Part shown: piece by piece, positions 1 to 64,000 of the stretch | Position numbering within the stretch: position 1 is the stretch's first letter | Layout of the letters: every line of letters starts with the position of its first letter | NCBI RefSeq assembly: GCF_900109775.1 | Contig: NZ_FOAX01000002.1 | Span: 1,302,001-1,366,000 of the forward strand | Source of the DNA: Pseudoxanthomonas sp. GM95 | Lineage (GTDB): Bacteria > Pseudomonadota > Gammaproteobacteria > Xanthomonadales > Xanthomonadaceae | Direction: 5' to 3' | Length of the DNA stretch: 64,000 nt | Notes under the pieces: generated by a model | What the model saw: only the letters and a program-made list of their open reading frames with translations | What the model was told of the DNA's origin: nothing | Database searches by the model: none | Program-made: the position numbers and the translations under genes

Positions 1-1
1 C

Positions 2-517
2 AATATCGCGCGCGGTGGGCTGGTGGAGCTGGCCTTCGGTACCACGCTGCGCACGTTGCTCTACGACTACGGCGGCGGGTCTGCGTCGGGCCGGCCGATC
101 CGCGCGGTGCAGGTCGGCGGGCCGCTGGGCGCGTACCTGCCGGAATCCCTGTTCGATACGCCGCTGGATTACGAAGCGTTCGCCAAGGTCGGCGGCATGA
201 TCGGCCACGGCGGCATCGTGGTGTTCGACGACACCGTCGACATGCTGCAACAGGCGCGCTATGCGATGGAATTCTGCGCGGCCGAATCCTGCGGCAAGTG
301 CACGCCGTGCCGGATCGGCTCCACGCGCGGCGTGGAAGTGATCGACCGCTTCGCCACGCATGGCGCCGTCCAGGAGGCGCTGCTGCGCGATCTCTGCCAG
401 ACCATGCTGCACGGCTCTCTGTGCGCGCTCGGCGGCATGACCCCGTTCCCGGTGCTCAGTGCGCTGGACCATTTCCCCGAAGATTTCGACCGCATCCGGC
501 AGAACAATGCTGCCTAG
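2..517 (+). CDS. fdsB: NAD-dependent formate dehydrogenase beta subunit (FdsB), 3' fragment
   Basis: The open frame enters from the left edge and has no start in the window, so this is the C-terminal ~171 residues of a NuoF-like protein. In Fds enzymes this subunit carries FMN and a 4Fe-4S cluster and passes electrons from the alpha subunit to NAD+ in the cytoplasm. The diagnostic stretch ESCGKCTPCRIGSTRG is present at about 286-333, matching the NuoF/FdsB 4Fe-4S motif CxxCxxC; the fourth cysteine is probably in SLCALGG near 420. The stop at 515-517 overlaps the AGGAGG ribosome site of fdsA, so the two are translationally close. The FMN and NAD sites lie outside the window. A Nuo complex I gene is unlikely because fdsA, fdhD and fdsD follow. 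Confidence 0.93.
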   Translation, partial: NIARGGLVELAFGTTLRTLLYDYGGGSASGRPIRAVQVGGPLGAYLPESLFDTPLDYEAFAKVGGMIGHGGIVVFDDTVDMLQQARYAMEFCAAESCGKCTPCRIGSTRGVEVIDRFATHGAVQEALLRDLCQTMLHGSLCALGGMTPFPVLSALDHFPEDFDRIRQNNAA

Positions 518-526
518 GAGGCTGAC

Positions 527-3415
527 ATGCGTTCCATCGCAGAAACCGATCTTGGTACCCCGAACCCGCAGCTGTTCCAGCTGCAGCCGCTGAAGAAAGT
601 CAGCGTCTCCATCGACGGTCACTGGATCGACGTGCCCGACGGCACCTCGGTCATGCGCGCCGCAGCGTTGATGGGAACCAAGATCCCGAAACTGTGTGCC
701 TCCGACGCGCTGGACGCCTTCGGTTCGTGCCGGCTATGCCTGGTCGAGATCGAAGGCCGCAAGGGTTACCCAGCCTCATGCACCACGCCGGTCAGCGAAG
801 GCATGGTGGTGCGCACGCAGTCCTCCACGCTGGCCCAGCTACGGCGCGGGGTGATGGAGCTGTATATCTCCGACCATCCGCTGGATTGCCTGACCTGTCC
901 CACCAACGGCCACTGCGAGTTGCAGGACATGGCCGGCGCGGTTGGCCTGCGCGAAGTGCGTTACGGCTACGAGGGCGCGAACCACACCAAGCCGGTCAGC
1001 CAGGACGGCCACGTCAATCCGCTGTTCGTCGGCAAGGATGCGTCCAACCCTTACTTCAGCTTCGATCCATCCAAGTGCATCGTTTGTTCGCGCTGCGTGC
1101 GGGCCTGCAGCGAAGTGCAGGGCACCTTCGCGCTGACGATCCAGGGCCGCGGTTTCGATTCCAAGGTCTCGGCGGGGCAGGACCAGGCTTTCCTGGAATC
1201 GGAGTGCGTCAGCTGCGGCGCCTGCGTGCAGGCGTGCCCGACCGCGACGCTGTCGGAGAAGTCGCTGATCCAGCTCGGCCAGGCCGACCACAGCGTGGTG
1301 ACGACCTGCGCGTACTGCGGCGTGGGCTGTTCGTTCCGTGCCGAAATGCAGGGCGACACCCTGGTGCGGATGGCCCCCAACGCCGATGGCCACGCCAATC
1401 ACGGGCATTCGTGCGTCAAGGGCCGCTTCGCCCTGGGCTACGCCACCCATCCGGACCGCATCACCACGCCGATGATCCGCAGGAAGATCACCGATCCGTG
1501 GGAGGTGGTGAGCTGGGAGGAGGCCATCGCCTATACCGCCAGCGAGTTCAAGCGCCTGCAGCAGCAGTACGGAAAGTTCTCCATCGGCGGCATCACTTCC
1601 TCGCGCTGCACCAACGAAGAAACCTACCTGGTGCAGAAGCTGGTGCGTGCCGGTTTTGGCAACAACAACGTCGATACCTGCGCCCGTGTCTGTCATTCGC
1701 CGACCGGCTATGGCCTGAAGCAGACGCTGGGCGAATCGGCCGGCACTCAGGACTTCGATTCGGTGAAGTTTGCCGACGTGATCCTGGTGATGGGCGCCAA
1801 CCCGACCGATGGCCATCCGGTGTTCGCCTCGCAGATGAAGCGTCGCCTGCGCCAGGGCGCCAAGCTGATCGTGATCGACCCGCGTCGCATCGACCTGGTC
1901 AAGACGCCGCATGGCGCGGCCGATGTGCATCTCAAGCTGCGCCCCGGCACCAACGTGGCCATGCTCAACGCGCTGGCCCATGTGATCGTCACCGAAGGCC
2001 TGGTCGATGAGCCGTTCGTGGCCGAGCGCTGCGAGGCCGACGCCTTTGCGAAGTGGCGCGCCTACGTGGCCGATGCGAGCCGTTCGCCCGAAGCGCTGGA
2101 GGCCGACACCGGCGTCGACCCGGCCTTGGTCCGTCGCGCCGCGCGCCTGTATGCCGGCGCGCCGAACGGGGCGATCTACTACGGCCTGGGCGTGACCGAG
2201 CATTCGCAGGGCTCCACCGCGGTGATGGGCATCGCCAACCTCGCGATGGCCACCGGCAACGTCGGCCGGCCCGGCGTGGGCGTCAATCCGCTGCGTGGCC
2301 AGAACAACGTGCAGGGCTCGTGCGACATGGGGTCGTTCCCGCATGAGTTCCCGGGCTATCGCCATGTCAGTGACGTGGCCGTGCGGACCCTGTTCGAGAC
2401 GGAATGGAACGTGCCGCTGCACGATGAGCCGGGCCTGCGTATTCCCAATATGTTCGAGGCCGCGCTGGATGGCGAATTCAAGGGCCTCTACATCGAAGGC
2501 GAGGACATCGGCCAGTCCGATCCCAACACCCAGCACGTCACCGCCGCGTTGAGCGCGATGGAGTGCGTGGTGGTGCAGGACCTGTTCCTCAACGAAACCG
2601 CCAAGTTCGCGCATGTGTTCCTGCCGGGCAGTTCCTTCATGGAGAAGGACGGGACCTTCACCAATGCCGAACGCCGCATCTCGCGCGTGCGCAAGATCAT
2701 GGCGCCCAAGGCCGGTTACGCCGACTGGGAGATCACCCAGCTGCTGGCCAATGCGATGGGCTACCCGATGGCCTATACGCATCCATCGCAGATCATGGAT
2801 GAGATCGCCCGGCTGACGCCCACCTTCACCGGCGTCAGCTACGCGCGTCTGGAAGAGATGGGCAGCCTGCAGTGGCCGTGCAACGAGGCGCATCCCGATG
2901 GCACGCCGACGATGCACGTGGAGGGCTTCGTGCGCGGCAAGGGCAAGTTCATGCTGACGCCGTACGTGCCCACGCGCGAGAAGGTCAACGTGCGTTTCCC
3001 GCTCCTGCTGACCACCGGGCGCATCCTGAGCCAGTACAACGTCGGCGCGCAGACCCGGCGCACGCCAAACTCCACTTGGCACGACGAGGACCGGCTGGAA
3101 CTCCATCCGCATGACGCCGAGGAGCGCGGCATCGCCGCCGACGACTGGGTCGGCGTGGCCAGCCGTGCCGGCGACACGGTGCTGCGTGCGCGCATCACCG
3201 ACCGGGTGCAGCCGGGCGTGGTCTATACCACCTTCCATTTCCCTGGCTCGGGCGCGAACGTGATCACCACCGAGAACTCGGACTGGGCCACCAACTGCCC
3301 GGAATACAAGGTCACCGCCGTGCAGGTCACCCGCGTCAGCCAGCCTTCGGACTGGCAGCAGCGCCACAAGGCGTTCGATTCGTTACAGGAGCAGCTGCTG
3401 CCTGCGGCAGACTAG
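527..3415 (+). CDS. fdsA: NAD-dependent formate dehydrogenase catalytic alpha subunit (FdsA)
   Basis: 962 residues. Oxidises formate to CO2 at a molybdenum (or tungsten) bis-MGD centre in the soluble cytoplasmic Fds complex. Domains in order: N-terminal 2Fe-2S ferredoxin domain (cysteines in CASDALDAFGSCRLCLVE), a His/Cys cluster site HPLDCLTCPTNGHC, two 4Fe-4S motifs CIVCSRCVRAC and CVSCGACVQAC, then the molybdopterin domain starting with CAYCGVGC near residues 261-268. CARVCHSPTGYGL includes Cys389, the expected metal ligand (cysteine, not selenocysteine). The length fits the FdsA/FdhF1 family. The ATG at 527 is preceded by AGGAGG at 516-521. It sits 9 bases after fdsB and 4 bases before fdhD, so the genes form one operon. 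fdsG probably lies upstream, outside the window. Confidence 0.96.
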   Translation: MRSIAETDLGTPNPQLFQLQPLKKVSVSIDGHWIDVPDGTSVMRAAALMGTKIPKLCASDALDAFGSCRLCLVEIEGRKGYPASCTTPVSEGMVVRTQSSTLAQLRRGVMELYISDHPLDCLTCPTNGHCELQDMAGAVGLREVRYGYEGANHTKPVSQDGHVNPLFVGKDASNPYFSFDPSKCIVCSRCVRACSEVQGTFALTIQGRGFDSKVSAGQDQAFLESECVSCGACVQACPTATLSEKSLIQLGQADHSVVTTCAYCGVGCSFRAEMQGDTLVRMAPNADGHANHGHSCVKGRFALGYATHPDRITTPMIRRKITDPWEVVSWEEAIAYTASEFKRLQQQYGKFSIGGITSSRCTNEETYLVQKLVRAGFGNNNVDTCARVCHSPTGYGLKQTLGESAGTQDFDSVKFADVILVMGANPTDGHPVFASQMKRRLRQGAKLIVIDPRRIDLVKTPHGAADVHLKLRPGTNVAMLNALAHVIVTEGLVDEPFVAERCEADAFAKWRAYVADASRSPEALEADTGVDPALVRRAARLYAGAPNGAIYYGLGVTEHSQGSTAVMGIANLAMATGNVGRPGVGVNPLRGQNNVQGSCDMGSFPHEFPGYRHVSDVAVRTLFETEWNVPLHDEPGLRIPNMFEAALDGEFKGLYIEGEDIGQSDPNTQHVTAALSAMECVVVQDLFLNETAKFAHVFLPGSSFMEKDGTFTNAERRISRVRKIMAPKAGYADWEITQLLANAMGYPMAYTHPSQIMDEIARLTPTFTGVSYARLEEMGSLQWPCNEAHPDGTPTMHVEGFVRGKGKFMLTPYVPTREKVNVRFPLLLTTGRILSQYNVGAQTRRTPNSTWHDEDRLELHPHDAEERGIAADDWVGVASRAGDTVLRARITDRVQPGVVYTTFHFPGSGANVITTENSDWATNCPEYKVTAVQVTRVSQPSDWQQRHKAFDSLQEQLLPAAD

Positions 3416-3419
3416 GGCG

Positions 3420-4262
3420 ATGACCCATCAAGAAACATCTGTGTTGAACGAAGATGCCGGCAGCGTCGTGCGCAGCGTCGCCCGGCGCCGCGGCGATACC
3501 GCGCGCACCGTGGACGACCACATCGCCGAAGAAGTGCCGGTGGCCTTCGTCTACAACGACGCGCCCTTCGCCGTGATGATGGCCACGCCGGGCGACCTGG
3601 AAGACTTCGCCCAGGGCTTCGCGCTGAGCGAAGGGATCGTCGAATCGCTTGATGATGCGCAGGTCACCTCGGTCGAACATCTGCTGGAAGGCGTGGAGAT
3701 CCGCGTGCGCATTCCCGTCGAGCGCGAGCAGGTCCTGCAGCAGCGCCGGCGCAGCATGAGCGGGCGCAGCGGCTGCGGCGTCTGCGGCAGCGAACTGCTG
3801 GAAGCCGCGCTGCGTTCGCCAGCACCGGTGGGCGAGGGCATCGCGGTGACGTCCACCGCGCTCCAGCGCGCCCTGCGCGAACTGCGCAGCCTGCAGCCGC
3901 TCAATGCGCGCACCGGTGCGACCCATGCGGCCGGCTGGGCGCTGGCCGATGGGCGCGTGGTGCTGGTGCGCGAGGACGTCGGTCGCCACAACGCGCTGGA
4001 CAAGCTGATCGGCGCGATGCATCGCGCCGGGCACGCTCCGCAGGCCGGCTTCCTGGTGGTCACCAGCCGGGCCAGCTACGAGATGGCGATGAAGGCGGCC
4101 AGCGCCGGCATCGCCTTCATGGCCGCCATCTCCGCGCCGACCGCGCTGGCACTGTCGCTGGCCCAACGCACCGGGCTGACCCTGCTCGGCTTTGCCCGCG
4201 ACGACGGCCATGCGGTCTACACCCATCCCCGGCGTTTCATCGAACAGGAGGCCGCGCCATGA
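3420..4262 (+). CDS. fdhD: formate dehydrogenase accessory sulfurtransferase FdhD (FdsC)
   Basis: 280 residues. FdhD/FdsC proteins carry sulfur from IscS to the molybdenum cofactor and are needed to make formate dehydrogenase active. The sequence shows the family's CxxC motif, GRSGCGVCGSELL, with Cys119 and Cys122. The conserved region REDVGRHNALDKLIG follows, and the C-terminal part contains VTSRASYEMAMKAASAGI, typical of FdhD. The ATG at 3420 lies 4 bases after the fdsA stop. The stop region overlaps the fdsD start by 4 bases (ATGA), showing translational coupling. The order fdsB-fdsA-fdhD-fdsD matches the fdsGBACD operons known from Rhodobacter and Cupriavidus, where this position is called fdsC. 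Confidence 0.96.
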   Translation: MTHQETSVLNEDAGSVVRSVARRRGDTARTVDDHIAEEVPVAFVYNDAPFAVMMATPGDLEDFAQGFALSEGIVESLDDAQVTSVEHLLEGVEIRVRIPVEREQVLQQRRRSMSGRSGCGVCGSELLEAALRSPAPVGEGIAVTSTALQRALRELRSLQPLNARTGATHAAGWALADGRVVLVREDVGRHNALDKLIGAMHRAGHAPQAGFLVVTSRASYEMAMKAASAGIAFMAAISAPTALALSLAQRTGLTLLGFARDDGHAVYTHPRRFIEQEAAP

Positions 4263-4486
4263 GCGATGGCAGCGAACGCACCGTGCGACTGGTCGAGATG
4301 GCCAACGACATCGCCGCCTACTTCCAGGCCGAGGCCGATCCGGCCGCCGGCGCTGAGGGGGTGCGCCAGCATCTGGTGCGGTTCTGGGAGCCCGGCATGC
4401 GCCGCAAACTGCTGCGCTACGTGCGCGAAGGCGGCGACGGACTGGTGCCGCTGGCACGCGATGCGGTGGAAGGGCTCGACCCGTAA
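4259..4486 (+). CDS. fdsD: formate dehydrogenase delta subunit (FdsD)
   Basis: 75 residues, a small protein without metal-binding cysteines. It matches the FdsD family by size, position and the pattern RLVEMANDIAAYF near the N-terminus followed by VRQHLVRFWEPGMRRKLLRY. FdsD helps assemble or stabilise the soluble Fds formate dehydrogenase. The ATG overlaps the fdhD stop (ATGA at 4259-4262), so it is translationally coupled as the last gene of the operon. No terminator is visible between it and the downstream transporter, which begins about 106 bases later. Confidence 0.9.
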   Translation: MSDGSERTVRLVEMANDIAAYFQAEADPAAGAEGVRQHLVRFWEPGMRRKLLRYVREGGDGLVPLARDAVEGLDP

Positions 4487-4567
4487 ATCGTCCTGTTCCG
4501 CGCGTCCAACGGTCACCGCTGCAACCAATGGCGCCGAAGCGGATCAAACGTGACAGAATCCGCCCGC

Positions 4568-4584
4568 TTTGTTACCGGAACAAA
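4568..4584. promoter_or_regulatory. 17-base palindrome ahead of the MFS transporter start
   Basis: TTTGTT and AACAAA form perfect 6-base arms around ACCGG, 9 bases upstream of the probable transporter ATG at 4593. It lies in the 106-base gap between fdsD and the transporter, where a promoter is expected. A small operator for a local regulator is possible; the protein that would bind is not identifiable here. Confidence 0.35.
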
Positions 4585-4592
4585 TCCTGAAG

Positions 4593-5876
4593 ATGTCCTC
4601 CGTCGCCGCCGTCCCCGCCAACAAGCCGTCCCGCGTCCTGCTGGCCAGCCTGATGGGCACCACCATCGAGTTTTTCGATTTCTACATCTACGCCACCGCT
4701 GCGGTGCTGGTGTTCCCGCACCTGTTCTTCTCGCCGGAGAATCCGGTGGCGGCGCAGCTTGCTTCGCTCGCGACCTTCGCGGTGGCGTTCGTGGCGCGCC
4801 CGGTGGGCTCGGCACTGTTCGGCCATTTCGGCGACCGCATCGGCCGCAAGGCCACGCTGGTGGCGGCCCTGCTGACGATGGGCATCTCGACGGTGGTGAT
4901 CGGCCTGCTGCCGACCTACCACAGCATCGGCATCCTGGCGCCGGTGCTGCTGACCCTGTGCCGCTTCGGCCAGGGCATCGGCCTGGGCGGCGAGTGGGGC
5001 GGCGCGGTGCTGCTGGCCACCGAGAATGCGCCCCCGGGCAAGCGCGGCTGGTACGGCATGTTCCCGCAGCTGGGCGCGCCGCTGGGCTTTCTGCTGTCGG
5101 CCTCGACCTTCCTGATCATGGGCGCGTCGCTGACCCCCGAGCAGTTCTCCGACTGGGGCTGGCGCGTGCCGTTCCTGGCCTCGGCGCTGCTGGTGATCGT
5201 CGGCCTGTGGGTGCGCCTGAGCATCAACGAGACGCCGGATTTCCAGAAGGCGATCGAGCGTAACGAGCGCCTTCGCGTGCCGTTCCGCGCGGTGTTCTCG
5301 CAGCACCTCGGCCCGCTGGTGCTGGGCACGCTGGGCGCGCTGGCGACCTTCGTGCTGTTCTACCTGATGACCGTGTTCGCGCTGGGCCACGGCACCGGCG
5401 TGCTGGGCTACACCAAGCAGCAGTTCCTGCTGATGCAGATGGTGGGCATGCTGTTCTTCGCCGCCGGCATCCCGCTGTCGGCCAAGTTCGGCGACCGCTT
5501 CACCGCACGCGGCGCGATGATCGTGGCCAGCGTGGGCATCGTGATCTTCGGCCTGCTGTTCCCGGTGCTGTTCCAGGGCGGGCATCCGGGCCTGGTGATC
5601 GCCTTCCTGTGCATCGGCCTGTTCGTGATGGGCTGGACCTACGGCCCGGTCGGCACGCTGCTCTCGGAGGTCTACCCGACCGAAGTGCGCTACACCGGCT
5701 CGTCGCTGTCGTTCAACTTGGCCAGCGTGTTGGGCGCCGCCCCGGCGCCGTACGTGGCCAAGATGCTGGCCGATGCCTATGGCGTGCAGTCGGTGGGCTT
5801 CTACCTGAGCGCGGCCGGTGTGATCACGATCGTGGCGCTGCTGGCAATCCGTCGCCACGACAGCGTCAAGCACTGA
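4593..5876 (+). CDS. MFS transporter, metabolite:proton symporter (MHS) type
   Basis: 427 residues from the ATG at 4593; a TTG 24 bases upstream would add eight residues but lies inside a palindrome. The protein has about 12 hydrophobic segments. The first, GTTIEFFDFYIYATAAVLVF, is typical of the MHS family (ProP, ShiA and KgtP relatives). The loop GHFGDRIGRKATL is the MFS motif between helices 2 and 3, and FGQGIGLGGEWGGAVLL is the helix-4 motif of this group. It would import a small organic acid or osmolyte with protons across the inner membrane. It follows the formate dehydrogenase operon and ends at a strong terminator. The substrate cannot be told from sequence. Confidence 0.88.
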   Translation: MSSVAAVPANKPSRVLLASLMGTTIEFFDFYIYATAAVLVFPHLFFSPENPVAAQLASLATFAVAFVARPVGSALFGHFGDRIGRKATLVAALLTMGISTVVIGLLPTYHSIGILAPVLLTLCRFGQGIGLGGEWGGAVLLATENAPPGKRGWYGMFPQLGAPLGFLLSASTFLIMGASLTPEQFSDWGWRVPFLASALLVIVGLWVRLSINETPDFQKAIERNERLRVPFRAVFSQHLGPLVLGTLGALATFVLFYLMTVFALGHGTGVLGYTKQQFLLMQMVGMLFFAAGIPLSAKFGDRFTARGAMIVASVGIVIFGLLFPVLFQGGHPGLVIAFLCIGLFVMGWTYGPVGTLLSEVYPTEVRYTGSSLSFNLASVLGAAPAPYVAKMLADAYGVQSVGFYLSAAGVITIVALLAIRRHDSVKH

Positions 5877-5900
5877 TCCAGCGGCATCGCTTCAAACGCA

Positions 5901-5937
5901 ACGGGCCCGGTGGAAACACCGGGCCCGTTTCTTTTTC
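5901..5937 (+). terminator. Rho-independent terminator after the MFS transporter
   Basis: A perfect 12-base stem (5901-5912 with 5917-5928) closes a GAAA tetraloop and is followed by TTCTTTTTC. It ends the rightward formate/MFS transcripts before the leftward puuB gene. Confidence 0.92.
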
Positions 5938-5961
5938 TGCCGCGTCAATGTGGCGGCTGGT

Positions 5962-7254
5962 TCACCACAGCGCATCGCGCAGCTTGTACCAGCTCATCGC
6001 CGCGACCAGCAGCGGCGTGCGCAAGGCCTGGCCGCCGGGGAAGGGCGCGTGCTTGATCTTCGCGAACAGGTCCAGTCGCTGCGCCTGGCCGGCGATGGCC
6101 TCGGCGATCAGCTTGCCGGCCAGCCCGGTCGCCACCACGCCGTGGCCGGAGAAGCCCTGGGCGAAATACAGGTTCGGCTGCAGCCGCCCCCAGTGCGGGG
6201 CGCGGTTGAGCGAGATGTCGACGAAACCACCCCACACGTAGTCCAGCGCGATATCGCCCAGCTGCGGAAACACGCCCGCGATGCGCCGACGCATGATCGC
6301 CTGCAGGTCGCCGGGATCGCGCCCGGAATAGCTGGCGCGGCCGCCGAACAGCAGTCGGTGATCGTGGCTGAGCCGGTAATAGTCCAGCGCCCAGGCGGTA
6401 TCAGCCACGGCCATGTCGTTGCCGATCAAGGCCTTCGCGCCTGCCTCGCCCAGCGGCGCGGTAGCGGCGATATAGGTGCCGACCGGCATGATCCGCGCTT
6501 CCAGTTCCGGCGCGATCCCGTGCAGCAACGCGTTGCCGGCCAGCACCGCGAAATCGCAGTGCACTTCGCCCTGGGCGGTCTTGAAGACGGGGCGCGTACC
6601 GCGCACCAGCTGGGTCACTTCTGACCGCTCGAAGACCTGTACGCCGGCGGCGATGGCGGCGCGGCCCAGGCCCAGCGCATAGGCCAGCGGATGCAGGTGG
6701 CCGCTGATGGGGTCGTAAAGCGCACCGAGGTAGCGGTCGCTGGCCAACGTCTCGCGCAGGCGTTCGCGGTCCCACCATGCGACCGGATGGTCGTAGCGCG
6801 TGTTGAAGTGTTCGACCATCGCCTGCACGTCGCGCTGCTGGCGGGGTTTGAGCGGCACGGTCGCGTGGCCGGGGCGCCAATGCGCCTCGATCCCATGGCG
6901 GGCGAGGCGCGCATGCAGCCAATCCAGGCCTTCCAGCGACAGGTCGAACATGCGCTTGGCGTCGTCCGCCCCCACCAGCGCTTCCAGCTTTTCTTCACCG
7001 CAGCCGAAGCCGACGATGGCCTGGCCGCCGTTGCGACCGGAGGCGCCCCAACCGATGCGCTGCGCTTCCAGCACCACGACGCGATAGCCGGCTTCGGCCA
7101 GTTCCATCGCCGCAGACAGGCCGGTGTAACCGGCGCCGAGGATGCAGACATCGCACTCGACGCGGCCTGCCAGCGCGGGCTGCGGCGGCAGTGGAGCGAC
7201 GCTGGCGGCGTACCAGCTGGGCGGATAACCGGCGTGCGCGGGATCAGACCGCAC
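5962..7254 (-). CDS. puuB: gamma-glutamylputrescine oxidase (PuuB-like FAD oxidoreductase)
   Basis: 430 residues of the DadA/glycine oxidase-like FAD family. PuuB oxidises gamma-glutamylputrescine to gamma-glutamyl-gamma-aminobutyraldehyde with release of ammonia and peroxide, the second step of the Puu pathway. The N-terminal Rossmann motif CILGAGYTGLSAAMELAEAG is followed by GWGASGRNGGQ, the usual second FAD contact. A late FAD-binding stretch, AQGFSGHGVVATGLAGKLIAE, appears near the C-terminus. The start overlaps the 3' end of the upstream puuA by 11 bases on the same strand, indicating one leftward operon, puuA then puuB. A general amino acid deaminase is the alternative, but the neighbours favour PuuB. 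Confidence 0.9.
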   Translation of the reverse strand: MRSDPAHAGYPPSWYAASVAPLPPQPALAGRVECDVCILGAGYTGLSAAMELAEAGYRVVVLEAQRIGWGASGRNGGQAIVGFGCGEEKLEALVGADDAKRMFDLSLEGLDWLHARLARHGIEAHWRPGHATVPLKPRQQRDVQAMVEHFNTRYDHPVAWWDRERLRETLASDRYLGALYDPISGHLHPLAYALGLGRAAIAAGVQVFERSEVTQLVRGTRPVFKTAQGEVHCDFAVLAGNALLHGIAPELEARIMPVGTYIAATAPLGEAGAKALIGNDMAVADTAWALDYYRLSHDHRLLFGGRASYSGRDPGDLQAIMRRRIAGVFPQLGDIALDYVWGGFVDISLNRAPHWGRLQPNLYFAQGFSGHGVVATGLAGKLIAEAIAGQAQRLDLFAKIKHAPFPGGQALRTPLLVAAMSWYKLRDALW

Positions 7255-8629
7255 GCAGGTACCAGGCGTATTCCAGGTCGGTGACCTGGGTTTCGAAGCT
7301 GCGCAGTTCCTTCAGCTTCTGCTGGCCGTAGATATGGCGGAAGCGCTCGCCGAACTGGCTGGCGATGAAGTCGCTGGCCAGGAAGTCGTCGATCGACTGG
7401 CGCCAGTACGGGCTGCGGTTTTCGGTCTGCTCGTAGGCGTTGCCGACGATCGGCGGGCCCGGATCGAACTGCTGCTCCAGCCCATGCAACATGCCGGCCA
7501 ACACCGCGGCGCAGGCGAGGTAGACGTTGGCATCGGCGCCAGCGATGCGGTGCTCGATGCGGGCGTTCTTCGCATCGCTGTGCGGGATGCGCATCGCGAC
7601 AGTGCGGTTGTTGAAGCCCCAGGTGTCGCCGAGCGGCACGAAGGCGTTGAGCACGTAGCGGCGATAGCTGTTGGCGTGCGGGGCGAACAGCAACATGGTG
7701 TCGCGCGCACTGCGCTGCAGGCCGCCGATAGCGTGGCGCAATGTGTCGGCCGGCGCGGCTTCGCTGCCGGCGAAGATGTTGTGGCCCTCGCGATCCAGCA
7801 CGCTCACGTGCACATGCAGGCCGCTGCCGGCCTGGTCCACGTGCGGCTTGGCCATGAAGCTCGCCTGCAGGCCCTGTTGCTGGGCCACGGCCTTGATGGT
7901 GCGCTTGAGCATCACCGCCTCGTCGCAGGCGCGCACGGCGTCGGCGCGATGCTTGAGGTTGATCTCGAACTGGCCCGGTGCGTATTCGGCCACCGCGGTA
8001 TCGGCCGGGATGTCCTGCGCCTGGCACGCGCGCGACACCGCATCGATGAAGCCGCGGTTGTCGTCCAGGTCTTCCATGTAATAGACCTGCGTCGACGCAT
8101 TGCGCGCGCCGGTGTTGGGGTTGACCGCGGTCTGCGGGCGGCCATCGATACCGGGCAGGCGGTCGAACAGATAGAACTCCAGTTCGATCGCCACTACCGG
8201 GGTCAGGCCCTTCTCGGTGAAGCGCTGTACGACCCGGCGCAACACCTCGCGCGGGTTGGCTTCGAACACGCCGCCGTGGCCGTCCTCCATCGCCAGCAGC
8301 AGCTGGGCCATCGGCCGCGGCGACCACGGCACCGGCCGCAACGAGCCGGGCACGGGCCGGCAGATGCGGTCCTCATCGCCGATGTCGTAGCCCAGGCCGG
8401 TCTCCTCGACCGTGTTGCCGGTGATGTCGGTGGCGATCAGCGACATCGGCAGGCAGACGCCATCGCGGTAGATCTTGTCCAGCGCATCGGCGGTGATGCG
8501 TTTGCCGCGCAGCAGGCCATTCATGTCCGGCAGCAGCAGGTCGACCGATTCCAGGTCGGGCAGGGACGCCAGGGTGGCGGCATCGCGGGCGCGCAGGGCG
8601 TCGTCGGAGGCGTCGGAACGGGCGGTCAT
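7244..8629 (-). CDS. puuA: gamma-glutamylputrescine synthetase (glutamine synthetase family, PuuA-like)
   Basis: 461 residues of the glutamine synthetase fold. PuuA joins glutamate to putrescine using ATP, starting the gamma-glutamylated route of putrescine breakdown. Visible family motifs are the metal-site regions VVAIELEFYLF, GSGLHVHVSVLD and RIEHRIAGADANVYLA. It is shorter than the type I GlnA and lacks an obvious adenylylation loop. It is the first gene of a leftward pair with puuB and diverges from puuD across a 191-base gap. A second glutamine synthetase paralogue of equal length lies at 9582-10967, so the two may prefer different amines (putrescine, spermidine or ethanolamine types). 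Confidence 0.88.
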   Translation of the reverse strand: MTARSDASDDALRARDAATLASLPDLESVDLLLPDMNGLLRGKRITADALDKIYRDGVCLPMSLIATDITGNTVEETGLGYDIGDEDRICRPVPGSLRPVPWSPRPMAQLLLAMEDGHGGVFEANPREVLRRVVQRFTEKGLTPVVAIELEFYLFDRLPGIDGRPQTAVNPNTGARNASTQVYYMEDLDDNRGFIDAVSRACQAQDIPADTAVAEYAPGQFEINLKHRADAVRACDEAVMLKRTIKAVAQQQGLQASFMAKPHVDQAGSGLHVHVSVLDREGHNIFAGSEAAPADTLRHAIGGLQRSARDTMLLFAPHANSYRRYVLNAFVPLGDTWGFNNRTVAMRIPHSDAKNARIEHRIAGADANVYLACAAVLAGMLHGLEQQFDPGPPIVGNAYEQTENRSPYWRQSIDDFLASDFIASQFGERFRHIYGQQKLKELRSFETQVTDLEYAWYLRAV

Positions 8630-8820
8630 GGCAGCCTTACGCAGCGGTTCGGGCCAGCTTATCAGGGCGTGGCGCTGTCAAGAATACTCAACATTGCGCG
8701 CCGGTCCTGGCCGCAAAAGCCCATCCAGTCCGCGAAATCCAGGCGCTGGCGGCTGCCGTGTTGTAAAAATAAAACGCCCACGCTACTTTGCGGCAACGCC
8801 CCACGCGAGCTGCATCCCGC
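8630..8820. promoter_or_regulatory. divergent promoter region between puuA and puuD
   Basis: This 191-base gap separates the leftward puuAB and rightward puuD operons, so both promoters must lie here. It holds an AT-rich patch at about 8759-8775 (TTGTAAAAATAAAACG) that could be a promoter core for the rightward operon. No clear palindromic operator was found by eye, and no PuuR-like gene is adjacent. Confidence 0.5.
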
Positions 8821-9585
8821 ATGGCCAAGCCGCCGCTGATCGGAATTCCCACCGACCGCAAGCAGATCGGGTTGCACCCGTTTCTGGCCGTCGGCGAGAA
8901 ATACGTGCGGGCGGTGGTCGACGGCGCAGGCGGGGTGCCGCTGCTGTGGCCGGCCCTGACGCCGGCGCTGGATCCGGCCGTGCTGCTGGACACCGTGGAT
9001 GGCCTGCTGCTCACCGGCGCGGTCAGCAACATCGAGCCGCATCACTATTCCGACGAACCCAGCTGGGACGGCAACCTGCATGACCCGGCGCGCGACGGCA
9101 CCACGCTTCCCCTGGTCCGCGCGGCGCTGGCGGCTGGGGTGCCGGTGCTGGCGGTGTGCCGCGGCTTCCAGGAAGTGAACGTGGCGCTGGGCGGCACGCT
9201 GCACCAGAAAGTGCACGAGGTGCCCGGCTTCATGGATCATCGCGAGGACAAGGACGCACCGCTGGATGCGCAGTACGGCCCGGCCCATGCGGTGGCGCTG
9301 TCGCCTGGTGGCGTGCTGGCGGCGTTCGGCGGTGCGCAGCAGCACGTCAACTCGCTGCACGGGCAGGGCGTGAAACGCTTGGCCGACAGCCTGATCGTCG
9401 AAGCCACCGCGCCCGATGGTCTGATCGAAGCCTTCCGCCATGCTGGCGAGACCTTCCTGCTCGGCGTGCAATGGCACCCGGAGTGGAAGGTCACCCAGAA
9501 CGCCTTCTACACCGGTATTTTCCGCGCCTTCGGCGATGCCTGCCGCGCCCGTGCCCGTCTTCGCCAGGAACCTGCCTTCGCATGA
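8821..9585 (+). CDS. puuD: gamma-glutamyl-GABA hydrolase (PuuD, class I amidotransferase-like)
   Basis: 254 residues from the ATG at 8821; a TTG 33 bases upstream is less likely. PuuD releases GABA and glutamate from gamma-glutamyl-GABA in the cytoplasm. It belongs to the peptidase C26 group. The nucleophile is Cys113 in VLAVCRGFQEVN, and the rest of the triad is His219 and Glu221 in VQWHPEW. The start MAKPPLIGIPTDRK matches the usual N-terminus of the family. The stop overlaps the ATG of the next ligase gene, so they are translationally coupled. Confidence 0.93.
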   Translation: MAKPPLIGIPTDRKQIGLHPFLAVGEKYVRAVVDGAGGVPLLWPALTPALDPAVLLDTVDGLLLTGAVSNIEPHHYSDEPSWDGNLHDPARDGTTLPLVRAALAAGVPVLAVCRGFQEVNVALGGTLHQKVHEVPGFMDHREDKDAPLDAQYGPAHAVALSPGGVLAAFGGAQQHVNSLHGQGVKRLADSLIVEATAPDGLIEAFRHAGETFLLGVQWHPEWKVTQNAFYTGIFRAFGDACRARARLRQEPAFA

Positions 9586-10967
9586 GCCGTCGCCAGACCC
9601 AGCAATCCACGCCGATCGAACAGCCCGAGAACTCCCTGCGGCGCTGGCTCAAGGAGCGACGCATCACCGAGGTCGAATGCCTGGTGCCGGACATCACCGG
9701 CATCGCCCGCGGCAAGATCATCCCGGCCGACAAATTCAGCCATGACTACGGCACGCGCCTGCCCGAAGGCATTTTCGCCACCACCGTCACCGGCGATTAC
9801 CCGGACGACTATTACGAGCTGACCAGTCCGTCGGACTCGGACATGTTCCTGCGGCCCGATCCTTCGACGGTGCGCATGGTGCCGTGGGCGGCTGATCCGA
9901 CCGCGCAGGTGATCCACGACTGCTGGACCAAGGACGGCCAGCCGCACGACCTGGCGCCGCGCAACGTGCTGCGCCGCGTGCTCAAGGCGTACGAGGAAGC
10001 AGGCCTGCAGCCGGTGGTCGCGCCGGAGCTGGAGTTCTTCCTGGTGCAGAAGAACACCGACCCGGATTTCCCGCTGCTGCCGCCGGCCGGGCGCTCGGGC
10101 CGCCCGGAGACCGCGCGCCAGTCGTACTCCATCGACGCGGTCAACGAGTTCGACCCGATCCTGGACCTGATGTACGACTACTGCGACGCGATGGAGCTGG
10201 ACGTGGACACGTTGATCCACGAATCCGGCGCCGCGCAGTTGGAGGTCAACTTCACCCATGCCGACGCGCTCAGCCGCGCCGACCAGGTCTTCCTGTTCAA
10301 GCGCACCATGCGCGAGGCCGCGCTGCGCCACGGCATCTACGCCACGTTCCTGGCCAAGCCGATGGAGAACGAGCCCGGCAGCGCGATGCATATCCACCAG
10401 AGCGTGCTGGATCGCAAGAGCGGCAAGAACGTCTTCGCCGGCAAGGTGGAAGGCAAGGAGAGCAAGACCTTCCACCATTACATCGGCGGCCTGCAGAAGT
10501 ACGCACCGCTGACGATGGCGTTCTTCGCGCCCAACGTGAATTCCTACCGCCGCCTGGCGATCGGCCAGGTGGCGCCGATCAACGTGCAGTGGGGCTACGA
10601 CAATCGCACTTGCGGCCTGCGCGTGCCCAAGGACACGCTGGACAATACGCGCGTGGAGAGCCGTTTCGCCGGCTCCGATGCCAATCCCTACCTGGCAATG
10701 GCCGCGACGCTGGCCTGCGGCCTGCTCGGTATCCAGGGCAAGCTCAGCCCGACCAAGCCGCTGGCGTCCAGCGCGCAGGACTTCGGCTTTGAGTTGCCGC
10801 GCTCGCTGGGCGAGGCGCTGGACGAACTGGAAGGCGCTACCGCGCTGCACGAACTGCTGGGCCCGCGCTTCGTGCGCGCCTACATCTCGGTCAAGCGCAA
10901 GGAATACGAGACGTTCTTCCGGGTGATCAGTTCGTGGGAACGCGAGTTCTTGCTGTTAAACGTGTAA
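9582..10967 (+). CDS. second glutamine synthetase-family gamma-glutamyl-polyamine synthetase
   Basis: 461 residues from the ATG at 9582, which overlaps the puuD stop (ATGA). The open frame runs upstream through puuD but that part is only a shadow. Glutamine synthetase landmarks are VVAPELEFFLV, GSAMHIHQSVLD and VESRFAGSDANPYLAMAA. It probably ligates glutamate to putrescine or another amine. Its linkage to puuD and the downstream aminotransferase and importer supports a polyamine role. It differs clearly in sequence from the puuA at 7244-8629, so this is not a recent tandem duplication. It is a PuuA or GlnA2/3-like ligase; the exact substrate is not predictable. Confidence 0.85.
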   Translation: MSRRQTQQSTPIEQPENSLRRWLKERRITEVECLVPDITGIARGKIIPADKFSHDYGTRLPEGIFATTVTGDYPDDYYELTSPSDSDMFLRPDPSTVRMVPWAADPTAQVIHDCWTKDGQPHDLAPRNVLRRVLKAYEEAGLQPVVAPELEFFLVQKNTDPDFPLLPPAGRSGRPETARQSYSIDAVNEFDPILDLMYDYCDAMELDVDTLIHESGAAQLEVNFTHADALSRADQVFLFKRTMREAALRHGIYATFLAKPMENEPGSAMHIHQSVLDRKSGKNVFAGKVEGKESKTFHHYIGGLQKYAPLTMAFFAPNVNSYRRLAIGQVAPINVQWGYDNRTCGLRVPKDTLDNTRVESRFAGSDANPYLAMAATLACGLLGIQGKLSPTKPLASSAQDFGFELPRSLGEALDELEGATALHELLGPRFVRAYISVKRKEYETFFRVISSWEREFLLLNV

Positions 10968-10974
10968 CAAGCCG

Positions 10975-11170
10975 CGCATCGCAGCAGGTTCGGGTCGAAG
11001 AGGCGCCTTTGTTTGAGCGAAGCGAGTTTGGGCGCCGTGCCCGGGCCTGCGAGAAGCACAGGGGACCGATGCGAAGCATCGGATTGCGTTGACCACCCCC
11101 TGTTTGAGGCGGTGCCCACGGTTTTGGCTACTTTTGCCATGACAAAAGTAGCTCGCGCTGCAAGCGCGAA
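10975..11170. repeat. multi-hairpin intergenic element upstream of the aminotransferase
   Basis: The 241-base gap before spuC is mostly palindromic. It shows GGCGCC at both ends of a segment around 11003-11035, a 7-base stem CCGATGC/GCATCGG at 11066-11082, and a perfect 9-base stem CTACTTTTG/CAAAAGTAG at 11128-11151. A GC-rich stretch CGCGCTGCAAGCGCG follows at about 11153-11168. This kind of mosaic resembles dispersed intergenic repeats of Xanthomonadaceae. Only one copy is in the window, so its repeat status is inferred. Confidence 0.55.
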
Positions 11171-11208
11171 AGCGCTTGCCCTTGCCTTCAAAAGTTGAGA
11201 AACAAGTG

Positions 11209-12573
11209 ATGGATACCCAGCAGACCCGCATCCTCCAAGACCTCGATGCCGCCCACCACCTGCATCCGTTCAATGACAACGCCGCACTAGCGCAGAAGGG
11301 CACGCGCATCCTGACCAAGGGCGAGGGCTGCTACGTCTGGGATGCCGAAGGCAACAAGCTGCTCGATGCCTTTGCCGGGCTGTGGTGCGTCAACGTCGGC
11401 TATGGCCGCAGTGAGCTGGGCGAGGCCGCGTCGAAACAGATGACGCAGCTGGCCTACTACAACAGCTTCTTCCAGTGTACGACCGAGCCGACGATCCGGC
11501 TGGCGGCCAAGCTGGCCGAGCTGACCCCGGGCGATCTCAACCACGCGTTCTTTGTCAATTCCGGCTCGGAAGCCAATGACACCATCCTGCGCCTGGTGCG
11601 CCACTTCTGGGCGGTGCAGGACCAGCCGGAAAAGAACATCTTCATCGGTCGCCACAACGGCTACCACGGCACCACGATGGCCGGTGCCAGCCTGGGCGGC
11701 ATGAAGGGTATGCACAAGCAGGGCGGCCTGCCGATCCCGGATATCGCGCATATCGAACCGCCGTTCTGGTTCTACGACGGGGGCGATCTCTCCGAAGACG
11801 AATACGGCCTGGTCGCCGCGCGCCGGCTGGAAGACAAGATCCTAGAACTCGGCCCCGAGCGCGTGGCCGCCTTCATCGGCGAGCCGATCATGGGCGCGAT
11901 CGGCGTCTATATCCCGCCGCGCACCTACTGGCCGGAAATCGAGCGCATCTGCCGCAAGTACGACGTGCTGCTGGTGGCCGATGAAGTGATCTGCGGCTTC
12001 GGCCGTACCGGCGAATGGTTCGGCTCGGAACACTTCGGTTTCATGCCCGATGTCATGACGATCGCCAAGGGCATCACCTCCGGCTACATCCCGCTGGGCG
12101 CGGCGATGTTCAATGATCGCGTCGCCGGCGTGCTCAAGGCGCAGGGTGGCGAGCTGGCGCATGGCGCGACGTATTCCGGCCATCCGGTGTGCGCGGCGGT
12201 GGCGCTGGAGAACATCCGCATCCTCCAGGAAGAACACATCGTGGAGACAGCCAAGACGCAGATCGCGCCGTACCTGGCGCAGCGCTGGGCCGAGCTGGGC
12301 GAACATCGCCTGGTCGGCCAGGCGCGCATTGCCGGGCTGATGGGCGCGCTCGAACTGGTCCCGCACAAGGGCCAGCGCACAACCTTCGACGAGCGCGGTA
12401 CAGTGGGGGCGCTCTGCCGTGACCACGCGTTGCGACATGGATTGATCCTCCGTGCGACCTACGATTCGATGCTGCTGTCACCGCCGCTGGTGATCACACG
12501 CGCGCAGGTCGACGAGCTGTTCGAGAAAGCCTGGGCCGCACTGGAAGACACGGCCGAGGCCATTGGCGTGTGA
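11209..12573 (+). CDS. spuC: putrescine-pyruvate aminotransferase (SpuC-like, class III PLP enzyme)
   Basis: 454 residues from the ATG at 11209; upstream codons of the open frame lie in a repeat and are not credible. Class III aminotransferases of the SpuC group move the amino group of putrescine (or GABA-type omega-amines) to pyruvate. The PLP-binding lysine is Lys287 in IAKGITSGYIPLGA, preceded by the aspartate motif LLVADEVICGFGRTG. NSGSEANDTILRL is the phosphate-binding region. It lies between the ligase gene and the PotFGHI transporter. It could give a direct transaminase route parallel to the PuuAB route, or act on GABA. Confidence 0.9.
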   Translation: MDTQQTRILQDLDAAHHLHPFNDNAALAQKGTRILTKGEGCYVWDAEGNKLLDAFAGLWCVNVGYGRSELGEAASKQMTQLAYYNSFFQCTTEPTIRLAAKLAELTPGDLNHAFFVNSGSEANDTILRLVRHFWAVQDQPEKNIFIGRHNGYHGTTMAGASLGGMKGMHKQGGLPIPDIAHIEPPFWFYDGGDLSEDEYGLVAARRLEDKILELGPERVAAFIGEPIMGAIGVYIPPRTYWPEIERICRKYDVLLVADEVICGFGRTGEWFGSEHFGFMPDVMTIAKGITSGYIPLGAAMFNDRVAGVLKAQGGELAHGATYSGHPVCAAVALENIRILQEEHIVETAKTQIAPYLAQRWAELGEHRLVGQARIAGLMGALELVPHKGQRTTFDERGTVGALCRDHALRHGLILRATYDSMLLSPPLVITRAQVDELFEKAWAALEDTAEAIGV

Positions 12574-12673
12574 CGTTTCCCTGGGGAGGGACCAAACGCA
12601 CGGCCTGCGATGTTGCGGTCCGTCCTGCCTGCTCAATGCCCCGCATGGATGGGGCCTCAAGTGGAGAGACACG

Positions 12674-13816
12674 ATGAAGTTGCGAATGCTGGGTGTGATG
12701 CTGACGACGGCCACGCTGGCCGCCTGCGGCGGTGGCGGCAAGGACGGGGCGGCGCCAGCCGCGGGCGAGGGCGCGGCACCGGCCGCAGGCTCCAAGACGG
12801 TCAACGTCTACAACTGGTCCGACTACATCGCCGAGGACACCAACGCCAACTTCGAGAAGGCCACCGGTGTCACCGTCACCTATGACGTGTTCGACAGCAA
12901 CGAGGTGCTGGAAGCCAAACTGCTCGCCGGTTCCAGCGGCTACGACGTGGTGGTGCCGACGCTGAACTTCCTCGGCCGCCAGATCCAGGCCGGCGTGTTC
13001 CTGCCGCTGGACAAGGCCAAGATCCCCAACCTGGCCAACCTCGACCCGGAGATGATGAAACGGATCGAGAAACAGGACCCCGGCAACAAGTACGCCGTGC
13101 CGTACATGTGGGGCACCACCGGCATCGGCTACAACGTGGACAAGATCAAGGCGATCTTCGGCAACACCGATGTCACCAACAGCTGGGACCTGGTGTTCAA
13201 GCCGGAGAACCTGGCCAAGCTCAAGGACTGCGGCGTGACCTTCCTGGATACGCCCAGCGAGATCGTGCCGATCGCGCTCAACTACCTGGGCGAAGACCCC
13301 AACAGCACCGATCCGAAGGTGATCGACAAGGCCGCCGCGCTGCTGAAGACCATCCGGCCTTCGATCAGCCAGTTCCATTCCTCGTCCTACATCGACGCGA
13401 TGGCCAACGGCGATACCTGCCTGGTGGTGGGGTGGTCCGGTGACGTGATCCAGGCGCGCGACCGCGCCGAGGAAGCCGGTAACGGCGTCAAGATCGCGTA
13501 CTCGATCCCGAAGGAAGGCGCGCCGCTCTGGTTCGACATGCTGTCGATCCCGAAGGACGCCAAGAACGTCGACAACGCCTACGCCTACATCAACTACCTG
13601 CTCGATCCGCAGGTGATGGCCAACAATTCCAACTTCATCAGCTATCCCAACGCCATTCCCAAGGCCAAGGACCTGATGGACAAGCAGATCACCAGCGATC
13701 CGACGATTTATCCGCCGCCGGAAGTGGCCGCAAAACTCTTCACCTTCGCCATCATCCCGCCGGAAGTGGACAAGCAGTACACCAGGCTGTGGACTGACCT
13801 GAAGACCAACAAGTAA
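12674..13816 (+). CDS. potF: polyamine ABC transporter substrate-binding lipoprotein (PotF/SpuD-like)
   Basis: 380 residues from the ATG at 12674, which follows a GGAGAG ribosome site; the open frame extends further upstream without support. The N-terminus MKLRMLGVMLTTATLAAC is a lipoprotein signal with Cys18 as the lipidated residue, unlike E. coli PotF, which is a free periplasmic protein. The mature part starts with KTVNVYNWSDYIAEDT, the hallmark of PotD/PotF proteins, and ends with LWTDLKTNK. It captures putrescine or spermidine in the periplasm and delivers it to PotHI. It is the first gene of the transporter cluster and is separated from the ATPase gene by stem-loops. Confidence 0.94.
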   Translation: MKLRMLGVMLTTATLAACGGGGKDGAAPAAGEGAAPAAGSKTVNVYNWSDYIAEDTNANFEKATGVTVTYDVFDSNEVLEAKLLAGSSGYDVVVPTLNFLGRQIQAGVFLPLDKAKIPNLANLDPEMMKRIEKQDPGNKYAVPYMWGTTGIGYNVDKIKAIFGNTDVTNSWDLVFKPENLAKLKDCGVTFLDTPSEIVPIALNYLGEDPNSTDPKVIDKAAALLKTIRPSISQFHSSSYIDAMANGDTCLVVGWSGDVIQARDRAEEAGNGVKIAYSIPKEGAPLWFDMLSIPKDAKNVDNAYAYINYLLDPQVMANNSNFISYPNAIPKAKDLMDKQITSDPTIYPPPEVAAKLFTFAIIPPEVDKQYTRLWTDLKTNK

Positions 13817-13823
13817 GACCACC

Positions 13824-13883
13824 GCGGGGCGGGCCAGCAAGGCCTGCCCCGCTTGCCGTGTGGCGGGCGCAAGGCCCGCACAC
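13824..13883 (+). other. two tandem stem-loops between potF and potG
   Basis: The first stem pairs GCGGGGC (13824-13830) with GCCCCGC (13846-13852) and continues inward with GGCC/GGCC around AGCAA. The second pairs GTGTG and CGGGC with GCCCG and CACAC between 13858 and 13883, with one bulged G. Neither is followed by a T-run. Such hairpins after a binding-protein gene often protect its mRNA or reduce read-through into the membrane-component genes; that role is inferred here. Confidence 0.55.
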
Positions 13884-13956
13884 GCGCCAGTGAACGCAAG
13901 CACGCACCGCCGGCGCCACGCGCGCCGGGCGGCACGAGGCACTGACGGGGATCGAC

Positions 13957-15102
13957 ATGGCAGCAGTGGAACAACAGGCAGTTGCAGGCCACGGGCCATC
14001 ACCCACGCCGGGCGCAGAGGGTTACCTGCGCATCGAGAACGTGCGCAAGGAATTCGACGGCTTCCTGGCCGTGGACGACACCAACCTGTCGATCCGCAAG
14101 GGCGAGATCTTCGCGCTGCTGGGCGGCTCGGGCTGCGGCAAGTCCACGCTGCTGCGCTGCCTGGGCGGGTTCGAACATCCCACTGCTGGGCATATCTTCC
14201 TGGACGGCCAGGAATTGAATGGCCTGCCGCCGTATGAGCGGCCGATCAACATGATGTTCCAGTCCTACGCGTTGTTCCCGCACATGACGGTCGAGCAGAA
14301 CATCGCTTTCGGGCTCAAGCAGGACGGCATGTCCAAGCCGGATATCGCCAGGCGCGTGGAAGAGATGCTCTCGCTGGTGCAGTTGAACAAGCTGGCCAAG
14401 CGCAAGCCGCACCAGCTCTCCGGCGGCCAGCAGCAGCGCGTGGCGCTGGCACGCTCGCTGGCGAAGGGGCCGAAGCTCTTGCTGCTCGATGAGCCGATGG
14501 GCGCGCTGGACAAGAAGCTGCGTACGCAGATGCAGCTGGAACTGGTGTCGATCATCGAGAAGACCGGCGTGACCTGCGTGATGGTCACCCACGATCAGGA
14601 AGAGGCCATGACCATGGCCACGCGTATCGCGCTGATGGACGCCGGCCGTATCCGCCAGGTCGGCACGCCCGATGAAATCTACGAGCAGCCGGCCAATCGC
14701 TTCGCCGCCAGCTTCATCGGTTCGGTCAACATGATCACCGCGGTGATCGACCAGGACGAGCCGGAGTTCGTGACCCTGCGCTCGCCGCAGCTGGACACCG
14801 ATATCTACATCGGCCACGGCATCTCGGGATTCGAAGGCCAGGAAGTCTCCTTCGCGGTCCGTCCTGAAAAACTCGGCATCGCCAAGAGTGAGCCGGCCCA
14901 GCCGCACAACAAATCCAAGGGCGTGATCGAGGACATTGCCTACTTCGGCAGCCACTCGGTCTATCACGTCAAACTGGCCAGCGGCTTCACCATCATGGCC
15001 AACTTCGCCAACGTCCAGCGTTGGGCCAGCGAGGGCCTGACCTGGGGCGACACGGTCTGGGTGTGGTGGGGCGACAACGATGGCGTGGTGCTGACCCAAT
15101 GA
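13957..15102 (+). CDS. potG: polyamine ABC transporter ATP-binding protein (PotG-like)
   Basis: 381 residues. It supplies ATP hydrolysis for the PotFGHI importer on the cytoplasmic face. Motifs in order: Walker A GGSGCGKST near residues 56-64, signature LSGGQQQRVALARSLA, Walker B LLLLDEPMGALD, and the switch histidine in VTHDQEEAMTMA. A C-terminal regulatory domain of TOBE type (about residues 260-381) completes the protein. The ATG at 13957 is chosen because an upstream GTG lacks support. The 3' end overlaps the start of the permease gene by 4 bases. Confidence 0.95.
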   Translation: MAAVEQQAVAGHGPSPTPGAEGYLRIENVRKEFDGFLAVDDTNLSIRKGEIFALLGGSGCGKSTLLRCLGGFEHPTAGHIFLDGQELNGLPPYERPINMMFQSYALFPHMTVEQNIAFGLKQDGMSKPDIARRVEEMLSLVQLNKLAKRKPHQLSGGQQQRVALARSLAKGPKLLLLDEPMGALDKKLRTQMQLELVSIIEKTGVTCVMVTHDQEEAMTMATRIALMDAGRIRQVGTPDEIYEQPANRFAASFIGSVNMITAVIDQDEPEFVTLRSPQLDTDIYIGHGISGFEGQEVSFAVRPEKLGIAKSEPAQPHNKSKGVIEDIAYFGSHSVYHVKLASGFTIMANFANVQRWASEGLTWGDTVWVWWGDNDGVVLTQ

Positions 15103-16049
15103 GCACGCCGACCCTCTTCGAACTGCTGCGCAAGGTGACGCCCGGCCCGCGCTGGGGCGTGATCGGCATTCCCTACCTGTGGATGCTGGTGTTCTTCGCC
15201 ATCCCGTTCCTGATCGTGCTGAAGATTTCTTTCGCGCGGTTGGCGATCGCGATGCCGCCGTATACGCCGATCCTGGAAGTGGACAACGCCGAGGTCGCGC
15301 TCAAGCTCAACCTGTCCAACTTCCTGCAGCTAGGCGCGCTGCAGAACGGTTATATCGCCGCGTACTGGAGTTCGCTGAAGATCGCGGCGATCGCCACGCT
15401 GCTGACGCTGCTGGTCGGCTACCCGATGGCCTATGTCATCTCCAAGCTGCCACCGTCCAGCCGCAACATCGCGATGATGCTGGTGGTGCTGCCGTCGTGG
15501 ACCTCGTTCCTGATTCGCGTGTACGCGTGGATCGGCATTCTCAAGAGCAGTGGTCCGGGCGGGCAGCTGCTGGAAAAGCTCGGCGTGATCGACGCGCTGC
15601 AGTCGATGGGCTGGATCGAAGGCCGGCAGATCCTGTACACCCCGCTGGCCGCCTACATCGGCATCGTCTACTGCTACCTGCCGTTCATGGTGCTGCCGCT
15701 GTACACCAACCTGGTCAAGCATGACGGGCGCCTGCTGGAAGCGGCTTACGACCTGGGCGCACGGCCGTGGAAGGCCTTCCTCAAGATCACCTTGCCGCTG
15801 TCGCGCGCCGGCATCATCGCCGGCTGCATGCTGGTGATGATCCCGGCGGTGGGCGAGTTCGTGATCCCCGAACTGCTGGGTGGCCCGGACACGCTGATGA
15901 TCGGCCGCGTGCTGTGGAATGAGTTCTTCGCCAACCGCGACTGGCCGCTGGCCTCGGCGGTGGCGATCGCGATGCTGCTGCTGTTGATGATCCCGATCCT
16001 GATCTTCAACCGGGTCCAGCAGAAAGAGATCGAAGGGAGGCTGACATGA
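15099..16049 (+). CDS. potH: polyamine ABC transporter permease (PotH-like)
   Basis: 316 residues from the ATG at 15099, overlapping the potG stop (ATGA). Hydrophobic segments start at about residues 20-45 (PYLWMLVFFAIPFLIVLKIS), followed by five more typical of type I importers. The EAA loop that contacts the ATPase is visible as EAAYDLGARPWKAFLKITLP. It forms the inner-membrane channel together with the following permease. The spacing and order match potFGHI of E. coli. Confidence 0.94.
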   Translation: MSTPTLFELLRKVTPGPRWGVIGIPYLWMLVFFAIPFLIVLKISFARLAIAMPPYTPILEVDNAEVALKLNLSNFLQLGALQNGYIAAYWSSLKIAAIATLLTLLVGYPMAYVISKLPPSSRNIAMMLVVLPSWTSFLIRVYAWIGILKSSGPGGQLLEKLGVIDALQSMGWIEGRQILYTPLAAYIGIVYCYLPFMVLPLYTNLVKHDGRLLEAAYDLGARPWKAFLKITLPLSRAGIIAGCMLVMIPAVGEFVIPELLGGPDTLMIGRVLWNEFFANRDWPLASAVAIAMLLLLMIPILIFNRVQQKEIEGRLT

Positions 16050-16891
16050 GTACCGTCGGCCGTGCGCGCTGGCCCACCTGGACGATCCTGGGGCTGGGCT
16101 TTGCCTTCCTGTATCTGCCGGTGCTGCTGCTGATCATCTGGAGCTTCAACAGTTCGCGCCTGGCGACGGTCTGGGCCGGGTTTTCGTTCAAGTGGTATGG
16201 CGAACTGCTGCGCGACCAGTCGATGCTGGATGCGGCTTGGGTCAGCCTGCGGATCGCGTTCTGGACCGCGACGGCCTCGGTCGTGCTGGGCACGCTGGCG
16301 GCGCTGGTGATGACGCGGATGCGTCGCTTCCCCGGCAAGACCTTGTTTGGCGGCCTGATCACCGCGCCGCTAGTGATGCCCGATGTGATCATCGGCCTGT
16401 CGATGCTGCTGATGTTCGTCTCGCTGGGTGACCTGTTTCACTTCCAGCCCAAGGGGATGATGTCGATCTGGATCGCCCACACGACCTTCGCGCTGGCCTT
16501 CGTCACCGTCGTGGTGTCCTCGCGCATGGCCGAGCTGGACAAGTCGCTGGAAGAAGCGGCGATGGACCTTGGCGCCAACCGGATCAAGGTGTTCTTCCTG
16601 ATCACGCTGCCGATCATCGCGCCGGCGCTGGTCTCGGGCTGGTTGCTGGCGTTCACGCTGTCGCTGGATGACGTGGTGATCGCCAGCTTCGTCTCCGGCC
16701 CCAGCTCGACCACGCTGCCGATGAAGGTGTTCTCCTCGGTGCGGCTGGGCCTGAGCCCGAAGATCAACGCGCTGGCGACCTTGATGATCGTGATCGTCTC
16801 GGTCTGCGCCTTCATCGGCTGGTGGCTGATGTACCGCAGCGAGAAGCGCCGCAAGCTGGACATGCAGTTGGCGCTGCAGGACAACGGTTGA
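16046..16891 (+). CDS. potI: polyamine ABC transporter permease (PotI-like)
   Basis: 281 residues; the ATG overlaps the potH stop by 4 bases and follows a GGGAGG ribosome site. Six membrane segments are expected. The EAA loop reads EEAAMDLGANRIKVFFLITL, and the last part contains the SLDDVVIASFVSGP region conserved in PotI/PotC. It pairs with PotH as the translocation pore. No convincing terminator follows; the next gene starts 141 bases later and belongs to a different function. Confidence 0.94.
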   Translation: MSTVGRARWPTWTILGLGFAFLYLPVLLLIIWSFNSSRLATVWAGFSFKWYGELLRDQSMLDAAWVSLRIAFWTATASVVLGTLAALVMTRMRRFPGKTLFGGLITAPLVMPDVIIGLSMLLMFVSLGDLFHFQPKGMMSIWIAHTTFALAFVTVVVSSRMAELDKSLEEAAMDLGANRIKVFFLITLPIIAPALVSGWLLAFTLSLDDVVIASFVSGPSSTTLPMKVFSSVRLGLSPKINALATLMIVIVSVCAFIGWWLMYRSEKRRKLDMQLALQDNG

Positions 16892-17032
16892 CAGGAAGTG
16901 GTACTTGGAGTTTCACTTGCGCGACTAATACGGTCGCGGTGATCTGGGATCCTGCGGCCTTCGTGCAGGGCGTCCGGCGCTGATCCAGGCCGGGCGCCTT
17001 GACCACCTCACCCCCGCGCAGGATCCGCGACC

Positions 17033-18226
17033 TTGAGCAGCCACGACGACGACCGCCGCCACGATGACGCGCGCGCTTCCGAACCCCAGGACGGGCAGGG
17101 CGAAGACAAGAAGCCCTCGCCGCTGAAGAACCCGCGGGTGAAGTGGACCCTGATTATTCTCGGCCTGCTGGCCGTGGTGCTGTTCATCGTCTGGCTGGTG
17201 CACCACCTGCTGGTCGGCCGCTATCTGCAGGAAACCAACGACGCCTACCTGCAGGCCGATTCGGTCGCCGTGGCGCCGCGAGTCAATGGCTATGTGACCC
17301 AGGTGTTCGTGCAGGATCACGCCTGGGTGAAGGCGGGCCAGCCGCTGCTGCAGATCGACGACCGCACCTATCGCGCGCAGCTGGAACAGGCGCAGGCCGC
17401 GGTGGCCGTGCGCCAGGCCGACATCGTGGCCGCGCAGGCGGGCGTGGACGGCTATCGCGCGCAGCTGGCGCAGTCGCGCACGCAGGTGACCTCGGCCGCG
17501 GCGCAGCTGAAGTTCGCCAACGCCGAAGTCGCGCGCTTCGCACCGCTGGCCGCGTCGGGTGCCGATACGCACGAGCACCAGGAACAGCTGCACCAGCAAC
17601 GCGACCAGGCCAAGGCGCAGTACGACGCCGCGCGCGCGCAGGTTACCGGGGCCGACAGCCAGATCGCCGCGGGCGAGGCACAGCTGGAGCAGGCGCAGGC
17701 GGGCCTCAAGCAGGCCCAGGCCAACGTCGACCAGGCTCAGGTCGCGATGGAAGATACGCACCTGAAGGCGGCAATCGCCGGCCGCCTGGGCGACAAGACC
17801 GTGCAGGTGGGCCAGTTCCTCAGCGCCGGCGCGCGCACGATGACCATCGTGCCGGTCGATGCGCTGTACCTGACCGCCAATTTCAAGGAAACCCAGGTCG
17901 GCCTGATGCGCGAAGGTCAGCCGGTCGAGATCAAGGTCGATGCGCTGTCCGGCGTGACCCTGCGCGGCCATGTCGAAAGCCTGTCGCCCGGCACGGGCTC
18001 GCAGTTCGCGCTGCTGCCGCCGGAGAACGCCACCGGCAACTTCACCAAGGTCGTGCAGCGCGTGCCGGTGCGCATCCGCGTCGATGCCGGCGCCGAGGCG
18101 CGCAAGGTGCTGGTGCCCGGCATGTCGGTGACCGCGACGGTCGATACGCGTTCGGCCAAGGATGCCAAGGACAGGACCCAGGACGAAGCCGATCGCGCCG
18201 ACGCGCAGGACCGCGACAAGCCGTGA
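17033..18226 (+). CDS. emrA: EmrA-like membrane fusion protein of a drug efflux system
   Basis: 397 residues from a TTG at 17033; no in-frame ATG gives a complete membrane anchor. A charged, histidine-rich cytoplasmic N-terminus (residues 1-38) leads into a single membrane helix (WTLIILGLLAVVLFIVWLVH). The periplasmic part has a lipoyl-like half motif (DAYLQADSVAVAPRVNGYV), a long glutamine/alanine-rich alpha-helical hairpin, and the second lipoyl half ending in beta-barrel segments. This matches HlyD/EmrA adaptor proteins linking an inner-membrane pump to an outer-membrane channel. The stop overlaps the GTG start of emrB. The acid-rich tail after about residue 370 is unusual but harmless to the assignment. 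Confidence 0.92.
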   Translation: MSSHDDDRRHDDARASEPQDGQGEDKKPSPLKNPRVKWTLIILGLLAVVLFIVWLVHHLLVGRYLQETNDAYLQADSVAVAPRVNGYVTQVFVQDHAWVKAGQPLLQIDDRTYRAQLEQAQAAVAVRQADIVAAQAGVDGYRAQLAQSRTQVTSAAAQLKFANAEVARFAPLAASGADTHEHQEQLHQQRDQAKAQYDAARAQVTGADSQIAAGEAQLEQAQAGLKQAQANVDQAQVAMEDTHLKAAIAGRLGDKTVQVGQFLSAGARTMTIVPVDALYLTANFKETQVGLMREGQPVEIKVDALSGVTLRGHVESLSPGTGSQFALLPPENATGNFTKVVQRVPVRIRVDAGAEARKVLVPGMSVTATVDTRSAKDAKDRTQDEADRADAQDRDKP

Positions 18227-19803
18227 GCAGCACCAGCGCCAGCGCTGGCGACGCTGCACCGCAAGCCGTGCAGAAGGCCGACGCCGGCGCGTGGCTGGCC
18301 GTAGCCGCCGGCACGATCGGCTCGTTCATGGCGACGCTGGATATCTCCATCGTCAACGCCGCGCTGCCGACCATCCAGGGCGAGGTCGGCGCCAGCGGCA
18401 CCGAGGGCACGTGGATTTCCACCGCGTACCTGGTGAGCGAGATCATCATGATCCCGCTCACCGGCTGGTTCGTGCGCACGCTGGGCCTGCGCAACTTCCT
18501 GGTGATCTGCGCGGTGATGTTCACCGCGTTCTCGGTGATGTGCGGGCTGTCAACCTCGCTGCCGATGATGATCATCGGCCGCATCGGCCAGGGCTTTGCC
18601 GGTGGCGCGCTGATTCCCACCGCGCTGACCATCGTGGCCACGCGCTTGCCACCGGCGCAGCAGACGATGGGCACGGCGCTGTTCGGCATGACCGTGATCA
18701 TGGGGCCGGTGATCGGCCCGCTGCTGGGCGGCTGGCTGACCGAGAACGTGAGCTGGCACTACGCGTTCTTCTTGAATGTGCCGGTGTGCATCGGCCTGCT
18801 GGCGCTGCTGCTATTGGGCCTGCAACACGAAAAGGCGCATTGGGCGGGGCTGCTGGACGCCGACTGGCTCGGCATCTTCGGGCTCACCGCAGGCCTGGGC
18901 GGGCTGACCGTGGTGCTGGAGGAAGGCCAGCGCGAGCGCTGGTTCGAATCGGAATTCATCCTGTGGCTGTCGGGGCTGGCCGCGGTGGGTTTTGCCGCGC
19001 TGCTGCTGTCGCAGGTCTTCAGCCGCGAGCCGGTGATCCAGCTCAAGGTGCTGCTCAACCGCAGCTTCGGCGCGGTGTTCTTCATGATGCTCGCCGTGGG
19101 CATGATCCTGTTCGGCGTGATGTACATGATCCCGCAGTTCCTGGCGATGGTCTCCGGCTACAACACCGAGCAGTCCGGCTACGTGCTGCTGCTGCAGGGC
19201 CTGCCGACGGTACTGCTGATGCCGTTCATGCCCAAGCTGCTGGAAACGGTGGACGTGCGGATCCTGGTGATCGGCGGGCTGCTGTGCTTCGGCATCGCCT
19301 GCTTCATCAACATGGACCTGACCTCGACCAGCGTCGGCAGCTCCTTCGTCGCCGGACAGTTGCTGCAGGGCGTGGGCCTGGCGCTGGCGATGATGTCGCT
19401 CAACCAGGCCGCGATCAGCTCGGTGCCCAAGGAGCTGGCCGGCGATGCCTCGGGCCTGTTCAACGCCGCGCGCAACCTGGGCGGCTCGATCGGCCTGGCG
19501 CTGATCTCCACCTTCCAGGACCGGCGCCTGACCTATCACACGCAGGTGCTGGGCAGTTCGACCACGGCCAACTCGCCGATGGGCCAGGACTTCCTGCAGC
19601 AGATCACCGGCGCGCTGCACGGCAGCGGCGGCGATGCGGCGATGCAGGCCATCGGCGCACTGGCGCGCATCACCCAGGTGCAGGCACTGGTGATGACCTA
19701 CAACGACCTGTTCTGGATCTTCGGCGTGATCGTGGGCTGTTCGATCCCGCTGGCCTTCCTGCTCAAGCCTTTGCCGAAAGGGGCGCACCTTGCGATGCAC
19801 TGA
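18223..19803 (+). CDS. emrB: EmrB/QacA-type MFS drug exporter (DHA2 family, 14 TM)
   Basis: 526 residues from a GTG at 18223 that overlaps the emrA stop (GTGA). The open frame continues upstream through emrA as an artefact. The DHA2 motif FMATLDISIVNAALPTIQGE opens the first helix, and the antiporter motif C region GMTVIMGPVIGPLLGGWLTE follows. Length and hydrophobicity fit 14 membrane segments. It would export hydrophobic toxic compounds using the proton gradient, together with EmrA and the following outer-membrane factor. Confidence 0.93.
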   Translation: MSSTSASAGDAAPQAVQKADAGAWLAVAAGTIGSFMATLDISIVNAALPTIQGEVGASGTEGTWISTAYLVSEIIMIPLTGWFVRTLGLRNFLVICAVMFTAFSVMCGLSTSLPMMIIGRIGQGFAGGALIPTALTIVATRLPPAQQTMGTALFGMTVIMGPVIGPLLGGWLTENVSWHYAFFLNVPVCIGLLALLLLGLQHEKAHWAGLLDADWLGIFGLTAGLGGLTVVLEEGQRERWFESEFILWLSGLAAVGFAALLLSQVFSREPVIQLKVLLNRSFGAVFFMMLAVGMILFGVMYMIPQFLAMVSGYNTEQSGYVLLLQGLPTVLLMPFMPKLLETVDVRILVIGGLLCFGIACFINMDLTSTSVGSSFVAGQLLQGVGLALAMMSLNQAAISSVPKELAGDASGLFNAARNLGGSIGLALISTFQDRRLTYHTQVLGSSTTANSPMGQDFLQQITGALHGSGGDAAMQAIGALARITQVQALVMTYNDLFWIFGVIVGCSIPLAFLLKPLPKGAHLAMH

Positions 19804-19808
19804 TTCCA

Positions 19809-19971
19809 GGAGTCTGCCGGGTTTGACCGGTCGAGTCGAAAATCCGCCTGTGCGAGGCCAGGTTTTCGACGATTCGCCGGCGCGTAGCGGGGCTACGGGC
19901 CCAGAAGCGGCGGAAAGATGGACCGCATCAGGCGGATTTGCAGACCGGCCGGGTCAAGCCCGGCAGGCTCC
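19809..19971. repeat. 163-base inverted-repeat element at the start of the outer-membrane factor gene
   Basis: The left arm (19809-19850) and the right arm (19929-19971) are imperfect inverted copies about 42 bases long. Both carry the core AATCCGCCTG or its complement, and the outer part CTGCCGGG(T/C)TTGACC. The 78-base centre includes CGTAGCGGGGCTACG, itself palindromic. The structure looks like a REP or MITE-type unit. It lies between emrB and the signal sequence of the next gene and is open in that gene's frame. Confidence 0.7.
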
Positions 19972-21499
19972 CTGGCGCCGCGCGCTCCCTGCGCTGGCCG
20001 TGGCCAGCGTCCTGATCCTGTCCGGCTGCGTGCTGGGGCCGGACTACGTGCGCCCGGACGTCGCGCCCGAAGCGGTCAACGCACCGCAGCTGCGCCGCGC
20101 CGCGAACGCCGGCGTGGTCAACGCCGCGCCGCCCAGCCAGTGGTGGCGCGCGTTGAACGATCCGCAACTGGACTGGCTGATCGAGACCGCGCTGGCCAAC
20201 AGCCCCAACCTGCGTGCGGCCGATGCCAAGGTGCGCGCCGCGCGCGGCCTGTCCGCGCAGCGCCGTGCCGAACGCCTGCCGCAGGTCGGCGCGCTCGGCG
20301 CCTACGCGCGCGTGGAAGCGCCGGATTCGGTGAAGGATGGCCTTCGCGATGCGGGCGAGGGCATCGCCCAGGCCACCGACCCGGCCACCGGCACCGCCAT
20401 CCGCCAGGCGACGCAGGACGCGGACCTGGACACGAACATGTACGTGGCCGGGTTCGATGCGAGCTGGGAGCTGGATTTCTTCGGCCGCCGCCGTCGTGCG
20501 CTGGAAGGTGCGGCCGCGCAGGCCGAGTCCGCGCAGGCACAGCTGGCCGATGCGCAGGTGCGCCTGGCCGCCGAGATCGGCCAGGTCTATCTGAACTATC
20601 GCGGGCTGCAGCAGCGGATCGAACTCGGGCAACGCAACGTGGACAGTGCGCAGCAGTCGCTGGACTTAACCGCGCAGCGGCGCAGCCGCGGCGCGGCGTC
20701 TGATTTGCAGGTCGAGCGCATGCGCGGCCAGCTGCAGCAACAGCAGGCGATGCTGTTGCCGCTGCAAGCCCAGCGCGATGCCGCGCTGGACCAGCTGGCG
20801 CTGATGATCGGCCAGGCGCCGGGCGCGCTGGATGACCGGCTCGCACAAGCCAACGCCCTGCCGAGGCTGCCGGCGCAGATCCCGGTCGACGACCCGGCGG
20901 CGCTGATCCGCCGCCGCCCCGACGTGCGCCAGGCCGAGCGCGAACTGGCCGGGTCCAACGCGCAGATCGGCGAAGCGCTGTCCGCCTATTTCCCGCAGGT
21001 CACGCTGTACGGCAGCCTGGCCTCGGTGGCGACCTCGCCGGGCGACCTGGGCGCTGATTCGGCCGCGACGGTGGTGGCGCCGGTGCTGCGCTGGTCGATC
21101 CTGGATTTCGGCCGGATCAAGGCGCAGGTCGCCCAGGCGCGTGCCGGTACCGAAGGCCGGGCTGCGGCATACGAAAACACCGTGCTGACCGCGCTGCAGG
21201 ACGCCAATACCGCGCTGTCCAATTTCGGTTCGGCGCGCAAGCAGGTGCTGGTCGCGCAGCAGGCACAGACCTCGGCCGACCGCGCGGCCATGCTGATGCA
21301 GCAGCGACGCGACGCGGGGGCATCCTCGCTGATCGACCTGCTGGACGTGCAGCGCCAGCAGCTCAACGCCTCAGACAGCGCCGTGCAGGCGCAGGTGCAG
21401 CTGTTGGTGGATTACGTGGCCCTGCAGAAGAGCCTGGGCCTGGGCTGGCAGGACGCGCCGGTACCGGGCGCGGCGCAGCAGGACAGCGCGGCCCGCTAA
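19850..21499 (+). CDS. outer-membrane efflux lipoprotein (NodT/OprM-like), uncertain start
   Basis: About 500 residues are convincing, from RRALPALAVASVLILSGC onward, a lipoprotein signal with a clear lipobox. The C-terminal part shows the OEP duplicated helical repeats and a second half with VDDPAALIRRRPDVRQAERE, typical of NodT family channels. It completes an EmrA-EmrB-outer membrane tripartite pump. No ATG lies near the signal sequence. The GTG at 19850, used here, and a TTG at 19790 overlapping emrB would both give long N-terminal extensions encoded by an inverted repeat. The real start may be a GTG or TTG/CTG not resolvable by eye, or translation may be impaired. Confidence 0.82.
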   Translation: MRGQVFDDSPARSGATGPEAAERWTASGGFADRPGQARQAPWRRALPALAVASVLILSGCVLGPDYVRPDVAPEAVNAPQLRRAANAGVVNAAPPSQWWRALNDPQLDWLIETALANSPNLRAADAKVRAARGLSAQRRAERLPQVGALGAYARVEAPDSVKDGLRDAGEGIAQATDPATGTAIRQATQDADLDTNMYVAGFDASWELDFFGRRRRALEGAAAQAESAQAQLADAQVRLAAEIGQVYLNYRGLQQRIELGQRNVDSAQQSLDLTAQRRSRGAASDLQVERMRGQLQQQQAMLLPLQAQRDAALDQLALMIGQAPGALDDRLAQANALPRLPAQIPVDDPAALIRRRPDVRQAERELAGSNAQIGEALSAYFPQVTLYGSLASVATSPGDLGADSAATVVAPVLRWSILDFGRIKAQVAQARAGTEGRAAAYENTVLTALQDANTALSNFGSARKQVLVAQQAQTSADRAAMLMQQRRDAGASSLIDLLDVQRQQLNASDSAVQAQVQLLVDYVALQKSLGLGWQDAPVPGAAQQDSAAR

Positions 21500-21518
21500 A
21501 GGCCACGAGGAACTGCTG

Positions 21519-21590
21519 TTGTGGGAGCTGCTTCAGCAGCGATGAGGCACTCCTGAGAAAGCCCCATCGCTGCTGAAGCAGCTCTCACAA
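21519..21590. repeat. REP-like inverted repeat after the efflux operon
   Basis: Two 26-base arms (21519-21544 and 21565-21590) are inverted copies with one mismatch, around a 20-base spacer. The arm core GGGAGCTGCTTCAGCAGCGA is itself palindromic, as in the REP/BIME-like elements common in Pseudomonas and Xanthomonadaceae. It may stabilise the 3' end of the efflux mRNA or stop transcription, although no T-run follows. Confidence 0.8.
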
Positions 21591-21645
21591 GTGTGGCGCT
21601 TGCACGAGAACAGCCCGCCCACGGCTGGGTAACAGGCCGGAGCGG

Positions 21646-21688
21646 ATCATGTGCGCCTGTTTCCGAGATTTGCGGAGCCGCACATGAT
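21646..21688 (+). promoter_or_regulatory. hairpin covering the ribosome site and start codon of the aldehyde dehydrogenase gene
   Basis: Perfect 10-base arms ATCATGTGCG (21646-21655) and CGCACATGAT (21679-21688) enclose a smaller TCCG/CGGA stem (21662-21665 with 21672-21675). In RNA form the structure would hide both the GGAG at 21674-21677 and the ATG at 21684. At the DNA level the same arms could be an operator with half-sites 33 bases apart. Confidence 0.5.
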
Positions 21689-23045
21689 GACCGAAGTCCC
21701 CAATCCCGCGACCGGCCAGGTCGAGCATCGACAGGCGTTGATGGGCGCCAACGCGGTGGAGGCCGCGCTGCATGCCGCGCAGGCGGCCTTCCCCGAATGG
21801 GCGCAGCGCTCGCTCGACGCACGCGGCGCGGTGTTGCGCAATGTCGGGGCCGCGCTACGTGCGCGTCGCGACGCCATCCAGCAGGTCATGACCGCCGAGA
21901 TGGGCAAGCTGAAGAAGGAGGCGCTGGCCGAGATCGACAAGTGCGCCGACGCCTGCGATTTCTATGCGGAAAATGCGTCCAAGTACCTGCAGCACGAGCC
22001 GATCAAGACCGAGGCGCAGTCCAGCTATGTGCGCTACGAGCCGATCGGCTGCGTGTTCGCGGTGATGCCGTGGAATTTCCCGATCTGGCAGGTGTTCCGT
22101 TTCCTGGCGCCAACCCTGATGGTGGGCAACACGGTGCTGCTGAAGCATGCGAGCAACGTGCCGCGCTGCGCCGATGCCATTGCCGATGCGCTGCGCGAAG
22201 GCGGCGTGCCGGAAGGCGTGTTCGGCGTGCTGCATATCGACAATGACCAGGCCGCCGAAGTGATCAAGGACCCGCGCGTGGCCGCGATCACGCTGACTGG
22301 CTCCGAGCGCGCAGGCAAGTCGATCGCCGCCACCGCCGGTAGCGTGCTCAAGAAGTGCGTGATGGAACTGGGCGGCAGCGATGCCTTCGTGGTGCTGGAC
22401 GATGCCGATCTGGACAAGACCGTCGCGGCCGCGGTGAAAGGCCGGTTCGACAACGCAGGCCAGACCTGCATCGCGGCCAAGCGCTTCATCGTGGTCGATG
22501 CGATTGCAGACGCCTTCGTGCAGCGCTTCGTCGAAGCCGCCGGCAAGCTCAAGACCGGCGATCCCAACGACGCGGCCACCACCCTGGCACCGATGGCGCG
22601 CCAAGACCTGCGCGACGAACTGCATCACCAGGTCGCCAGCAGCGTGGCCAATGGCGCCACGGTGTTGCTGGGCGGCAAGCCGGGCGAAGGGCATGCGGAA
22701 TACCCGGCGACCATCCTGGACGGCGTGCAGCCCGGCATGCCGGCTTACGAGGAAGAACTGTTCGGGCCTGTCGCCAGCATCCTGCGGGTCCGGGACGAGA
22801 CCGATGCGGTCCGTGTGGCCAACGACACCAGCTTCGGCCTTGGCGGCAGCGTGTGGACGGCCGATGCGCAGCGTGGCGAGCGCGTGGCCCAGCAGCTGCA
22901 GTGCGGCGCGGCCTTCGTCAATGCGATCGTCAAGAGCGATGTGCGGTTGCCGTTCGGCGGCAGCAAGCGCTCGGGCTATGGCCGCGAACTGGCCAATCAC
23001 GGCATGCACGAGTTCACCAATATCAAGACGATCTACGTGGCCTGA
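21684..23045 (+). CDS. NAD(P)-dependent succinate-semialdehyde dehydrogenase-like aldehyde dehydrogenase
   Basis: 453 residues from the ATG at 21684 (a second ATG follows directly). It is an aldehyde dehydrogenase close in length and N-terminal pattern to the YneI/Sad group. Catalytic Cys262 is in NAGQTCIAAKRF and the general base Glu228 in VMELGGSDAF; NAD contacts are in VMPWNFPIWQVFRFLAPTLM and TGSERAGKS. It would oxidise succinate semialdehyde, or gamma-glutamyl-aminobutyraldehyde (the PuuC step), which is otherwise missing from the putrescine genes 4-15 kb upstream. It may be translationally controlled by the start-site hairpin. The substrate is an inference. Confidence 0.86.
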   Translation: MMTEVPNPATGQVEHRQALMGANAVEAALHAAQAAFPEWAQRSLDARGAVLRNVGAALRARRDAIQQVMTAEMGKLKKEALAEIDKCADACDFYAENASKYLQHEPIKTEAQSSYVRYEPIGCVFAVMPWNFPIWQVFRFLAPTLMVGNTVLLKHASNVPRCADAIADALREGGVPEGVFGVLHIDNDQAAEVIKDPRVAAITLTGSERAGKSIAATAGSVLKKCVMELGGSDAFVVLDDADLDKTVAAAVKGRFDNAGQTCIAAKRFIVVDAIADAFVQRFVEAAGKLKTGDPNDAATTLAPMARQDLRDELHHQVASSVANGATVLLGGKPGEGHAEYPATILDGVQPGMPAYEEELFGPVASILRVRDETDAVRVANDTSFGLGGSVWTADAQRGERVAQQLQCGAAFVNAIVKSDVRLPFGGSKRSGYGRELANHGMHEFTNIKTIYVA

Positions 23046-23057
23046 TCGCAGCACGCT

Positions 23058-23083
23058 GTTGGCACATGCGACCATGTGCCAAC
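23058..23083. promoter_or_regulatory. perfect 11-base hairpin between the dehydrogenase and monooxygenase genes
   Basis: GTTGGCACATG (23058-23068) pairs perfectly with CATGTGCCAAC (23073-23083) around CGAC. No T-run follows, so it is a poor terminator. It lies 21 bases before the monooxygenase ATG. The core CACATG also occurs in the hairpin at the previous gene's start, so one regulator may use both. Confidence 0.5.
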
Positions 23084-23104
23084 AGGACTGAAGGACATCA
23101 CGAC

Positions 23105-24382
23105 ATGCCAGGGACACGGCACAGCATCGCCATCGTCGGTTACGGCACCGCAGGCCAGACGGCCGCGGCGCTGCTGGCGGCCGATGGCCATCAGGTTGAA
23201 GTATTCGAACAGGCGCCGGAACTGGGGCCGGTCGGTGCGGGCTTCCTGCTGCAGCCCACCGGTTTGCAGGTGCTGTGGGAGATGGGCCTGCTGCCCCAGG
23301 CGCTGATGCATGGGCGCCGGATCGAGCGCCTGTATGGCGAAACGCCCGCCGGCCGCGCGGTGATGGACATGCGTTATCTCGATCTGGACCCGCAGCTGTT
23401 CGGGCTGGGCATGCAGCGTGGCGCGTTGTTCTCGCTGCTGGCGCAGGCCTGGAGCGGCTTCGGCGGCGTACGCTGCGGCACGCGCATCACGGAAGTGAGC
23501 GACGACACCCGGCGCGTGCGCGATGCATCTGGCACCTGGCATGGGCCGTTCGACCTGGTGATCGCCGCCGACGGCGCGGGCTCGGCGCTGCGCCGGCATA
23601 CGCAGGGCGTGCGTTCGGATGCGGCCTATCCGTGGGGCGCGCTGTGGTGTCTGGTGCCGCAGGAGGATTGGGCCTGGCCGCACGAGCTGCGCCAGCGCTA
23701 CATCGCCGCGCGCAAGATGATCGGCATGTTGCCGGTCGGCACGCGTCCGGGCGATGACACGCCGCGGCTGAGTTTCTTCTGGAGCCTGCCGGCCGATGGG
23801 TTCGCGGCCTGGGAGCAGGGCGGCATGCCCGCGTGGCGCGAAGAGGTCGCGGCGATGTGGCCGCAGGCCGATGCGCGCCTGCATCAGCTGACCGGCTGCA
23901 CGCAGTTGGCGCGCGCCGGGTATCGCGATGCAGTGCTGCACACCTGGCATCGCGACCGCCTGCTGCTGATGGGCGATGCGGCCCATGCGATGAGCCCGCA
24001 GCTGGGGCAGGGCGTCAACATGGCGCTGATGGACGCGGCGGCCCTGCGCGACGCGTTGCGTGCCGAAGCCGCGCTGCCCGCGGCGCTGGCGCGCTACCAG
24101 CAGCAGCGCCAGGCGCATGTGGCGATCTACCAGTTCTGGAGCCGCTGGTTGACGCCGCTGTTCCAGTCCAACCGCGATCGCGTGGCCGCGCTGCGCGACG
24201 CCGCCTTCCTGCCGCTGGGGCGCATGCCCGGTGGGCGCGGCCATATGTTGCGCGTGCTCAGTGGCACCCAGCGCGGGTTGTTCGGCCGCTTGGCGTTGGC
24301 GCCGGGTTTTCTCGAAGCGCTGGCGAACGTGTCGGTGCTGCCGGCGCCAGTGCCAGCGCTGGCAGCGGCCGAGATGCCCTAA
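23105..24382 (+). CDS. FAD-dependent aromatic-ring-type monooxygenase (UbiH/PHBH family)
   Basis: 425 residues from the ATG at 23105 behind an AAGGAC ribosome site; the longer open frame upstream is a shadow of the dehydrogenase gene. Three FAD/NADPH fingerprints are visible: the Rossmann motif IVGYGTAGQTAAALLA at the N-terminus, the DG motif DLVIAADGAGSALRR, and the GD motif RLLLMGDAAHAMSPQLGQG. Enzymes of this family hydroxylate small ring compounds with O2 and NAD(P)H. The substrate is unknown, and the neighbours (a dehydrogenase and, convergently, DNA repair genes) do not point to one. Its stop overlaps the pdeM stop on the other strand by 3 bases. Confidence 0.86.
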   Translation: MPGTRHSIAIVGYGTAGQTAAALLAADGHQVEVFEQAPELGPVGAGFLLQPTGLQVLWEMGLLPQALMHGRRIERLYGETPAGRAVMDMRYLDLDPQLFGLGMQRGALFSLLAQAWSGFGGVRCGTRITEVSDDTRRVRDASGTWHGPFDLVIAADGAGSALRRHTQGVRSDAAYPWGALWCLVPQEDWAWPHELRQRYIAARKMIGMLPVGTRPGDDTPRLSFFWSLPADGFAAWEQGGMPAWREEVAAMWPQADARLHQLTGCTQLARAGYRDAVLHTWHRDRLLLMGDAAHAMSPQLGQGVNMALMDAAALRDALRAEAALPAALARYQQQRQAHVAIYQFWSRWLTPLFQSNRDRVAALRDAAFLPLGRMPGGRGHMLRVLSGTQRGLFGRLALAPGFLEALANVSVLPAPVPALAAAEMP

Positions 24383-25026
24383 GCCGCAGGCAGCGCGATG
24401 GCCTCGCCTTCGACGCAGACGATCAGTTGTTCGCCCGTCGCAAGGTCCGGCTCCACGCCGGCGGTGAACTGCGAGAACGCCGGCAGCACCGTTAGCCGCT
24501 CGCGCAGCAGGAAGGCCGGCCAGCGTTGCGTCGTGCCCGGCGTCTTGAACACCGGATGCAGATGGCCGCACAGCACGTGCAGTTCCTCGTGCGGATGTGG
24601 ATCGTGGCGTAGCTGGAACGGACCATCGTCGACGCTGTCGGGCAGCAGTTCGAAGCCCAGGTCGGTGGCGGCGGCCAGCGCACGATCGTGATTGCCCGCC
24701 AGTGCAGCCACGCGCACGCGATGGTGCTGGCGGCGCCATTCGTCCACGCGGCGGCGCCAGCTGGCCTGCGGCGCGGGGCCGTGCAGCACATCGCCCAGGA
24801 TCCACAGCTCCTGCGCATCTGTGTGCGCCAGCAATGCGGCCAGGCGGGCCAGATCGTGCGAGGTGCCGCCGCTGGGCAGGGAGATGCCGGCACGACGGAA
24901 CACATCGCCCTTGCCCAGGTGCAGATCGGCGATCAGCAGCCGCCGGCGCGCCGGCCAGTACAGGGCGCGGTCGCCCAGGGCGCGCATCGGTTCACCGGCA
25001 ATCTCCAGGTCCAGCTCAACGGCCAT
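24379..25026 (-). CDS. pdeM: ligase-associated DNA damage response endonuclease PdeM
   Basis: 215 residues of the calcineurin-like metallophosphoesterase fold. Metal-binding motifs run in the expected order: DLHLGKGD, GDVLHGP, LAGNHDRAL and CGHLHPVF. PdeM belongs to a conserved four-protein group with an ATP-dependent ligase, an Lhr-like helicase and an MBL exonuclease, thought to act in a DNA repair pathway. It is the last gene of a leftward operon and overlaps the helicase gene by 11 bases. The 3' end meets the convergent monooxygenase gene. Confidence 0.92.
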   Translation of the reverse strand: MAVELDLEIAGEPMRALGDRALYWPARRRLLIADLHLGKGDVFRRAGISLPSGGTSHDLARLAALLAHTDAQELWILGDVLHGPAPQASWRRRVDEWRRQHHRVRVAALAGNHDRALAAATDLGFELLPDSVDDGPFQLRHDPHPHEELHVLCGHLHPVFKTPGTTQRWPAFLLRERLTVLPAFSQFTAGVEPDLATGEQLIVCVEGEAIALPAA

Positions 25027-27571
25027 GCTTCTTTTCCAACTGCTGCGCGGCGCGCTGCACGCGCGTCTTCCAGTCCTCGGTGCTGAGCTGCCCGCGCAGG
25101 CTTTCGGCCCACAGCGGGAAGGACAGCGGCGTCAGGCTGGTGGGGCGGTGCAGACGCAGCCGACGCTGGGCGCAATCGTGCAGCGTGGCGGCCAGGCGGT
25201 CCAGTTCCAGCGTGCCGCTGAAGACCTCGCGGCGCGCCTGCCCCAGCAGCAGATGATCGGGATCGTGGCGGGTCAGCACGTCGAACAGCAGCCCGCTGGA
25301 AGCCTGCAGCTGGCGCATGCTGCGCGGCGTCTTGCCCGGCAGCGATGGCGGCAGCAGGCCGGAGACGCGTGCGATTTCGCGGAATTGGCGCCGTGCCAGT
25401 TCACCCAGGTTGAGGCTGGCGGTGAGGTCTTCGATCAGGTGTTCGGGTTGCAACAACGCGTGCAACGCGGCTTTGTCCAATTCGGCAGCGTTCGCAGGCG
25501 ATAGCACCAGCCCGTAATCATTGGCGGCGAAGGCGAAGGTGTTGGACTGCAGGCGACCCCAGCGCAGCGCCAGCAGTGCGGCCAGGCCTTCGTGCACCTG
25601 GCGGCCGGCGAACGGATACAGGAACACGTGCAAGCCGTCGCGCGCCTTGACCTGTTCGCACAGCAGCGTGCCGGGTGCGGGCAGGGCGGAGAGACGTTCC
25701 TGCAGGGCCAGCAGCGGCGCGATGGAACGCAGCTCGGGTGCCGCGTGATCGCCGCCGAACACCGCTTCCACCTCGCGCCCCAGCTCGGACGACAGCGGCA
25801 TGCGCCCGCCCATCCACTTGGGCACGGTGCCATCGCCGCCTTTGGCCATGCGCACGTAAGCGGTCATGTCCTCCAGCCGCACCAGCTCCAGCATCCGGCC
25901 GGCGAACTGGAAGCGGTCGCCGCGGCGCAGGCGGCCGACGAACAGTTCCTCGATCGAGCCCAGCCCGCCGCCGCGCAGAAACTTCACCTGCACGCTGCCA
26001 TCGCTGGTGATGGTGCCGATGGACAGGCGATGGCGCAGCGCGACCTTGCGGTCGTGCACGCGATAGACGCCATCTTCGTCGCGCACGACCTTGTGGTAAT
26101 CCGGATAGCGGTCCAGCGCGCTGCCGCCGCGTTCGATGAAGTCCAGCACGGCCTGCCACGTTTCATCGTCCAGCTGGGCGAAGGCCTGGGTGCCGCGCAC
26201 TTCTTCTAGCAAGGCATTGGGATCGAAGCCGCCGCCCAACGCCAGCGTCACGCAATGCTGGGCCAGCACATCCAGCGACAGGCGTGGCGCGTGGCGCGGT
26301 TCGATTTCGTTGCGGGCGATGGCCTGGCGCGCGGCGGCGTACTCGACCAGCTCCAGCGCATGCGTCGGCACGCACACCACATGGCCAGCCTCGCCCGGCC
26401 GATGGCGCGCGCGACCGGCGCGTTGCAGCAGTCGCGCGATGCCCTTGGGACTGCCGATCTGCAGCACCTGATCGACGGCGGGGAAATCCACACCCAGATC
26501 CAGGCTGGAGGTGGCGACCACGCAGCGCAACGTGCCGCAGCGCAGGCCTTGTTCGGCTTCATTGCGCAACTTGGGGCTGAGCGAGCCGTGATGCAGGGCG
26601 AGCGTGGCCGGGTCTTCCGGCCAGACCGACGACAGCGCCTGATGCCATAGCTCGGCCTGCGCGCGGGTGTTGGTGAACACCAGGCTGGTCTTCACCGCCA
26701 GCAGTTTTTCCAGCACGCGCGAGAGCTGCGCCAGGCCGAGATGACCAGACCAGGGGAAGCGTTCGCCGGCCTTGGGACGCAGCGTCTCCAGCGTGAGCGT
26801 GCGCGGCCGCACGCCGGCGACCATCGGCGCGTCAGGCGTGTTGGGCAGCAGCGCATCGCGCGCTTCTTCCAGATTGCCCAGCGTCGCCGACAGGCCCCAG
26901 GTGCGCATGCCGGGCGATAGCTTGCGCAACCGCGCCAGGCCCAGCTGCAACAGCACGCCGCGCTTGTTGGCCAGCAGCTCATGCCATTCGTCGACGATGA
27001 CCGCGCGGATGTCCTGCAGCTGCGGTGCAGTGTCGGGGTAGGACAGCAGCAGTGCGAGTGACTCCGGTGTGGTCACCAGCACGTCGAGCTTGCCCGCACG
27101 CGCCAGGCGCTTGTCGCGTGCGCTGGCATCGCCGGTGCGCTGGCCCACCTGCCAGTCCAGGCCGACGCCGGCGATGGCCTTGTTGAGGGCGCGCGTGGTG
27201 TCGGCGGCCAGCGCCTTGAGCGGCGTGATCCACAGCACCTGCAGCGGGCGCACGCGGTTCTTCTTCAGCGCGGTGGTCAGCTGTTTGCGCTCGCGCACGG
27301 CTTCCAGCAGCGGCCCGCCGAACGCGGCTAAGGTCTTGCCGCTGCCGGTCGGCGTATGCAGCAGGCCGGAGCGGCCTTGCAAATAATGGCTCCAGACTTC
27401 GCGCTGGAATGGCAGCGCCTTCCAGCCGCGCGTCTTGAACCAGTCCAGCAGCGGCGCTTCGATCGATCGCCGGCTGTGCGGTGCAGGCTTTTCTTTGATA
27501 GCTGAAACAGCCGGCTTGTTCTTCAACCGCGCGACCTTGCGCGCCGGTGTGCGTGGTTTGGCTTCACTCAC
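25016..27571 (-). CDS. ligase-associated DNA damage response DEXH-box helicase (Lhr-like)
   Basis: 851 residues. A superfamily 2 helicase with Walker A TPTGSGKTLAAF, a DEXH-type motif VIVDEWHELLANKRG, motif III SATLGNLEEA, and motif VI LLQRAGRARHRPGE, followed by the winged-helix and Lhr-core region (about residues 440-800). The start is a GTG whose bases overlap the ligase stop (GTGA), so ligase and helicase are translationally coupled. Lhr-core helicases of this length, next to a ligase and PdeM, form the ligase-associated repair set. It is predicted to unwind DNA for processing by the exonuclease and ligase; this is family knowledge, not shown here. Confidence 0.94.
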   Translation of the reverse strand: MSEAKPRTPARKVARLKNKPAVSAIKEKPAPHSRRSIEAPLLDWFKTRGWKALPFQREVWSHYLQGRSGLLHTPTGSGKTLAAFGGPLLEAVRERKQLTTALKKNRVRPLQVLWITPLKALAADTTRALNKAIAGVGLDWQVGQRTGDASARDKRLARAGKLDVLVTTPESLALLLSYPDTAPQLQDIRAVIVDEWHELLANKRGVLLQLGLARLRKLSPGMRTWGLSATLGNLEEARDALLPNTPDAPMVAGVRPRTLTLETLRPKAGERFPWSGHLGLAQLSRVLEKLLAVKTSLVFTNTRAQAELWHQALSSVWPEDPATLALHHGSLSPKLRNEAEQGLRCGTLRCVVATSSLDLGVDFPAVDQVLQIGSPKGIARLLQRAGRARHRPGEAGHVVCVPTHALELVEYAAARQAIARNEIEPRHAPRLSLDVLAQHCVTLALGGGFDPNALLEEVRGTQAFAQLDDETWQAVLDFIERGGSALDRYPDYHKVVRDEDGVYRVHDRKVALRHRLSIGTITSDGSVQVKFLRGGGLGSIEELFVGRLRRGDRFQFAGRMLELVRLEDMTAYVRMAKGGDGTVPKWMGGRMPLSSELGREVEAVFGGDHAAPELRSIAPLLALQERLSALPAPGTLLCEQVKARDGLHVFLYPFAGRQVHEGLAALLALRWGRLQSNTFAFAANDYGLVLSPANAAELDKAALHALLQPEHLIEDLTASLNLGELARRQFREIARVSGLLPPSLPGKTPRSMRQLQASSGLLFDVLTRHDPDHLLLGQARREVFSGTLELDRLAATLHDCAQRRLRLHRPTSLTPLSFPLWAESLRGQLSTEDWKTRVQRAAQQLEKKHGR

Positions 27572-29172
27572 CGCGCCAGCGCCTTCAGGTCTTCCAGCCG
27601 GTCGGCCTCAGCCATCGGCTTGTCGTGGCGCCAGCGCAGGATGCGCGGGAAACGCGTGGCCACGCCCGATTTGTGGCGCTTGCTCAGGTTGACCGCCTCG
27701 AACCCGAGTTCGAACACATGATGCGGCGTTACCGCGCGCACCGGGCCGAAGCGCTCGGTGGTGTGCGCGCGGATCCAGCTGTCGAGCTTCATGATCTCGG
27801 AATCGTCCAGGCCCGAATACGCCTTGGCCACCGGCACCAGCGCGTCGCCGTCCCACAGCGCGAAGGTGTAGTCGGTGTAGAGCGTGCTGCGACGGCCATG
27901 GCCGGCCTGCGCGTAGATCAGCACCGCATCGATGGTGAGCGGGTCGATCTTCCACTTCCACCAGTCACCGCGCTTGCGCCCGCCCTGGTAGATCGAGCTG
28001 CCGCGCTTCAGCATCAGGCCTTCGACACCGCGCTCACGGGAGCCTTTGCGGAGTTGCGCTGCCGCTTCCCAGCTGTCGGCCTGCACCTGTTGCGAGACCA
28101 CGATGCGCGGATCGCCATGCGCCTCCAGCAACCCGGCGAGCAGGGCGCGGCGTTCGTCCAGCGGTCGCTCACGCAGGTCCTCGCCATCCAGTTCCAGCAG
28201 GTCGTAGGCGAGCACGCGCGCAGGCGTGTCGGCCAGTGTTTTCGCGCCAGGCTTGCGCCGCTGGATGCGGGTCTGCAAGGCGGTGAAGGGCATCGGCGCG
28301 TCTTCACCATCGCGCCACGCCATGAGTTCGCCATCGATCACGCAGTCGCGCGCGAGCGTGGCAGCCGCCTGTTCAATCTCGGGAAAGCGCCCATCCAGCC
28401 GCTCCTCGCCGCGCGACCACAGCGCGACTTCGCCATGACGCCGGATCAGCTGCAGGCGGATGCCATCCCACTTCCATTCCAGTCGCCAGTCGCCGATCTC
28501 GCCCAGCGTCTGCACATCGGCCTCCAACGGCGAGGCGAGGAAGAAGGGGTACGGCTGTTGGCGATCGCTGGGCAGGGCTTCTTCCGAAAGCAGGTCCTGC
28601 AGGAACTGCGGCGTCGGCGCCCACGTGCCCAGCATGCGCTGGGCGATGCGTGAGATGTCGATGCCGCTCATCTCGGCCAGCGCCTGCTGCACCAGGCGCT
28701 GCGAGACGCCCACGCGCAGGGCGCCGGTCAGCAGCTTGTTGAACACCAGGCGTTGGCCGTAAGGCAGCGACTGCCAGGCATCGACCACCACCGCGCGGCG
28801 CACGGCCTCATCCTGGTTGGCGACCGGCAGCAGGCGTTCCTCAATCCATTCGGCCAGGCCGAGGTCCGGCGGAGGATCGGTCGGATCATCCAGCAGCAGC
28901 GCCAGCGTTTCGGCCAGGTCGCCGACGTGGTCGTAGCTGTCGTCCACCAGCCAGTCGGGCGTGGCCGAGACCTGCGCGATCCACGCGCGCAGCTCGTTGG
29001 TGCCGGCGATCTTCTGGCGTGCGCCGGTGAGCTTGCCGCCGGACAGCAGGTACAGCGCCCACACCGCATCGCGCGGCGGCGCGTCACGGAAATACGCGAT
29101 CAGCGCCGCGCGCTTGTCGCCCGTGGCGGTGCTTTCGTCCAGTTCGCGATAGAGGTCGGCGAAGCGTTTCAT
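27568..29172 (-). CDS. ATP-dependent DNA ligase of the ligase-associated repair cluster
   Basis: 534 residues, starting with ATG at 29172. An N-terminal helical ligase domain (about 1-200) is followed by the adenylation domain. The AMP-accepting lysine lies in LEWKWDGIRLQL (KxDG motif). Later motifs include VIDGELMAW, VEGLMLKRG and the terminal WWKWKIDPLT segment. The C-terminal OB-fold holds VATRFPRILRWRHDK. It seals nicks using ATP and is distinct from the NAD-dependent replicative LigA. It carries no LigD-style polymerase or nuclease domains. It is preceded upstream by the exonuclease gene after a 181-base gap that holds a repeat. Confidence 0.94.
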   Translation of the reverse strand: MKRFADLYRELDESTATGDKRAALIAYFRDAPPRDAVWALYLLSGGKLTGARQKIAGTNELRAWIAQVSATPDWLVDDSYDHVGDLAETLALLLDDPTDPPPDLGLAEWIEERLLPVANQDEAVRRAVVVDAWQSLPYGQRLVFNKLLTGALRVGVSQRLVQQALAEMSGIDISRIAQRMLGTWAPTPQFLQDLLSEEALPSDRQQPYPFFLASPLEADVQTLGEIGDWRLEWKWDGIRLQLIRRHGEVALWSRGEERLDGRFPEIEQAAATLARDCVIDGELMAWRDGEDAPMPFTALQTRIQRRKPGAKTLADTPARVLAYDLLELDGEDLRERPLDERRALLAGLLEAHGDPRIVVSQQVQADSWEAAAQLRKGSRERGVEGLMLKRGSSIYQGGRKRGDWWKWKIDPLTIDAVLIYAQAGHGRRSTLYTDYTFALWDGDALVPVAKAYSGLDDSEIMKLDSWIRAHTTERFGPVRAVTPHHVFELGFEAVNLSKRHKSGVATRFPRILRWRHDKPMAEADRLEDLKALAR

Positions 29173-29225
29173 GCGTGGCAGCTCCCGAGGTCGAGCGCAT
29201 CACGCACGCAGGCCACCTTGAAGAC

Positions 29226-29325
29226 GTCATTCCCGCGAAAGCGGGAACCCAGCGACGCTGCTTTTTGCGCTGCGGAACCGCAGCGCAACGTCCATGGATC
29301 CCCGCGGTCGCGGGGATGACGGCAT
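29226..29325. repeat. MITE-like inverted repeat inside the DNA repair operon
   Basis: The left end at 29226 (CGTCATTCCCGCG followed by a GCGGGAA arm) and the right end, closing near 29322 (GCGGGGATGACG), are imperfect inverted copies of about 25 bases; each is also a small hairpin. Between them is a perfect stem TTGCGCTGCGG/CCGCAGCGCAA. The ATTCCCGC-n-GCGGGAA core resembles dRS3/ATR-like repeats of Neisseria and dispersed repeats of Xanthomonadaceae. Only one copy lies in the window. Confidence 0.72.
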
Positions 29326-29353
29326 GAGAACGATTGCGAAATGCCGACCGCGG

Positions 29354-30355
29354 TCACTCCCCACCGCCGAAATCAGTACGAAACGCCTCGGCCTCGATGC
29401 CGGCTTCGTTCATCGCGCGGATGATCGCGTCGGTGTTGCCGTGCGTGGCGATGACGCGGCGTGCGCCGGTTTCGCGCACGGTGCGCAGCAGATCGGGCCA
29501 GTCGGCGTGATCGGACACGACGAAGCCACGGTCGTAGTTGCGTCGCCGCCGGTTGCCGCGCACCCGCATCCAGCCCGAGGCAAAGCCCTGCTGCGCCTTG
29601 CGGAAGCGGCGGATCCACGGGCTGCCGGCGGCAGAAGGCGGCGCCAGGATCAACTGCCCGGCGTAATCGCTGCCCTTGGCCGTCTCCGATACCGGCAAGG
29701 TGTCGAGCATGGCGATGCCCGCGCCGCGATACACGTCCACGCCGACCTGGATCGCGCCGTGCAGCAGCGCAGGCTGATCGTCCAGATCGCGCAGTTCGGC
29801 CAACAGCCGCTGCGCCTTGCCCAGCGCATAGCAGTACAGGATCGCCGCCTCGCCACGCGCGGCGCAGTGCCGGCGCCACGCGACGATGTCGCGCGCCACC
29901 TCGCGCGTATCCGGCCAGCGATAGATCGGCAGGCCGAAGGTCGCCTCGGTGATGAAGGTGTCGCACGGCACGACCTCGAACGGCGCGCAGGTCGGATCGG
30001 GCTGGCGCTTGTAGTCGCCCGAGGCCACCCAGACTTCATCGCCCACTTGCACGCGCACCTGCGCCGAACCCAGTACATGCCCGGCCGAATGCAGCGAAAC
30101 CTTCGCATCGCCAATCTGGAAAGCCTCACCGTAGTCGTGGATCGCGTAGTCCTGCTCGCCCAGCCGCCATTGCAGGATCGGCAGGCTCTCGCGTGTTGCC
30201 CAATAGCGGCCCATGCCGGTGCGGGCGTGGTCGCCGTGGCCGTGCGTGATGACCGCGCGCGGCACCGGCTTCCACGGGTCGATGTGGAAGTCGCCGGCCG
30301 GGCAGTACAGCCCTTCCGGGCGCAGGACGATCAGGTCGTGGGAAGCAATGGCCAT
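29354..30355 (-). CDS. ligase-associated DNA damage response exonuclease (MBL fold)
   Basis: 333 residues from the ATG at 30355 (MAIASHDLIVLRPEG); an open frame 27 codons longer lacks support. It is a beta-lactamase/beta-CASP nuclease of the CPSF/SNM1-like type. The metal-binding signature HGHGDHARTG lies near residues 38-47, with later residues SAGHVLGSAQ and VVSDHADWPDLL typical of beta-CASP nucleases. It is the first gene of the leftward repair operon: exonuclease, ligase, helicase, PdeM. It is separated from the ligase gene by 181 bases with a repeat, so the downstream genes may need their own promoter. Confidence 0.92.
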   Translation of the reverse strand: MAIASHDLIVLRPEGLYCPAGDFHIDPWKPVPRAVITHGHGDHARTGMGRYWATRESLPILQWRLGEQDYAIHDYGEAFQIGDAKVSLHSAGHVLGSAQVRVQVGDEVWVASGDYKRQPDPTCAPFEVVPCDTFITEATFGLPIYRWPDTREVARDIVAWRRHCAARGEAAILYCYALGKAQRLLAELRDLDDQPALLHGAIQVGVDVYRGAGIAMLDTLPVSETAKGSDYAGQLILAPPSAAGSPWIRRFRKAQQGFASGWMRVRGNRRRRNYDRGFVVSDHADWPDLLRTVRETGARRVIATHGNTDAIIRAMNEAGIEAEAFRTDFGGGE

Positions 30356-30396
30356 GAGCGGGCAGGGTGCATGCCGGGTTGTGCAGAGGCCGACAA

Positions 30397-30438
30397 CGTT
30401 GGGTTCGCCCGTCTCAGTTCCTGAGACCCGGCCCAACG
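30397..30438 (+). other. interrupted hairpin in the 165-base gap before the hypothetical lipoprotein
   Basis: GTCTCAG (30411-30417) and CTGAGAC (30421-30427) form a tight stem with a 3-base loop. It is flanked by CGTTGGG (30397) and CCCAACG (30432-30438), which extend the fold. No T-run follows. It may be a leader structure or a protein-binding site for either divergent gene. Confidence 0.45.
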
Positions 30439-30520
30439 CCGGCTGACCCGCCGACCTCGCGTGGCGTCAACGCACCCTCGGGCAAGCTGCGGCCCGCATT
30501 CGCTATAGGAGGACCTTCGG

Positions 30521-31090
30521 ATGAAGCTGTTGTTGTGCCCCGCGCTGGTGGCGCTCTCGCTGGCCGCTTGTGCGGCCCATTCAGATGAACAGGCGACTGC
30601 GCAGCCCGCATCGGCGGCGCCTGTCGATGCAATGGCGGCTCCGGCTTCCGTTGCCGCTTCGGAAGCGCCCGCTCAAGCTGCACAACCTTCGATGCCTGCT
30701 GATGCAGGCAAGGAAGCTGAAGTCGACGCGCGCATCGACAAGGTGCTCGGCGATCACAAGGCCTATCGCAGCGCGTTGGAGCGTCTTCAGGCCGCCGTCG
30801 GCACCGACGATCGTTCAGGCGTCGCCGCACTGGTGCGTTATCCGCTGGCGGTGTCGACGCTGACCGGCAAGATCCAGGTGGACAACGCGAAGGATTTCAT
30901 CGCGCATTACCCGGACATTGTCACGCCGGTCGTGGCGCAGGCCATCGCCAAGCAACGCTATGCTGAGCTGTTCGTCAGCCAGAACGGCGTGATGCTAGGT
31001 TCGGGCGAGGTCTGGATCAATGGCGTCTGCCACGACCCGCAATGCGTTGATGTGGATGTGAAGGTGGTGACGTTCCAGCAGGGCGGGTGA
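30521..31090 (+). CDS. hypothetical exported lipoprotein
   Basis: 189 residues. The N-terminus MKLLLCPALVALSLAAC is a lipoprotein signal with Cys17. Residues 22-70 are alanine, proline and serine-rich (a spacer), followed by a folded part (about 71-189) with QVDNAKDFIAHYPDIVTPVV and a conserved-looking FVSQNGVMLGSGEVWINGVC. That pattern recalls small NTF2/SnoaL-like or DUF4440-type domains, but I do not recognise the family. The ATG is preceded by TATAGGAGGA at 30504-30513, a strong ribosome site. Nothing near suggests a function. The gene is monocistronic and followed by a convergent gene. Confidence 0.78.
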   Translation: MKLLLCPALVALSLAACAAHSDEQATAQPASAAPVDAMAAPASVAASEAPAQAAQPSMPADAGKEAEVDARIDKVLGDHKAYRSALERLQAAVGTDDRSGVAALVRYPLAVSTLTGKIQVDNAKDFIAHYPDIVTPVVAQAIAKQRYAELFVSQNGVMLGSGEVWINGVCHDPQCVDVDVKVVTFQQGG

Positions 31091-31122
31091 GTGCGTCCAA
31101 TAACTGGCACGGAGAAGCGGGA

Positions 31123-31635
31123 TTAGCGATTGAAGATCCAGTCCCTCATCGCGTCGATGTCATCCAGCTCCATATCAGTCAATAGCGCTGCAGTTGCCAA
31201 CTGGCCTGCAGCAGCCGCGCTTGCTGCCAATGCGCTGATGCACAGTTCGGCGGTCACTCCTGGAACCAATGTTTTTCCAGCCAGGGCAGGCATCTGTGCC
31301 AACGCCTCAAGGTATGCATCGCGTAATGCTTTGGGAATTTCGACGTTCCGCTCGTGTCGCGCCACTTCGATGCAGGCAACAATCAGGAAGTAGTCGAACG
31401 ACGCGCGCCTCGGTGCACTCGCAAGCGTGGCGACGATATGAGGAACTGCTGCAAAGGATGCCTGATAGACATCGCCTTGGTGGCACAGCGCGCTCCACAG
31501 CGAAAACCACGGCTCAGATTCTGCGTGGGATTTATCTGGAAATGTTTTCAGTTGCGCCAGAAGCAGGGGAATTGCTTCCGCGCTTCCGTAAGCGTCCTGA
31601 AGATCAGACCAAGCTGGGTCGTCAAGCGATAGCAC
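31123..31635 (-). CDS. hypothetical HEAT-repeat-like cytoplasmic protein
   Basis: 170 residues from a GTG at 31635, the only plausible start. No signal peptide or membrane segment. The protein is helical and begins with LDDPAWSDLQDAYG, followed by EPWFSLWSALCHQGDVYQAS and FAAVPHIVATLA. This pattern is seen in HEAT-like hypothetical proteins that often sit near toxin or immunity loci, although no toxin gene is present. The local sequence is less GC-rich than its neighbours, which may reflect transfer. Function unknown. Confidence 0.7.
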   Translation of the reverse strand: MLSLDDPAWSDLQDAYGSAEAIPLLLAQLKTFPDKSHAESEPWFSLWSALCHQGDVYQASFAAVPHIVATLASAPRRASFDYFLIVACIEVARHERNVEIPKALRDAYLEALAQMPALAGKTLVPGVTAELCISALAASAAAAGQLATAALLTDMELDDIDAMRDWIFNR

Positions 31636-31660
31636 GGGAGGCGCAGGTCGATGGATTGAA

Positions 31661-32326
31661 TCAGCGGGGCGCGTTTTCAGCGGCCATCGCCCGCGATCCC
31701 GTCAGGATCATCCGCAGCATGGTCGACAGCTGGTCCACCAGTTCCGGGTCGCGCGCGGGGGGCAGATCCATGGCGCTGGCACCAGCGGCGAAAACCAGGC
31801 GCGTGATCGCCTTGGAGACCAGTGCCGGCTCGTGCAGGGTCGCGCCGTCGGCGGCGGCCAGGCGGATCAGGTCGACCTTCAGCTCGTCCTCGAAATAGGT
31901 CAGCTCGCGCTCGACTGCCGCCTTGAACGCATCCGAGCCGACCATGCCTTCGCGCAGCAGCACGTGCAACAGCTTGTCGTCGGCGCGCAGCTGCTCCATG
32001 AAGGTCTCCACCGACAGGCGGATCACGCTGCTGCTGGCGCGCAGGGCGCGGCGGCGGGCCTGGCCGATGATCTGGCGCAGCGAGCGGCCGGCCAGGTCGA
32101 TCAAGGCCACGGCCAGTTCGTCCATGTCGCGGAACTGGCGATAGAAGGAGTTGGGTGCGATCCCGGCTTCGCGCGCGACCTCGCGCAGGCTCAGCGAGGA
32201 CAGGCTGCGGTGCGGGCCGACCAGGCGCAATGCCGCCGCCAGCAGGTCCTGGCGCGAGATGCCGGCCCGGCGGGCGGGGGAGGCGTCTTCAGCGGTGGTG
32301 TCGATGGCGGTTTCCGGGGAGGGCAT
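31661..32326 (-). CDS. TetR-family regulator of fatty acid desaturation (DesT/FabR-like)
   Basis: 221 residues. The N-terminal helix-turn-helix region reads LSLREVAREAGIAPNSFYRQFRDMDEL. The remainder is a ligand-binding helical domain with VIRLSVETFMEQLRADDKLL and a C-terminus rich in hydrophobic residues, as in FabR and DesT. It diverges from the reductase/desaturase pair at 32431-34697, the arrangement of desT and desCB in Pseudomonas aeruginosa, where DesT senses acyl-CoA saturation. A palindrome in the intergenic region overlaps both promoters and is its likely operator. Its start at 32326 leaves a 104-base divergent gap. Confidence 0.88.
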   Translation of the reverse strand: MPSPETAIDTTAEDASPARRAGISRQDLLAAALRLVGPHRSLSSLSLREVAREAGIAPNSFYRQFRDMDELAVALIDLAGRSLRQIIGQARRRALRASSSVIRLSVETFMEQLRADDKLLHVLLREGMVGSDAFKAAVERELTYFEDELKVDLIRLAAADGATLHEPALVSKAITRLVFAAGASAMDLPPARDPELVDQLSTMLRMILTGSRAMAAENAPR

Positions 32327-32363
32327 GGCGAGCGAGTCCTTCGCCGGGCGTTACGGCGGATGA

Positions 32364-32422
32364 ATCATAGCCTTATCGTGAATATACAAGTGTATAGACA
32401 TCCGTTTTCACGTCTGTATAGT
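32364..32422. promoter_or_regulatory. overlapping divergent promoters with a DesT-like operator
   Basis: Rightward, TAGACA (32395-32400) and TATAGT (32417-32422) are separated by 16 bases and match the -35 and -10 consensus at five of six positions each. Leftward, TATGAT is a good -10 (complement of 32364-32369). A palindrome TATAC-AAGT-GTATA at 32383-32396 overlaps both, so a bound regulator could block both genes. A second half-site GTCTGTATA lies at 32412-32420. Confidence 0.62.
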
Positions 32423-32430
32423 GCACCCTC

Positions 32431-33528
32431 ATGACTGCCGTCCTGCCCCGCCGTCCCCGCGCCCCGCTGTCCCAGGCGTTCCGTGCCGCCCGCGATCTGG
32501 TCGATCCGGCGGTGTTCGATTTCTGGGCCGCCAAGGTCAACCCGCTGTGGAGCTGGGAGCGCCCGATGGCGCGCCTGAAGGCCCGCCGCCAGGCCTCGTC
32601 CGATGCCGTGACTCTGGTGCTGCAGACCAACCGGCATTTCGCCGGGCTGCGGCCGGGCCAGCACGTCAATCTGGGCGTGGAGGTGGAAGGCGCGCGCCTG
32701 ACCCGCAGTTACAGCCCCAGCGCCGTGGACGGCGACAAGATCGAAATCACCGTGCGCGAAGTGGACGGGGGCCGCGTCAGCCGTCACCTGTGCCGCGATG
32801 CCAAGGTGGGCGAGGTATTCGACCTGGGCACGGCCTTCGGGGCGATGACGCTGCCGGCCGCGGTGCATGGCTCGTGGCTGTTCCTGGCCGCCGGCAGCGG
32901 CATCACCCCGCTGATGGCGATGCTGCGCCAGCTCGATGTCGCCGGCATGCCGGTGGAGCTAGACCTGCTGTACTGGGCCCGCACCCGCGCCGAGGTCTGC
33001 TTCGCCGAGGAACTGCAGACACTGGCGGCCAGGCACGACGGCTTCAACCTGCAGCTGGCACTGACCCGCGAGGACGACGGCCGTGGCGCGTTCGCACCGC
33101 GGATCGGCCAGGCCGATCTGGCCGCGCTGGTGCCTCAGCTGGACCAGCGCAGCGTGTTCGCCTGTGGCCCGCATGGCTTCGTGCAGCGCGCACGCGAACT
33201 GCTGGAAGGCCGCGTGCAGCGCTTCGATGCCGAGGCCTTCACCCCGCCGCAGGCGCTGCCGGGCGAAACCGGTACGGTCGAAGTCGTGCTGTCACGCAGC
33301 GGGCGCACGCTGACCGTGCCGCGTGACCGGTCCCTGTTGCAGGCGCTGGAAGAGCAGGGTGTGCGGCCCGCTTCCGGCTGCCGCATGGGCCTGTGCAACA
33401 CCTGCGCCTGCACCCGCAGCGCCGGCATCACCCGCGACACCCAGACCAACGCGCGTTCGGCCGAACCCGACGCCACCGTGCGCATCTGCATCAGCGCCGC
33501 CGCCACCGACCTGACTCTGGACCTGTAA
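32431..33528 (+). CDS. ferredoxin reductase with 2Fe-2S domain, electron donor to the desaturase (DesC-like)
   Basis: 365 residues. The FAD/NAD(P)H reductase part contains RLTRSYSPSAV (flavin) and FLAAGSGITPLMAML (pyridine nucleotide). The C-terminal 2Fe-2S ferredoxin domain has GCRMGLCNTCACTRSAG plus a final Cys in VRICISAA. It would pass electrons from NAD(P)H to the fatty acid desaturase encoded next. The genes overlap by one base (TAATG). The start has no Shine-Dalgarno site. The promoter position suggests a leaderless mRNA that begins at or next to the ATG. Confidence 0.92.
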   Translation: MTAVLPRRPRAPLSQAFRAARDLVDPAVFDFWAAKVNPLWSWERPMARLKARRQASSDAVTLVLQTNRHFAGLRPGQHVNLGVEVEGARLTRSYSPSAVDGDKIEITVREVDGGRVSRHLCRDAKVGEVFDLGTAFGAMTLPAAVHGSWLFLAAGSGITPLMAMLRQLDVAGMPVELDLLYWARTRAEVCFAEELQTLAARHDGFNLQLALTREDDGRGAFAPRIGQADLAALVPQLDQRSVFACGPHGFVQRARELLEGRVQRFDAEAFTPPQALPGETGTVEVVLSRSGRTLTVPRDRSLLQALEEQGVRPASGCRMGLCNTCACTRSAGITRDTQTNARSAEPDATVRICISAAATDLTLDL

Positions 33529-34697
33529 TGGCTCACAAGAACCGCCCGCTTTCCCAGGACGAACTGCAACGCTTCGGCGAAGAGCTGGACGCTGTGCGTG
33601 CGCGCACCGTGGCCCAGCTGGGCGCGCCGGACGCGCGCTACATCCGCCGCGCGGTCTCGGCCGTGCGCTGGACCGGCGCGCTGGGCCGCATCTTGCTGTT
33701 CGCTGGTGCGATCGGCGGCGCGTTCGTGCCGGTGCTGCTGTGGCCGCTGTGCATCGCTGGCACGCTGCTGCTGGGACTGTCCAAGATCCTGGAGAACATG
33801 ACCGTCGGCCACAACGTGATCCACGGCCAGTACGACTGGATGGGCGATCCGCAGCTACACAGCCGCACCTACGAATGGGACATCGTCGCCACCAGTGAGA
33901 ACTGGCGCAAAACCCACAACTTCCGCCACCACACTTACACCAACGTGCGTGGCCTGGACGACGATATCGGCTACGGCCTGCTGCGCATCTTCCCCGAGCA
34001 GAAGTGGAAGCCGTTCAACCTGCTGCAGCCGCCGATCGCGGTGATCTTCTGCCTGCTGTTCGAGTGGGGCGTGGCGATCCAGGACCTGCGCCTGGGCCGT
34101 CTGTTCGCCGGCAAGATGACCTTCAAGCAGCTGCGCGCGCAGTTCCGCCCGGTCGGCCGCAAGATGGGCCGGCAGATGCTGAAGGACTACGTGATCTTCC
34201 CCGCGCTGGCCGGCCCGTTCTTCCTGCCGGTGCTGCTGGGCAATCTGGTGGCCAACGTGATGCGCAGCATCTGGACCTACGTGGTGATCTTCTGCGGCCA
34301 CTTCACCGCCGATGCCGAGACCTTCCCCAAGGATTGCGTGCGCAACGAGACCCGCGGCCACTGGTACCTGCGCCAGCTGCGCGGTTCGTCGAACATCAGC
34401 GGTGGCGCCGCCATCGACGTGCTGACCGGCGACCTGAGCCACCAGATCGAGCATCACTTCTTCCCGGACATCCCGGCCAACCGCTATGCGGCGATGTCGG
34501 TCGAGGTGCGCGCCATCTGCAAGCGCTACGGCCAGCACTACAACACCGGCTCGCTGTTCTCGCAGTTCGGTCAGGTGATGTGGCGGATCCTGCGGCACGC
34601 CTTCCCCAGCAAGCCGCGCCGCCAGGCCGCGCTGACCAAGAAGCCAGCCAGCGAACTGGACATGGGCGGCGCAGAGCCCGCCCAGCAGGCAGGTTGA
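33528..34697 (+). CDS. membrane acyl-lipid/acyl-CoA fatty acid desaturase (DesB-like)
   Basis: 389 residues from the ATG at 33528, which shares one base with the upstream stop; the longer open frame is a shadow. Three histidine boxes for the di-iron site are present: HNVIHGQYDWM, HNFRHHTYTN and HQIEHHFFPD. Between them lie hydrophobic membrane spans (for example around residues 50-90 and 230-270). The enzyme inserts a double bond into saturated acyl chains at the inner membrane. It is the second gene of the TetR-controlled unit and is followed directly by a terminator. Confidence 0.94.
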   Translation: MAHKNRPLSQDELQRFGEELDAVRARTVAQLGAPDARYIRRAVSAVRWTGALGRILLFAGAIGGAFVPVLLWPLCIAGTLLLGLSKILENMTVGHNVIHGQYDWMGDPQLHSRTYEWDIVATSENWRKTHNFRHHTYTNVRGLDDDIGYGLLRIFPEQKWKPFNLLQPPIAVIFCLLFEWGVAIQDLRLGRLFAGKMTFKQLRAQFRPVGRKMGRQMLKDYVIFPALAGPFFLPVLLGNLVANVMRSIWTYVVIFCGHFTADAETFPKDCVRNETRGHWYLRQLRGSSNISGGAAIDVLTGDLSHQIEHHFFPDIPANRYAAMSVEVRAICKRYGQHYNTGSLFSQFGQVMWRILRHAFPSKPRRQAALTKKPASELDMGGAEPAQQAG

Positions 34698-34706
34698 TCC
34701 GACACG

Positions 34707-34734
34707 ACGGCGCCGCAAGGCGCCGTTGTTGTTT
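34707..34734 (+). terminator. Rho-independent terminator after the desaturase gene
   Basis: ACGGCGCC (34707-34714) pairs with GGCGCCGT (34719-34726) around GCAA, followed by TGTTGTTT. The rest of the gap to 34893 shows no gene; a GAGGAAGG ribosome site at about 34880 serves the next gene. Confidence 0.85.
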
Positions 34735-34893
34735 GTGCGCCGCAACGTGTGGGGCAATGCAAAGGCCGGCTTTCCTGGGCTGAATGCGGCCGGACCAGCG
34801 CCGCAGGCTGACCTGTGTGTCACCGCCGGTTTCATCGCCGATGCAGCGCTATGGCGCTAACGTGACTGCTTCGACACAGAGGAAGGTTTTGCC

Positions 34894-35328
34894 ATGAAGG
34901 CGCCCATCATTCCCTTGATTTCCGCGTTGCTGCTGGCCCTGCCGTTGGCGGCCGGCGCGCAGCAGCTCAACCAGCCCAACAAGGTCGAGCCGTTCCGTCC
35001 GATCAGCAGTTCCAGCAACGGTAGCAACACGCTGCCTGCGCCGCAGCCGGCGCAGAAATCCTCGGTGCGCTCAGATGCCTCGCAGCGCACTGCGGCGCCC
35101 AAGGTGGCTGCCGACACCGGCATCGTCCAGCAGCGCCCGGAACAGCCGGCCTCCACCCAGCCCGATCCGACGCCCAAGCCGATCCACGTCACCGATGCGC
35201 GCGGCCAGCCAGTGACCGGCGCGGTCGAGGTCGCGCCCAATCGCGTGATGGACCCCAAGACCGGGCGTGTCTATTCCACGGTGCCGGCCGGCGATGGCCA
35301 GCGCATCATCGAGCCACCCAAGAAATAA
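34894..35328 (+). CDS. hypothetical exported protein, proline/glutamine-rich
   Basis: 144 residues. Residues 1-22 form a classical signal peptide (MKAPIIPLISALLLALPLAAGA) with likely cleavage before Q. The mature part is low complexity: proline, serine, glutamine and threonine-rich (about 25-90), then a more ordered C-terminus containing VTDARGQPVTGAVEVAPNRV and RVYSTVPAGDGQRIIEPPKK. No cysteines are present, so it is probably periplasmic and not lipidated. I do not recognise the family. A strong terminator ends it. Confidence 0.78.
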   Translation: MKAPIIPLISALLLALPLAAGAQQLNQPNKVEPFRPISSSSNGSNTLPAPQPAQKSSVRSDASQRTAAPKVAADTGIVQQRPEQPASTQPDPTPKPIHVTDARGQPVTGAVEVAPNRVMDPKTGRVYSTVPAGDGQRIIEPPKK

Positions 35329-35351
35329 TTCCTGCAGAACATGCAGGCAGC

Positions 35352-35380
35352 AAAAAGCCCGGCCATCGGCCGGGCTTTTT
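35352..35380. terminator. bidirectional terminator between the hypothetical gene and the peptidase gene
   Basis: AAAAAGCCCGGCC pairs with GGCCGGGCTTTTT across ATC (35352-35364 with 35368-35380). With A and T tracts on either side, it can stop transcription in both directions between convergent genes. Confidence 0.92.
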
Positions 35381-35430
35381 GCATTCCAGAACCCGCGCGA
35401 CGCATTGACTGCATCGCGCGGTGACCGGAC

Positions 35431-37602
35431 TTACTCGGCCTTGGCATCCAGGCCGCGTTTTTCCAGCAGCGGCTCGATCTGCGGCGCGTGGCCGGCGAAG
35501 TCCTGAAACAGCTTCATCGCGTCCTGGCTGCCGCCCTGCGACAGCAGCGTCTTGCGGAAACGATCGCCGTTGGCGCGGCTCAGGCCGCCATGTTCTTCGA
35601 ACCATTTCTGCGTATTGGCATCCAGCACTTCCGACCAGATGTAGGCGTAGTAGCCGGCCGAGTAGCCGCCCATGATGTGGCTGAAGTACGGCGTGCGATA
35701 GCGCGGCGGCACCGGTGCGTAGGCGATGCCATCGGCGGCCAGTGCCTTGGCTTCGAAGTCCATCACGCCGGCCGCGTCGGGCACCTGGTCTTCGGTGATC
35801 TGGTGCCAGCGCTGGTCCAGCATCGCCGCGCCCAGGTACTCGGTGGTGGCAAAGCCCTGGTTGAACTTGGCCGCGGCCAGCACCTTGTCCAGCAGCGCCT
35901 GCGGCATGGCTGCGCCGCTCTGGTGGTGCTTGGCATAGTGCTTGAGGATCGACGGATAGTCGGCCCACATCTCGTTGACCTGCGAGGGGAACTCGACGAA
36001 GTCGCGCGGCACGCTGGTGCCGGAGAAGTACGGATACTTCACGTCCGAGAACATGCCGTGCAGCGCGTGGCCAAACTCGTGGAAGGTGGTGGTGACTTCA
36101 TCCCAGGTCAGCAGCGTCGGCTGGCCGGCCGGCGGCTTGGGGATGTTGGGATGGTTGGCGACCACCGGCTTGTCGCCGGTCAGGCCGGACTGAGAGACGT
36201 AGGAATTCATCCACGCGCCGCCGCGCTTGGACGCACGCGCATAGGGATCGAAGATGAAGATCGCCAGCTGCGAGCCATCGGCATCGAACACGTCATAGAC
36301 GAAGGTGTCCGGGCGATACTTCGGCAGGTCGGTGCGCTCCTTGAAGGTCAGGCCGTATTCCTGGCCGGCCGCGTAAAACACGCCGTTTTCCAGCACGTTC
36401 TTCATCTCGAAGTACGGCTTGAGCTGCGACTCGTCGAAGTTGTACTTGGCCTGGCGCACCTTCTCGCTGTAGTAGGCCCAGTCCCAGGCTTCCAGCTTGA
36501 AGCTCGGCTTGCCGGCGGCCTTCTGCTCGGTATCGATCATCGCCTGCAGGTCGGCGGCCTCGCGCTTGGCGTTGGCGACCGCGGCCGGGGCCAGTTTGCC
36601 CAGCATGTCGTTGACCGCCTGCGGGGTCTTGGCGGTCTGGTCTTCCAGCGAATAGGCGGCGTAGGTCGGGTAGCCGAGCATCTTCGCCTTCTGCGCGCGC
36701 AGGGTCATGATCCGCTACACCAGCTTGGTGTTGTCGAATTCATTGTCCCGGCTGCCACGGTTGATCGAGGCTTTGTAGATCTTCTCGCGCAGGTCGCGAT
36801 TGCTGAGGTTGGTCAGCGGCGGTTGGCCGGTGGTGTTGAGCAGAGTGATGACGTACTTGCCCTCCAGCTTGCGCGACTTGGCTTCGTCGGCGGCGGTGGA
36901 GATCTCCGACTCGCTCAGGCCTGCCAGCTGCTTGGCGTCATCGACGACCACGGCCGAGGCATTCACTTCCTTCAGCACGTTCTGGCTGAACTGCGTGCCC
37001 AGCGCGGCCAGCTCGGCGTTCATTTCCTTGAGCTTGGCCTTATCCGCGTCGGAGAGCTTGGCGCCGTCGCGCACGAAATCGGTGTGGTACTTCTCGACCA
37101 GGCGCAGCCCCTGCGCGTCCAGGCCCAGCTTGGCGCGGTTGTCGTACAGCGCCTGGAGGCGCGCGAACAGCTTGCCGTTGAGGCTGATCGCATCGCGATG
37201 CGCGGCGAACTTGCCCGAGTATTCGCTGCGCAGCTTCTCGCGCGTCGGGTTGGTATCGGTGCCGACCAAGTTGAAGAAGGTCGTCGTCGCGCGGTCCAGC
37301 ACCTGGCCGCTCTTTTCCATTGCCACGATGGTGTTGTCGAAGGTCGGCTTGGCCGGGTTGTTGGCGATCGCGTCGATCTCTTTGAGCTGCTGCGCCATGC
37401 CGGCATCGAACGCCGGGGCGAAGTCGGCATCGGTGACCTTGTCGAACTGCGGGTAGTGCAGCGGCAGCGGGCTCTCGGCGAAGAAGATATTCGCGGACTG
37501 GCCGGTGGCGGCCGGCGCGCCGGTCTGGGCATGGGCGGGCATGGTGGTTCCAAGGGCAATGGCAAGCGCCAGGGCGAGGCGGGTGGTCATGCGGTGCAGC
37601 AT
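35431..37602 (-). pseudogene. dcp: M3 family dipeptidyl carboxypeptidase (Dcp) gene with an in-frame amber stop
   Basis: Codons 1-295 and the remaining ~427 codons are both fully in frame and read as one M3 metallopeptidase. A signal peptide opens it (MLHRMTTRLALALAIALG, cut near AHAQ). The zinc motif TTFHEFGHALHG lies near residue 507. The only interruption is a TAG (genomic 36715-36717) between ...NTKLV and RIMTLRAQKAK. Dcp enzymes cleave C-terminal dipeptides in the periplasm. Both halves keep normal composition and length (~722 residues in all), so the change is recent, a sequencing error, or read through. An ATG at 36708 could restart the second half, but it lacks a ribosome site. Confidence 0.85.
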
Positions 37603-37740
37603 CCATAGACAAAGGTGATCGCTGAGGCTAACCCAGCGCGGCCTGCCAGCCCGCGTGACCAAAGTCCTGCATGACGCACCTGTCATCCGAAAGATGCTGA
37701 GTGGAATTGCACACAAAAATTTGACGTAGTTCGCACATTG

Positions 37741-37770
37741 TTGGCGAGGACAGGATTCACCACCTATCAT
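37741..37770 (+). promoter_or_regulatory. candidate promoter of the glutathione peroxidase gene
   Basis: TTGGCG (37741-37746) and TATCAT (37765-37770) are separated by 18 bases, placing a start site near 37777, about 20 bases before the ATG at 37798. The rest of the 195-base divergent gap to the peptidase gene is AT-richer, including ACACAAAAATTTGACG, which may serve the leftward gene. Confidence 0.42.
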
Positions 37771-37797
37771 TCGCGCGAGCAGTTGGGGAATGGACGC

Positions 37798-38280
37798 ATG
37801 CGGGGCATCTTCGAGTATTCGGCATTGGACATTGAGGGGCGCGAGCAGCCGCTCTCCGCTTGGACCGGCTCGGTCCTGCTGATCGTCAATGTCGCCTCGC
37901 GCTGCGGCTTCACGCCTCAGTACGGTGGCCTGGAAGTGCTGTGGCAGCAGTACCGTGATCGTGGCCTGGTGGTGCTGGGTTTCCCGTGCGACCAGTTCGG
38001 CCACCAGGAGCCGGGCGACGAAGCGCAGATCCGACAGTTCTGCAGCGTCAACTTCGACGTGACCTTCCCGATGTTCTCCAAGGTGGAGGTCAACGGCGAC
38101 AACGCACATCCGCTGTGGAAGCGCCTCAAGCACGACAAGCCGGGCGTTCTCGGCACCGAGCGGATCAAGTGGAACTTCACCAAGTTCCTGATCGGCCGCA
38201 ACGGCCAGGTGGTCAAGCGCTACGGGCCGCGCCACGCGCCCTCGTCGCTGCGCGGCGATATCGACGCCGAGCTGGGCTGA
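37798..38280 (+). CDS. glutathione peroxidase family protein (cysteine type)
   Basis: 160 residues from the ATG at 37798; an upstream open frame adds 20 residues without support. The peroxidatic Cys36 is in NVASRCGFTPQYGGLE. The GFPCDQFGHQEPG motif carries the possible resolving cysteine, and the WNFTKFL tetrad motif supplies Trp and Asn. Bacterial proteins of this type are often thioredoxin-dependent and reduce lipid or hydrogen peroxide. A dispersed hairpin follows it, then the convergent ferredoxin-NADP reductase gene, another redox gene. Confidence 0.93.
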   Translation: MRGIFEYSALDIEGREQPLSAWTGSVLLIVNVASRCGFTPQYGGLEVLWQQYRDRGLVVLGFPCDQFGHQEPGDEAQIRQFCSVNFDVTFPMFSKVEVNGDNAHPLWKRLKHDKPGVLGTERIKWNFTKFLIGRNGQVVKRYGPRHAPSSLRGDIDAELG

Positions 38281-38285
38281 AACGA

Positions 38286-38315
38286 CATCGGCGCCACGTG
38301 GGCGCCGATGGTTTG
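38286..38315 (+). terminator. hairpin terminator between gpx-type gene and fpr
   Basis: CATCGGCGCC pairs with GGCGCCGATG (38286-38295 with 38301-38310) around ACGTG, followed by GTTTG. The stem is strong, but the T-run is weak. It sits between convergent genes. Confidence 0.6.
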
Positions 38316-38338
38316 AAGCTCGCTAATGCGGGAGCCGA

Positions 38339-39118
38339 TTACTTCTCGACGAAGGCGCGCTCGAACACGTAGTGCCCGGCGTTGCCGATCCGGTGCGAGG
38401 CTTCGAAACCTCGGCTGTCCAGCAGCGCGCGCAGGTCGGCCAGCATCTGCGGGCTGCCGCAGATCATGAAGCGGTCACGCGACGGGTCGATCGGCTCCAG
38501 GCCCAGGCTGTCGGCCATCTGGCCGCTGGCCAGCAGGTCGGTGAGGCGGCCCTGGTTGCGGAACGGTTCGCGGGTCACGGCCGGGTAGTACAGCAGCTTG
38601 TCGCGCAGCAGTTCGCCCAGGAACTCGTGCTGCGGCAGCTCGTTCTCGAAATACTCGCGGTAGGCGAGGTCTTTCTCGAAACGCACGCCATGGGTGAGGA
38701 TCACCTTGTCGAAGCGCTCGTAAGTCTCCGGATCCTTGATCACGCTCAGCCACGGCGCCATGCCGGTGCCGGTACCCAGCAGGTACAGGTTCTTGCCCGG
38801 ATGCAGGTCGGAGATCAGCAGCGTACCGGTGGGTTTCTTGCCGATCAGCACGCTGTCGCCGGGCTTGATGTGCTGCAGGCGCGAGGTCAGCGGGCCGTTG
38901 GGCACCTTGATGCTGAAGAACTCCAGTTGCTCTTCCCAATTGGCGCTGGCGATGGAATAGGCGCGCAGCAGCGGGCGGGTTTCGCCTTCCAGGCCGATCA
39001 TCACGAACTGGCCGTTCTCGAAGCGGAAACCCGAATCGCGGGTAGTGGTGAAGCTGAAGTAGTCGTCGGTCCAGTGACGGACCTCAAGCACCGTTTCGGC
39101 GCCGTAAGCGGAAGACAT
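38339..39118 (-). CDS. fpr: ferredoxin/flavodoxin-NADP reductase (Fpr)
   Basis: 259 residues. It moves electrons between NADPH and ferredoxin or flavodoxin, supporting Fe-S repair and oxidative stress defence. The FAD motif is LLRAYSIASANWEE, the NADP region is LYLLGTGTGMAPWLSVI, and the C-terminus is VFERAFVEK, the typical Fpr ending. FMICGSPQML is the C-terminal NADP contact. The ATG at 39118 lies 33 bases downstream of a candidate promoter with a palindrome covering the -35 region. It is monocistronic and convergent with the glutathione peroxidase gene. Confidence 0.95.
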   Translation of the reverse strand: MSSAYGAETVLEVRHWTDDYFSFTTTRDSGFRFENGQFVMIGLEGETRPLLRAYSIASANWEEQLEFFSIKVPNGPLTSRLQHIKPGDSVLIGKKPTGTLLISDLHPGKNLYLLGTGTGMAPWLSVIKDPETYERFDKVILTHGVRFEKDLAYREYFENELPQHEFLGELLRDKLLYYPAVTREPFRNQGRLTDLLASGQMADSLGLEPIDPSRDRFMICGSPQMLADLRALLDSRGFEASHRIGNAGHYVFERAFVEK

Positions 39119-39157
39119 GGGCGGATCGTGTCGAAGTTGGGGGTAGTCCGGGCCGCA

Positions 39158-39189
39158 GTATAACCGGGACGATGAGAGTGGTTCTCATC
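39158..39189 (-). promoter_or_regulatory. fpr promoter with Fur-like 19-base palindrome
   Basis: On the minus strand, TATACT (complement of 39158-39163) is a good -10. Seven-base arms GATGAGA and TCTCATC (39171-39177 and 39183-39189) form a 19-base palindrome over the -35 area. Length and GAGA/TCTC arms resemble Fur boxes of Xanthomonas, but the match to the E. coli consensus is only about half, so another redox or metal regulator is possible. Confidence 0.5.
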
Positions 39190-39255
39190 TTGGTCGCGCC
39201 TTGCAGGCTTGTCAGCCGGGCGGGCGAGGGCTGCGGCACCTCGGGTTGAAGCGAA

Positions 39256-39289
39256 GCGGGAAGGCGCGGGCGCGCCCATGCCTTCCCGC
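39256..39289 (-). terminator. weak hairpin after rluB
   Basis: GCGGGAAGGC (39256-39265) pairs with GCCTTCCCGC (39280-39289) around a 14-base GC-rich loop, 12 bases after the rluB stop on the leftward strand. No T-run follows in that direction, so a terminator role is uncertain; it may protect the mRNA end. Confidence 0.4.
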
Positions 39290-39300
39290 CGCTCTTGCGA

Positions 39301-40896
39301 TCAGCCGTTGCCGCCGCCGCGCGGACCACGCCCGCCGCCACGGTTGCCGCCGCCGGGACGGCCGCCACCCGGACCGCGATTACCACCGCCCGGACGCGGG
39401 CCGTTGCCGCCGGGGCGATTGCCGCCGGCCGGACGGTTGCCGCCGCCCGGACGCGCCTGGCGCTGGCCGTACGGGTTGTAGGCGCCCGGCGTAGCGTGGT
39501 CGGACGGGAAGCTCGGCGCGTTGCCCGGATGGCCGTACGGCTTGGCCTTGCGCTGCTGGCCCTGGCCGGCGCCCTGGCCGCCGCGCGGACCGCGCTCGTC
39601 ACCGCCAAAGCCGCCGTACGGGTTGCCGCCGCCCGGGCCTGCGCCCGGACCGCCACGACGCGGGCCGCCGGGCTTGCCGCCGTAGGGCTTCTTCGGGGCG
39701 CCGCTGGGACCGGCGTTGCGGTGGCCGGTCGGGCCAGTGTCCACGCCCTCGGGCACGTACCAGCTGCGGAACGCGGCCGGGTTGCCTTCCGGTAACGGCT
39801 TGGGGCCCTTGGCGGCGCGGGTCTTGAACGGCTTCTGCGACTGGTTGGCCGCGGCTTCGCCGGTGACGGTCAGGCCGCCCTTGAAGCCGCCGCCCTTGCC
39901 ACGGCCACCGCGGCCGCGGTCTTCGCGCACGTTGTCGAAGCGGCGCAGCTCGCGGCCTTCATCGGCGGCGCTGTTGTGGCCGTTGACGTAGGCATTGCCG
40001 GCGCCGCGGGCGTTGACCACGGTCTTGGACGCCTTGCGCTGGCCGATCACCGGCTGCAGTGTCAGCGCGGCCGGAGTGCCGTCTTCCAGCTTCAGCGACT
40101 TGCGCAGGGCCTGCACCTGGGTATCGAGCAGTTCCTGCGACTGACCGCGCAGCAGCGGCTGCGGCAGTTCGACGGTGCCGTAACGGGTGCGCTTGAGGCG
40201 GCTGACCTGGCAACCCTGCGATTCCCACAGGCGGCGCACTTCACGGTTGCGGCCTTCCTTGAGGGCGACGCGGTACCAGTCGTGCGAATCGGTGCCGCCG
40301 ATACGCTCGATTTCATCGAACTTGGCCGGGCCGTCTTCCAGCTCCACGCCCTTGCGCAGGCGCTCGACCAGTTCATCGGAGACCGTGTCCTGGCCTTCCG
40401 GCGCACGCACGCGCACCACGTACTCGCGCGAGACCTCGTAGGACGGATGCATCATCGCGTTGGCCAGCTCGCCGTCGGTGGTGAGCAGCAGCAGGCCGGT
40501 GGTGTTGATGTCCAGGCGGCCGATGGCGATCCAGCGCGCGCCCTTGAGGGCCGGCAGCGCTTCGAACACCGTCGGGCGGCCTTCGGGATCTTCGCGGGTG
40601 GTCACTTCGCCTTCGGGCTTGTTGTAGATCAGCACGCGCGGGGCTTCGGTCAGCGCGCTGGCGACGAAGGTGCGGCCGTCCAGCTCGACGCGGTCGCCGC
40701 TGGTGATGGACATGCCGGTCTGCGCGACCTCGCCGTTGACCTTGATCAGGCCGTCGGCGATGCGCTGTTCCAGCGCGCGGCGCGAGCCCAGGCCGGCCTG
40801 CGCCAGCACCTTGTGCAGGCGCTCTTCCAGGCGGACTTCGGAGGCTGCGGCGGCGTCGCGCTTCAGCGACAGCTTGCTGCGGGGGGTGTCACTCAT
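39301..40896 (-). CDS. rluB: 23S rRNA pseudouridine synthase RluB with long Gly/Arg/Pro-rich tail
   Basis: 531 residues. It makes pseudouridine in 23S rRNA (position 2605 in E. coli). The S4 RNA-binding domain lies near residues 24-75 (RLHKVLAQAGLGSRRALEQR) and the RsuA catalytic domain follows, with the active aspartate in AIGRLDINTTGLLLLT. The core ends near residue 270. The last ~260 residues are low complexity: first basic and mixed, then dense repeats such as GGNRPAGGNRPGG and GGGRPGGGNRGGG. E. coli RluB also has a basic tail, but much shorter. The ATG overlaps the scpB stop by 4 bases, so it is the last gene of scpA-scpB-rluB. Confidence 0.94.
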   Translation of the reverse strand: MSDTPRSKLSLKRDAAAASEVRLEERLHKVLAQAGLGSRRALEQRIADGLIKVNGEVAQTGMSITSGDRVELDGRTFVASALTEAPRVLIYNKPEGEVTTREDPEGRPTVFEALPALKGARWIAIGRLDINTTGLLLLTTDGELANAMMHPSYEVSREYVVRVRAPEGQDTVSDELVERLRKGVELEDGPAKFDEIERIGGTDSHDWYRVALKEGRNREVRRLWESQGCQVSRLKRTRYGTVELPQPLLRGQSQELLDTQVQALRKSLKLEDGTPAALTLQPVIGQRKASKTVVNARGAGNAYVNGHNSAADEGRELRRFDNVREDRGRGGRGKGGGFKGGLTVTGEAAANQSQKPFKTRAAKGPKPLPEGNPAAFRSWYVPEGVDTGPTGHRNAGPSGAPKKPYGGKPGGPRRGGPGAGPGGGNPYGGFGGDERGPRGGQGAGQGQQRKAKPYGHPGNAPSFPSDHATPGAYNPYGQRQARPGGGNRPAGGNRPGGNGPRPGGGNRGPGGGRPGGGNRGGGRGPRGGGNG

Positions 40897-41834
40897 GGTT
40901 TCTGCTCCGACGAGACCGCTTCGGCGTCGTCTTCTTGAGGTTGTTGGGAAGTCTGGGTGTCGTCCGCCTCGTCGCCGGGTTCAGCGTGCGTGGCGGTGGG
41001 GGCAATGTCGTCCGCGGCTGCGGCGTCATCGTCGGGTGCATCGGTGTCGGCAGGCGCGGTGTCCTGCGCTGCGCTTTCGGCGGCGTCATCGCCGTCGTCG
41101 GCCTGCACATCCTGTGCCGGTGTTTCGTTCGACGCATCTGCGTCGGCGGTGTCGTCTGCTGCGTCGCTGCCGGCGTTGTCGCTGGCCGGCTGGCCTTCGG
41201 CGTCGGCCTTGGCGGCGATCGGCGCGCTGGCGAACGGCAGCTGTGGGTCCAGCTCGCCGATGTCCTTCAATTCGGACAGCGGCGGCAGCTCGTCCAGGCG
41301 CTTGAGGCCGAAGTAATCCAGGAAGCCGCGCGTGGTGCCGAACAACGCCGGACGACCCGGCACGTCGCGATGGCCGACCACGCGGATCCATTCGCGCTCT
41401 TCCAGGGCCTGGATGATGTTGCTGCTGACGGCCACGCCGCGGACCTGTTCGATCTCGCCGCGGGTGATCGGCTGGCGGTAGGCGATCAGCGCCAGGGTTT
41501 CCAGCGTGGCGCGGGTGTAGCGGGTCTTGCGCTCGGTCCACATGCGCGAGACCCAGCCGTGCACCTCGGCCTTGACCTGGTAGCGCCAGCCGCTGGCCAC
41601 TTCCACCAGCTCCACGCCGCGCTCGGCGCAGGCCGCGGACAGCTGTTCCAGCGCGGTGGCGATCGCGCCCTCCGGCGGCGGATGGCCCTCGGGGAACAGG
41701 CCTTCCAGCTGCGCGGTGGTCATCGGCAGGTTCGCCGCCAGCAGCGCGCCCTCGACGATGCGGTTGATCAACCCCTGGTCGACGGCGGCCGGGGCGGAGG
41801 AGTCGGATTCGTGGTCGAAGGCTTCGTCTTGCAT
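40893..41834 (-). CDS. scpB: segregation and condensation protein ScpB with acidic C-terminal tail
   Basis: 313 residues from the ATG at 41834; the much longer open frame upstream is an artefact. The core (about 1-205) is made of two winged-helix domains with LIAYRQPITRGEIEQVRGVAV and FGTTRGFLDYFGLKRLDELP. It binds ScpA and Smc in the condensin complex that organises the chromosome. The tail from about residue 225 is extremely acidic (Asp, Ala, Glu-rich), longer than in typical ScpB. The 3' end overlaps the rluB start by 4 bases. Upstream is scpA, separated by 56 bases. Confidence 0.94.
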   Translation of the reverse strand: MQDEAFDHESDSSAPAAVDQGLINRIVEGALLAANLPMTTAQLEGLFPEGHPPPEGAIATALEQLSAACAERGVELVEVASGWRYQVKAEVHGWVSRMWTERKTRYTRATLETLALIAYRQPITRGEIEQVRGVAVSSNIIQALEEREWIRVVGHRDVPGRPALFGTTRGFLDYFGLKRLDELPPLSELKDIGELDPQLPFASAPIAAKADAEGQPASDNAGSDAADDTADADASNETPAQDVQADDGDDAAESAAQDTAPADTDAPDDDAAAADDIAPTATHAEPGDEADDTQTSQQPQEDDAEAVSSEQKP

Positions 41835-41890
41835 GCAGTGTCGTATGAGGCCGGGATCAACCGGGATTGTCGGATCGGCCGCGCGCCGGG

Positions 41891-42799
41891 TCAGGCGTCG
41901 TTGGCCGCGTCGGAATCGTCGAACTCGCTGGAGAACTGCAGCGGCTCGTTGGTGTTGCCCAGCGCCAGCGACTTGACGTAGATCGGCGCCAGCGGCGCTT
42001 CCTGCACGATGTCCAGCAGCTGCTCCTTGGCCAGCTCCAGCATGGCCAGGAAGGTCACCAGCACGCCCAGGCGTCCTTCCTCGGCGGTGAACATCGATTC
42101 GAAACGGTGGAACTTGCCGTCTTCCAGGCGCGAGAGCAGGTCGCCCATGCGCTGGCGGACGCTCAAGGCCTCGCGCTTGATCGCGTGGCCGGTGAACAGC
42201 TCGGCGCGCTTGAGCACGTCGTGCAGCGCCAGCAGCATTTCCTTCAGTTCCACCTCCGGCGGCACCTTGATCGCGGCGCGGTCCGGCACGTGGGCGTGGG
42301 CCAGAGCGGTGTCGCGGTCCTGGCGGGGCAGGGCGTCGATGTCCTCGGCGGCCTGCTTGAAGCGCTCGTATTCCTGCAGGCGGCGCACCAGGTCGGCGCG
42401 CGGATCGCCTTCGTCGCCTTCCACCGCCGGCGGGCGCGGCAGCAGCATGCGCGATTTGATCTCGGCCAGGATCGCGGCCATCACCAGGTATTCGGCCGCC
42501 AGCTCGAAGCGCAGCTCCTGCATGACGTTGATGTAGTCCACGTACTGGCGGGTGATTTCCAGGACCGGGATGTCCAGGATGTCCAGGTTCTGCCGGCGGA
42601 TCAGGTACAGCAGCAGGTCGAGCGGGCCTTCGAACGCGTCGAGGATCACTTCCAGCGCATCCGGCGGGATGTACAGGTCCTGCGGGATCTGCAGCACCGG
42701 CTGGCCATGCACCACCGCCAGCGGCATCTCGTGCTGCTGCGGGGTCTGCGGACTGGTGTCGGTGGAAGCGGTCGCGCCGGGCGCGGGTTGCGATGTCAT
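41891..42799 (-). CDS. scpA: segregation and condensation protein ScpA
   Basis: 302 residues from the ATG at 42799 (MTSQPAPG...); the open frame runs 138 codons further upstream but is proline/arginine-rich noise. The kleisin N-terminus is clear: FEGPLDLLLYLIRRQNLDIL, followed by YLVMAAILAEIKSRMLLP. The C-terminal winged-helix portion ends near FVTFLAMLELAKEQL-like residues (positions 240-260). ScpA bridges the two Smc heads and ScpB. It is the first gene of the leftward scpA-scpB-rluB unit. Confidence 0.94.
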   Translation of the reverse strand: MTSQPAPGATASTDTSPQTPQQHEMPLAVVHGQPVLQIPQDLYIPPDALEVILDAFEGPLDLLLYLIRRQNLDILDIPVLEITRQYVDYINVMQELRFELAAEYLVMAAILAEIKSRMLLPRPPAVEGDEGDPRADLVRRLQEYERFKQAAEDIDALPRQDRDTALAHAHVPDRAAIKVPPEVELKEMLLALHDVLKRAELFTGHAIKREALSVRQRMGDLLSRLEDGKFHRFESMFTAEEGRLGVLVTFLAMLELAKEQLLDIVQEAPLAPIYVKSLALGNTNEPLQFSSEFDDSDAANDA

Positions 42800-43199
42800 C
42801 AGGTACGGGCCGTGTCGCGTCAACACTACGGTTGGTGCCGTCCTCGGCGGGCTGCGCCGATGGAGCATGCGATTGCGAAAAACCACGCGGGCCTGGCCGG
42901 CTGCGCGCGGGACTGCTGCGATGAAGCCTTGCGTGGCGAAAGCGCTTCGCACGTAAGCCCAAGGCGGCGCACACCCGTGGGGTTGGCGGCGGGGACCTTG
43001 AGGAGAAGGTGATCTGGCTGCGTAACGCGCGTGGCAGCGGTGGGTGGTCGTCCGTGGGCGTCGCGAGGAGCGCTGGACGACGGCCGCTGCAGGTCGTGCC
43101 GTGCCGAATTGACTCAAAGAGTACGGGCTGGCCGGGCGCGTGTCCAGCAGCGCGGGTCCGTACAATCGTCGGCCGTTCAAACAGCCAGGCAGTTTTGCG
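42800..43199. other. 400-base gene-poor gap between scpA and the YciI-like gene
   Basis: No open frame here shows coding character or a homologue I recognise, and no RNA gene was found. It must contain the divergent promoters. TACAAT at 43161-43166 is a possible -10 for the rightward yciI-bolA pair. Otherwise I see nothing distinct. Confidence 0.5.
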
Positions 43200-43499
43200 A
43201 TGTGGTACGCCATTGAAGGTCACGACGTTCCCGATTCCCTGGCACTGCGCCAGTCCGTGCGCCCGGCGCATCTGGCCCGGTTGCAGGCGCTGTTGGACGG
43301 CGGCCGGTTGCTGGTCGCGGGGCCGTGCCCGGCGATCGATTCGCCCGATCCGGGGCCGGCGGGTTTCAGCGGCAGCATTGTGATTGCCGAGTTCGACTCG
43401 CTCGACGCCGCACGCGAATGGGCTGATGCTGACCCTTACTTGGTGGCTGGTGCCTACGCCCGTGTGGATGTGCGTCCGTTCCTGAAGGTGCTGCCGTGA
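43200..43499 (+). CDS. YciI family protein (dimeric alpha/beta barrel)
   Basis: 99 residues from the ATG at 43200 ([20 protein letters not shown]). YCII-like proteins are small ferredoxin-fold dimers. The region [22 protein letters not shown] includes the histidine usually present in this family, followed by [32 protein letters not shown], whose D/P segment is typical. The catalytic role is unclear for most members. The stop overlaps the start of bolA by 4 bases, an arrangement often conserved in Xanthomonadaceae and other Proteobacteria. Confidence 0.9.
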
Positions 43500-43777
43500 G
43501 CACGCGGCTGGAGCGCATGCGTGCCGCGCTGCAAGCCGGCCTGGCGCCGCTGCAGCTGGAGCTGGAAGACGAGAGCCACCTGCATGCCGGCCATGCCGGA
43601 GCGCGCGACGGGCGCGGGCACTTCCGGGTGCGCGTGGTCAGCCCGCTGTTCGCCGGCAAGTTGCCGCTGGCGCGTCACCGCGCGGTGTATGCCGCGCTGG
43701 GCGACATGATGCAGACCGATATCCATGCGTTGAGCATCGAGGCGATGACCCCAGCCGAGGCCGAAAACGCTGGCTGA
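43496..43777 (+). CDS. bolA: BolA family protein
   Basis: 93 residues from a GTG at 43496 that overlaps the YciI stop. It has the BolA fold pattern: [36 protein letters not shown] and [20 protein letters not shown]. BolA proteins partner with monothiol glutaredoxins in Fe-S cluster handling and influence cell shape under stress. The HxHAGH histidines are the likely cluster ligands. The gene ends about 170 bases before the LacI regulator gene, a gap with no evident gene. Confidence 0.93.
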
Positions 43778-43950
43778 AAGCGTGTCTGGCCGTGACCGGG
43801 TTGGCATGGGCGGACATGAAAACGCTCCCTTCTTCGCAAGTTCTTGATCAAGCTGATGTTTAACATTCGCCAAACGTCGGGTTTACTCGATGGCGTGGAA
43901 CCGATTACAGTCCGCGCCCACTGACGTCACCATGACCGCGGAGGGCGGGC

Positions 43951-44970
43951 GTGTCGCGAAGCGGAACCATCACCATCAAGGACGTGGCACGCGAGGCATC
44001 GGTCTCGGTTGCGACGGTCTCCCGGGCACTGAACGGGCACCACAACGTGGCCCCGGACGTGCGCCAGATCGTGTTGGAAACCGCCCAACGCCTGCGCTAC
44101 CAGCCGCATGCCGCGGCCCGTAGCCTGAGCAGCCGCAGCACCCAGACCATCGGCGTGGTCCTGCCGGACCTGTATGGCGAATTCTTCTCCGAACTGATCC
44201 GCGGCATTGACGGCGTGGCGCGCGAGCGTCGCAAGCACCTGCTGGTGTCCAGCTATCACGGCGCGCAGGAAGAACAGGGCGCCGCGCTGCGTGCGATGCG
44301 CGGCCGCGTGGACGGTCTGCTGGTGCTCTCGCCTTACGCCGACCAGCCGGGCTTCCTCACCGACAACCTGCCGGCCGGGCTGCCAGCCGTGTTGATCAAC
44401 ACGCACCTGCCCGACGAGGCCTATCCGGTCCTCAACGTGGACAACCACGGCGGTGCGGTAGCGATGGTGAAGCATCTGGTCGCAGCCGGGCATCGGCGCG
44501 TCGCCTTCATCGCCGGGCCGGAAGGCAACTTCGACGCCGCCGAGCGTCTGCGCGGCTACCAGGACGCATTGGCCGAGCTGCTGCCCGACGTGGCGCCGCA
44601 GGTGCTATCGGGCAACTTCGACGAAGCCTCCGGCATGGAGGCCGGCACCGCGCTGCTTCAAGCCAAGACGCGGCCCGATGCGGTCTTTGCCGCCAACGAC
44701 ATGATGGCGCTGGGCTGCCTGTTCGCGCTCAACGAAGCCGGCCTGCGCGTGCCCGAAGACATTGCGCTGGCCGGGTTCGACGACGTGCCGGTGGCGCGCT
44801 TTGTCCATCCCACTCTCACCACCATGCGCATCAGCATTGCCGAGCTGGGCGCCAACGCCTTGCAGCGCCTGCTGCAGGACATCGATGCCAAGGGCCAGCC
44901 ATTGCCGGCCCCCGAACCCCTGGTCCCTGAACTGGTCGTGCGCAGTTCCGCGCCGGCCACCAAGGGATGA
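43951..44970 (+). CDS. LacI-family regulator of the carbohydrate locus
   Basis: 339 residues from a GTG at 43951; an ATG at 43932 is out of frame. The N-terminal headpiece reads TIKDVAREASVSVATVSRAL, a textbook LacI helix-turn-helix with hinge PHAAARSLSSRST. The rest is a periplasmic-binding-protein-like sugar sensor with VAMVKHLVAAGHRRVAFI and PEDIALAGFDDVPVARFVHP. It lies upstream of and in the same direction as the receptor, glycosidase and transport genes, so it probably represses them until a sugar binds. A LacI-type palindrome is present at 48151-48164. The inducer is unknown, plausibly a glucan-derived disaccharide. Confidence 0.94.
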   Translation: MSRSGTITIKDVAREASVSVATVSRALNGHHNVAPDVRQIVLETAQRLRYQPHAAARSLSSRSTQTIGVVLPDLYGEFFSELIRGIDGVARERRKHLLVSSYHGAQEEQGAALRAMRGRVDGLLVLSPYADQPGFLTDNLPAGLPAVLINTHLPDEAYPVLNVDNHGGAVAMVKHLVAAGHRRVAFIAGPEGNFDAAERLRGYQDALAELLPDVAPQVLSGNFDEASGMEAGTALLQAKTRPDAVFAANDMMALGCLFALNEAGLRVPEDIALAGFDDVPVARFVHPTLTTMRISIAELGANALQRLLQDIDAKGQPLPAPEPLVPELVVRSSAPATKG

Positions 44971-45074
44971 CTCCCCGCGTCGTGACGGCGCGGATTCCCC
45001 CGATGCAGCGAGGTCCGCTGCGTTATTGAAAACCCCCAAGTCACGTTTTGGGCAAGCCCCGGGAGGGCCGATAC

Positions 45075-48056
45075 ATGACGCATACCACCCAGATCCAACG
45101 ACCCGCGCGCAGGCTGCTGAGCTGCGCACTCGCCAGTTGCCTGCTGCTGGGCGCCGCGCCACTGGCCTTTGCCCAGTCCACCTCGGCCACGCTGCGTGGT
45201 CAGGTGGCCGGTGCCGCAGAAGGCACCACCGTCACTGCCACCAACACCGCCAGCGGATTCAGCCGCAGCGTGCCGGTCAGCGCGGACGGTAACTACTCGG
45301 TCGCCGGCCTGCCGCCGGGCGCCTACAAGGTGGACGTGGTCGCCAACGGCGCGGCCACCTCGCAGACGGTCACGCTGCAGGTCGGCCAGACCGCCACGCT
45401 CAATCTTGATGGCGGCGGCAGCACCGCGGTCACGCCGGAAGGCGGCGCCAAGGACCTGGATACGGTCAAGGTCACCGCGCCGGCGCTGATAGAATCCAAG
45501 ACCTCGGAAGTGGCCAGCTACGTCACCCAGCGGCAGATCGAATCGCTGCCGCAGACCTCGCGCAACTTCCTGGCTTTCGCTGACACCGTGCCGGGCATGA
45601 AGTTCGAGACCAACCCGGGCGACGGCTCCACCAAGCTGCAGTCCGGCGCGCAGAGCGCCAACAACATCAACGTGTTCGTCGATGGCGTGGGCCAGAAGAA
45701 CTACGTGCTGGCTGGCGGCATCACTGGCCAGGATTCCAGCCGCGGCAATCCGTTCCCGCAGGCGGCGATCGGCGAGTACAAGGTCATCACGTCCAACTAC
45801 AAGGCCGAGTACGACCAGCTTTCCAGTGCTGCAGTGACCGCGGTGACCAAGTCCGGCGGCAACGAGTTCCACGGCAATTTCTTCTGGGACTACACCAACG
45901 CCGACTGGCGCGAGAAGAAGGTGACCGAGCAGGGCGAGGGTGCCGAGAAGATCTATTCGCGTGACGAACAGTACGGCGCGTCCTTCGGCGGCCCGATCGT
46001 GAAGGACAAGGCGCACTTCTTCTTCGTCTACGAAGGCAAGGATTACATCTCGCCCAAGGACATCTTCCCGGCGTCTGGCTATGACGTGTCCGACCTGCCG
46101 GCCAACCTGCAGGACCAGGTCGGCACCAGCAACGTCCCGTTCCACGAAGACCTGTACTTCGGGAAACTGGACTGGTCTGTGGATGAGAATAACCTGCTGG
46201 AGCTGACCACCAAGGTTCGTGACGAGACCGGCGTGGCCAATGTCGGTGACCAGAATTCGGCGACCTATGGCACCGACCAGAACGTCAAGGAAACCCGCGT
46301 GGATCTGCGCTGGCAGCTGACCGCGGGCGACTGGCTCAACGATGCGCACCTGACGTATGAGAAAGCCAGTTTCGAGCTGGCGCCGCAGAGCTTCGGCAAC
46401 GGCTACATCCTGACCGACGGCAATAATCCCACCGGCAACGTGATCTTTCGTAGCGGCGCGGGCAATGGAGGTTTCCAGGACAAAAGCCAGGATGGGTATT
46501 CGTTCCAGAACGACCTGACCTATTCAGGCCTGGAAGACCACACGTTCAAGATGGGTGTGAAATACAAGCAGATCAAACTGCGTACCACCGAGCAGCAGCC
46601 GTACAACCCGCAGTACTACTACGACATCAACACTGGCACCGAGATTCCGTACACCATCAGCTTCACCTCGCCACTGGCGGGGACCAACGGTGGTTCGGTG
46701 GAGTCGGACAACAAACAGTTCGGCATCTACTTCCAAGATGACTGGCGCGTCACCGACCGCCTGGAATTGAACCTGGGCCTGCGCTGGGATTACGAGAAAA
46801 CGCCGAGCTACCTGGATGCAGTCACCGATCCAAGCGTGGTCGCGGCGATCTACGGCCAGGATCCCAATGCACCGGCCGGGCAGACCTACGCGCAGACGCT
46901 TGCGCTGGGCGGCGTGGATATCTCCAACTACATCAGCACAGGCAATAACCGCAAAGCGTTCAAGGACGCCTGGCAACCGCGCATCGGCTTTTCGTACGAT
47001 CTGAGTGGCGACGAGAGCCACGTGCTGTTCGGTGGTGCCGGCCGTTCCTACGATCGCAATATCTTTGATTACCTGGCGCTGGAGCAGACCAAGGCGACCT
47101 TCCCCAGCTACACCTACCAGATCAACACGACCGGTCATTCCTGCGCGGCAGGGACCGGCACGTGCCTGAACTGGGACGAGTCGTTGCGTGACCAGGCCAC
47201 GCTGGATGCGCTGGTCGCCAATGCACCGGGGCTGGGGCGTGAGGTCGACCTGCTGGCCAACAACCTGAAGGTGCCGTACTCGGATCAGTTCAGCATCGGC
47301 ATCCGCGACAGCTTCCAGATCGCCGGGCAGCAATGGAACAGCTCGGTCGCGCTGCAGCGCATCGTGTCCAAGGATGGCTTCGCCTTTCTGCTGGGCAACC
47401 GCTTGCCGGATGGCAGTTTCTTCGCGCCCGGCACCATTTCCGGATCGCCGGCGTCGTCGTACGGCGTGCCGGGCTACGGATCACTGATCCTGGGCACCAA
47501 CGGCATCGAAAGCCGCAACAATTCCTTGCTGATCGGCCTGGATAAGCCGTATTCCGATGCCTCGCCCTGGAACGTTAACGTCGCCTACACCTTCAGCGAC
47601 GCGGAAGAGAACCGCCAGTTCGGCGAGCACTACGCGCTGGATTATCCGACGCTGGCCGGTTACGGCTGGTTCTCGTCCGGCGGCGTGGCCAAGCACCGGC
47701 TGGTGCTGAGCGGCATGGTCGATGGCCCGTGGGATACGCAGCTCTCCGGCAAGCTCGTGCTGGCCACGCCCGAACCGGTCTACGTGACCTATTGCCCGCC
47801 GGAAACCGCTGGCCAGTGCCGCATCCGCCAGTACAAGTCCGACAGCACGCTGGGCTACAAGCAGATGGACCTGGCGCTGCAGAAGATCTGGGACACCGGC
47901 ACTGACGTGAAGCTGCGCATGCGCGCGGACATCCTCAACGTCTTCAACTGGGAAAACTTCGACAGCTACAACGTCAACTTCGATGACGGCACGGCAGTCG
48001 GTGTCAATCAGTACATCACCCGGACTTTCAAGCTTTCGCTTGGGCTGGACTGGTAA
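45075..48056 (+). CDS. Oar-like TonB-dependent receptor (first copy)
   Basis: 993 residues from the ATG at 45075, after a GGGAGG ribosome site. A signal peptide ends near PLAFAQ. Next comes a carboxypeptidase-regulatory-like domain (about 35-115: STSATLRGQVAGAAEGTTVT), then a plug domain with VFVDGVGQKNYVLAGG and QDSSRGNPFPQAAIGEYK, then a large outer-membrane barrel ending in KLSLGLDW. It would move an oligosaccharide across the outer membrane using TonB energy. It is probably co-regulated with the downstream genes. A paralogue lies at 53369-56338. Substrate unknown; inferred to be a glucan fragment because of the neighbouring glycosidases. Confidence 0.92.
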   Translation: MTHTTQIQRPARRLLSCALASCLLLGAAPLAFAQSTSATLRGQVAGAAEGTTVTATNTASGFSRSVPVSADGNYSVAGLPPGAYKVDVVANGAATSQTVTLQVGQTATLNLDGGGSTAVTPEGGAKDLDTVKVTAPALIESKTSEVASYVTQRQIESLPQTSRNFLAFADTVPGMKFETNPGDGSTKLQSGAQSANNINVFVDGVGQKNYVLAGGITGQDSSRGNPFPQAAIGEYKVITSNYKAEYDQLSSAAVTAVTKSGGNEFHGNFFWDYTNADWREKKVTEQGEGAEKIYSRDEQYGASFGGPIVKDKAHFFFVYEGKDYISPKDIFPASGYDVSDLPANLQDQVGTSNVPFHEDLYFGKLDWSVDENNLLELTTKVRDETGVANVGDQNSATYGTDQNVKETRVDLRWQLTAGDWLNDAHLTYEKASFELAPQSFGNGYILTDGNNPTGNVIFRSGAGNGGFQDKSQDGYSFQNDLTYSGLEDHTFKMGVKYKQIKLRTTEQQPYNPQYYYDINTGTEIPYTISFTSPLAGTNGGSVESDNKQFGIYFQDDWRVTDRLELNLGLRWDYEKTPSYLDAVTDPSVVAAIYGQDPNAPAGQTYAQTLALGGVDISNYISTGNNRKAFKDAWQPRIGFSYDLSGDESHVLFGGAGRSYDRNIFDYLALEQTKATFPSYTYQINTTGHSCAAGTGTCLNWDESLRDQATLDALVANAPGLGREVDLLANNLKVPYSDQFSIGIRDSFQIAGQQWNSSVALQRIVSKDGFAFLLGNRLPDGSFFAPGTISGSPASSYGVPGYGSLILGTNGIESRNNSLLIGLDKPYSDASPWNVNVAYTFSDAEENRQFGEHYALDYPTLAGYGWFSSGGVAKHRLVLSGMVDGPWDTQLSGKLVLATPEPVYVTYCPPETAGQCRIRQYKSDSTLGYKQMDLALQKIWDTGTDVKLRMRADILNVFNWENFDSYNVNFDDGTAVGVNQYITRTFKLSLGLDW

Positions 48057-48070
48057 TCTGAGCGCCCGTG

Positions 48071-48094
48071 CCGGCACCGGTTTCAAGGTGCCGG
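48071..48094 (+). other. stem-loop between the first receptor and the lipoprotein gene
   Basis: CCGGCACC (48071-48078) pairs with GGTGCCGG (48087-48094) around an 8-base loop, just after the receptor stop at 48056. No T-run follows. It may stabilise the receptor mRNA or attenuate read-through. Confidence 0.45.
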
Positions 48095-48150
48095 CCGGCG
48101 CATTGCATGGCGGGACCGCGCCTTTCCAGGGGCGGGGATCCGTTTACCGA

Positions 48151-48164
48151 TGTAACCGTTTACA
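48151..48164. promoter_or_regulatory. LacI-family operator upstream of the GH144-like gene
   Basis: TGTAACCGTTTACA fits the LacI-family operator consensus TGTAAnCGnTTACA at every fixed position (arms TGTAA/TTACA, central CG). It lies 13 bases before the TTG start at 48178, in the position of a promoter-proximal operator or roadblock. The regulator at 43951-44970 is the obvious candidate to bind it. Confidence 0.72.
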
Positions 48165-48177
48165 CGGATTTCGAATC

Positions 48178-49824
48178 TTGAAAACGCGCAGAGTCCTTTC
48201 GTTCCTGGCCCCACTGACGGTGGGCGTGTTTGTCGTGCTGCTGGCGGCCTGCCAGAAGACGCCCGAACCCACGCCGGTCAAACCGGTCAAGGTCACCGGT
48301 CGCCCGCCCGTGGAGCTGCCCGTGGAAGACAAGAAGCCCGAGCTGCCGCCGCTGTTCCGCGACATCGAGCGCCGCACCTTCCAGTTCTTCTGGGACACCA
48401 CCAACGAGAACAACGGCATGACGCCGGACCGCTATCCGTCGCGGCCGTTCGCGTCGGTGGCCTCGGTGGGCTTTGCGCTGACCGCGTATCCGATCGGCAT
48501 CGAGAACGGCTGGGTCAGCCGCAGCCAGGCGGTGGACCGCACCCTGACCACGCTGAAGTTCCTGGAAGGGCTCAAGCAGGGCAAGCAGCCGACCGGTACG
48601 GCCGGCTACAAGGGGTTCTACTACCACTTCCTGGACATGCAGAGTGGCGAGCGCTTCAACAGCTGGGTCGAACTGTCCACGGTGGATACCTCGCTGCTGC
48701 TGATGGGCGTGCTGTTCGCGCAGTCGTACTACGACAAGGACGATCCGCGCGAGAAGCAGATCCGCGACCTGGCCGAGCAGATCTATCGTCGCGTGGACTG
48801 GACCTGGATCCAGCCGCGTTCGCCGCTGATCTCGATGGGCTGGTTCCCGGAAAGCGACTTCATCAACCACGACTGGACCGGCTACAGCGAAGGCATGATG
48901 GTCTACATCCTGGCGCTGGGCTCGCCCACGCACGCGGTGGAGCCCGATGCCTGGCAGGTGTGGACGCGCACCTACAACGAGATCTGGGGCGTCTACCAGA
49001 ACCAGGAATACCTGTCCTACGGGCCGCTGTTCACCCATCAATACACGCAGGTGTGGGTGGACTTCCGCGGGATCCAGGATGACTTCATGCGCGAGCACGG
49101 CATGGATTATTTCGAGAACAGCCGCCGCGCCGCCTACGCGCATCGGCAGTACGCGATCGCCAACCCGATGAAGTGGAAGGACTACGGCGAGAACGTGTGG
49201 GGCCTCACCGCGTCCGACGGCCCGCAGCAGACCCTGCAGGAGTACCGCGGCGAGCAGCGCGAGTTCCGCCACTACTCGGCACGCGGCGCCGGCCTGCGCG
49301 ACAACTTCGACGACGGCACCATTGCCCCGACTGCGGCGATCGCCTCGCTGCCGTTCGCGCCGGAGATCGTGATCCCGGCCACCGAGGAGATGCACAAGCG
49401 CTTCGGCGACTACATCTATTCCAGCTACGGCTTCCTGGATTCTTTCAACCGCAGCTTCACTTACGACATCCCGATCAAGACCGGCCGCGTCGTGCCGGAC
49501 AACGGTTGGGTGGCCAGCGATTACATCGGCATCGACCAGGGCCCGATCCTGGCGATGATCGCCAACTACCGCGACGACTTCGTCTGGAACGTGATGAAGA
49601 AGAACCCGCACATCCGCAAGGGCCTGGAGCGCGCCGGGTTCAAGGGCGGCTGGCTGGCGGCGGAGGAGGGTGAAACCCCGAAGCCGGCCGAGACCAACAA
49701 GCCGGCGGCGAATGAAAACGGCAGCCAGATGGATGCGGCCACCGCGCGTGCGCTGGGTACGGCCGAATCGCGTGCCAACCAGCAGACCACCGAACCCGCC
49801 CAGCGTCCGCAGCAGCCCGAGTAA
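48178..49824 (+). CDS. GH144-like 'glycoamylase'-domain lipoprotein (possible endo-beta-1,2-glucanase)
   Basis: 548 residues from a TTG at 48178, chosen because it gives a perfect lipoprotein signal (MKTRRVLSFLAPLTVGVFVV then LLAAC). The mature protein (about 60-490) is an (alpha/alpha)6-barrel of the Glycoamylase Pfam type. Signatures include RTFQFFWDTTNENNGMTPDR, WVELSTVDTSLLLMG (with Glu165 and Asp170 as acidic candidates) and NGWVASDYIGIDQGPILAMI. Members assigned to GH144 cleave beta-1,2-glucan, so this could be such an enzyme; others are uncharacterised. The C-terminal ~60 residues are a disordered Asn/Gln/Pro-rich tail. An operator precedes it, and the binding-protein gene follows after 9 bases. 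Confidence 0.85.
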   Translation: MKTRRVLSFLAPLTVGVFVVLLAACQKTPEPTPVKPVKVTGRPPVELPVEDKKPELPPLFRDIERRTFQFFWDTTNENNGMTPDRYPSRPFASVASVGFALTAYPIGIENGWVSRSQAVDRTLTTLKFLEGLKQGKQPTGTAGYKGFYYHFLDMQSGERFNSWVELSTVDTSLLLMGVLFAQSYYDKDDPREKQIRDLAEQIYRRVDWTWIQPRSPLISMGWFPESDFINHDWTGYSEGMMVYILALGSPTHAVEPDAWQVWTRTYNEIWGVYQNQEYLSYGPLFTHQYTQVWVDFRGIQDDFMREHGMDYFENSRRAAYAHRQYAIANPMKWKDYGENVWGLTASDGPQQTLQEYRGEQREFRHYSARGAGLRDNFDDGTIAPTAAIASLPFAPEIVIPATEEMHKRFGDYIYSSYGFLDSFNRSFTYDIPIKTGRVVPDNGWVASDYIGIDQGPILAMIANYRDDFVWNVMKKNPHIRKGLERAGFKGGWLAAEEGETPKPAETNKPAANENGSQMDAATARALGTAESRANQQTTEPAQRPQQPE

Positions 49825-49833
49825 GGCCCGACC

Positions 49834-51201
49834 ATGTTGTCTTTGCGTTCTCTTTTCGCCGTCGCCTTGCCGGGACGGCGCCACCGGTCGCGCGCCGTGA
49901 CCACGCTGTCGTGGCTGGCCATGGCGGCGTGCGTCTCGCTGTTGGCCGCTTGCGGCGGTGCGCCCAGCCAGCAGACCACGGTGACCTTCTGGGCGATCGG
50001 CCGCGAGGGCGAGGTGATCAGCACGCTGCTGCCCGAGTTCGAGAAAGCCAACCCGGATATCCGGGTCAACATGCAGCAGATTCCCAACACCGCCGCGCAC
50101 GAGAAACTGCTAACGGCATTCGCCGCCGACACGCTGCCGGACATCTGCCAGTTGGGCAACACGTGGATCTCCGAGTTCGCCGCGCTCAATGCGCTGACGC
50201 CGCTGGAGCCGTACGTGCAGCGCTCGGCCGAGGTGAAGCAGGACGATTACTTCCCGGGCATCTGGGAGACCAACGTCATCGAGGGCAAGCTGGTCGGCAT
50301 CCCGTGGTACGTCGACACGCGCCTGCTGTACTACCGCAAGGACATCCTGCGCGAGGCTGGCGTCAAGCTGCCGATCAACACGTGGGATGAGTGGAACACC
50401 GCGATGGCGCAGATCAAGGCGCACGTGGGCAAGGACCGCTTCGCGATCCTGATGCCGCTCAACGAGTTCGAGCAGCAGCTCTCGCTGGGCCTGCAGCAGG
50501 ACGATCCGCTGCTGCGTGACCACAACAACCGTGGGAATTTCCAGAGCCCGGGCTTTCGTCGCGCGTTGGGCTTCTACGCCAACACCTTCACCCAGCAGTG
50601 GGCGCCGCCGCTGTCCGAGACCCAGGTGTCCAACGTCTGGGATGAGTTCTTCAATGGCTATTTCGCGTTCTATTTTTCCGGTCCCTGGAATATCCGCGAG
50701 TTCCGCAATCGCGCGCCGGAAGCACTCAAGGACCAGTGGGGCACGATGCCGCTGCCGGGTCCGCATGGGCCGGGCGCCGGCATCGCCGGTGGATCGAGCC
50801 TGGTGCTGTTCCAGCGTTCGCAGCACAAGGAAGCGGCGTGGAAGCTGGTCGAGTTCCTCTCGCGGCCCGATATCCAGCAGCGCTTCCACGGTTTGATCGG
50901 CGACCTGCCGCCGCGCCGTTCCACCTGGCATACACCGCAGCTGGAAGGTGATCCGCTGGCGCGTGCATTCGCCGACCAGCTCGAACGCGTCAAGCCCACG
51001 CCCAAGGTGCTGGAGTGGGAGCGGATCGTGCAGGAGATGCGCCTGGCGACCGAACGTGTCGTACGCGGCGGCGAGACCCAGGATGCGGCCCTGTCCGATC
51101 TGGATGCGCGCGTGGACGAGATTCTGGGCAAGCGTCGCTGGATGTACGAGCGCGACCACGGCAAGACCAGCGAGGCCGAGACGGCCAAGGCCACCCCATG
51201 A
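49834..51201 (+). CDS. sugar ABC transporter substrate-binding lipoprotein (family 1)
   Basis: 455 residues. A long N-terminal stretch with arginines leads to a lipobox ending in VSLLAACGG (Cys about 44). The mature part starts TVTFWAIGREGEVISTLL and contains NTWISEFAALNALTPLEPY and NTWDEWNTAMAQIKAHVGKD, the CUT1-type oligosaccharide binding-protein pattern. A final tail RWMYERDHGKTSEAETAK is lysine/acid-rich. It would bind the oligosaccharide produced by the receptor/glycosidase system and pass it to the two permeases. Its stop overlaps the next gene's start by 4 bases. No ATPase gene is in the cluster. Confidence 0.93.
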   Translation: MLSLRSLFAVALPGRRHRSRAVTTLSWLAMAACVSLLAACGGAPSQQTTVTFWAIGREGEVISTLLPEFEKANPDIRVNMQQIPNTAAHEKLLTAFAADTLPDICQLGNTWISEFAALNALTPLEPYVQRSAEVKQDDYFPGIWETNVIEGKLVGIPWYVDTRLLYYRKDILREAGVKLPINTWDEWNTAMAQIKAHVGKDRFAILMPLNEFEQQLSLGLQQDDPLLRDHNNRGNFQSPGFRRALGFYANTFTQQWAPPLSETQVSNVWDEFFNGYFAFYFSGPWNIREFRNRAPEALKDQWGTMPLPGPHGPGAGIAGGSSLVLFQRSQHKEAAWKLVEFLSRPDIQQRFHGLIGDLPPRRSTWHTPQLEGDPLARAFADQLERVKPTPKVLEWERIVQEMRLATERVVRGGETQDAALSDLDARVDEILGKRRWMYERDHGKTSEAETAKATP

Positions 51202-52079
51202 AGCAGAACTCACTCGCCGGCTGGATCTTCGCAGGCCCCTCGCTGATCGTCCTGGGCGTCTTCTTCGGCCTGCCGGTGCTGTCGGCACTGGCGCTGAGCG
51301 TGACCGATTTCGACCTGTACGCGCTGGCCGATCTGCACAACCTGCGCTTCGTCGCATTGGGCAACTACATCGACCTGCTGCAGACGCCGATGTTCTGGAA
51401 GTCGCTGTGGAACACGACGTACTTCGTGCTGCTGGGCGTGCCGATGTCCATCGCCGCCTCGCTGGGCGCGGCCATGCTGCTCAACGCACCGGCCGCGCGC
51501 TTCAAGGCGTTGTTCCGTACTGCGCTGTTCGCGCCGGTGGTGACCACGCTGGTGGCGGTGGCGGTGATCTGGCGCTACCTGTTCCATACCCGCTATGGCC
51601 TGGTGAACTACGCACTGGCGCACATCGGCATCTCGCCGATCGACTGGCTGGGTGACCCGCACTGGGCGATGCCGACCATCATGCTGTTCGCGGTGTGGAA
51701 GAACTTCGGCTACAACATGGTGATCTTCCTGGCCGGTCTGCAGGCGATCCCGCAGGACCTGTACGAGGCTGCGCGCATCGACGGCGCCAATCGCTGGAAG
51801 CAGTTCCTGCACATCACCCTGCCGATGCTCGGCCCGGTGCTGCTGGTGGTCGGTGTGATCACGATCTCCGGCTACTTCCAGCTGTTCGCCGAGCCTTACG
51901 TCATGACCCGTGGCGACCCGCTGCAGAGCACGGTCAGCGTGCTGTATTTCATGTTCGAGGAAGGCTTCAAGTGGTGGAACCTCGGTCGCGCGTCGGCCGT
52001 GGCGTTCCTGCTGTTCCTGATCATCCTGGCAGTTACCACCGTGATGCTGCGCTTCGGCCGCAAGAAGGACTTAGTGTGA
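51198..52079 (+). CDS. sugar ABC transporter permease, MalF-type
   Basis: 293 residues from the ATG at 51198, overlapping the upstream stop (ATGA). Six membrane segments begin with AGWIFAGPSLIVLGVFFGLP. The EAA loop reads YEAARIDGANRWKQFLHITL, which contacts a MalK-like ATPase. It belongs to the CUT1 family with the following permease. The partner ATPase is not encoded here, so a shared MsmX/MalK-type ATPase encoded elsewhere must be used. Confidence 0.94.
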   Translation: MKQNSLAGWIFAGPSLIVLGVFFGLPVLSALALSVTDFDLYALADLHNLRFVALGNYIDLLQTPMFWKSLWNTTYFVLLGVPMSIAASLGAAMLLNAPAARFKALFRTALFAPVVTTLVAVAVIWRYLFHTRYGLVNYALAHIGISPIDWLGDPHWAMPTIMLFAVWKNFGYNMVIFLAGLQAIPQDLYEAARIDGANRWKQFLHITLPMLGPVLLVVGVITISGYFQLFAEPYVMTRGDPLQSTVSVLYFMFEEGFKWWNLGRASAVAFLLFLIILAVTTVMLRFGRKKDLV

Positions 52080-52125
52080 ATCCCTCACAAGAGCAGCGCA
52101 CATCCCTGTGCGCGGACGATTTTCT

Positions 52126-52962
52126 ATGAGTCACGAAGTCGGTGGCACCCGCTGGAATGCGGTGCTGGTCAATGGCGCGCTGCTGGTCATTGCGCTCATC
52201 AGCGTGGCGCCGTTGGCATGGATGGTGTCGGTGTCGTTCATGCCGGCGGGCGAAGCCAGTCGCTTCCCGCCGCCGATGCTGCCAAGCACCTCCACGCTGG
52301 CCAACTATCACGCCTTGTTCGAACGTACCGGCATGGCGCGTAACTTCGTCAACAGCCTGGTCGTGTCCATCGCCATCACCCTGGGCTCGCTGCTGTTCAA
52401 CACGATGGCCGGCTATGCGTTCGCCAAGCTGCGTTTCGTCGGGCGTGAGCGGATCTTCCAGGTGCTGATGGCGGCGCTGGTGATCCCGGCGCAGGTGACG
52501 ATGCTGCCGCTGTTCCTGCTGATGAAGCAGCTGCATCTGGTCAACAGCTTCGGCGGGGTGATCGTACCGGCGCTGGCGACGGTGTTCGGCATCTTCCTGG
52601 TGCGCCAGTACGCGCGCAGCATCCCGGACGAACTGCTCGAAGCTGCCCGCATGGATGGCGCCAGCGAGGCGCGGGTGTTCTTCCAGATTGTGCTGCCGAT
52701 GCTCAAGCCGGTGCTGGTCACGCTGTCGATCTTCACCTTCATGGCGGCGTGGAATGACTTCATGTGGCCGCTGATCGTGCTGACCGACCAGGACCGATAC
52801 ACCTTGCCCGTCGCGTTGGCCTCGCTGTCGCGCGAACACGTCATGGACGTGGAAATGATGATGGCCGGCGCCGTGGTCACGGTGGTGCCGGTGCTGGGGT
52901 TGTTCCTGTTGCTGCAGCGGTACTACATCCAAGGTCTGCTGTTGGGAAGCGTCAAGGGATGA
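52126..52962 (+). CDS. sugar ABC transporter permease, MalG-type
   Basis: 278 residues from the ATG at 52126. A short gap (46 bases) follows the first permease. Membrane spans include NAVLVNGALLVIALISVAPL; the EAA loop is LEAARMDGASEARVFFQIVL, and the C-terminus ends in a hydrophobic segment (LGLFLLLQRYYIQGLLLG) as in MalG-like permeases. It completes the heterodimeric channel. No ATPase follows; instead there is a 406-base gap and a second TonB receptor. Confidence 0.94.
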   Translation: MSHEVGGTRWNAVLVNGALLVIALISVAPLAWMVSVSFMPAGEASRFPPPMLPSTSTLANYHALFERTGMARNFVNSLVVSIAITLGSLLFNTMAGYAFAKLRFVGRERIFQVLMAALVIPAQVTMLPLFLLMKQLHLVNSFGGVIVPALATVFGIFLVRQYARSIPDELLEAARMDGASEARVFFQIVLPMLKPVLVTLSIFTFMAAWNDFMWPLIVLTDQDRYTLPVALASLSREHVMDVEMMMAGAVVTVVPVLGLFLLLQRYYIQGLLLGSVKG

Positions 52963-53368
52963 CAAGCTCATCCCGTCGTCGTGCTGCATGCACGCGTCCA
53001 TCGCACGCGATGGCGCCTGCGGAGACGCGTTTGATCTGAGTTGAATGCCACGTCGTCGCGCGCAGCGACGGCTCTTACGGAGGAGTTTTTCGCCTGGGTG
53101 CGTAGTCGGCGCCAGGTGTTGTGCTGCCTGCAATTTGCGTCAACGCGTGTCGGTGCTGCGATCGGGAGGTCGCACAGGTGCGTGTGCAGGCATCACGTGT
53201 CGCCAATCGGCGATCGGTATCGCGCGGTGTCGACGAAAGATCGACCCGCACGGGCCACGGCTCGCGCCGTGGTGTTGGGAGGGCACGCACGTGCCGCAAC
53301 CGTCGCCCGGGCTCCATCGGATTCCGGGTTTTGTGACGAAACAACAATAAGAAAGAGAGGGTTCTTTT
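52963..53368. other. 406-base leader region upstream of the second Oar-like receptor
   Basis: No convincing gene is present. The region holds small palindromes: CCATCG/CGATGG at 52998-53013 and a perfect 7-base stem CCACGGC/GCCGTGG at 53255-53272 around TCGC. The receptor's ribosome site GAAAGAGAGG is just before its ATG. The length suggests a long structured 5' leader or a promoter with several sites. No LacI-type operator matching the one at 48151 was seen. Confidence 0.5.
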
Positions 53369-56338
53369 ATGTCAGTCCAATCCATCCCCCACGCTGGATC
53401 CCATCGTTTCAAGCGCTCGGCCCTGGCCTGCGCCCTGGCCGGCAGCCTGCTGCTGATCACCGCCCCGGTGCTGGCGCAGTCCACAGCCGCCACCTTGCGT
53501 GGCCAGGTCAGCGGCGCAGCGCCCGACACCACCATCACCGTCACCAACACCGCGACCGGCTTCAGCCGCACCGTCAAGGCGGGCGCAGACGGCAGCTATA
53601 GCGCGCCTGGTTTGCCACCGGGTTCGTACAAGGTCGACGTGGTCAGCAACGGCGCGGCCAGCAGCCAGAACGTGACGCTGGCCGTGGGCCAGACCGCCAC
53701 GCTCAACCTGGGCGACACCGCCGCCGCGACACCGGCAGGCGATGCCACCGATCTGGGCGCGGTCAAGGTCACCGCCGCACCGTCGGCACTGGTGGAAACG
53801 CGCACCTCGGAGAACGCCACCTACATCTCCAACGTGCAGATCCAGCGCCTGCCGCAGGCCACGCGCAACTTCCTGGAAGTGGCCGACACCGTGCCCAGCG
53901 TGCAGTTCACGCGTGACAGCGACGGCAATACCAAGATGCGCTCGGGCGCGACCTCGGCCGATGGCACCAACGTCTACATCGACGGCATCAGCCAGAAGAA
54001 CTATGTGCTGACTGGTGGCGTGTCCGGCCAGGATTCCAGTCGCGGCAATCCGTTCCCGCAGTCGGCGATCGGCGAGTACAAGGTCATCACCTCCAACTAC
54101 AAGGCCGAGTACGACCAGGTCTCCAGTGCGGCGATCGTGGCCTCGACCAAGTCGGGCACGAATGATTTCCACGGCAGCATGTTCTGGGACACCACCAACG
54201 ATGGCTGGCGTCGAGAGAGCCCGTTGGAGAAGGAAGCCGGCACGCGTGACGATTTCGCCGAGACCGAGTGGGGCGCGACCTTCAGCGGCCCGATCCTCAA
54301 GGACCGCGCGCATTTCTTCATCGCCTACGAGAACAAGGAGTACACCACGCCGGCCACGGTGATCCCCGGTTCGATCTATTCCAACCGCGTGGATGAACTG
54401 CCCGAAGATCTGCAGCCGCTGGTGCGCACGCAGAGCTCGCCGTTCAAGGAAGACCTGTACTTCGGCAAGATCGACTGGACCCTGGGCGAGAACAGCCTGT
54501 TCGAGCTGACCGGCAAGTACCGCAAGGAAGACGGCCTGGGCGACCTGGGCGACACCACCACCTACGAGCACGCCAGCCGCAATGGCCAGGAAGAAAAACG
54601 CGCCAACCTGCGCTGGCAGTACAGCGGCGAGCGTTTTCTCAACGACCTCAACCTGAGCTATGAGAGCGCGTATTTCACCCAGGATCCGTTGACCGATGGT
54701 TCGGGCTACGTGCTGTCCTACGTCCCCTTCGCCGGCCAGGAATCCACGATCCTCACCGCGGGTGCGGGCAGCAGCTACCAGAACAAGGGCCAGGAAGGCT
54801 GGGCGCTGCAGGACGACCTGACCCTGGACAGCATCGACTGGCACGGCGGCCACACCGTCAAGATGGGCTTCAAGTACAAGTCGGTCGAGCTGGATTCGAC
54901 CCAGATCAATCCGGCCAATCCGCAGTACTACTACAACATCCTCACCGACACCGATACGCCGTACAGGGCGAGCTGGGGTGATACCGACAGCGGCAAGGTC
55001 ACCTCCAAGAACAAGCAGTACGGCCTCTACCTGCAGGACGATTGGGAGGTCAACGAACACCTGACCTTGAACCTGGGCGTGCGCTACGACTACGAGAAGA
55101 CGCCGTCGTTCCTCAACTTCGTCACGCCGTCCGATGTCGCCAGCGCGCTGCAGAACTGGTCCAACCTGGACAATGCCAACTACAACATCAACGACTACAT
55201 CAGCACCGGCAACAACCGCAAGGCGTTCAAGAATGCCTGGCAGCCGCGCCTGGGCTTCTCGTATGACCTGTTCGGCGACCAGAACCATGTGATCTACGGC
55301 GGTGCCGGCCGTGCCTACGACCGCAATCTGTTCGATTACCTGGCGCTGGAACAGCTCAACAACAACTCCAAGTCCTATAGCTACTACTTCAGCAGCGCCA
55401 ACACGCCGTGCTACGGCGATCCGTGCGTGGCTTGGAACGACCGCTATGCCACGCAGGGAGGGCTGGATACGCTGGCCAACGACACCACCGGTGGCGGCGG
55501 TCGCGAGATCTACCTGATCGACAACAACGTCAAGGTGCCGTACTCCGACCAGTTCAGCGTGGGCATGCGCAACACGCTGCACTTCTGGAACAACGACTGG
55601 TTCACCGATGTGTCCCTGAGCCGCATCGAAAGCCATGACGGCTTCGTGTTCCTGCGCGGCAATCGCCGTGCCGACGGTTCGTACCTGGCCGATGGCACCA
55701 CCTCGGGTTCGCCGACCGATTCGCCCGAGGGCTACAGCACCATCGTGCTGGGCACCAACGGCGTGGAGACGCGCAACAACCAATTGGCGATGAAGATCGA
55801 GAAGCCCTACGACGCCGAGTCCGGCTGGGGCATGAGCCTGGCCTACACGTATTCCGATGCGCAGGAGAATCGCCAGTTCGGCGAGCACTACGCGCTGGAT
55901 TACGCCTCGATCGCCGATTACGGCTGGCATCAGGCTGCTGGCATTCCCAAGAACCGCCTCGTCGCCACCGGCATCTACGATCTGCCGTGGTGGGACATCT
56001 CGCTGTCGGGCAAGCTCTCGCTGGCCAGCCAGACGCCGGTGTACGGCTACAACTGCCTGGCCGGCAACGACCAGTGCTTCATCGAGCAGTTCACGCCGGA
56101 CCACACCCTGGGCTACAAGGAATTCAGCCTGGCGTTGAACAAGGAGATCGACACCGGCACCAACATCAAGATGAACGTGCGGGCCGACGTCATCAACGTG
56201 TTCAACTGGGTCAATTACTCCAGCTACAGCACCGACACCGGCACGGCGAGCGACCTCAACACCGCCTATGCCACGCCCAACGGACTGCTGGCGCTGCCGA
56301 TGCGCACCTTCAAGCTTTCCTTCGGCCTGAACTGGTAA
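53369..56338 (+). CDS. Oar-like TonB-dependent receptor (second copy)
   Basis: 989 residues from the ATG at 53369. Architecture equals the first copy: signal peptide ending near PVLAQ, carboxypeptidase-regulatory-like domain (STAATLRGQVSGAAPDTTIT), plug with GISQKNYVLTGG and the shared QDSSRGNPFPQSAIGEYK, and a barrel ending in KLSFGLNW. The two receptors share many identical blocks but differ in the extracellular loops, as expected if they take up related but different glycans. It is followed by a terminator and then the large glycosidase gene. Confidence 0.92.
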   Translation: MSVQSIPHAGSHRFKRSALACALAGSLLLITAPVLAQSTAATLRGQVSGAAPDTTITVTNTATGFSRTVKAGADGSYSAPGLPPGSYKVDVVSNGAASSQNVTLAVGQTATLNLGDTAAATPAGDATDLGAVKVTAAPSALVETRTSENATYISNVQIQRLPQATRNFLEVADTVPSVQFTRDSDGNTKMRSGATSADGTNVYIDGISQKNYVLTGGVSGQDSSRGNPFPQSAIGEYKVITSNYKAEYDQVSSAAIVASTKSGTNDFHGSMFWDTTNDGWRRESPLEKEAGTRDDFAETEWGATFSGPILKDRAHFFIAYENKEYTTPATVIPGSIYSNRVDELPEDLQPLVRTQSSPFKEDLYFGKIDWTLGENSLFELTGKYRKEDGLGDLGDTTTYEHASRNGQEEKRANLRWQYSGERFLNDLNLSYESAYFTQDPLTDGSGYVLSYVPFAGQESTILTAGAGSSYQNKGQEGWALQDDLTLDSIDWHGGHTVKMGFKYKSVELDSTQINPANPQYYYNILTDTDTPYRASWGDTDSGKVTSKNKQYGLYLQDDWEVNEHLTLNLGVRYDYEKTPSFLNFVTPSDVASALQNWSNLDNANYNINDYISTGNNRKAFKNAWQPRLGFSYDLFGDQNHVIYGGAGRAYDRNLFDYLALEQLNNNSKSYSYYFSSANTPCYGDPCVAWNDRYATQGGLDTLANDTTGGGGREIYLIDNNVKVPYSDQFSVGMRNTLHFWNNDWFTDVSLSRIESHDGFVFLRGNRRADGSYLADGTTSGSPTDSPEGYSTIVLGTNGVETRNNQLAMKIEKPYDAESGWGMSLAYTYSDAQENRQFGEHYALDYASIADYGWHQAAGIPKNRLVATGIYDLPWWDISLSGKLSLASQTPVYGYNCLAGNDQCFIEQFTPDHTLGYKEFSLALNKEIDTGTNIKMNVRADVINVFNWVNYSSYSTDTGTASDLNTAYATPNGLLALPMRTFKLSFGLNW

Positions 56339-56347
56339 AAGGTGTTC

Positions 56348-56380
56348 CCCGGAGGCCGCATGGGCGGCCTCCGGGTTTTA
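56348..56380 (+). terminator. terminator between the second receptor and the glycosidase gene
   Basis: CCCGGAGGCCGC (56348-56359) pairs perfectly with GCGGCCTCCGGG (56364-56375) around ATGG, followed by TTTTA. Transcription of the next gene may therefore depend partly on read-through or on a short local promoter. Confidence 0.88.
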
Positions 56381-56403
56381 TGACGATCATGAAAGGGTGA
56401 GGG

Positions 56404-59400
56404 ATGATCAGAACCATCGCGGGACTGTCGCTGGCATGCATCGCCATGACGGCGTCGGCCCAGGGTGTTGTCGGCGGCGCACGCATCATCGATGCCTTCG
56501 ACGACGCATCGACCTGGAAAGTGGTCACCTCCAACCAGGTCACCGCCTCGCTGCGCAGCGTGCCCGGCGCGGATGGCGGCAAGGCGCTGTGCCTGGATTA
56601 CGACTACCACGGCGTGTCCGGCTACGCCGGCGTGCAGCGCATGGTGGACATCAATTATCCGGACAACTACCGCTTCGATTTCCAGCTGCGAGGCCAGTCG
56701 CCGGCCAACGACCTGCAGTTCAAGCTGACCGATGCGTCGGGCGACAACGTGTGGTGGGTCAATCGACCCAGTTACGATTTCCCCGAGGACTGGACCCAGG
56801 TCACCTACCGCAAGCGCCATATCGACAAGGCGTGGGGGCCCAGCCCGGACAAGACGCTGCGCAAGAGCGTCAAACTCGAATTCACCATCTACAACAACGC
56901 CGGCGGCAAGGGTTCGGTGTGCCTGGACGCGCTGACGTTCACGCCGCTGCCGGCCGAGGACACCTCGCCGCTGACCGGCGCGGCCAGCGCTTCGGGCGCG
57001 AACGTCGGTAGCAACGCGCTGCAGGCCGTGGATGGCAAGCCGGAGACCGCGTGGTACGCGGACTTCGACGCGGCCACCGAGCCGCAGCTGACCCTGGACC
57101 TGCGCAGGCAGCGCGAGTTCGGCGGACTCAAGCTGGTGTGGAAGGACGGCGAATACGCCTCCGATTACCTGCTGCAGCTCTCCGATGACGGCGTGCAGTG
57201 GCGCGATGTGCGCTCGGTGGTGGACGGCAACGGCGGCACCGACTGGATCGCGCTGCCGGAAAGCGAAGCGCGCTACGTGCGCGTGCTGCCGGTGGAGGGC
57301 CCGCACGCCTCGTTCGGCCTGGCCGAACTGCAGGTGCTGCCGCTGGCGTTTTCGGCCACGCCCAATGATGTGGTCAAGGCGGTGGCGGCGCAGTCGCCCA
57401 AGGGCTGGTTCCCGCGCGGCTTCAGTGGCCAGCAGCCGTACTGGACCATCATCGGCCTGGACGGCGGCACCGAGCAGGGCCTGATCGGCGAGGACGGCGC
57501 GGTGGAAGTGGGTCGCGGCGGTTTCAGCGTCGAGCCCTTCGTGGTCACCGATGGCCACGTGCTGAGCTGGGCCGATGTGCAGCAGAAGCAGACCCTGCAG
57601 GACGGCTACCTGCCGATCCCCAGCGTGGAGTGGACCCATCCGTCGCTGCAGCTGACCACCACGGCCTTCGCCGATGGCACGCCGGCCGATTCGCAGCTGG
57701 TGGTGCGCTATCGCCTGCGTAACCCGGGCACGACGCCGCACAGCTATCGTCTGGCGCTGGCGCTGCGGCCGTTCCAGGTGAATCCGCCGACCCAGTTCCT
57801 GAGCGTGCAGGGCGGCATCAGCCGGATCGACACGCTGGCCTTCAACGGCAAGGCGGCCAGCGTCAACGGCAGCCCGCGGGTGTATGCGTCGCAGGCACCC
57901 GATGCGGTGTTCGCCAGCAACTTCGACGGCGGCATGGACGTGGCCCAGCTGGCTGCCGATGCCCTGCCGGACACCACCAGCGTGGTCGATGAAACCGGGT
58001 TGGCCTCCGGCGCCTTCGTCTACGAGATCACCTTGGGCCCGGGCGAATCGCGCCAGTACGACCTGCGCATCCCGATGACCGGCAAGCCCAGGTGCGCCAG
58101 TGTCGTGACCGCGGCCGACTGCAGCGCGCAGGCGCGCCAGGACGCGGTGGCCAAGGTCTGGCGAGACAAGCTGGACCGGGTGAAGTTCACCGTACCGGCC
58201 GCCGGCCAGGCGCTGGTGGACACGCTGCGCACCTCGACCGCGCACATGCTGATCTCGCGCGTGGGCCCGCGCCTGCAGCCGGGCACGCGTTCGTACAACC
58301 GCAGCTGGATCCGCGACGGCGCAATGATCTCCGAGGGCCTGCTGCGCATGGGCCGGCCGGAAGTGGTGCGCGAGTACATCGACTGGTATGCGCCGTACCA
58401 GTTCAAGGACGGCATGGTGCCGTGCTGCGTGGACCGTCGCGGCAGCGACCCGGTGCCGGAGAACGACAGCCACGGCGAGCTGATCTTCGCGGTGGCTGAT
58501 TACTGGCGTTACACCGGCGATACGGCGTTCGTGCAGCGCATGTGGCCACACGTGGAGGGTGCATATCGCTACATGGAGAAGCTGCGCCTGTCCGAGCGCA
58601 CCGAGGCGAATCGGGCCAAGAATCCGGCCTTCTACGGGATGATGCCGGTGTCGATCAGCCACGAAGGGTATTCGGCCAAGCCGGTGCATTCGTACTGGGA
58701 CAACTTCTGGGCGCTGCGTGGCTACAAGGACGCGGTCGAACTGGCCAAGCTGCTGGGCAAGACCGAGGACGCCAAGCGCATGGCCGCCTCGCGCGATCAA
58801 TTCCATGCCGACCTGATGGACTCGCTGAAACTGGCGGCCAAGCAGCACAACCTGGATTTCCTGCCGGGTTCGGCCGAGCTGGGGGATTTCGATTCGACCT
58901 CGACCACGATCGCGCTGGCGCCGACCGGCGAGCAGGCGCAGCTGCCGCAACCGCTGCTGGACAACACCTTCGAGCGCTACTGGACCGATTTCGAGAAGCG
59001 CGCCGATGGCCGCCGCGAGTGGAAGGACTACACGCCGTACGAGTGGCGCAACGTGGCTGCGTTCGTGCGGTTGGGTTGGCGTGAGCGGGCAAACGACGCC
59101 GTGGATTTCTTCTTCGGCCATCGCACGCCGTTGGCCTGGAACCAGTGGGCGGAGGTGGTTTCGCGTACGCCGCGCAAACCGTTCTTCGTCGGTGACCTGC
59201 CGCATGCGTGGGTGGGCTCGGACTTCGTCCGCACCGCATTGGACATGTTCGCCTACACGCGCGAGGACGACGACAGCATCGTGCTGGCGGCGGGCATCCC
59301 CGCCGCATGGCTGGACGGGCAGGGCATCGCGATCAGCGGCCTGCGCACGCCCGATGGCCAGCTGAGCTACATGCTCAGGCGCGATGCGGGCACCGTGCAG

Positions 59401-59571
59401 CTGGACGTGCCCGCGACGGGCTTCAAGCTGCCCAAGGGCGGGCTGGTGCTGCAGTGGCCTTACGCCAGCGTGCCGGGCAAGACCACCTTCAACGGCAAGC
59501 CGATGAAGTGGAAAGGCAATGAGCTGCGCATCACCCAGCTACCGGCGCAGGTGCAGGTGGCCGCGCCATAA
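56404..59571 (+). CDS. secreted multidomain (alpha/alpha)6 glycosidase-like protein with discoidin domain
   Basis: 1055 residues. Signal peptide MIRTIAGLSLACIAMTASAQ. Residues ~22-185 form a CBM-like beta-sandwich (TYRKRHIDKAWGPSP region). Residues ~195-320 are an F5/8C discoidin (CBM32-like) domain, with KPETAWYADFDAATEPQLTL. Residues ~330-590 are another beta-rich part, and ~590-1000 are a six-hairpin glycosidase-like domain. Candidate catalytic acids are Asp638 in SWIRDGAMISEG, Glu692 in ENDSHGELIFAVADY and Glu880 in YTPYEWRNVAAF. The pattern is similar to GH15/GH133-like glucan hydrolases. It probably acts outside the inner membrane on a polymer supplied to the receptors. No family can be named confidently. 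Confidence 0.8.
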   Translation: MIRTIAGLSLACIAMTASAQGVVGGARIIDAFDDASTWKVVTSNQVTASLRSVPGADGGKALCLDYDYHGVSGYAGVQRMVDINYPDNYRFDFQLRGQSPANDLQFKLTDASGDNVWWVNRPSYDFPEDWTQVTYRKRHIDKAWGPSPDKTLRKSVKLEFTIYNNAGGKGSVCLDALTFTPLPAEDTSPLTGAASASGANVGSNALQAVDGKPETAWYADFDAATEPQLTLDLRRQREFGGLKLVWKDGEYASDYLLQLSDDGVQWRDVRSVVDGNGGTDWIALPESEARYVRVLPVEGPHASFGLAELQVLPLAFSATPNDVVKAVAAQSPKGWFPRGFSGQQPYWTIIGLDGGTEQGLIGEDGAVEVGRGGFSVEPFVVTDGHVLSWADVQQKQTLQDGYLPIPSVEWTHPSLQLTTTAFADGTPADSQLVVRYRLRNPGTTPHSYRLALALRPFQVNPPTQFLSVQGGISRIDTLAFNGKAASVNGSPRVYASQAPDAVFASNFDGGMDVAQLAADALPDTTSVVDETGLASGAFVYEITLGPGESRQYDLRIPMTGKPRCASVVTAADCSAQARQDAVAKVWRDKLDRVKFTVPAAGQALVDTLRTSTAHMLISRVGPRLQPGTRSYNRSWIRDGAMISEGLLRMGRPEVVREYIDWYAPYQFKDGMVPCCVDRRGSDPVPENDSHGELIFAVADYWRYTGDTAFVQRMWPHVEGAYRYMEKLRLSERTEANRAKNPAFYGMMPVSISHEGYSAKPVHSYWDNFWALRGYKDAVELAKLLGKTEDAKRMAASRDQFHADLMDSLKLAAKQHNLDFLPGSAELGDFDSTSTTIALAPTGEQAQLPQPLLDNTFERYWTDFEKRADGRREWKDYTPYEWRNVAAFVRLGWRERANDAVDFFFGHRTPLAWNQWAEVVSRTPRKPFFVGDLPHAWVGSDFVRTALDMFAYTREDDDSIVLAAGIPAAWLDGQGIAISGLRTPDGQLSYMLRRDAGTVQLDVPATGFKLPKGGLVLQWPYASVPGKTTFNGKPMKWKGNELRITQLPAQVQVAAP

Positions 59572-59600
59572 GCGCAGCGCCAGACACCATATGCACCACG

Positions 59601-59632
59601 AAAAAGCCGCCCCGAGGGGCGGCTTTTTCTTT
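59601..59632. terminator. bidirectional terminator between the glycosidase and PQQ dehydrogenase genes
   Basis: GCCGCCCC pairs with GGGGCGGC (59606-59613 with 59616-59623), flanked by AAAAA and TTTTT. It separates the convergent rightward glycosidase gene and the leftward dehydrogenase gene. Confidence 0.9.
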
Positions 59633-59649
59633 GACGCAAGACGCAGGGA

Positions 59650-60963
59650 TCAGGGCGTGGCCGCGGTCACGCGCCATACGACATTGCCGACGTCATCGGC
59701 GACCAGCAGCGCGCCATCCTTGTCCTGCGCCAATCCGACCGGCGCACCGTAAAGCTGCTTCTCGTCGTCGGAATGGAAGCCGCTGACCACGGTCTCGGGC
59801 ACGCCGACCGGCTTGCCCTGTTCGAACTTCACGTACACGACCTGGTAGCCGCTCAACGGCGAGCGATCCCAGCTGCCGTGTTCGGCGACGAACGCGCCGC
59901 CTTGGAACTTGGCCGGCAATGCGTTTTCCGGCGAAAACCACAGGCCCAGCGCGGCCACGTGCGATCCCAGTGCGTAATCCGGCTTGATCGCCTTGGCCAC
60001 CAGGTCCGGGCGCTGCTGCTTGACCCGCGTATCCACATGCTGGCCGTAGTAGCTGTAGGGCCAGCCGTAGAAGCCGCCGGGCTTGACCGAGGTCATGTAG
60101 TCGGGCACCAGGTCGGCGCCGATCTCGTCGCGCTCGTTGGCAATCGCCCACAGCGTCTGGGTGGTCGGCTCCCACTGCAGGCCGGTCGGATTGCGGATGC
60201 CCGAGGCGTAGATGCGGCTGCTCGCACTGGCCACGTCCACTTCAAGCACGGCGGCGCGGCGGTATTCCACATCCAGGCCGTTCTCGCCGATGTTGCTGTT
60301 GGAGCCGACGCCGACATAGAGCTTGCGGCCATCTGGGCTGGCCAGCAGTGCCTTGGTCCAGTGGTGTTCGATGGTGCCGGGCAGGTCGGCGAACAGTTCA
60401 CCGGGCGCGGTGATCTGCGTCTGACCTGCGGTGTAGGGATATTTCATGATGTTGTCGGTGTTGGCCACGTACAGCGCGTCGCCGATCAGCTGCACGCCGA
60501 AGGGCGAGTGCAGGTGTTCGAGGAAGACATGCTTGTCCCAACCGCCGCTGGCATTGCGGCGCAGCAGGGTGATGCGGTTGCCGCCCTTGCCGCCCTTGCC
60601 CGAGCGGCCTTTGATCATGTTGGCGATCAACTGCTTCGGCGTGGTCACCGGTTCGAGTCCGGGGCCATTGGATTCGACCACCAGCACATCGTCGTTGGGC
60701 AGGACGTAGAGCTGGCGCGGGTGCAGCAGTTCGCCGGCGATCTTTTCGATCTTCAGTCCGGCGGCGACCTTGGGTGTCTGGCCGTCCTTCCAGCCCACGC
60801 CATCGGGGACCTGCATCGGCGGCACCAGGAATTGCTTGGCCTGCGGCATCGGCGGCGCGGCGCCGGACTGCTGCGCGGGTTCGAGTTCGGCCTTGCCGCT
60901 GCAGGCGGCGAGCATGGCAGTGCAGGCCAAGGCCAGCGTGCTGCGTGCGATGGACTTAACCAT
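59650..60963 (-). CDS. PQQ-dependent sugar (sorbosone-type) dehydrogenase lipoprotein
   Basis: 437 residues. The signal MVKSIARSTLALACTAMLAAC has a lipobox with Cys21. The mature part is a six-bladed beta-propeller of the glucose/sorbosone dehydrogenase family, with FLEHLHSPFGVQLIGDALYV, ERDEIGADLVPDYMTSV and YGWPYSYYGQH regions that usually line the PQQ and substrate site. It would oxidise a sugar in the periplasm and pass electrons to the respiratory chain. The start overlaps the DUF2231 gene by 8 bases, so the two are coupled. The substrate may be glucose released by the adjacent locus, but this is inference. Confidence 0.88.
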   Translation of the reverse strand: MVKSIARSTLALACTAMLAACSGKAELEPAQQSGAAPPMPQAKQFLVPPMQVPDGVGWKDGQTPKVAAGLKIEKIAGELLHPRQLYVLPNDDVLVVESNGPGLEPVTTPKQLIANMIKGRSGKGGKGGNRITLLRRNASGGWDKHVFLEHLHSPFGVQLIGDALYVANTDNIMKYPYTAGQTQITAPGELFADLPGTIEHHWTKALLASPDGRKLYVGVGSNSNIGENGLDVEYRRAAVLEVDVASASSRIYASGIRNPTGLQWEPTTQTLWAIANERDEIGADLVPDYMTSVKPGGFYGWPYSYYGQHVDTRVKQQRPDLVAKAIKPDYALGSHVAALGLWFSPENALPAKFQGGAFVAEHGSWDRSPLSGYQVVYVKFEQGKPVGVPETVVSGFHSDDEKQLYGAPVGLAQDKDGALLVADDVGNVVWRVTAATP

Positions 60964-61399
60964 GGGCGTAGCCTCCCGTGCGCGTATTGCGCACCGCGAT
61001 CACCACATGGCCGATGGCCAGTAGCAGGACGGTCAGCGCCGAGAGCCACACGCCGGCCGGGATCACCGCATAGGCATCGCGGCTGTGGACGAAGGCGTTG
61101 AAGATCGCGACCACGATCGCCAGCAGGTTCAGCCAGAAATCCAGTTTGTCCGCGCCCAGCGCAGTGGCGCGCGCGGTGATCCAGACCTGGGCCAAGTTGA
61201 CCAGGCGCGGGATGATCGCGATGACCAGGCCGATGGCGATCAGCCAGGCGGCTGCCTTCATCCACAGGATCACGCCGGTGCGGGCGTAGATGACATCGAA
61301 AATCAGCGCGGCCACGAAGAAGCCGAACGGAATCGGGTTAAGCAGGCCGTAGATGGCGTTGGCCACTACGGAGCGACGTGCTGCAGGATGCGGGGTCAT
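60956..61399 (-). CDS. DUF2231 family inner-membrane protein
   Basis: 147 residues from the ATG at 61399; an open frame 21 codons longer is weaker. Four hydrophobic helices (LLNPIPFGFFVAALIFDVIY; LWMKAAAWLIAIGLVIAIIP; LDFWLNLLAIVVAIFNAFVH; LSALTVLLLAIGHVVIAV) match DUF2231, a family often adjacent to sorbosone dehydrogenases and thought to be a membrane electron-transfer partner. It overlaps the PQQ dehydrogenase gene and precedes it in a leftward operon. Confidence 0.88.
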   Translation of the reverse strand: MTPHPAARRSVVANAIYGLLNPIPFGFFVAALIFDVIYARTGVILWMKAAAWLIAIGLVIAIIPRLVNLAQVWITARATALGADKLDFWLNLLAIVVAIFNAFVHSRDAYAVIPAGVWLSALTVLLLAIGHVVIAVRNTRTGGYAHG

Positions 61400-61444
61400 G
61401 GGCGGGTCTCGATCAGGCGATGAAACGTGCGGGATGAATGGCGT

Positions 61445-61545
61445 GCGTGCGTCTGGACGCACGCGATGGCAAGCCGCCTCACTGTCACTGCAGCGCTGTC
61501 GAGGGCGCGTCGCGATCGGTCCTGTGATGGGGCATCACGTGATGC
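61445..61545. promoter_or_regulatory. palindromes in the upstream region of the DUF2231-dehydrogenase operon
   Basis: A 9-base hairpin GCGTGCGTC/GACGCACGC spans 61445-61464, and a perfect 14-base palindrome GCATCACGTGATGC lies at 61532-61545. Both are in the 241-base gap where the leftward operon's promoter must be. The latter looks like a dimeric regulator site. Confidence 0.45.
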
Positions 61546-61588
61546 TTTTTGAACGCGTGAGCACGTGTGCCAGCGGTATCAGGCGCAC

Positions 61589-61614
61589 AAAAAAGCCGCC
61601 TCGAGAGGCGGCTT
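61589..61614 (-). terminator. terminator of the leftward edd-eda operon
   Basis: AAGCCGCCTC and GAGGCGGCTT pair (61593-61602 with 61605-61614) around GA. Read leftward, the stem is followed by a run of six T's (61589-61594 as A's on the top strand). It lies 27 bases after the eda stop. Confidence 0.9.
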
Positions 61615-61640
61615 CTGCATAACAGCGAAGGCGCGACGGC

Positions 61641-62300
61641 TCAGCCGCCACGCACCTGCCTGACGATCTCCGCGGCACGCTTGGCGGTATCGCGCACCTG
61701 GGTCCAGTCGCCGGCCTGGATCCAGTTCTTGGGCACCATCCACGAGCCGCCGATGCAGATCACGTTGGGCTGGGCCAGGTATTCGGCTGCGGTGGCTTCG
61801 GTGATCCCGCCGGTGGGGCACAGCTTGAGCTGCGGCACCGGGCCGTGCAGGCCCTTGATCATCTGCAGGCCGCCCACGGCGGTGGCCGGGAACAGCTTGC
61901 ACACGTGAAAGCCCAGGTTGAGCAGGGTCAGCAGTTCGGTCGGCGAGGCCGCGCCGGGGATCACCGGGATCGGCGCGGTGGCTAGCGCTTCGGCCATGTG
62001 CGCCGGCGTGCCGGGGGTGACGATGAAGTCCGCGCCGGCGCCCACGCACTGGCCGATCTGGTCGATGGTCAGCACCGTGCCGGCGCCGATGGCGAAGCCC
62101 GGCAGCTCCTTCTTCAGCGTGGCCAGCGCTTCCATCGCCACCGGCGTGCGCAGGGTCAGCTCGATCACCGGCAGGCCGCCTTCCAGCAGCGCGTTGGCCA
62201 CGCCGCGGGCCTGGTCCAGGGTGTCCACGGCCACCACGGGCAGGATGCCGGCGGAGGACAGGAGGTCTTCGGTCTGCTGCTGGCGCTTGGAGATGATCAT
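61641..62300 (-). CDS. eda: 2-dehydro-3-deoxy-phosphogluconate (KDPG) aldolase
   Basis: 219 residues from the ATG at 62300 (MIISKRQQQTEDLL); upstream codons of the open frame are low complexity. A class I aldolase of the TIM-barrel KDPG/KHG family, splitting KDPG into pyruvate and glyceraldehyde 3-phosphate. The Schiff-base lysine lies in GFHVCKLFPATAVGG. Motifs LPVIELTLRTPVAMEAL, GAGTVLT and LCPTGGI are all present. It is second in the leftward edd-eda operon, 43 bases after edd, and is followed by a terminator. It completes the Entner-Doudoroff pathway. Confidence 0.96.
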   Translation of the reverse strand: MIISKRQQQTEDLLSSAGILPVVAVDTLDQARGVANALLEGGLPVIELTLRTPVAMEALATLKKELPGFAIGAGTVLTIDQIGQCVGAGADFIVTPGTPAHMAEALATAPIPVIPGAASPTELLTLLNLGFHVCKLFPATAVGGLQMIKGLHGPVPQLKLCPTGGITEATAAEYLAQPNVICIGGSWMVPKNWIQAGDWTQVRDTAKRAAEIVRQVRGG

Positions 62301-62343
62301 CGGTGTGTCCTGTGCGGAAAGAGGAGGCGGCGCGTGGCGCCGG

Positions 62344-64000
62344 TCAGGCGTCCTTGGCTTCGTGCGGCGCGCTTGCGGCGGCCGGGGTGTCGCCGAGTTC
62401 GTATTCGGCATCCACTTCCCAGCCGTGCTCGGGCGAGGGCGGGCCGCAGGAAATCGACAGCGCGCCCTGGTCGGCCGGGCTCACGACCGCGCGGCTGAAG
62501 GCGAACAGGTTGCGGCCCATGTCGTGCGAGGGCGTGGCGGTGTCGGCGGCAAGCGTGCGCAGCTTCCATTCCTCGGCATCGACCTGCGCCTCCAGGATGC
62601 CGGCCTCGGCATCGAGCAGGATCATGTCGCCTTCGCGCAGGCGGGCGATCGGCCCACCGCTTGCGGCTTCGGGGGTCAGGTGGATGGCCGCGGGGAACTT
62701 GCCCGATGCGCCGGACAGGCGGCCATCGGTGAGCAGCGCCACACGGCGGCCCTGGTTCTGCAGCAGGCCCAGCAGCGGTGCCAGCGAATGCAGTTCCGGC
62801 ATGCCGTTGGCCTTCGGGCCCTGATAGCGCACCACGGCGACAAAGTCGTGCGGCAGCACGCCGGCAGCATGCAGCTTGTTGAGACTGCGCGGATCGTCCA
62901 CCACCACGGCCGGGGCATGGATGCGGCGGTATTCGGGCTTCACGGCCGAGGTCTTGATCAGCGAGCGGCCCAGGTTGCCGCGCAGCAGGCGCAGCCCGCC
63001 CTGGGCTTCGAACGCGTTGGACACCGGACGCACCACGGCTTCGTCGGCGCTGGCGGCGATGCCGGGCGCGTAGGCCAGGCGGCCGTCGCTGATGCGCGGC
63101 TCGTCGCAGAATGCGCGCATGCCGCCGGCCACGATGGTGGGGATGTCATGCATCATTCCGGCGTCGAGCAGTTCGCGGAACACGAACTGGGTGCCGCCGG
63201 CCGCGGCAAAGCGGTTCACGTCGGCCTCGCCGTTGGGATAGACCCGCGCCAGCAGCGGCACGGTCTGCGAGATCTCGTCGATGTCGTCCCAGGTCAGGAG
63301 GATGCCCGCGGCGCGCGCCACGGCGACCCAGTGGATGGTGTGGTTGGTCGAACCGCCGGTGGCCATCAGCGCGACGATCGCGTTGACGATGGCGCGTTCG
63401 TCGATCAGGTGGCCGATCGGGCGGTAATCGTCGCCCAGTGCGGTGATGTGCAGGGCGCGCTCAGCCGCCGCGCGGGTCAGTGCATCGCGCAGTGGCGTAT
63501 CGGGATTGACGAAGGAGCTGCCCGGCAACTGCAGGCCCATCGCTTCGAGCAGGGTCTGGTTGGAGTTGGCGGTGCCGTAGAAGGTGCAGGTGCCGGCGGC
63601 GTGGTAGCTGGCCGATTCGGCTTCCAGCAGTTCCTCGCGCGTGGCTTCGCCTGCGGCGTAGCGCTCGCGCACGGCGGCCTTTTCCTTGTTCGGTATGCCC
63701 GGCGTCATCGGCCCGGCCGCGGCGAACACCGCCGGCAGGTGGCCGAAGGCCAGTGCACCGATCAGCAGGCCTGGCACGATCTTGTCGCACACGCCCAGAT
63801 AGAGCGCGGCGTCGAACATGTCGTGGCTGAGCGAGACCGCCGTGGACTGGGCGATCACGTCGCGCGAGAACAGCGACAGCTCCATGCCCGGACGGCCCTG
63901 GGTCACGCCGTCGCACATCGCCGGCACGCCGCCTGCGACCTGCGCGGTGGCGCCCATGTCGCGGGCGATCTGGCGGATCACCTCTGGATACGACTCGAAC
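62344..64000 (-). CDS. edd: 6-phosphogluconate dehydratase (Edd), 5' end outside the window
   Basis: The open frame runs off the right edge, so about 551 C-terminal residues of a ~610-residue protein are visible. It converts 6-phosphogluconate to KDPG and needs a 4Fe-4S cluster. Visible motifs are [55 protein letters not shown] and [20 protein letters not shown], with cluster cysteines in GVCDK and GTCTF. The IlvD paralogue is excluded by the edd-type [14 protein letters not shown] segment and by linkage with eda. The start is not in this window. Confidence 0.95.

Follow-up and report, generated by a model that had tools for sequence, protein, structure and literature searches.

What should we make of a bacterial gene that keeps a single reading frame from end to end, save for one stop codon within it? 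The question is raised by a gene of peptidase family M3 in Pseudoxanthomonas sp. GM95, located on the minus strand of a stretch of 64,000 nucleotides that was analysed as a whole (assembly GCF_900109775.1, contig NZ_FOAX01000002.1, positions 1,302,001 to 1,366,000; hereafter the window, in which the positions of the gene and of its parts are counted). An earlier note, made from the letters of this DNA, had left three readings side by side, a very recent mutation, a sequencing error or a stop that is read through, and had added that a second polypeptide might begin just after the stop. In-frame stops within bacterial genes are, according to the accessible part of Belinky et al. (2021; PMC7918605), widespread and mostly short-lived; the same part warns that many of them are artefacts, and suggests readthrough for some. 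Our search of the literature found no description of this peptidase gene, or of this allele, in this group of organisms.

One gene, one frame and one internal stop

Translated over 37608-35431 (minus strand), the gene runs in one frame, in which the internal stop is a single TAG at 36717-36715 and the terminal stop a TAA at 35433-35431, and this bears out the original description of an M3 peptidase gene interrupted by one in-frame TAG and otherwise undamaged. The 5′ part (36718-37590) corresponds to 291 residues, without the zinc motif, and its N-terminus, MTTRLALALAIALGTTMPAHA, resembles a signal peptide when judged by eye. The TAG itself is codon 292, and the 3′ part (35431-36714) is open up to the terminal TAA. 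The zinc-binding motif HEFGH lies intact downstream of the stop (36081-36067), as had been stated, and an ATG (36708-36706), separated from the TAG by six bases, does have its A as the seventh base after the stop. As for the extent given to the gene, 35431-37602, its end stands, while the start is probably the ATG at 37590 (MTTRL...) rather than that at 37602, because G007, the closest relative used in this work, has no ATG at the latter position.

That we are dealing with one gene follows from the way its two halves match the model of peptidyl-dipeptidase Dcp, NF007624, one after the other: residues 32-290 of the first half correspond to model positions 3-261, and residues 2-421 of the second half to positions 267-680. 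Two neighbouring genes are ruled out by this ordered alignment to a single model. When the terminal stop is excluded, 177 of the 719 codons of the gene are one substitution away from a stop, so that one nonsense change, taken alone, would be no improbable event.

The profile of family M3, PF01432 (cut-off 27 bits), scores 432.5 bits across the whole match, the TAG included, and 403.4 bits over the 3′ part alone, counted from the ATG; used to search the genome, it reports one TAG within the match to this gene and none in two paralogues. The HExxH zinc motif is a hallmark of the family, and HEFGH conforms to it. The equivalog cut-off of NF007624, 944 bits, is reached neither by the halves taken separately (253 and 540 bits) nor by the intact orthologue of G007 (816.6 bits), which is why we name the gene Dcp-like; the enzyme is probably periplasmic. 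Dcp (structure 1y79) and the K-26 dipeptidyl carboxypeptidase (5l43) belong to the same family, and the 3′ part aligns lengthwise to the chains of both and has an HEFGH zinc motif in common with them. The gene differs from Dcp in that its G007 orthologue stays below the equivalog cut-off, whereas a lipoprotein paralogue in the GM95 genome is above it, and in that the copy studied here carries a TAG.

Antisense to the gene (window 35488-37608, plus strand) runs an open frame of 706 amino acids, which has no stop in the matching stretch of a second relative, G009, and two in that of G007. Codon bias in G+C-rich DNA is its probable origin.

The codon in related organisms

The earlier note had called for a comparison with close relatives at this very codon. 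Among 80 named loci, the best 80 of 489 confirmed, all 80 have a sense codon at the site, for Ser in 61 and for Ala in 19, and no stop was seen in any of their matched stretches; the loci of highest identity among these 80 are those of Pseudoxanthomonas, namely P. spadix, P. composti and P. winnipegensis. The other genomes of a first comparison agree, with a sense codon in 28 of the 28 loci that reach the site (one further locus falls short of it). So does the genus itself: of 30 loci fetched, that of GM95 has TAG and the 29 others a sense codon, the genus search having found a match in 36 of 38 genomes, GM95 included (35 of the 37 others). Of the six matching genomes beyond these 29 loci, two were covered by the first comparison, and four of the 35 are outside the loci examined. 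These three sets of loci overlap. The stop is therefore private to the GM95 genome among those examined. With a stop in none of the 80 named and none of the 29 other same-genus loci, we have the disabling change absent from relatives that marks a young pseudogene; conserved readthrough would show as a stop kept across relatives ahead of a constrained 3′ part, and this stop is present in one genome only.

The commonest codon of relatives at the site is one substitution away from TAG. The intact paralogue of the same genome has Gln there, and the Met encoded by the ATG at 36708 is common to the closest relatives. The closest DNA matches to the gene among 40 other genomes are those of G007 and G009, both 89% identical. 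We also observed that a record titled Bacillus subtilis SK7B5 holds a copy of the peptidase gene at 85% identity, as Stenotrophomonas records do; it is probably a mislabelled or mixed assembly.

Constraint after the stop and its age

An old stop would be expected to have left traces in what follows it. Substitutions were assigned to branches with G007 as sister and four outgroups, a site being counted only if at least three of the four outgroups agreed with the sister and none had the derived base. On its own branch the GM95 gene gained 10 nonsynonymous changes, of which 8 precede the stop and 2 follow it, and 31 synonymous ones, of which 16 precede and 15 follow; the 3′ part offers 990 nonsynonymous and 291 synonymous sites. 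For the sister branch the totals are 25 nonsynonymous and 45 synonymous changes, with 10 and 26 of them after the site. Had the 3′ part evolved freely over the full length of the branch, it should have collected about 51 nonsynonymous changes. The part downstream of the stop thus shows no onset of decay. The share of the branch that can have passed without constraint has a 95% upper bound of 1.1% to 12.4%, varying with the baseline; provided that the 3′ part ceased to be translated when the mutation arose, the age of the stop is at most about 12% of that of the split from the closest relative used. The low proportion of nonsynonymous changes after the stop would be equally expected of a protein that is still translated. 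It does not differ significantly from that before the stop (Fisher p 0.15), nor do the comparisons of own with sister branch and of the parts before and after the stop reach significance (p 0.15 to 0.30); as G007 has several apparent frameshifts, its own count of substitutions may be inflated, and this affects the sister comparison more than the count on the own branch.

Two private changes, V104T and G282D, fall at columns otherwise invariant in relatives. Both precede the stop and none follows it; G282D, where 90 of 90 other sequences have Gly, is ten codons upstream of the TAG. Relaxed selection confined to a 3′ part no longer translated would not by itself give this placement. Counted over the 298 columns that do not vary among the other sequences (the lipoprotein paralogue and columns of fewer than 70 letters being excluded), these two changes place GM95 in the upper part of the distribution and do not make it an outlier: of 91 sequences, 83 have none or one such change and seven have 3 to 16.

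Decoding of TAG and restart of translation

Could the cell make something of this TAG? All 49 tRNA matches found in the genome were read with ARAGORN (30 loci, then 15 small stretches), and none of the 49 has anticodon CUA, in a set which is incomplete in that it contains neither tRNA-Ile(GAT) nor tRNA-Ala(TGC). Those two tRNAs are usually encoded within rRNA operons, and the operons may be missing from the assembly or from the search. Release factor RF1 is intact (508 bits for a cut-off of 423), and the best match to the PylS model, 27.5 bits, is far from the cut-off of 178.15, with similarly weak matches in 13 of 14 control genomes. Neither of the two signs of a recoded TAG, a CUA tRNA or PylS, was thus found within the 49 tRNAs and the PylS model search. 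TAG also does its ordinary work nearby: it terminates two neighbouring open frames, 23-517 and 527-3415, which share 94% identity with G007, and, among 100 open frames matched mechanically in 184 kb around the site, it ends 8. These counts are rough because such sets include out-of-frame overlaps. A change of the genetic code is ruled out by the intact RF1 together with the use of TAG to end other frames well matched in G007. We saw no striking structure after the stop in the 108 bases that begin with the TAG (-36.7 kcal/mol, z -1.67, equalled by 12 of 200 shuffled sequences). The base that follows the TAG is C, which makes for a weak termination context.

Restart at the ATG is another way out, possible and unsupported. 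No Shine-Dalgarno site is evident by eye before it, and its product would be devoid of signal peptide and would begin at position 40 of the 457 positions of PF01432. The second polypeptide that had been envisaged is thus possible as such, and it could hardly restore the enzyme, because it would have no signal peptide and would miss the first 39 positions of the M3 domain model.

Quality of the assembly and the neighbourhood of the gene

The GM95 assembly comprises 4.69 Mb in 9 contigs, with a completeness of 99.99 and a contamination of 4.08. Breaks were surveyed by matching 126 open frames of G007, covering 190 kb of that genome, to about 184 kb of GM95 around the site. Of these 126 frames, 20 gave a row with a stop or with two frames; one is the peptidase gene and 17 are explained, leaving two (G007 frames at 16636 and 142017) of 70% and 63% identity. 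Six rows were read as translations, and one of them proved to be a TGA that precedes the probable start of a gene judged by eye to be NuoF-like, the others being due to a change of frame or a longer end in G007, or to upstream stretches that are fused; 13 further rows were set against overlapping frames of GM95, and 11 of them lie over an intact frame that matches better or equally. Apart from the two rows of low identity, the 184 kb show no further clear case of a premature stop or of a frameshift, which indicates that the assembly is not generally error-prone here. In G007, which is a single contig, several genes are split over two frames at high identity; either frameshift errors or genuine breaks of the G007 genome seem to be at work.

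The window has further features. Four adjoining genes of a ligase-associated DNA damage response (window 24379-30436, minus strand) encode the endonuclease PdeM, a DEXH helicase, an ATP-dependent ligase and an exonuclease, each above its NCBIfam cut-off. The G007 and G009 stretches at this place have no good match to the block, which was thus either gained here or lost there. Two related open frames of about 1000 amino acids each (45048-48056 and 53369-56338, plus strand) have their match in one and the same gene of G007, at 51% for the first and 85% for the second, so that G007 seems to lack the first at this place.

The other M3 enzymes of the genome

The genome has two further M3 genes, both without internal stop. 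One encodes the lipoprotein paralogue, which counts 723 residues if read from the probable start, opens with a signal of lipoprotein type (LAAC, judged by eye) and exceeds the Dcp cut-off with 979 bits. The other is closest to oligopeptidase A, at 806 bits for a cut-off of 927. Scores of 979 for the lipoprotein paralogue and 817 for the intact G007 orthologue on the same Dcp model make the broken gene a second, Dcp-like enzyme beside a better-fitting Dcp. No second intact copy of the broken gene itself was found in the genome: it contains the 31 bases that surround the stop at this one place, and beyond the gene itself the next long match in DNA has an identity of 69%. A plasmid search with 451 bases gave no match. 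G007 likewise has a second M3 match, of 69% identity, and keeps its copy intact nevertheless; redundancy, then, permits the loss and does not predict it.

A real mutation, an error or a stop that is not obeyed

Taken together, these observations lead us to consider it probable that a very recent nonsense mutation has hit codon 292 of a partly redundant gene for a Dcp-like, probably periplasmic M3 peptidase; the suggestion of a very recent mutation gains support from a stop that is private among the genomes examined and from a 3′ part that has not decayed. Translation would end at the TAG and leave a 291-residue exported fragment without zinc site, the activity of the enzyme would be lost, and the loss would probably be tolerated through the intact lipoprotein Dcp and the oligopeptidase A-like M3 enzyme. 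A single-base error of sequencing or assembly, with the gene intact in the living strain, would also produce a private stop, one base away from the commonest codon of relatives, in a gene the rest of which looks fully constrained. It is made less likely by the survey of 184 kb, with its two low-identity rows as sole remainder, and by the wide occurrence of in-frame stops in single bacterial genes reported in the accessible part of PMC7918605, though a warning about artefacts is given there too. We therefore see an error as unlikely, while granting it real weight, and prefer a real mutation.

The same low count after the stop (2 to 15) could be taken to mean that readthrough of the TAG is frequent enough to be useful, some full-length enzyme being made and the 3′ part still being selected; the Gln of the intact paralogue suggests that the fold accepts residues beyond Ser and Ala at this site, and the C after the TAG is in keeping with leakiness. 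However, a mutation too recent to have left traces accounts for the count equally well, and the tRNAs found, RF1, PylS, the ordinary terminating role of TAG near the site, the unremarkable structure downstream and the absence of the stop from all the relatives examined tell against this reading. Readthrough above background thus has no specific support, and we hold it to be very improbable. A shade fainter still is the prospect of a leaky TAG which lowers the enzyme without abolishing it and serves, for a short time, as an allele that turns down one of the two Dcp-like enzymes of the envelope; if this were true, selection would have kept the 3′ part through a small amount of full-length protein. 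Least credible of all is a split enzyme, in which reinitiation at the ATG would give a functional cytoplasmic peptidase of 425 residues beside the N-terminal fragment. Its product would have HEFGH and most of PF01432, and the ATG is suitably placed in frame; yet the two pieces would end up in different compartments, the start of the domain and an evident Shine-Dalgarno site are absent, and a Met common to the closest relatives did not arise for the sake of reinitiation.

A probable case of gene loss at its beginning

A very recent nonsense mutation, the reading that we retain, places this gene beside the young nonsense alleles and pseudogenes described in the accessible part of PMC7918605, where an in-frame stop interrupts a gene otherwise constrained, and it fits the short-lived kind. 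It differs from them in that the stops considered there are shared by at least two species, as a filter against artefacts, a filter that a stop seen in one genome would fail. The observation is correct and the phenomenon ordinary and of little importance in itself. It nevertheless illustrates neatly how gene loss begins, in a genome whose paralogues are intact and with a limit set to the age of the event, and it comes with a warning: a single internal stop with preserved flanks should not be taken as recoding, for a mutation that is simply recent looks alike.
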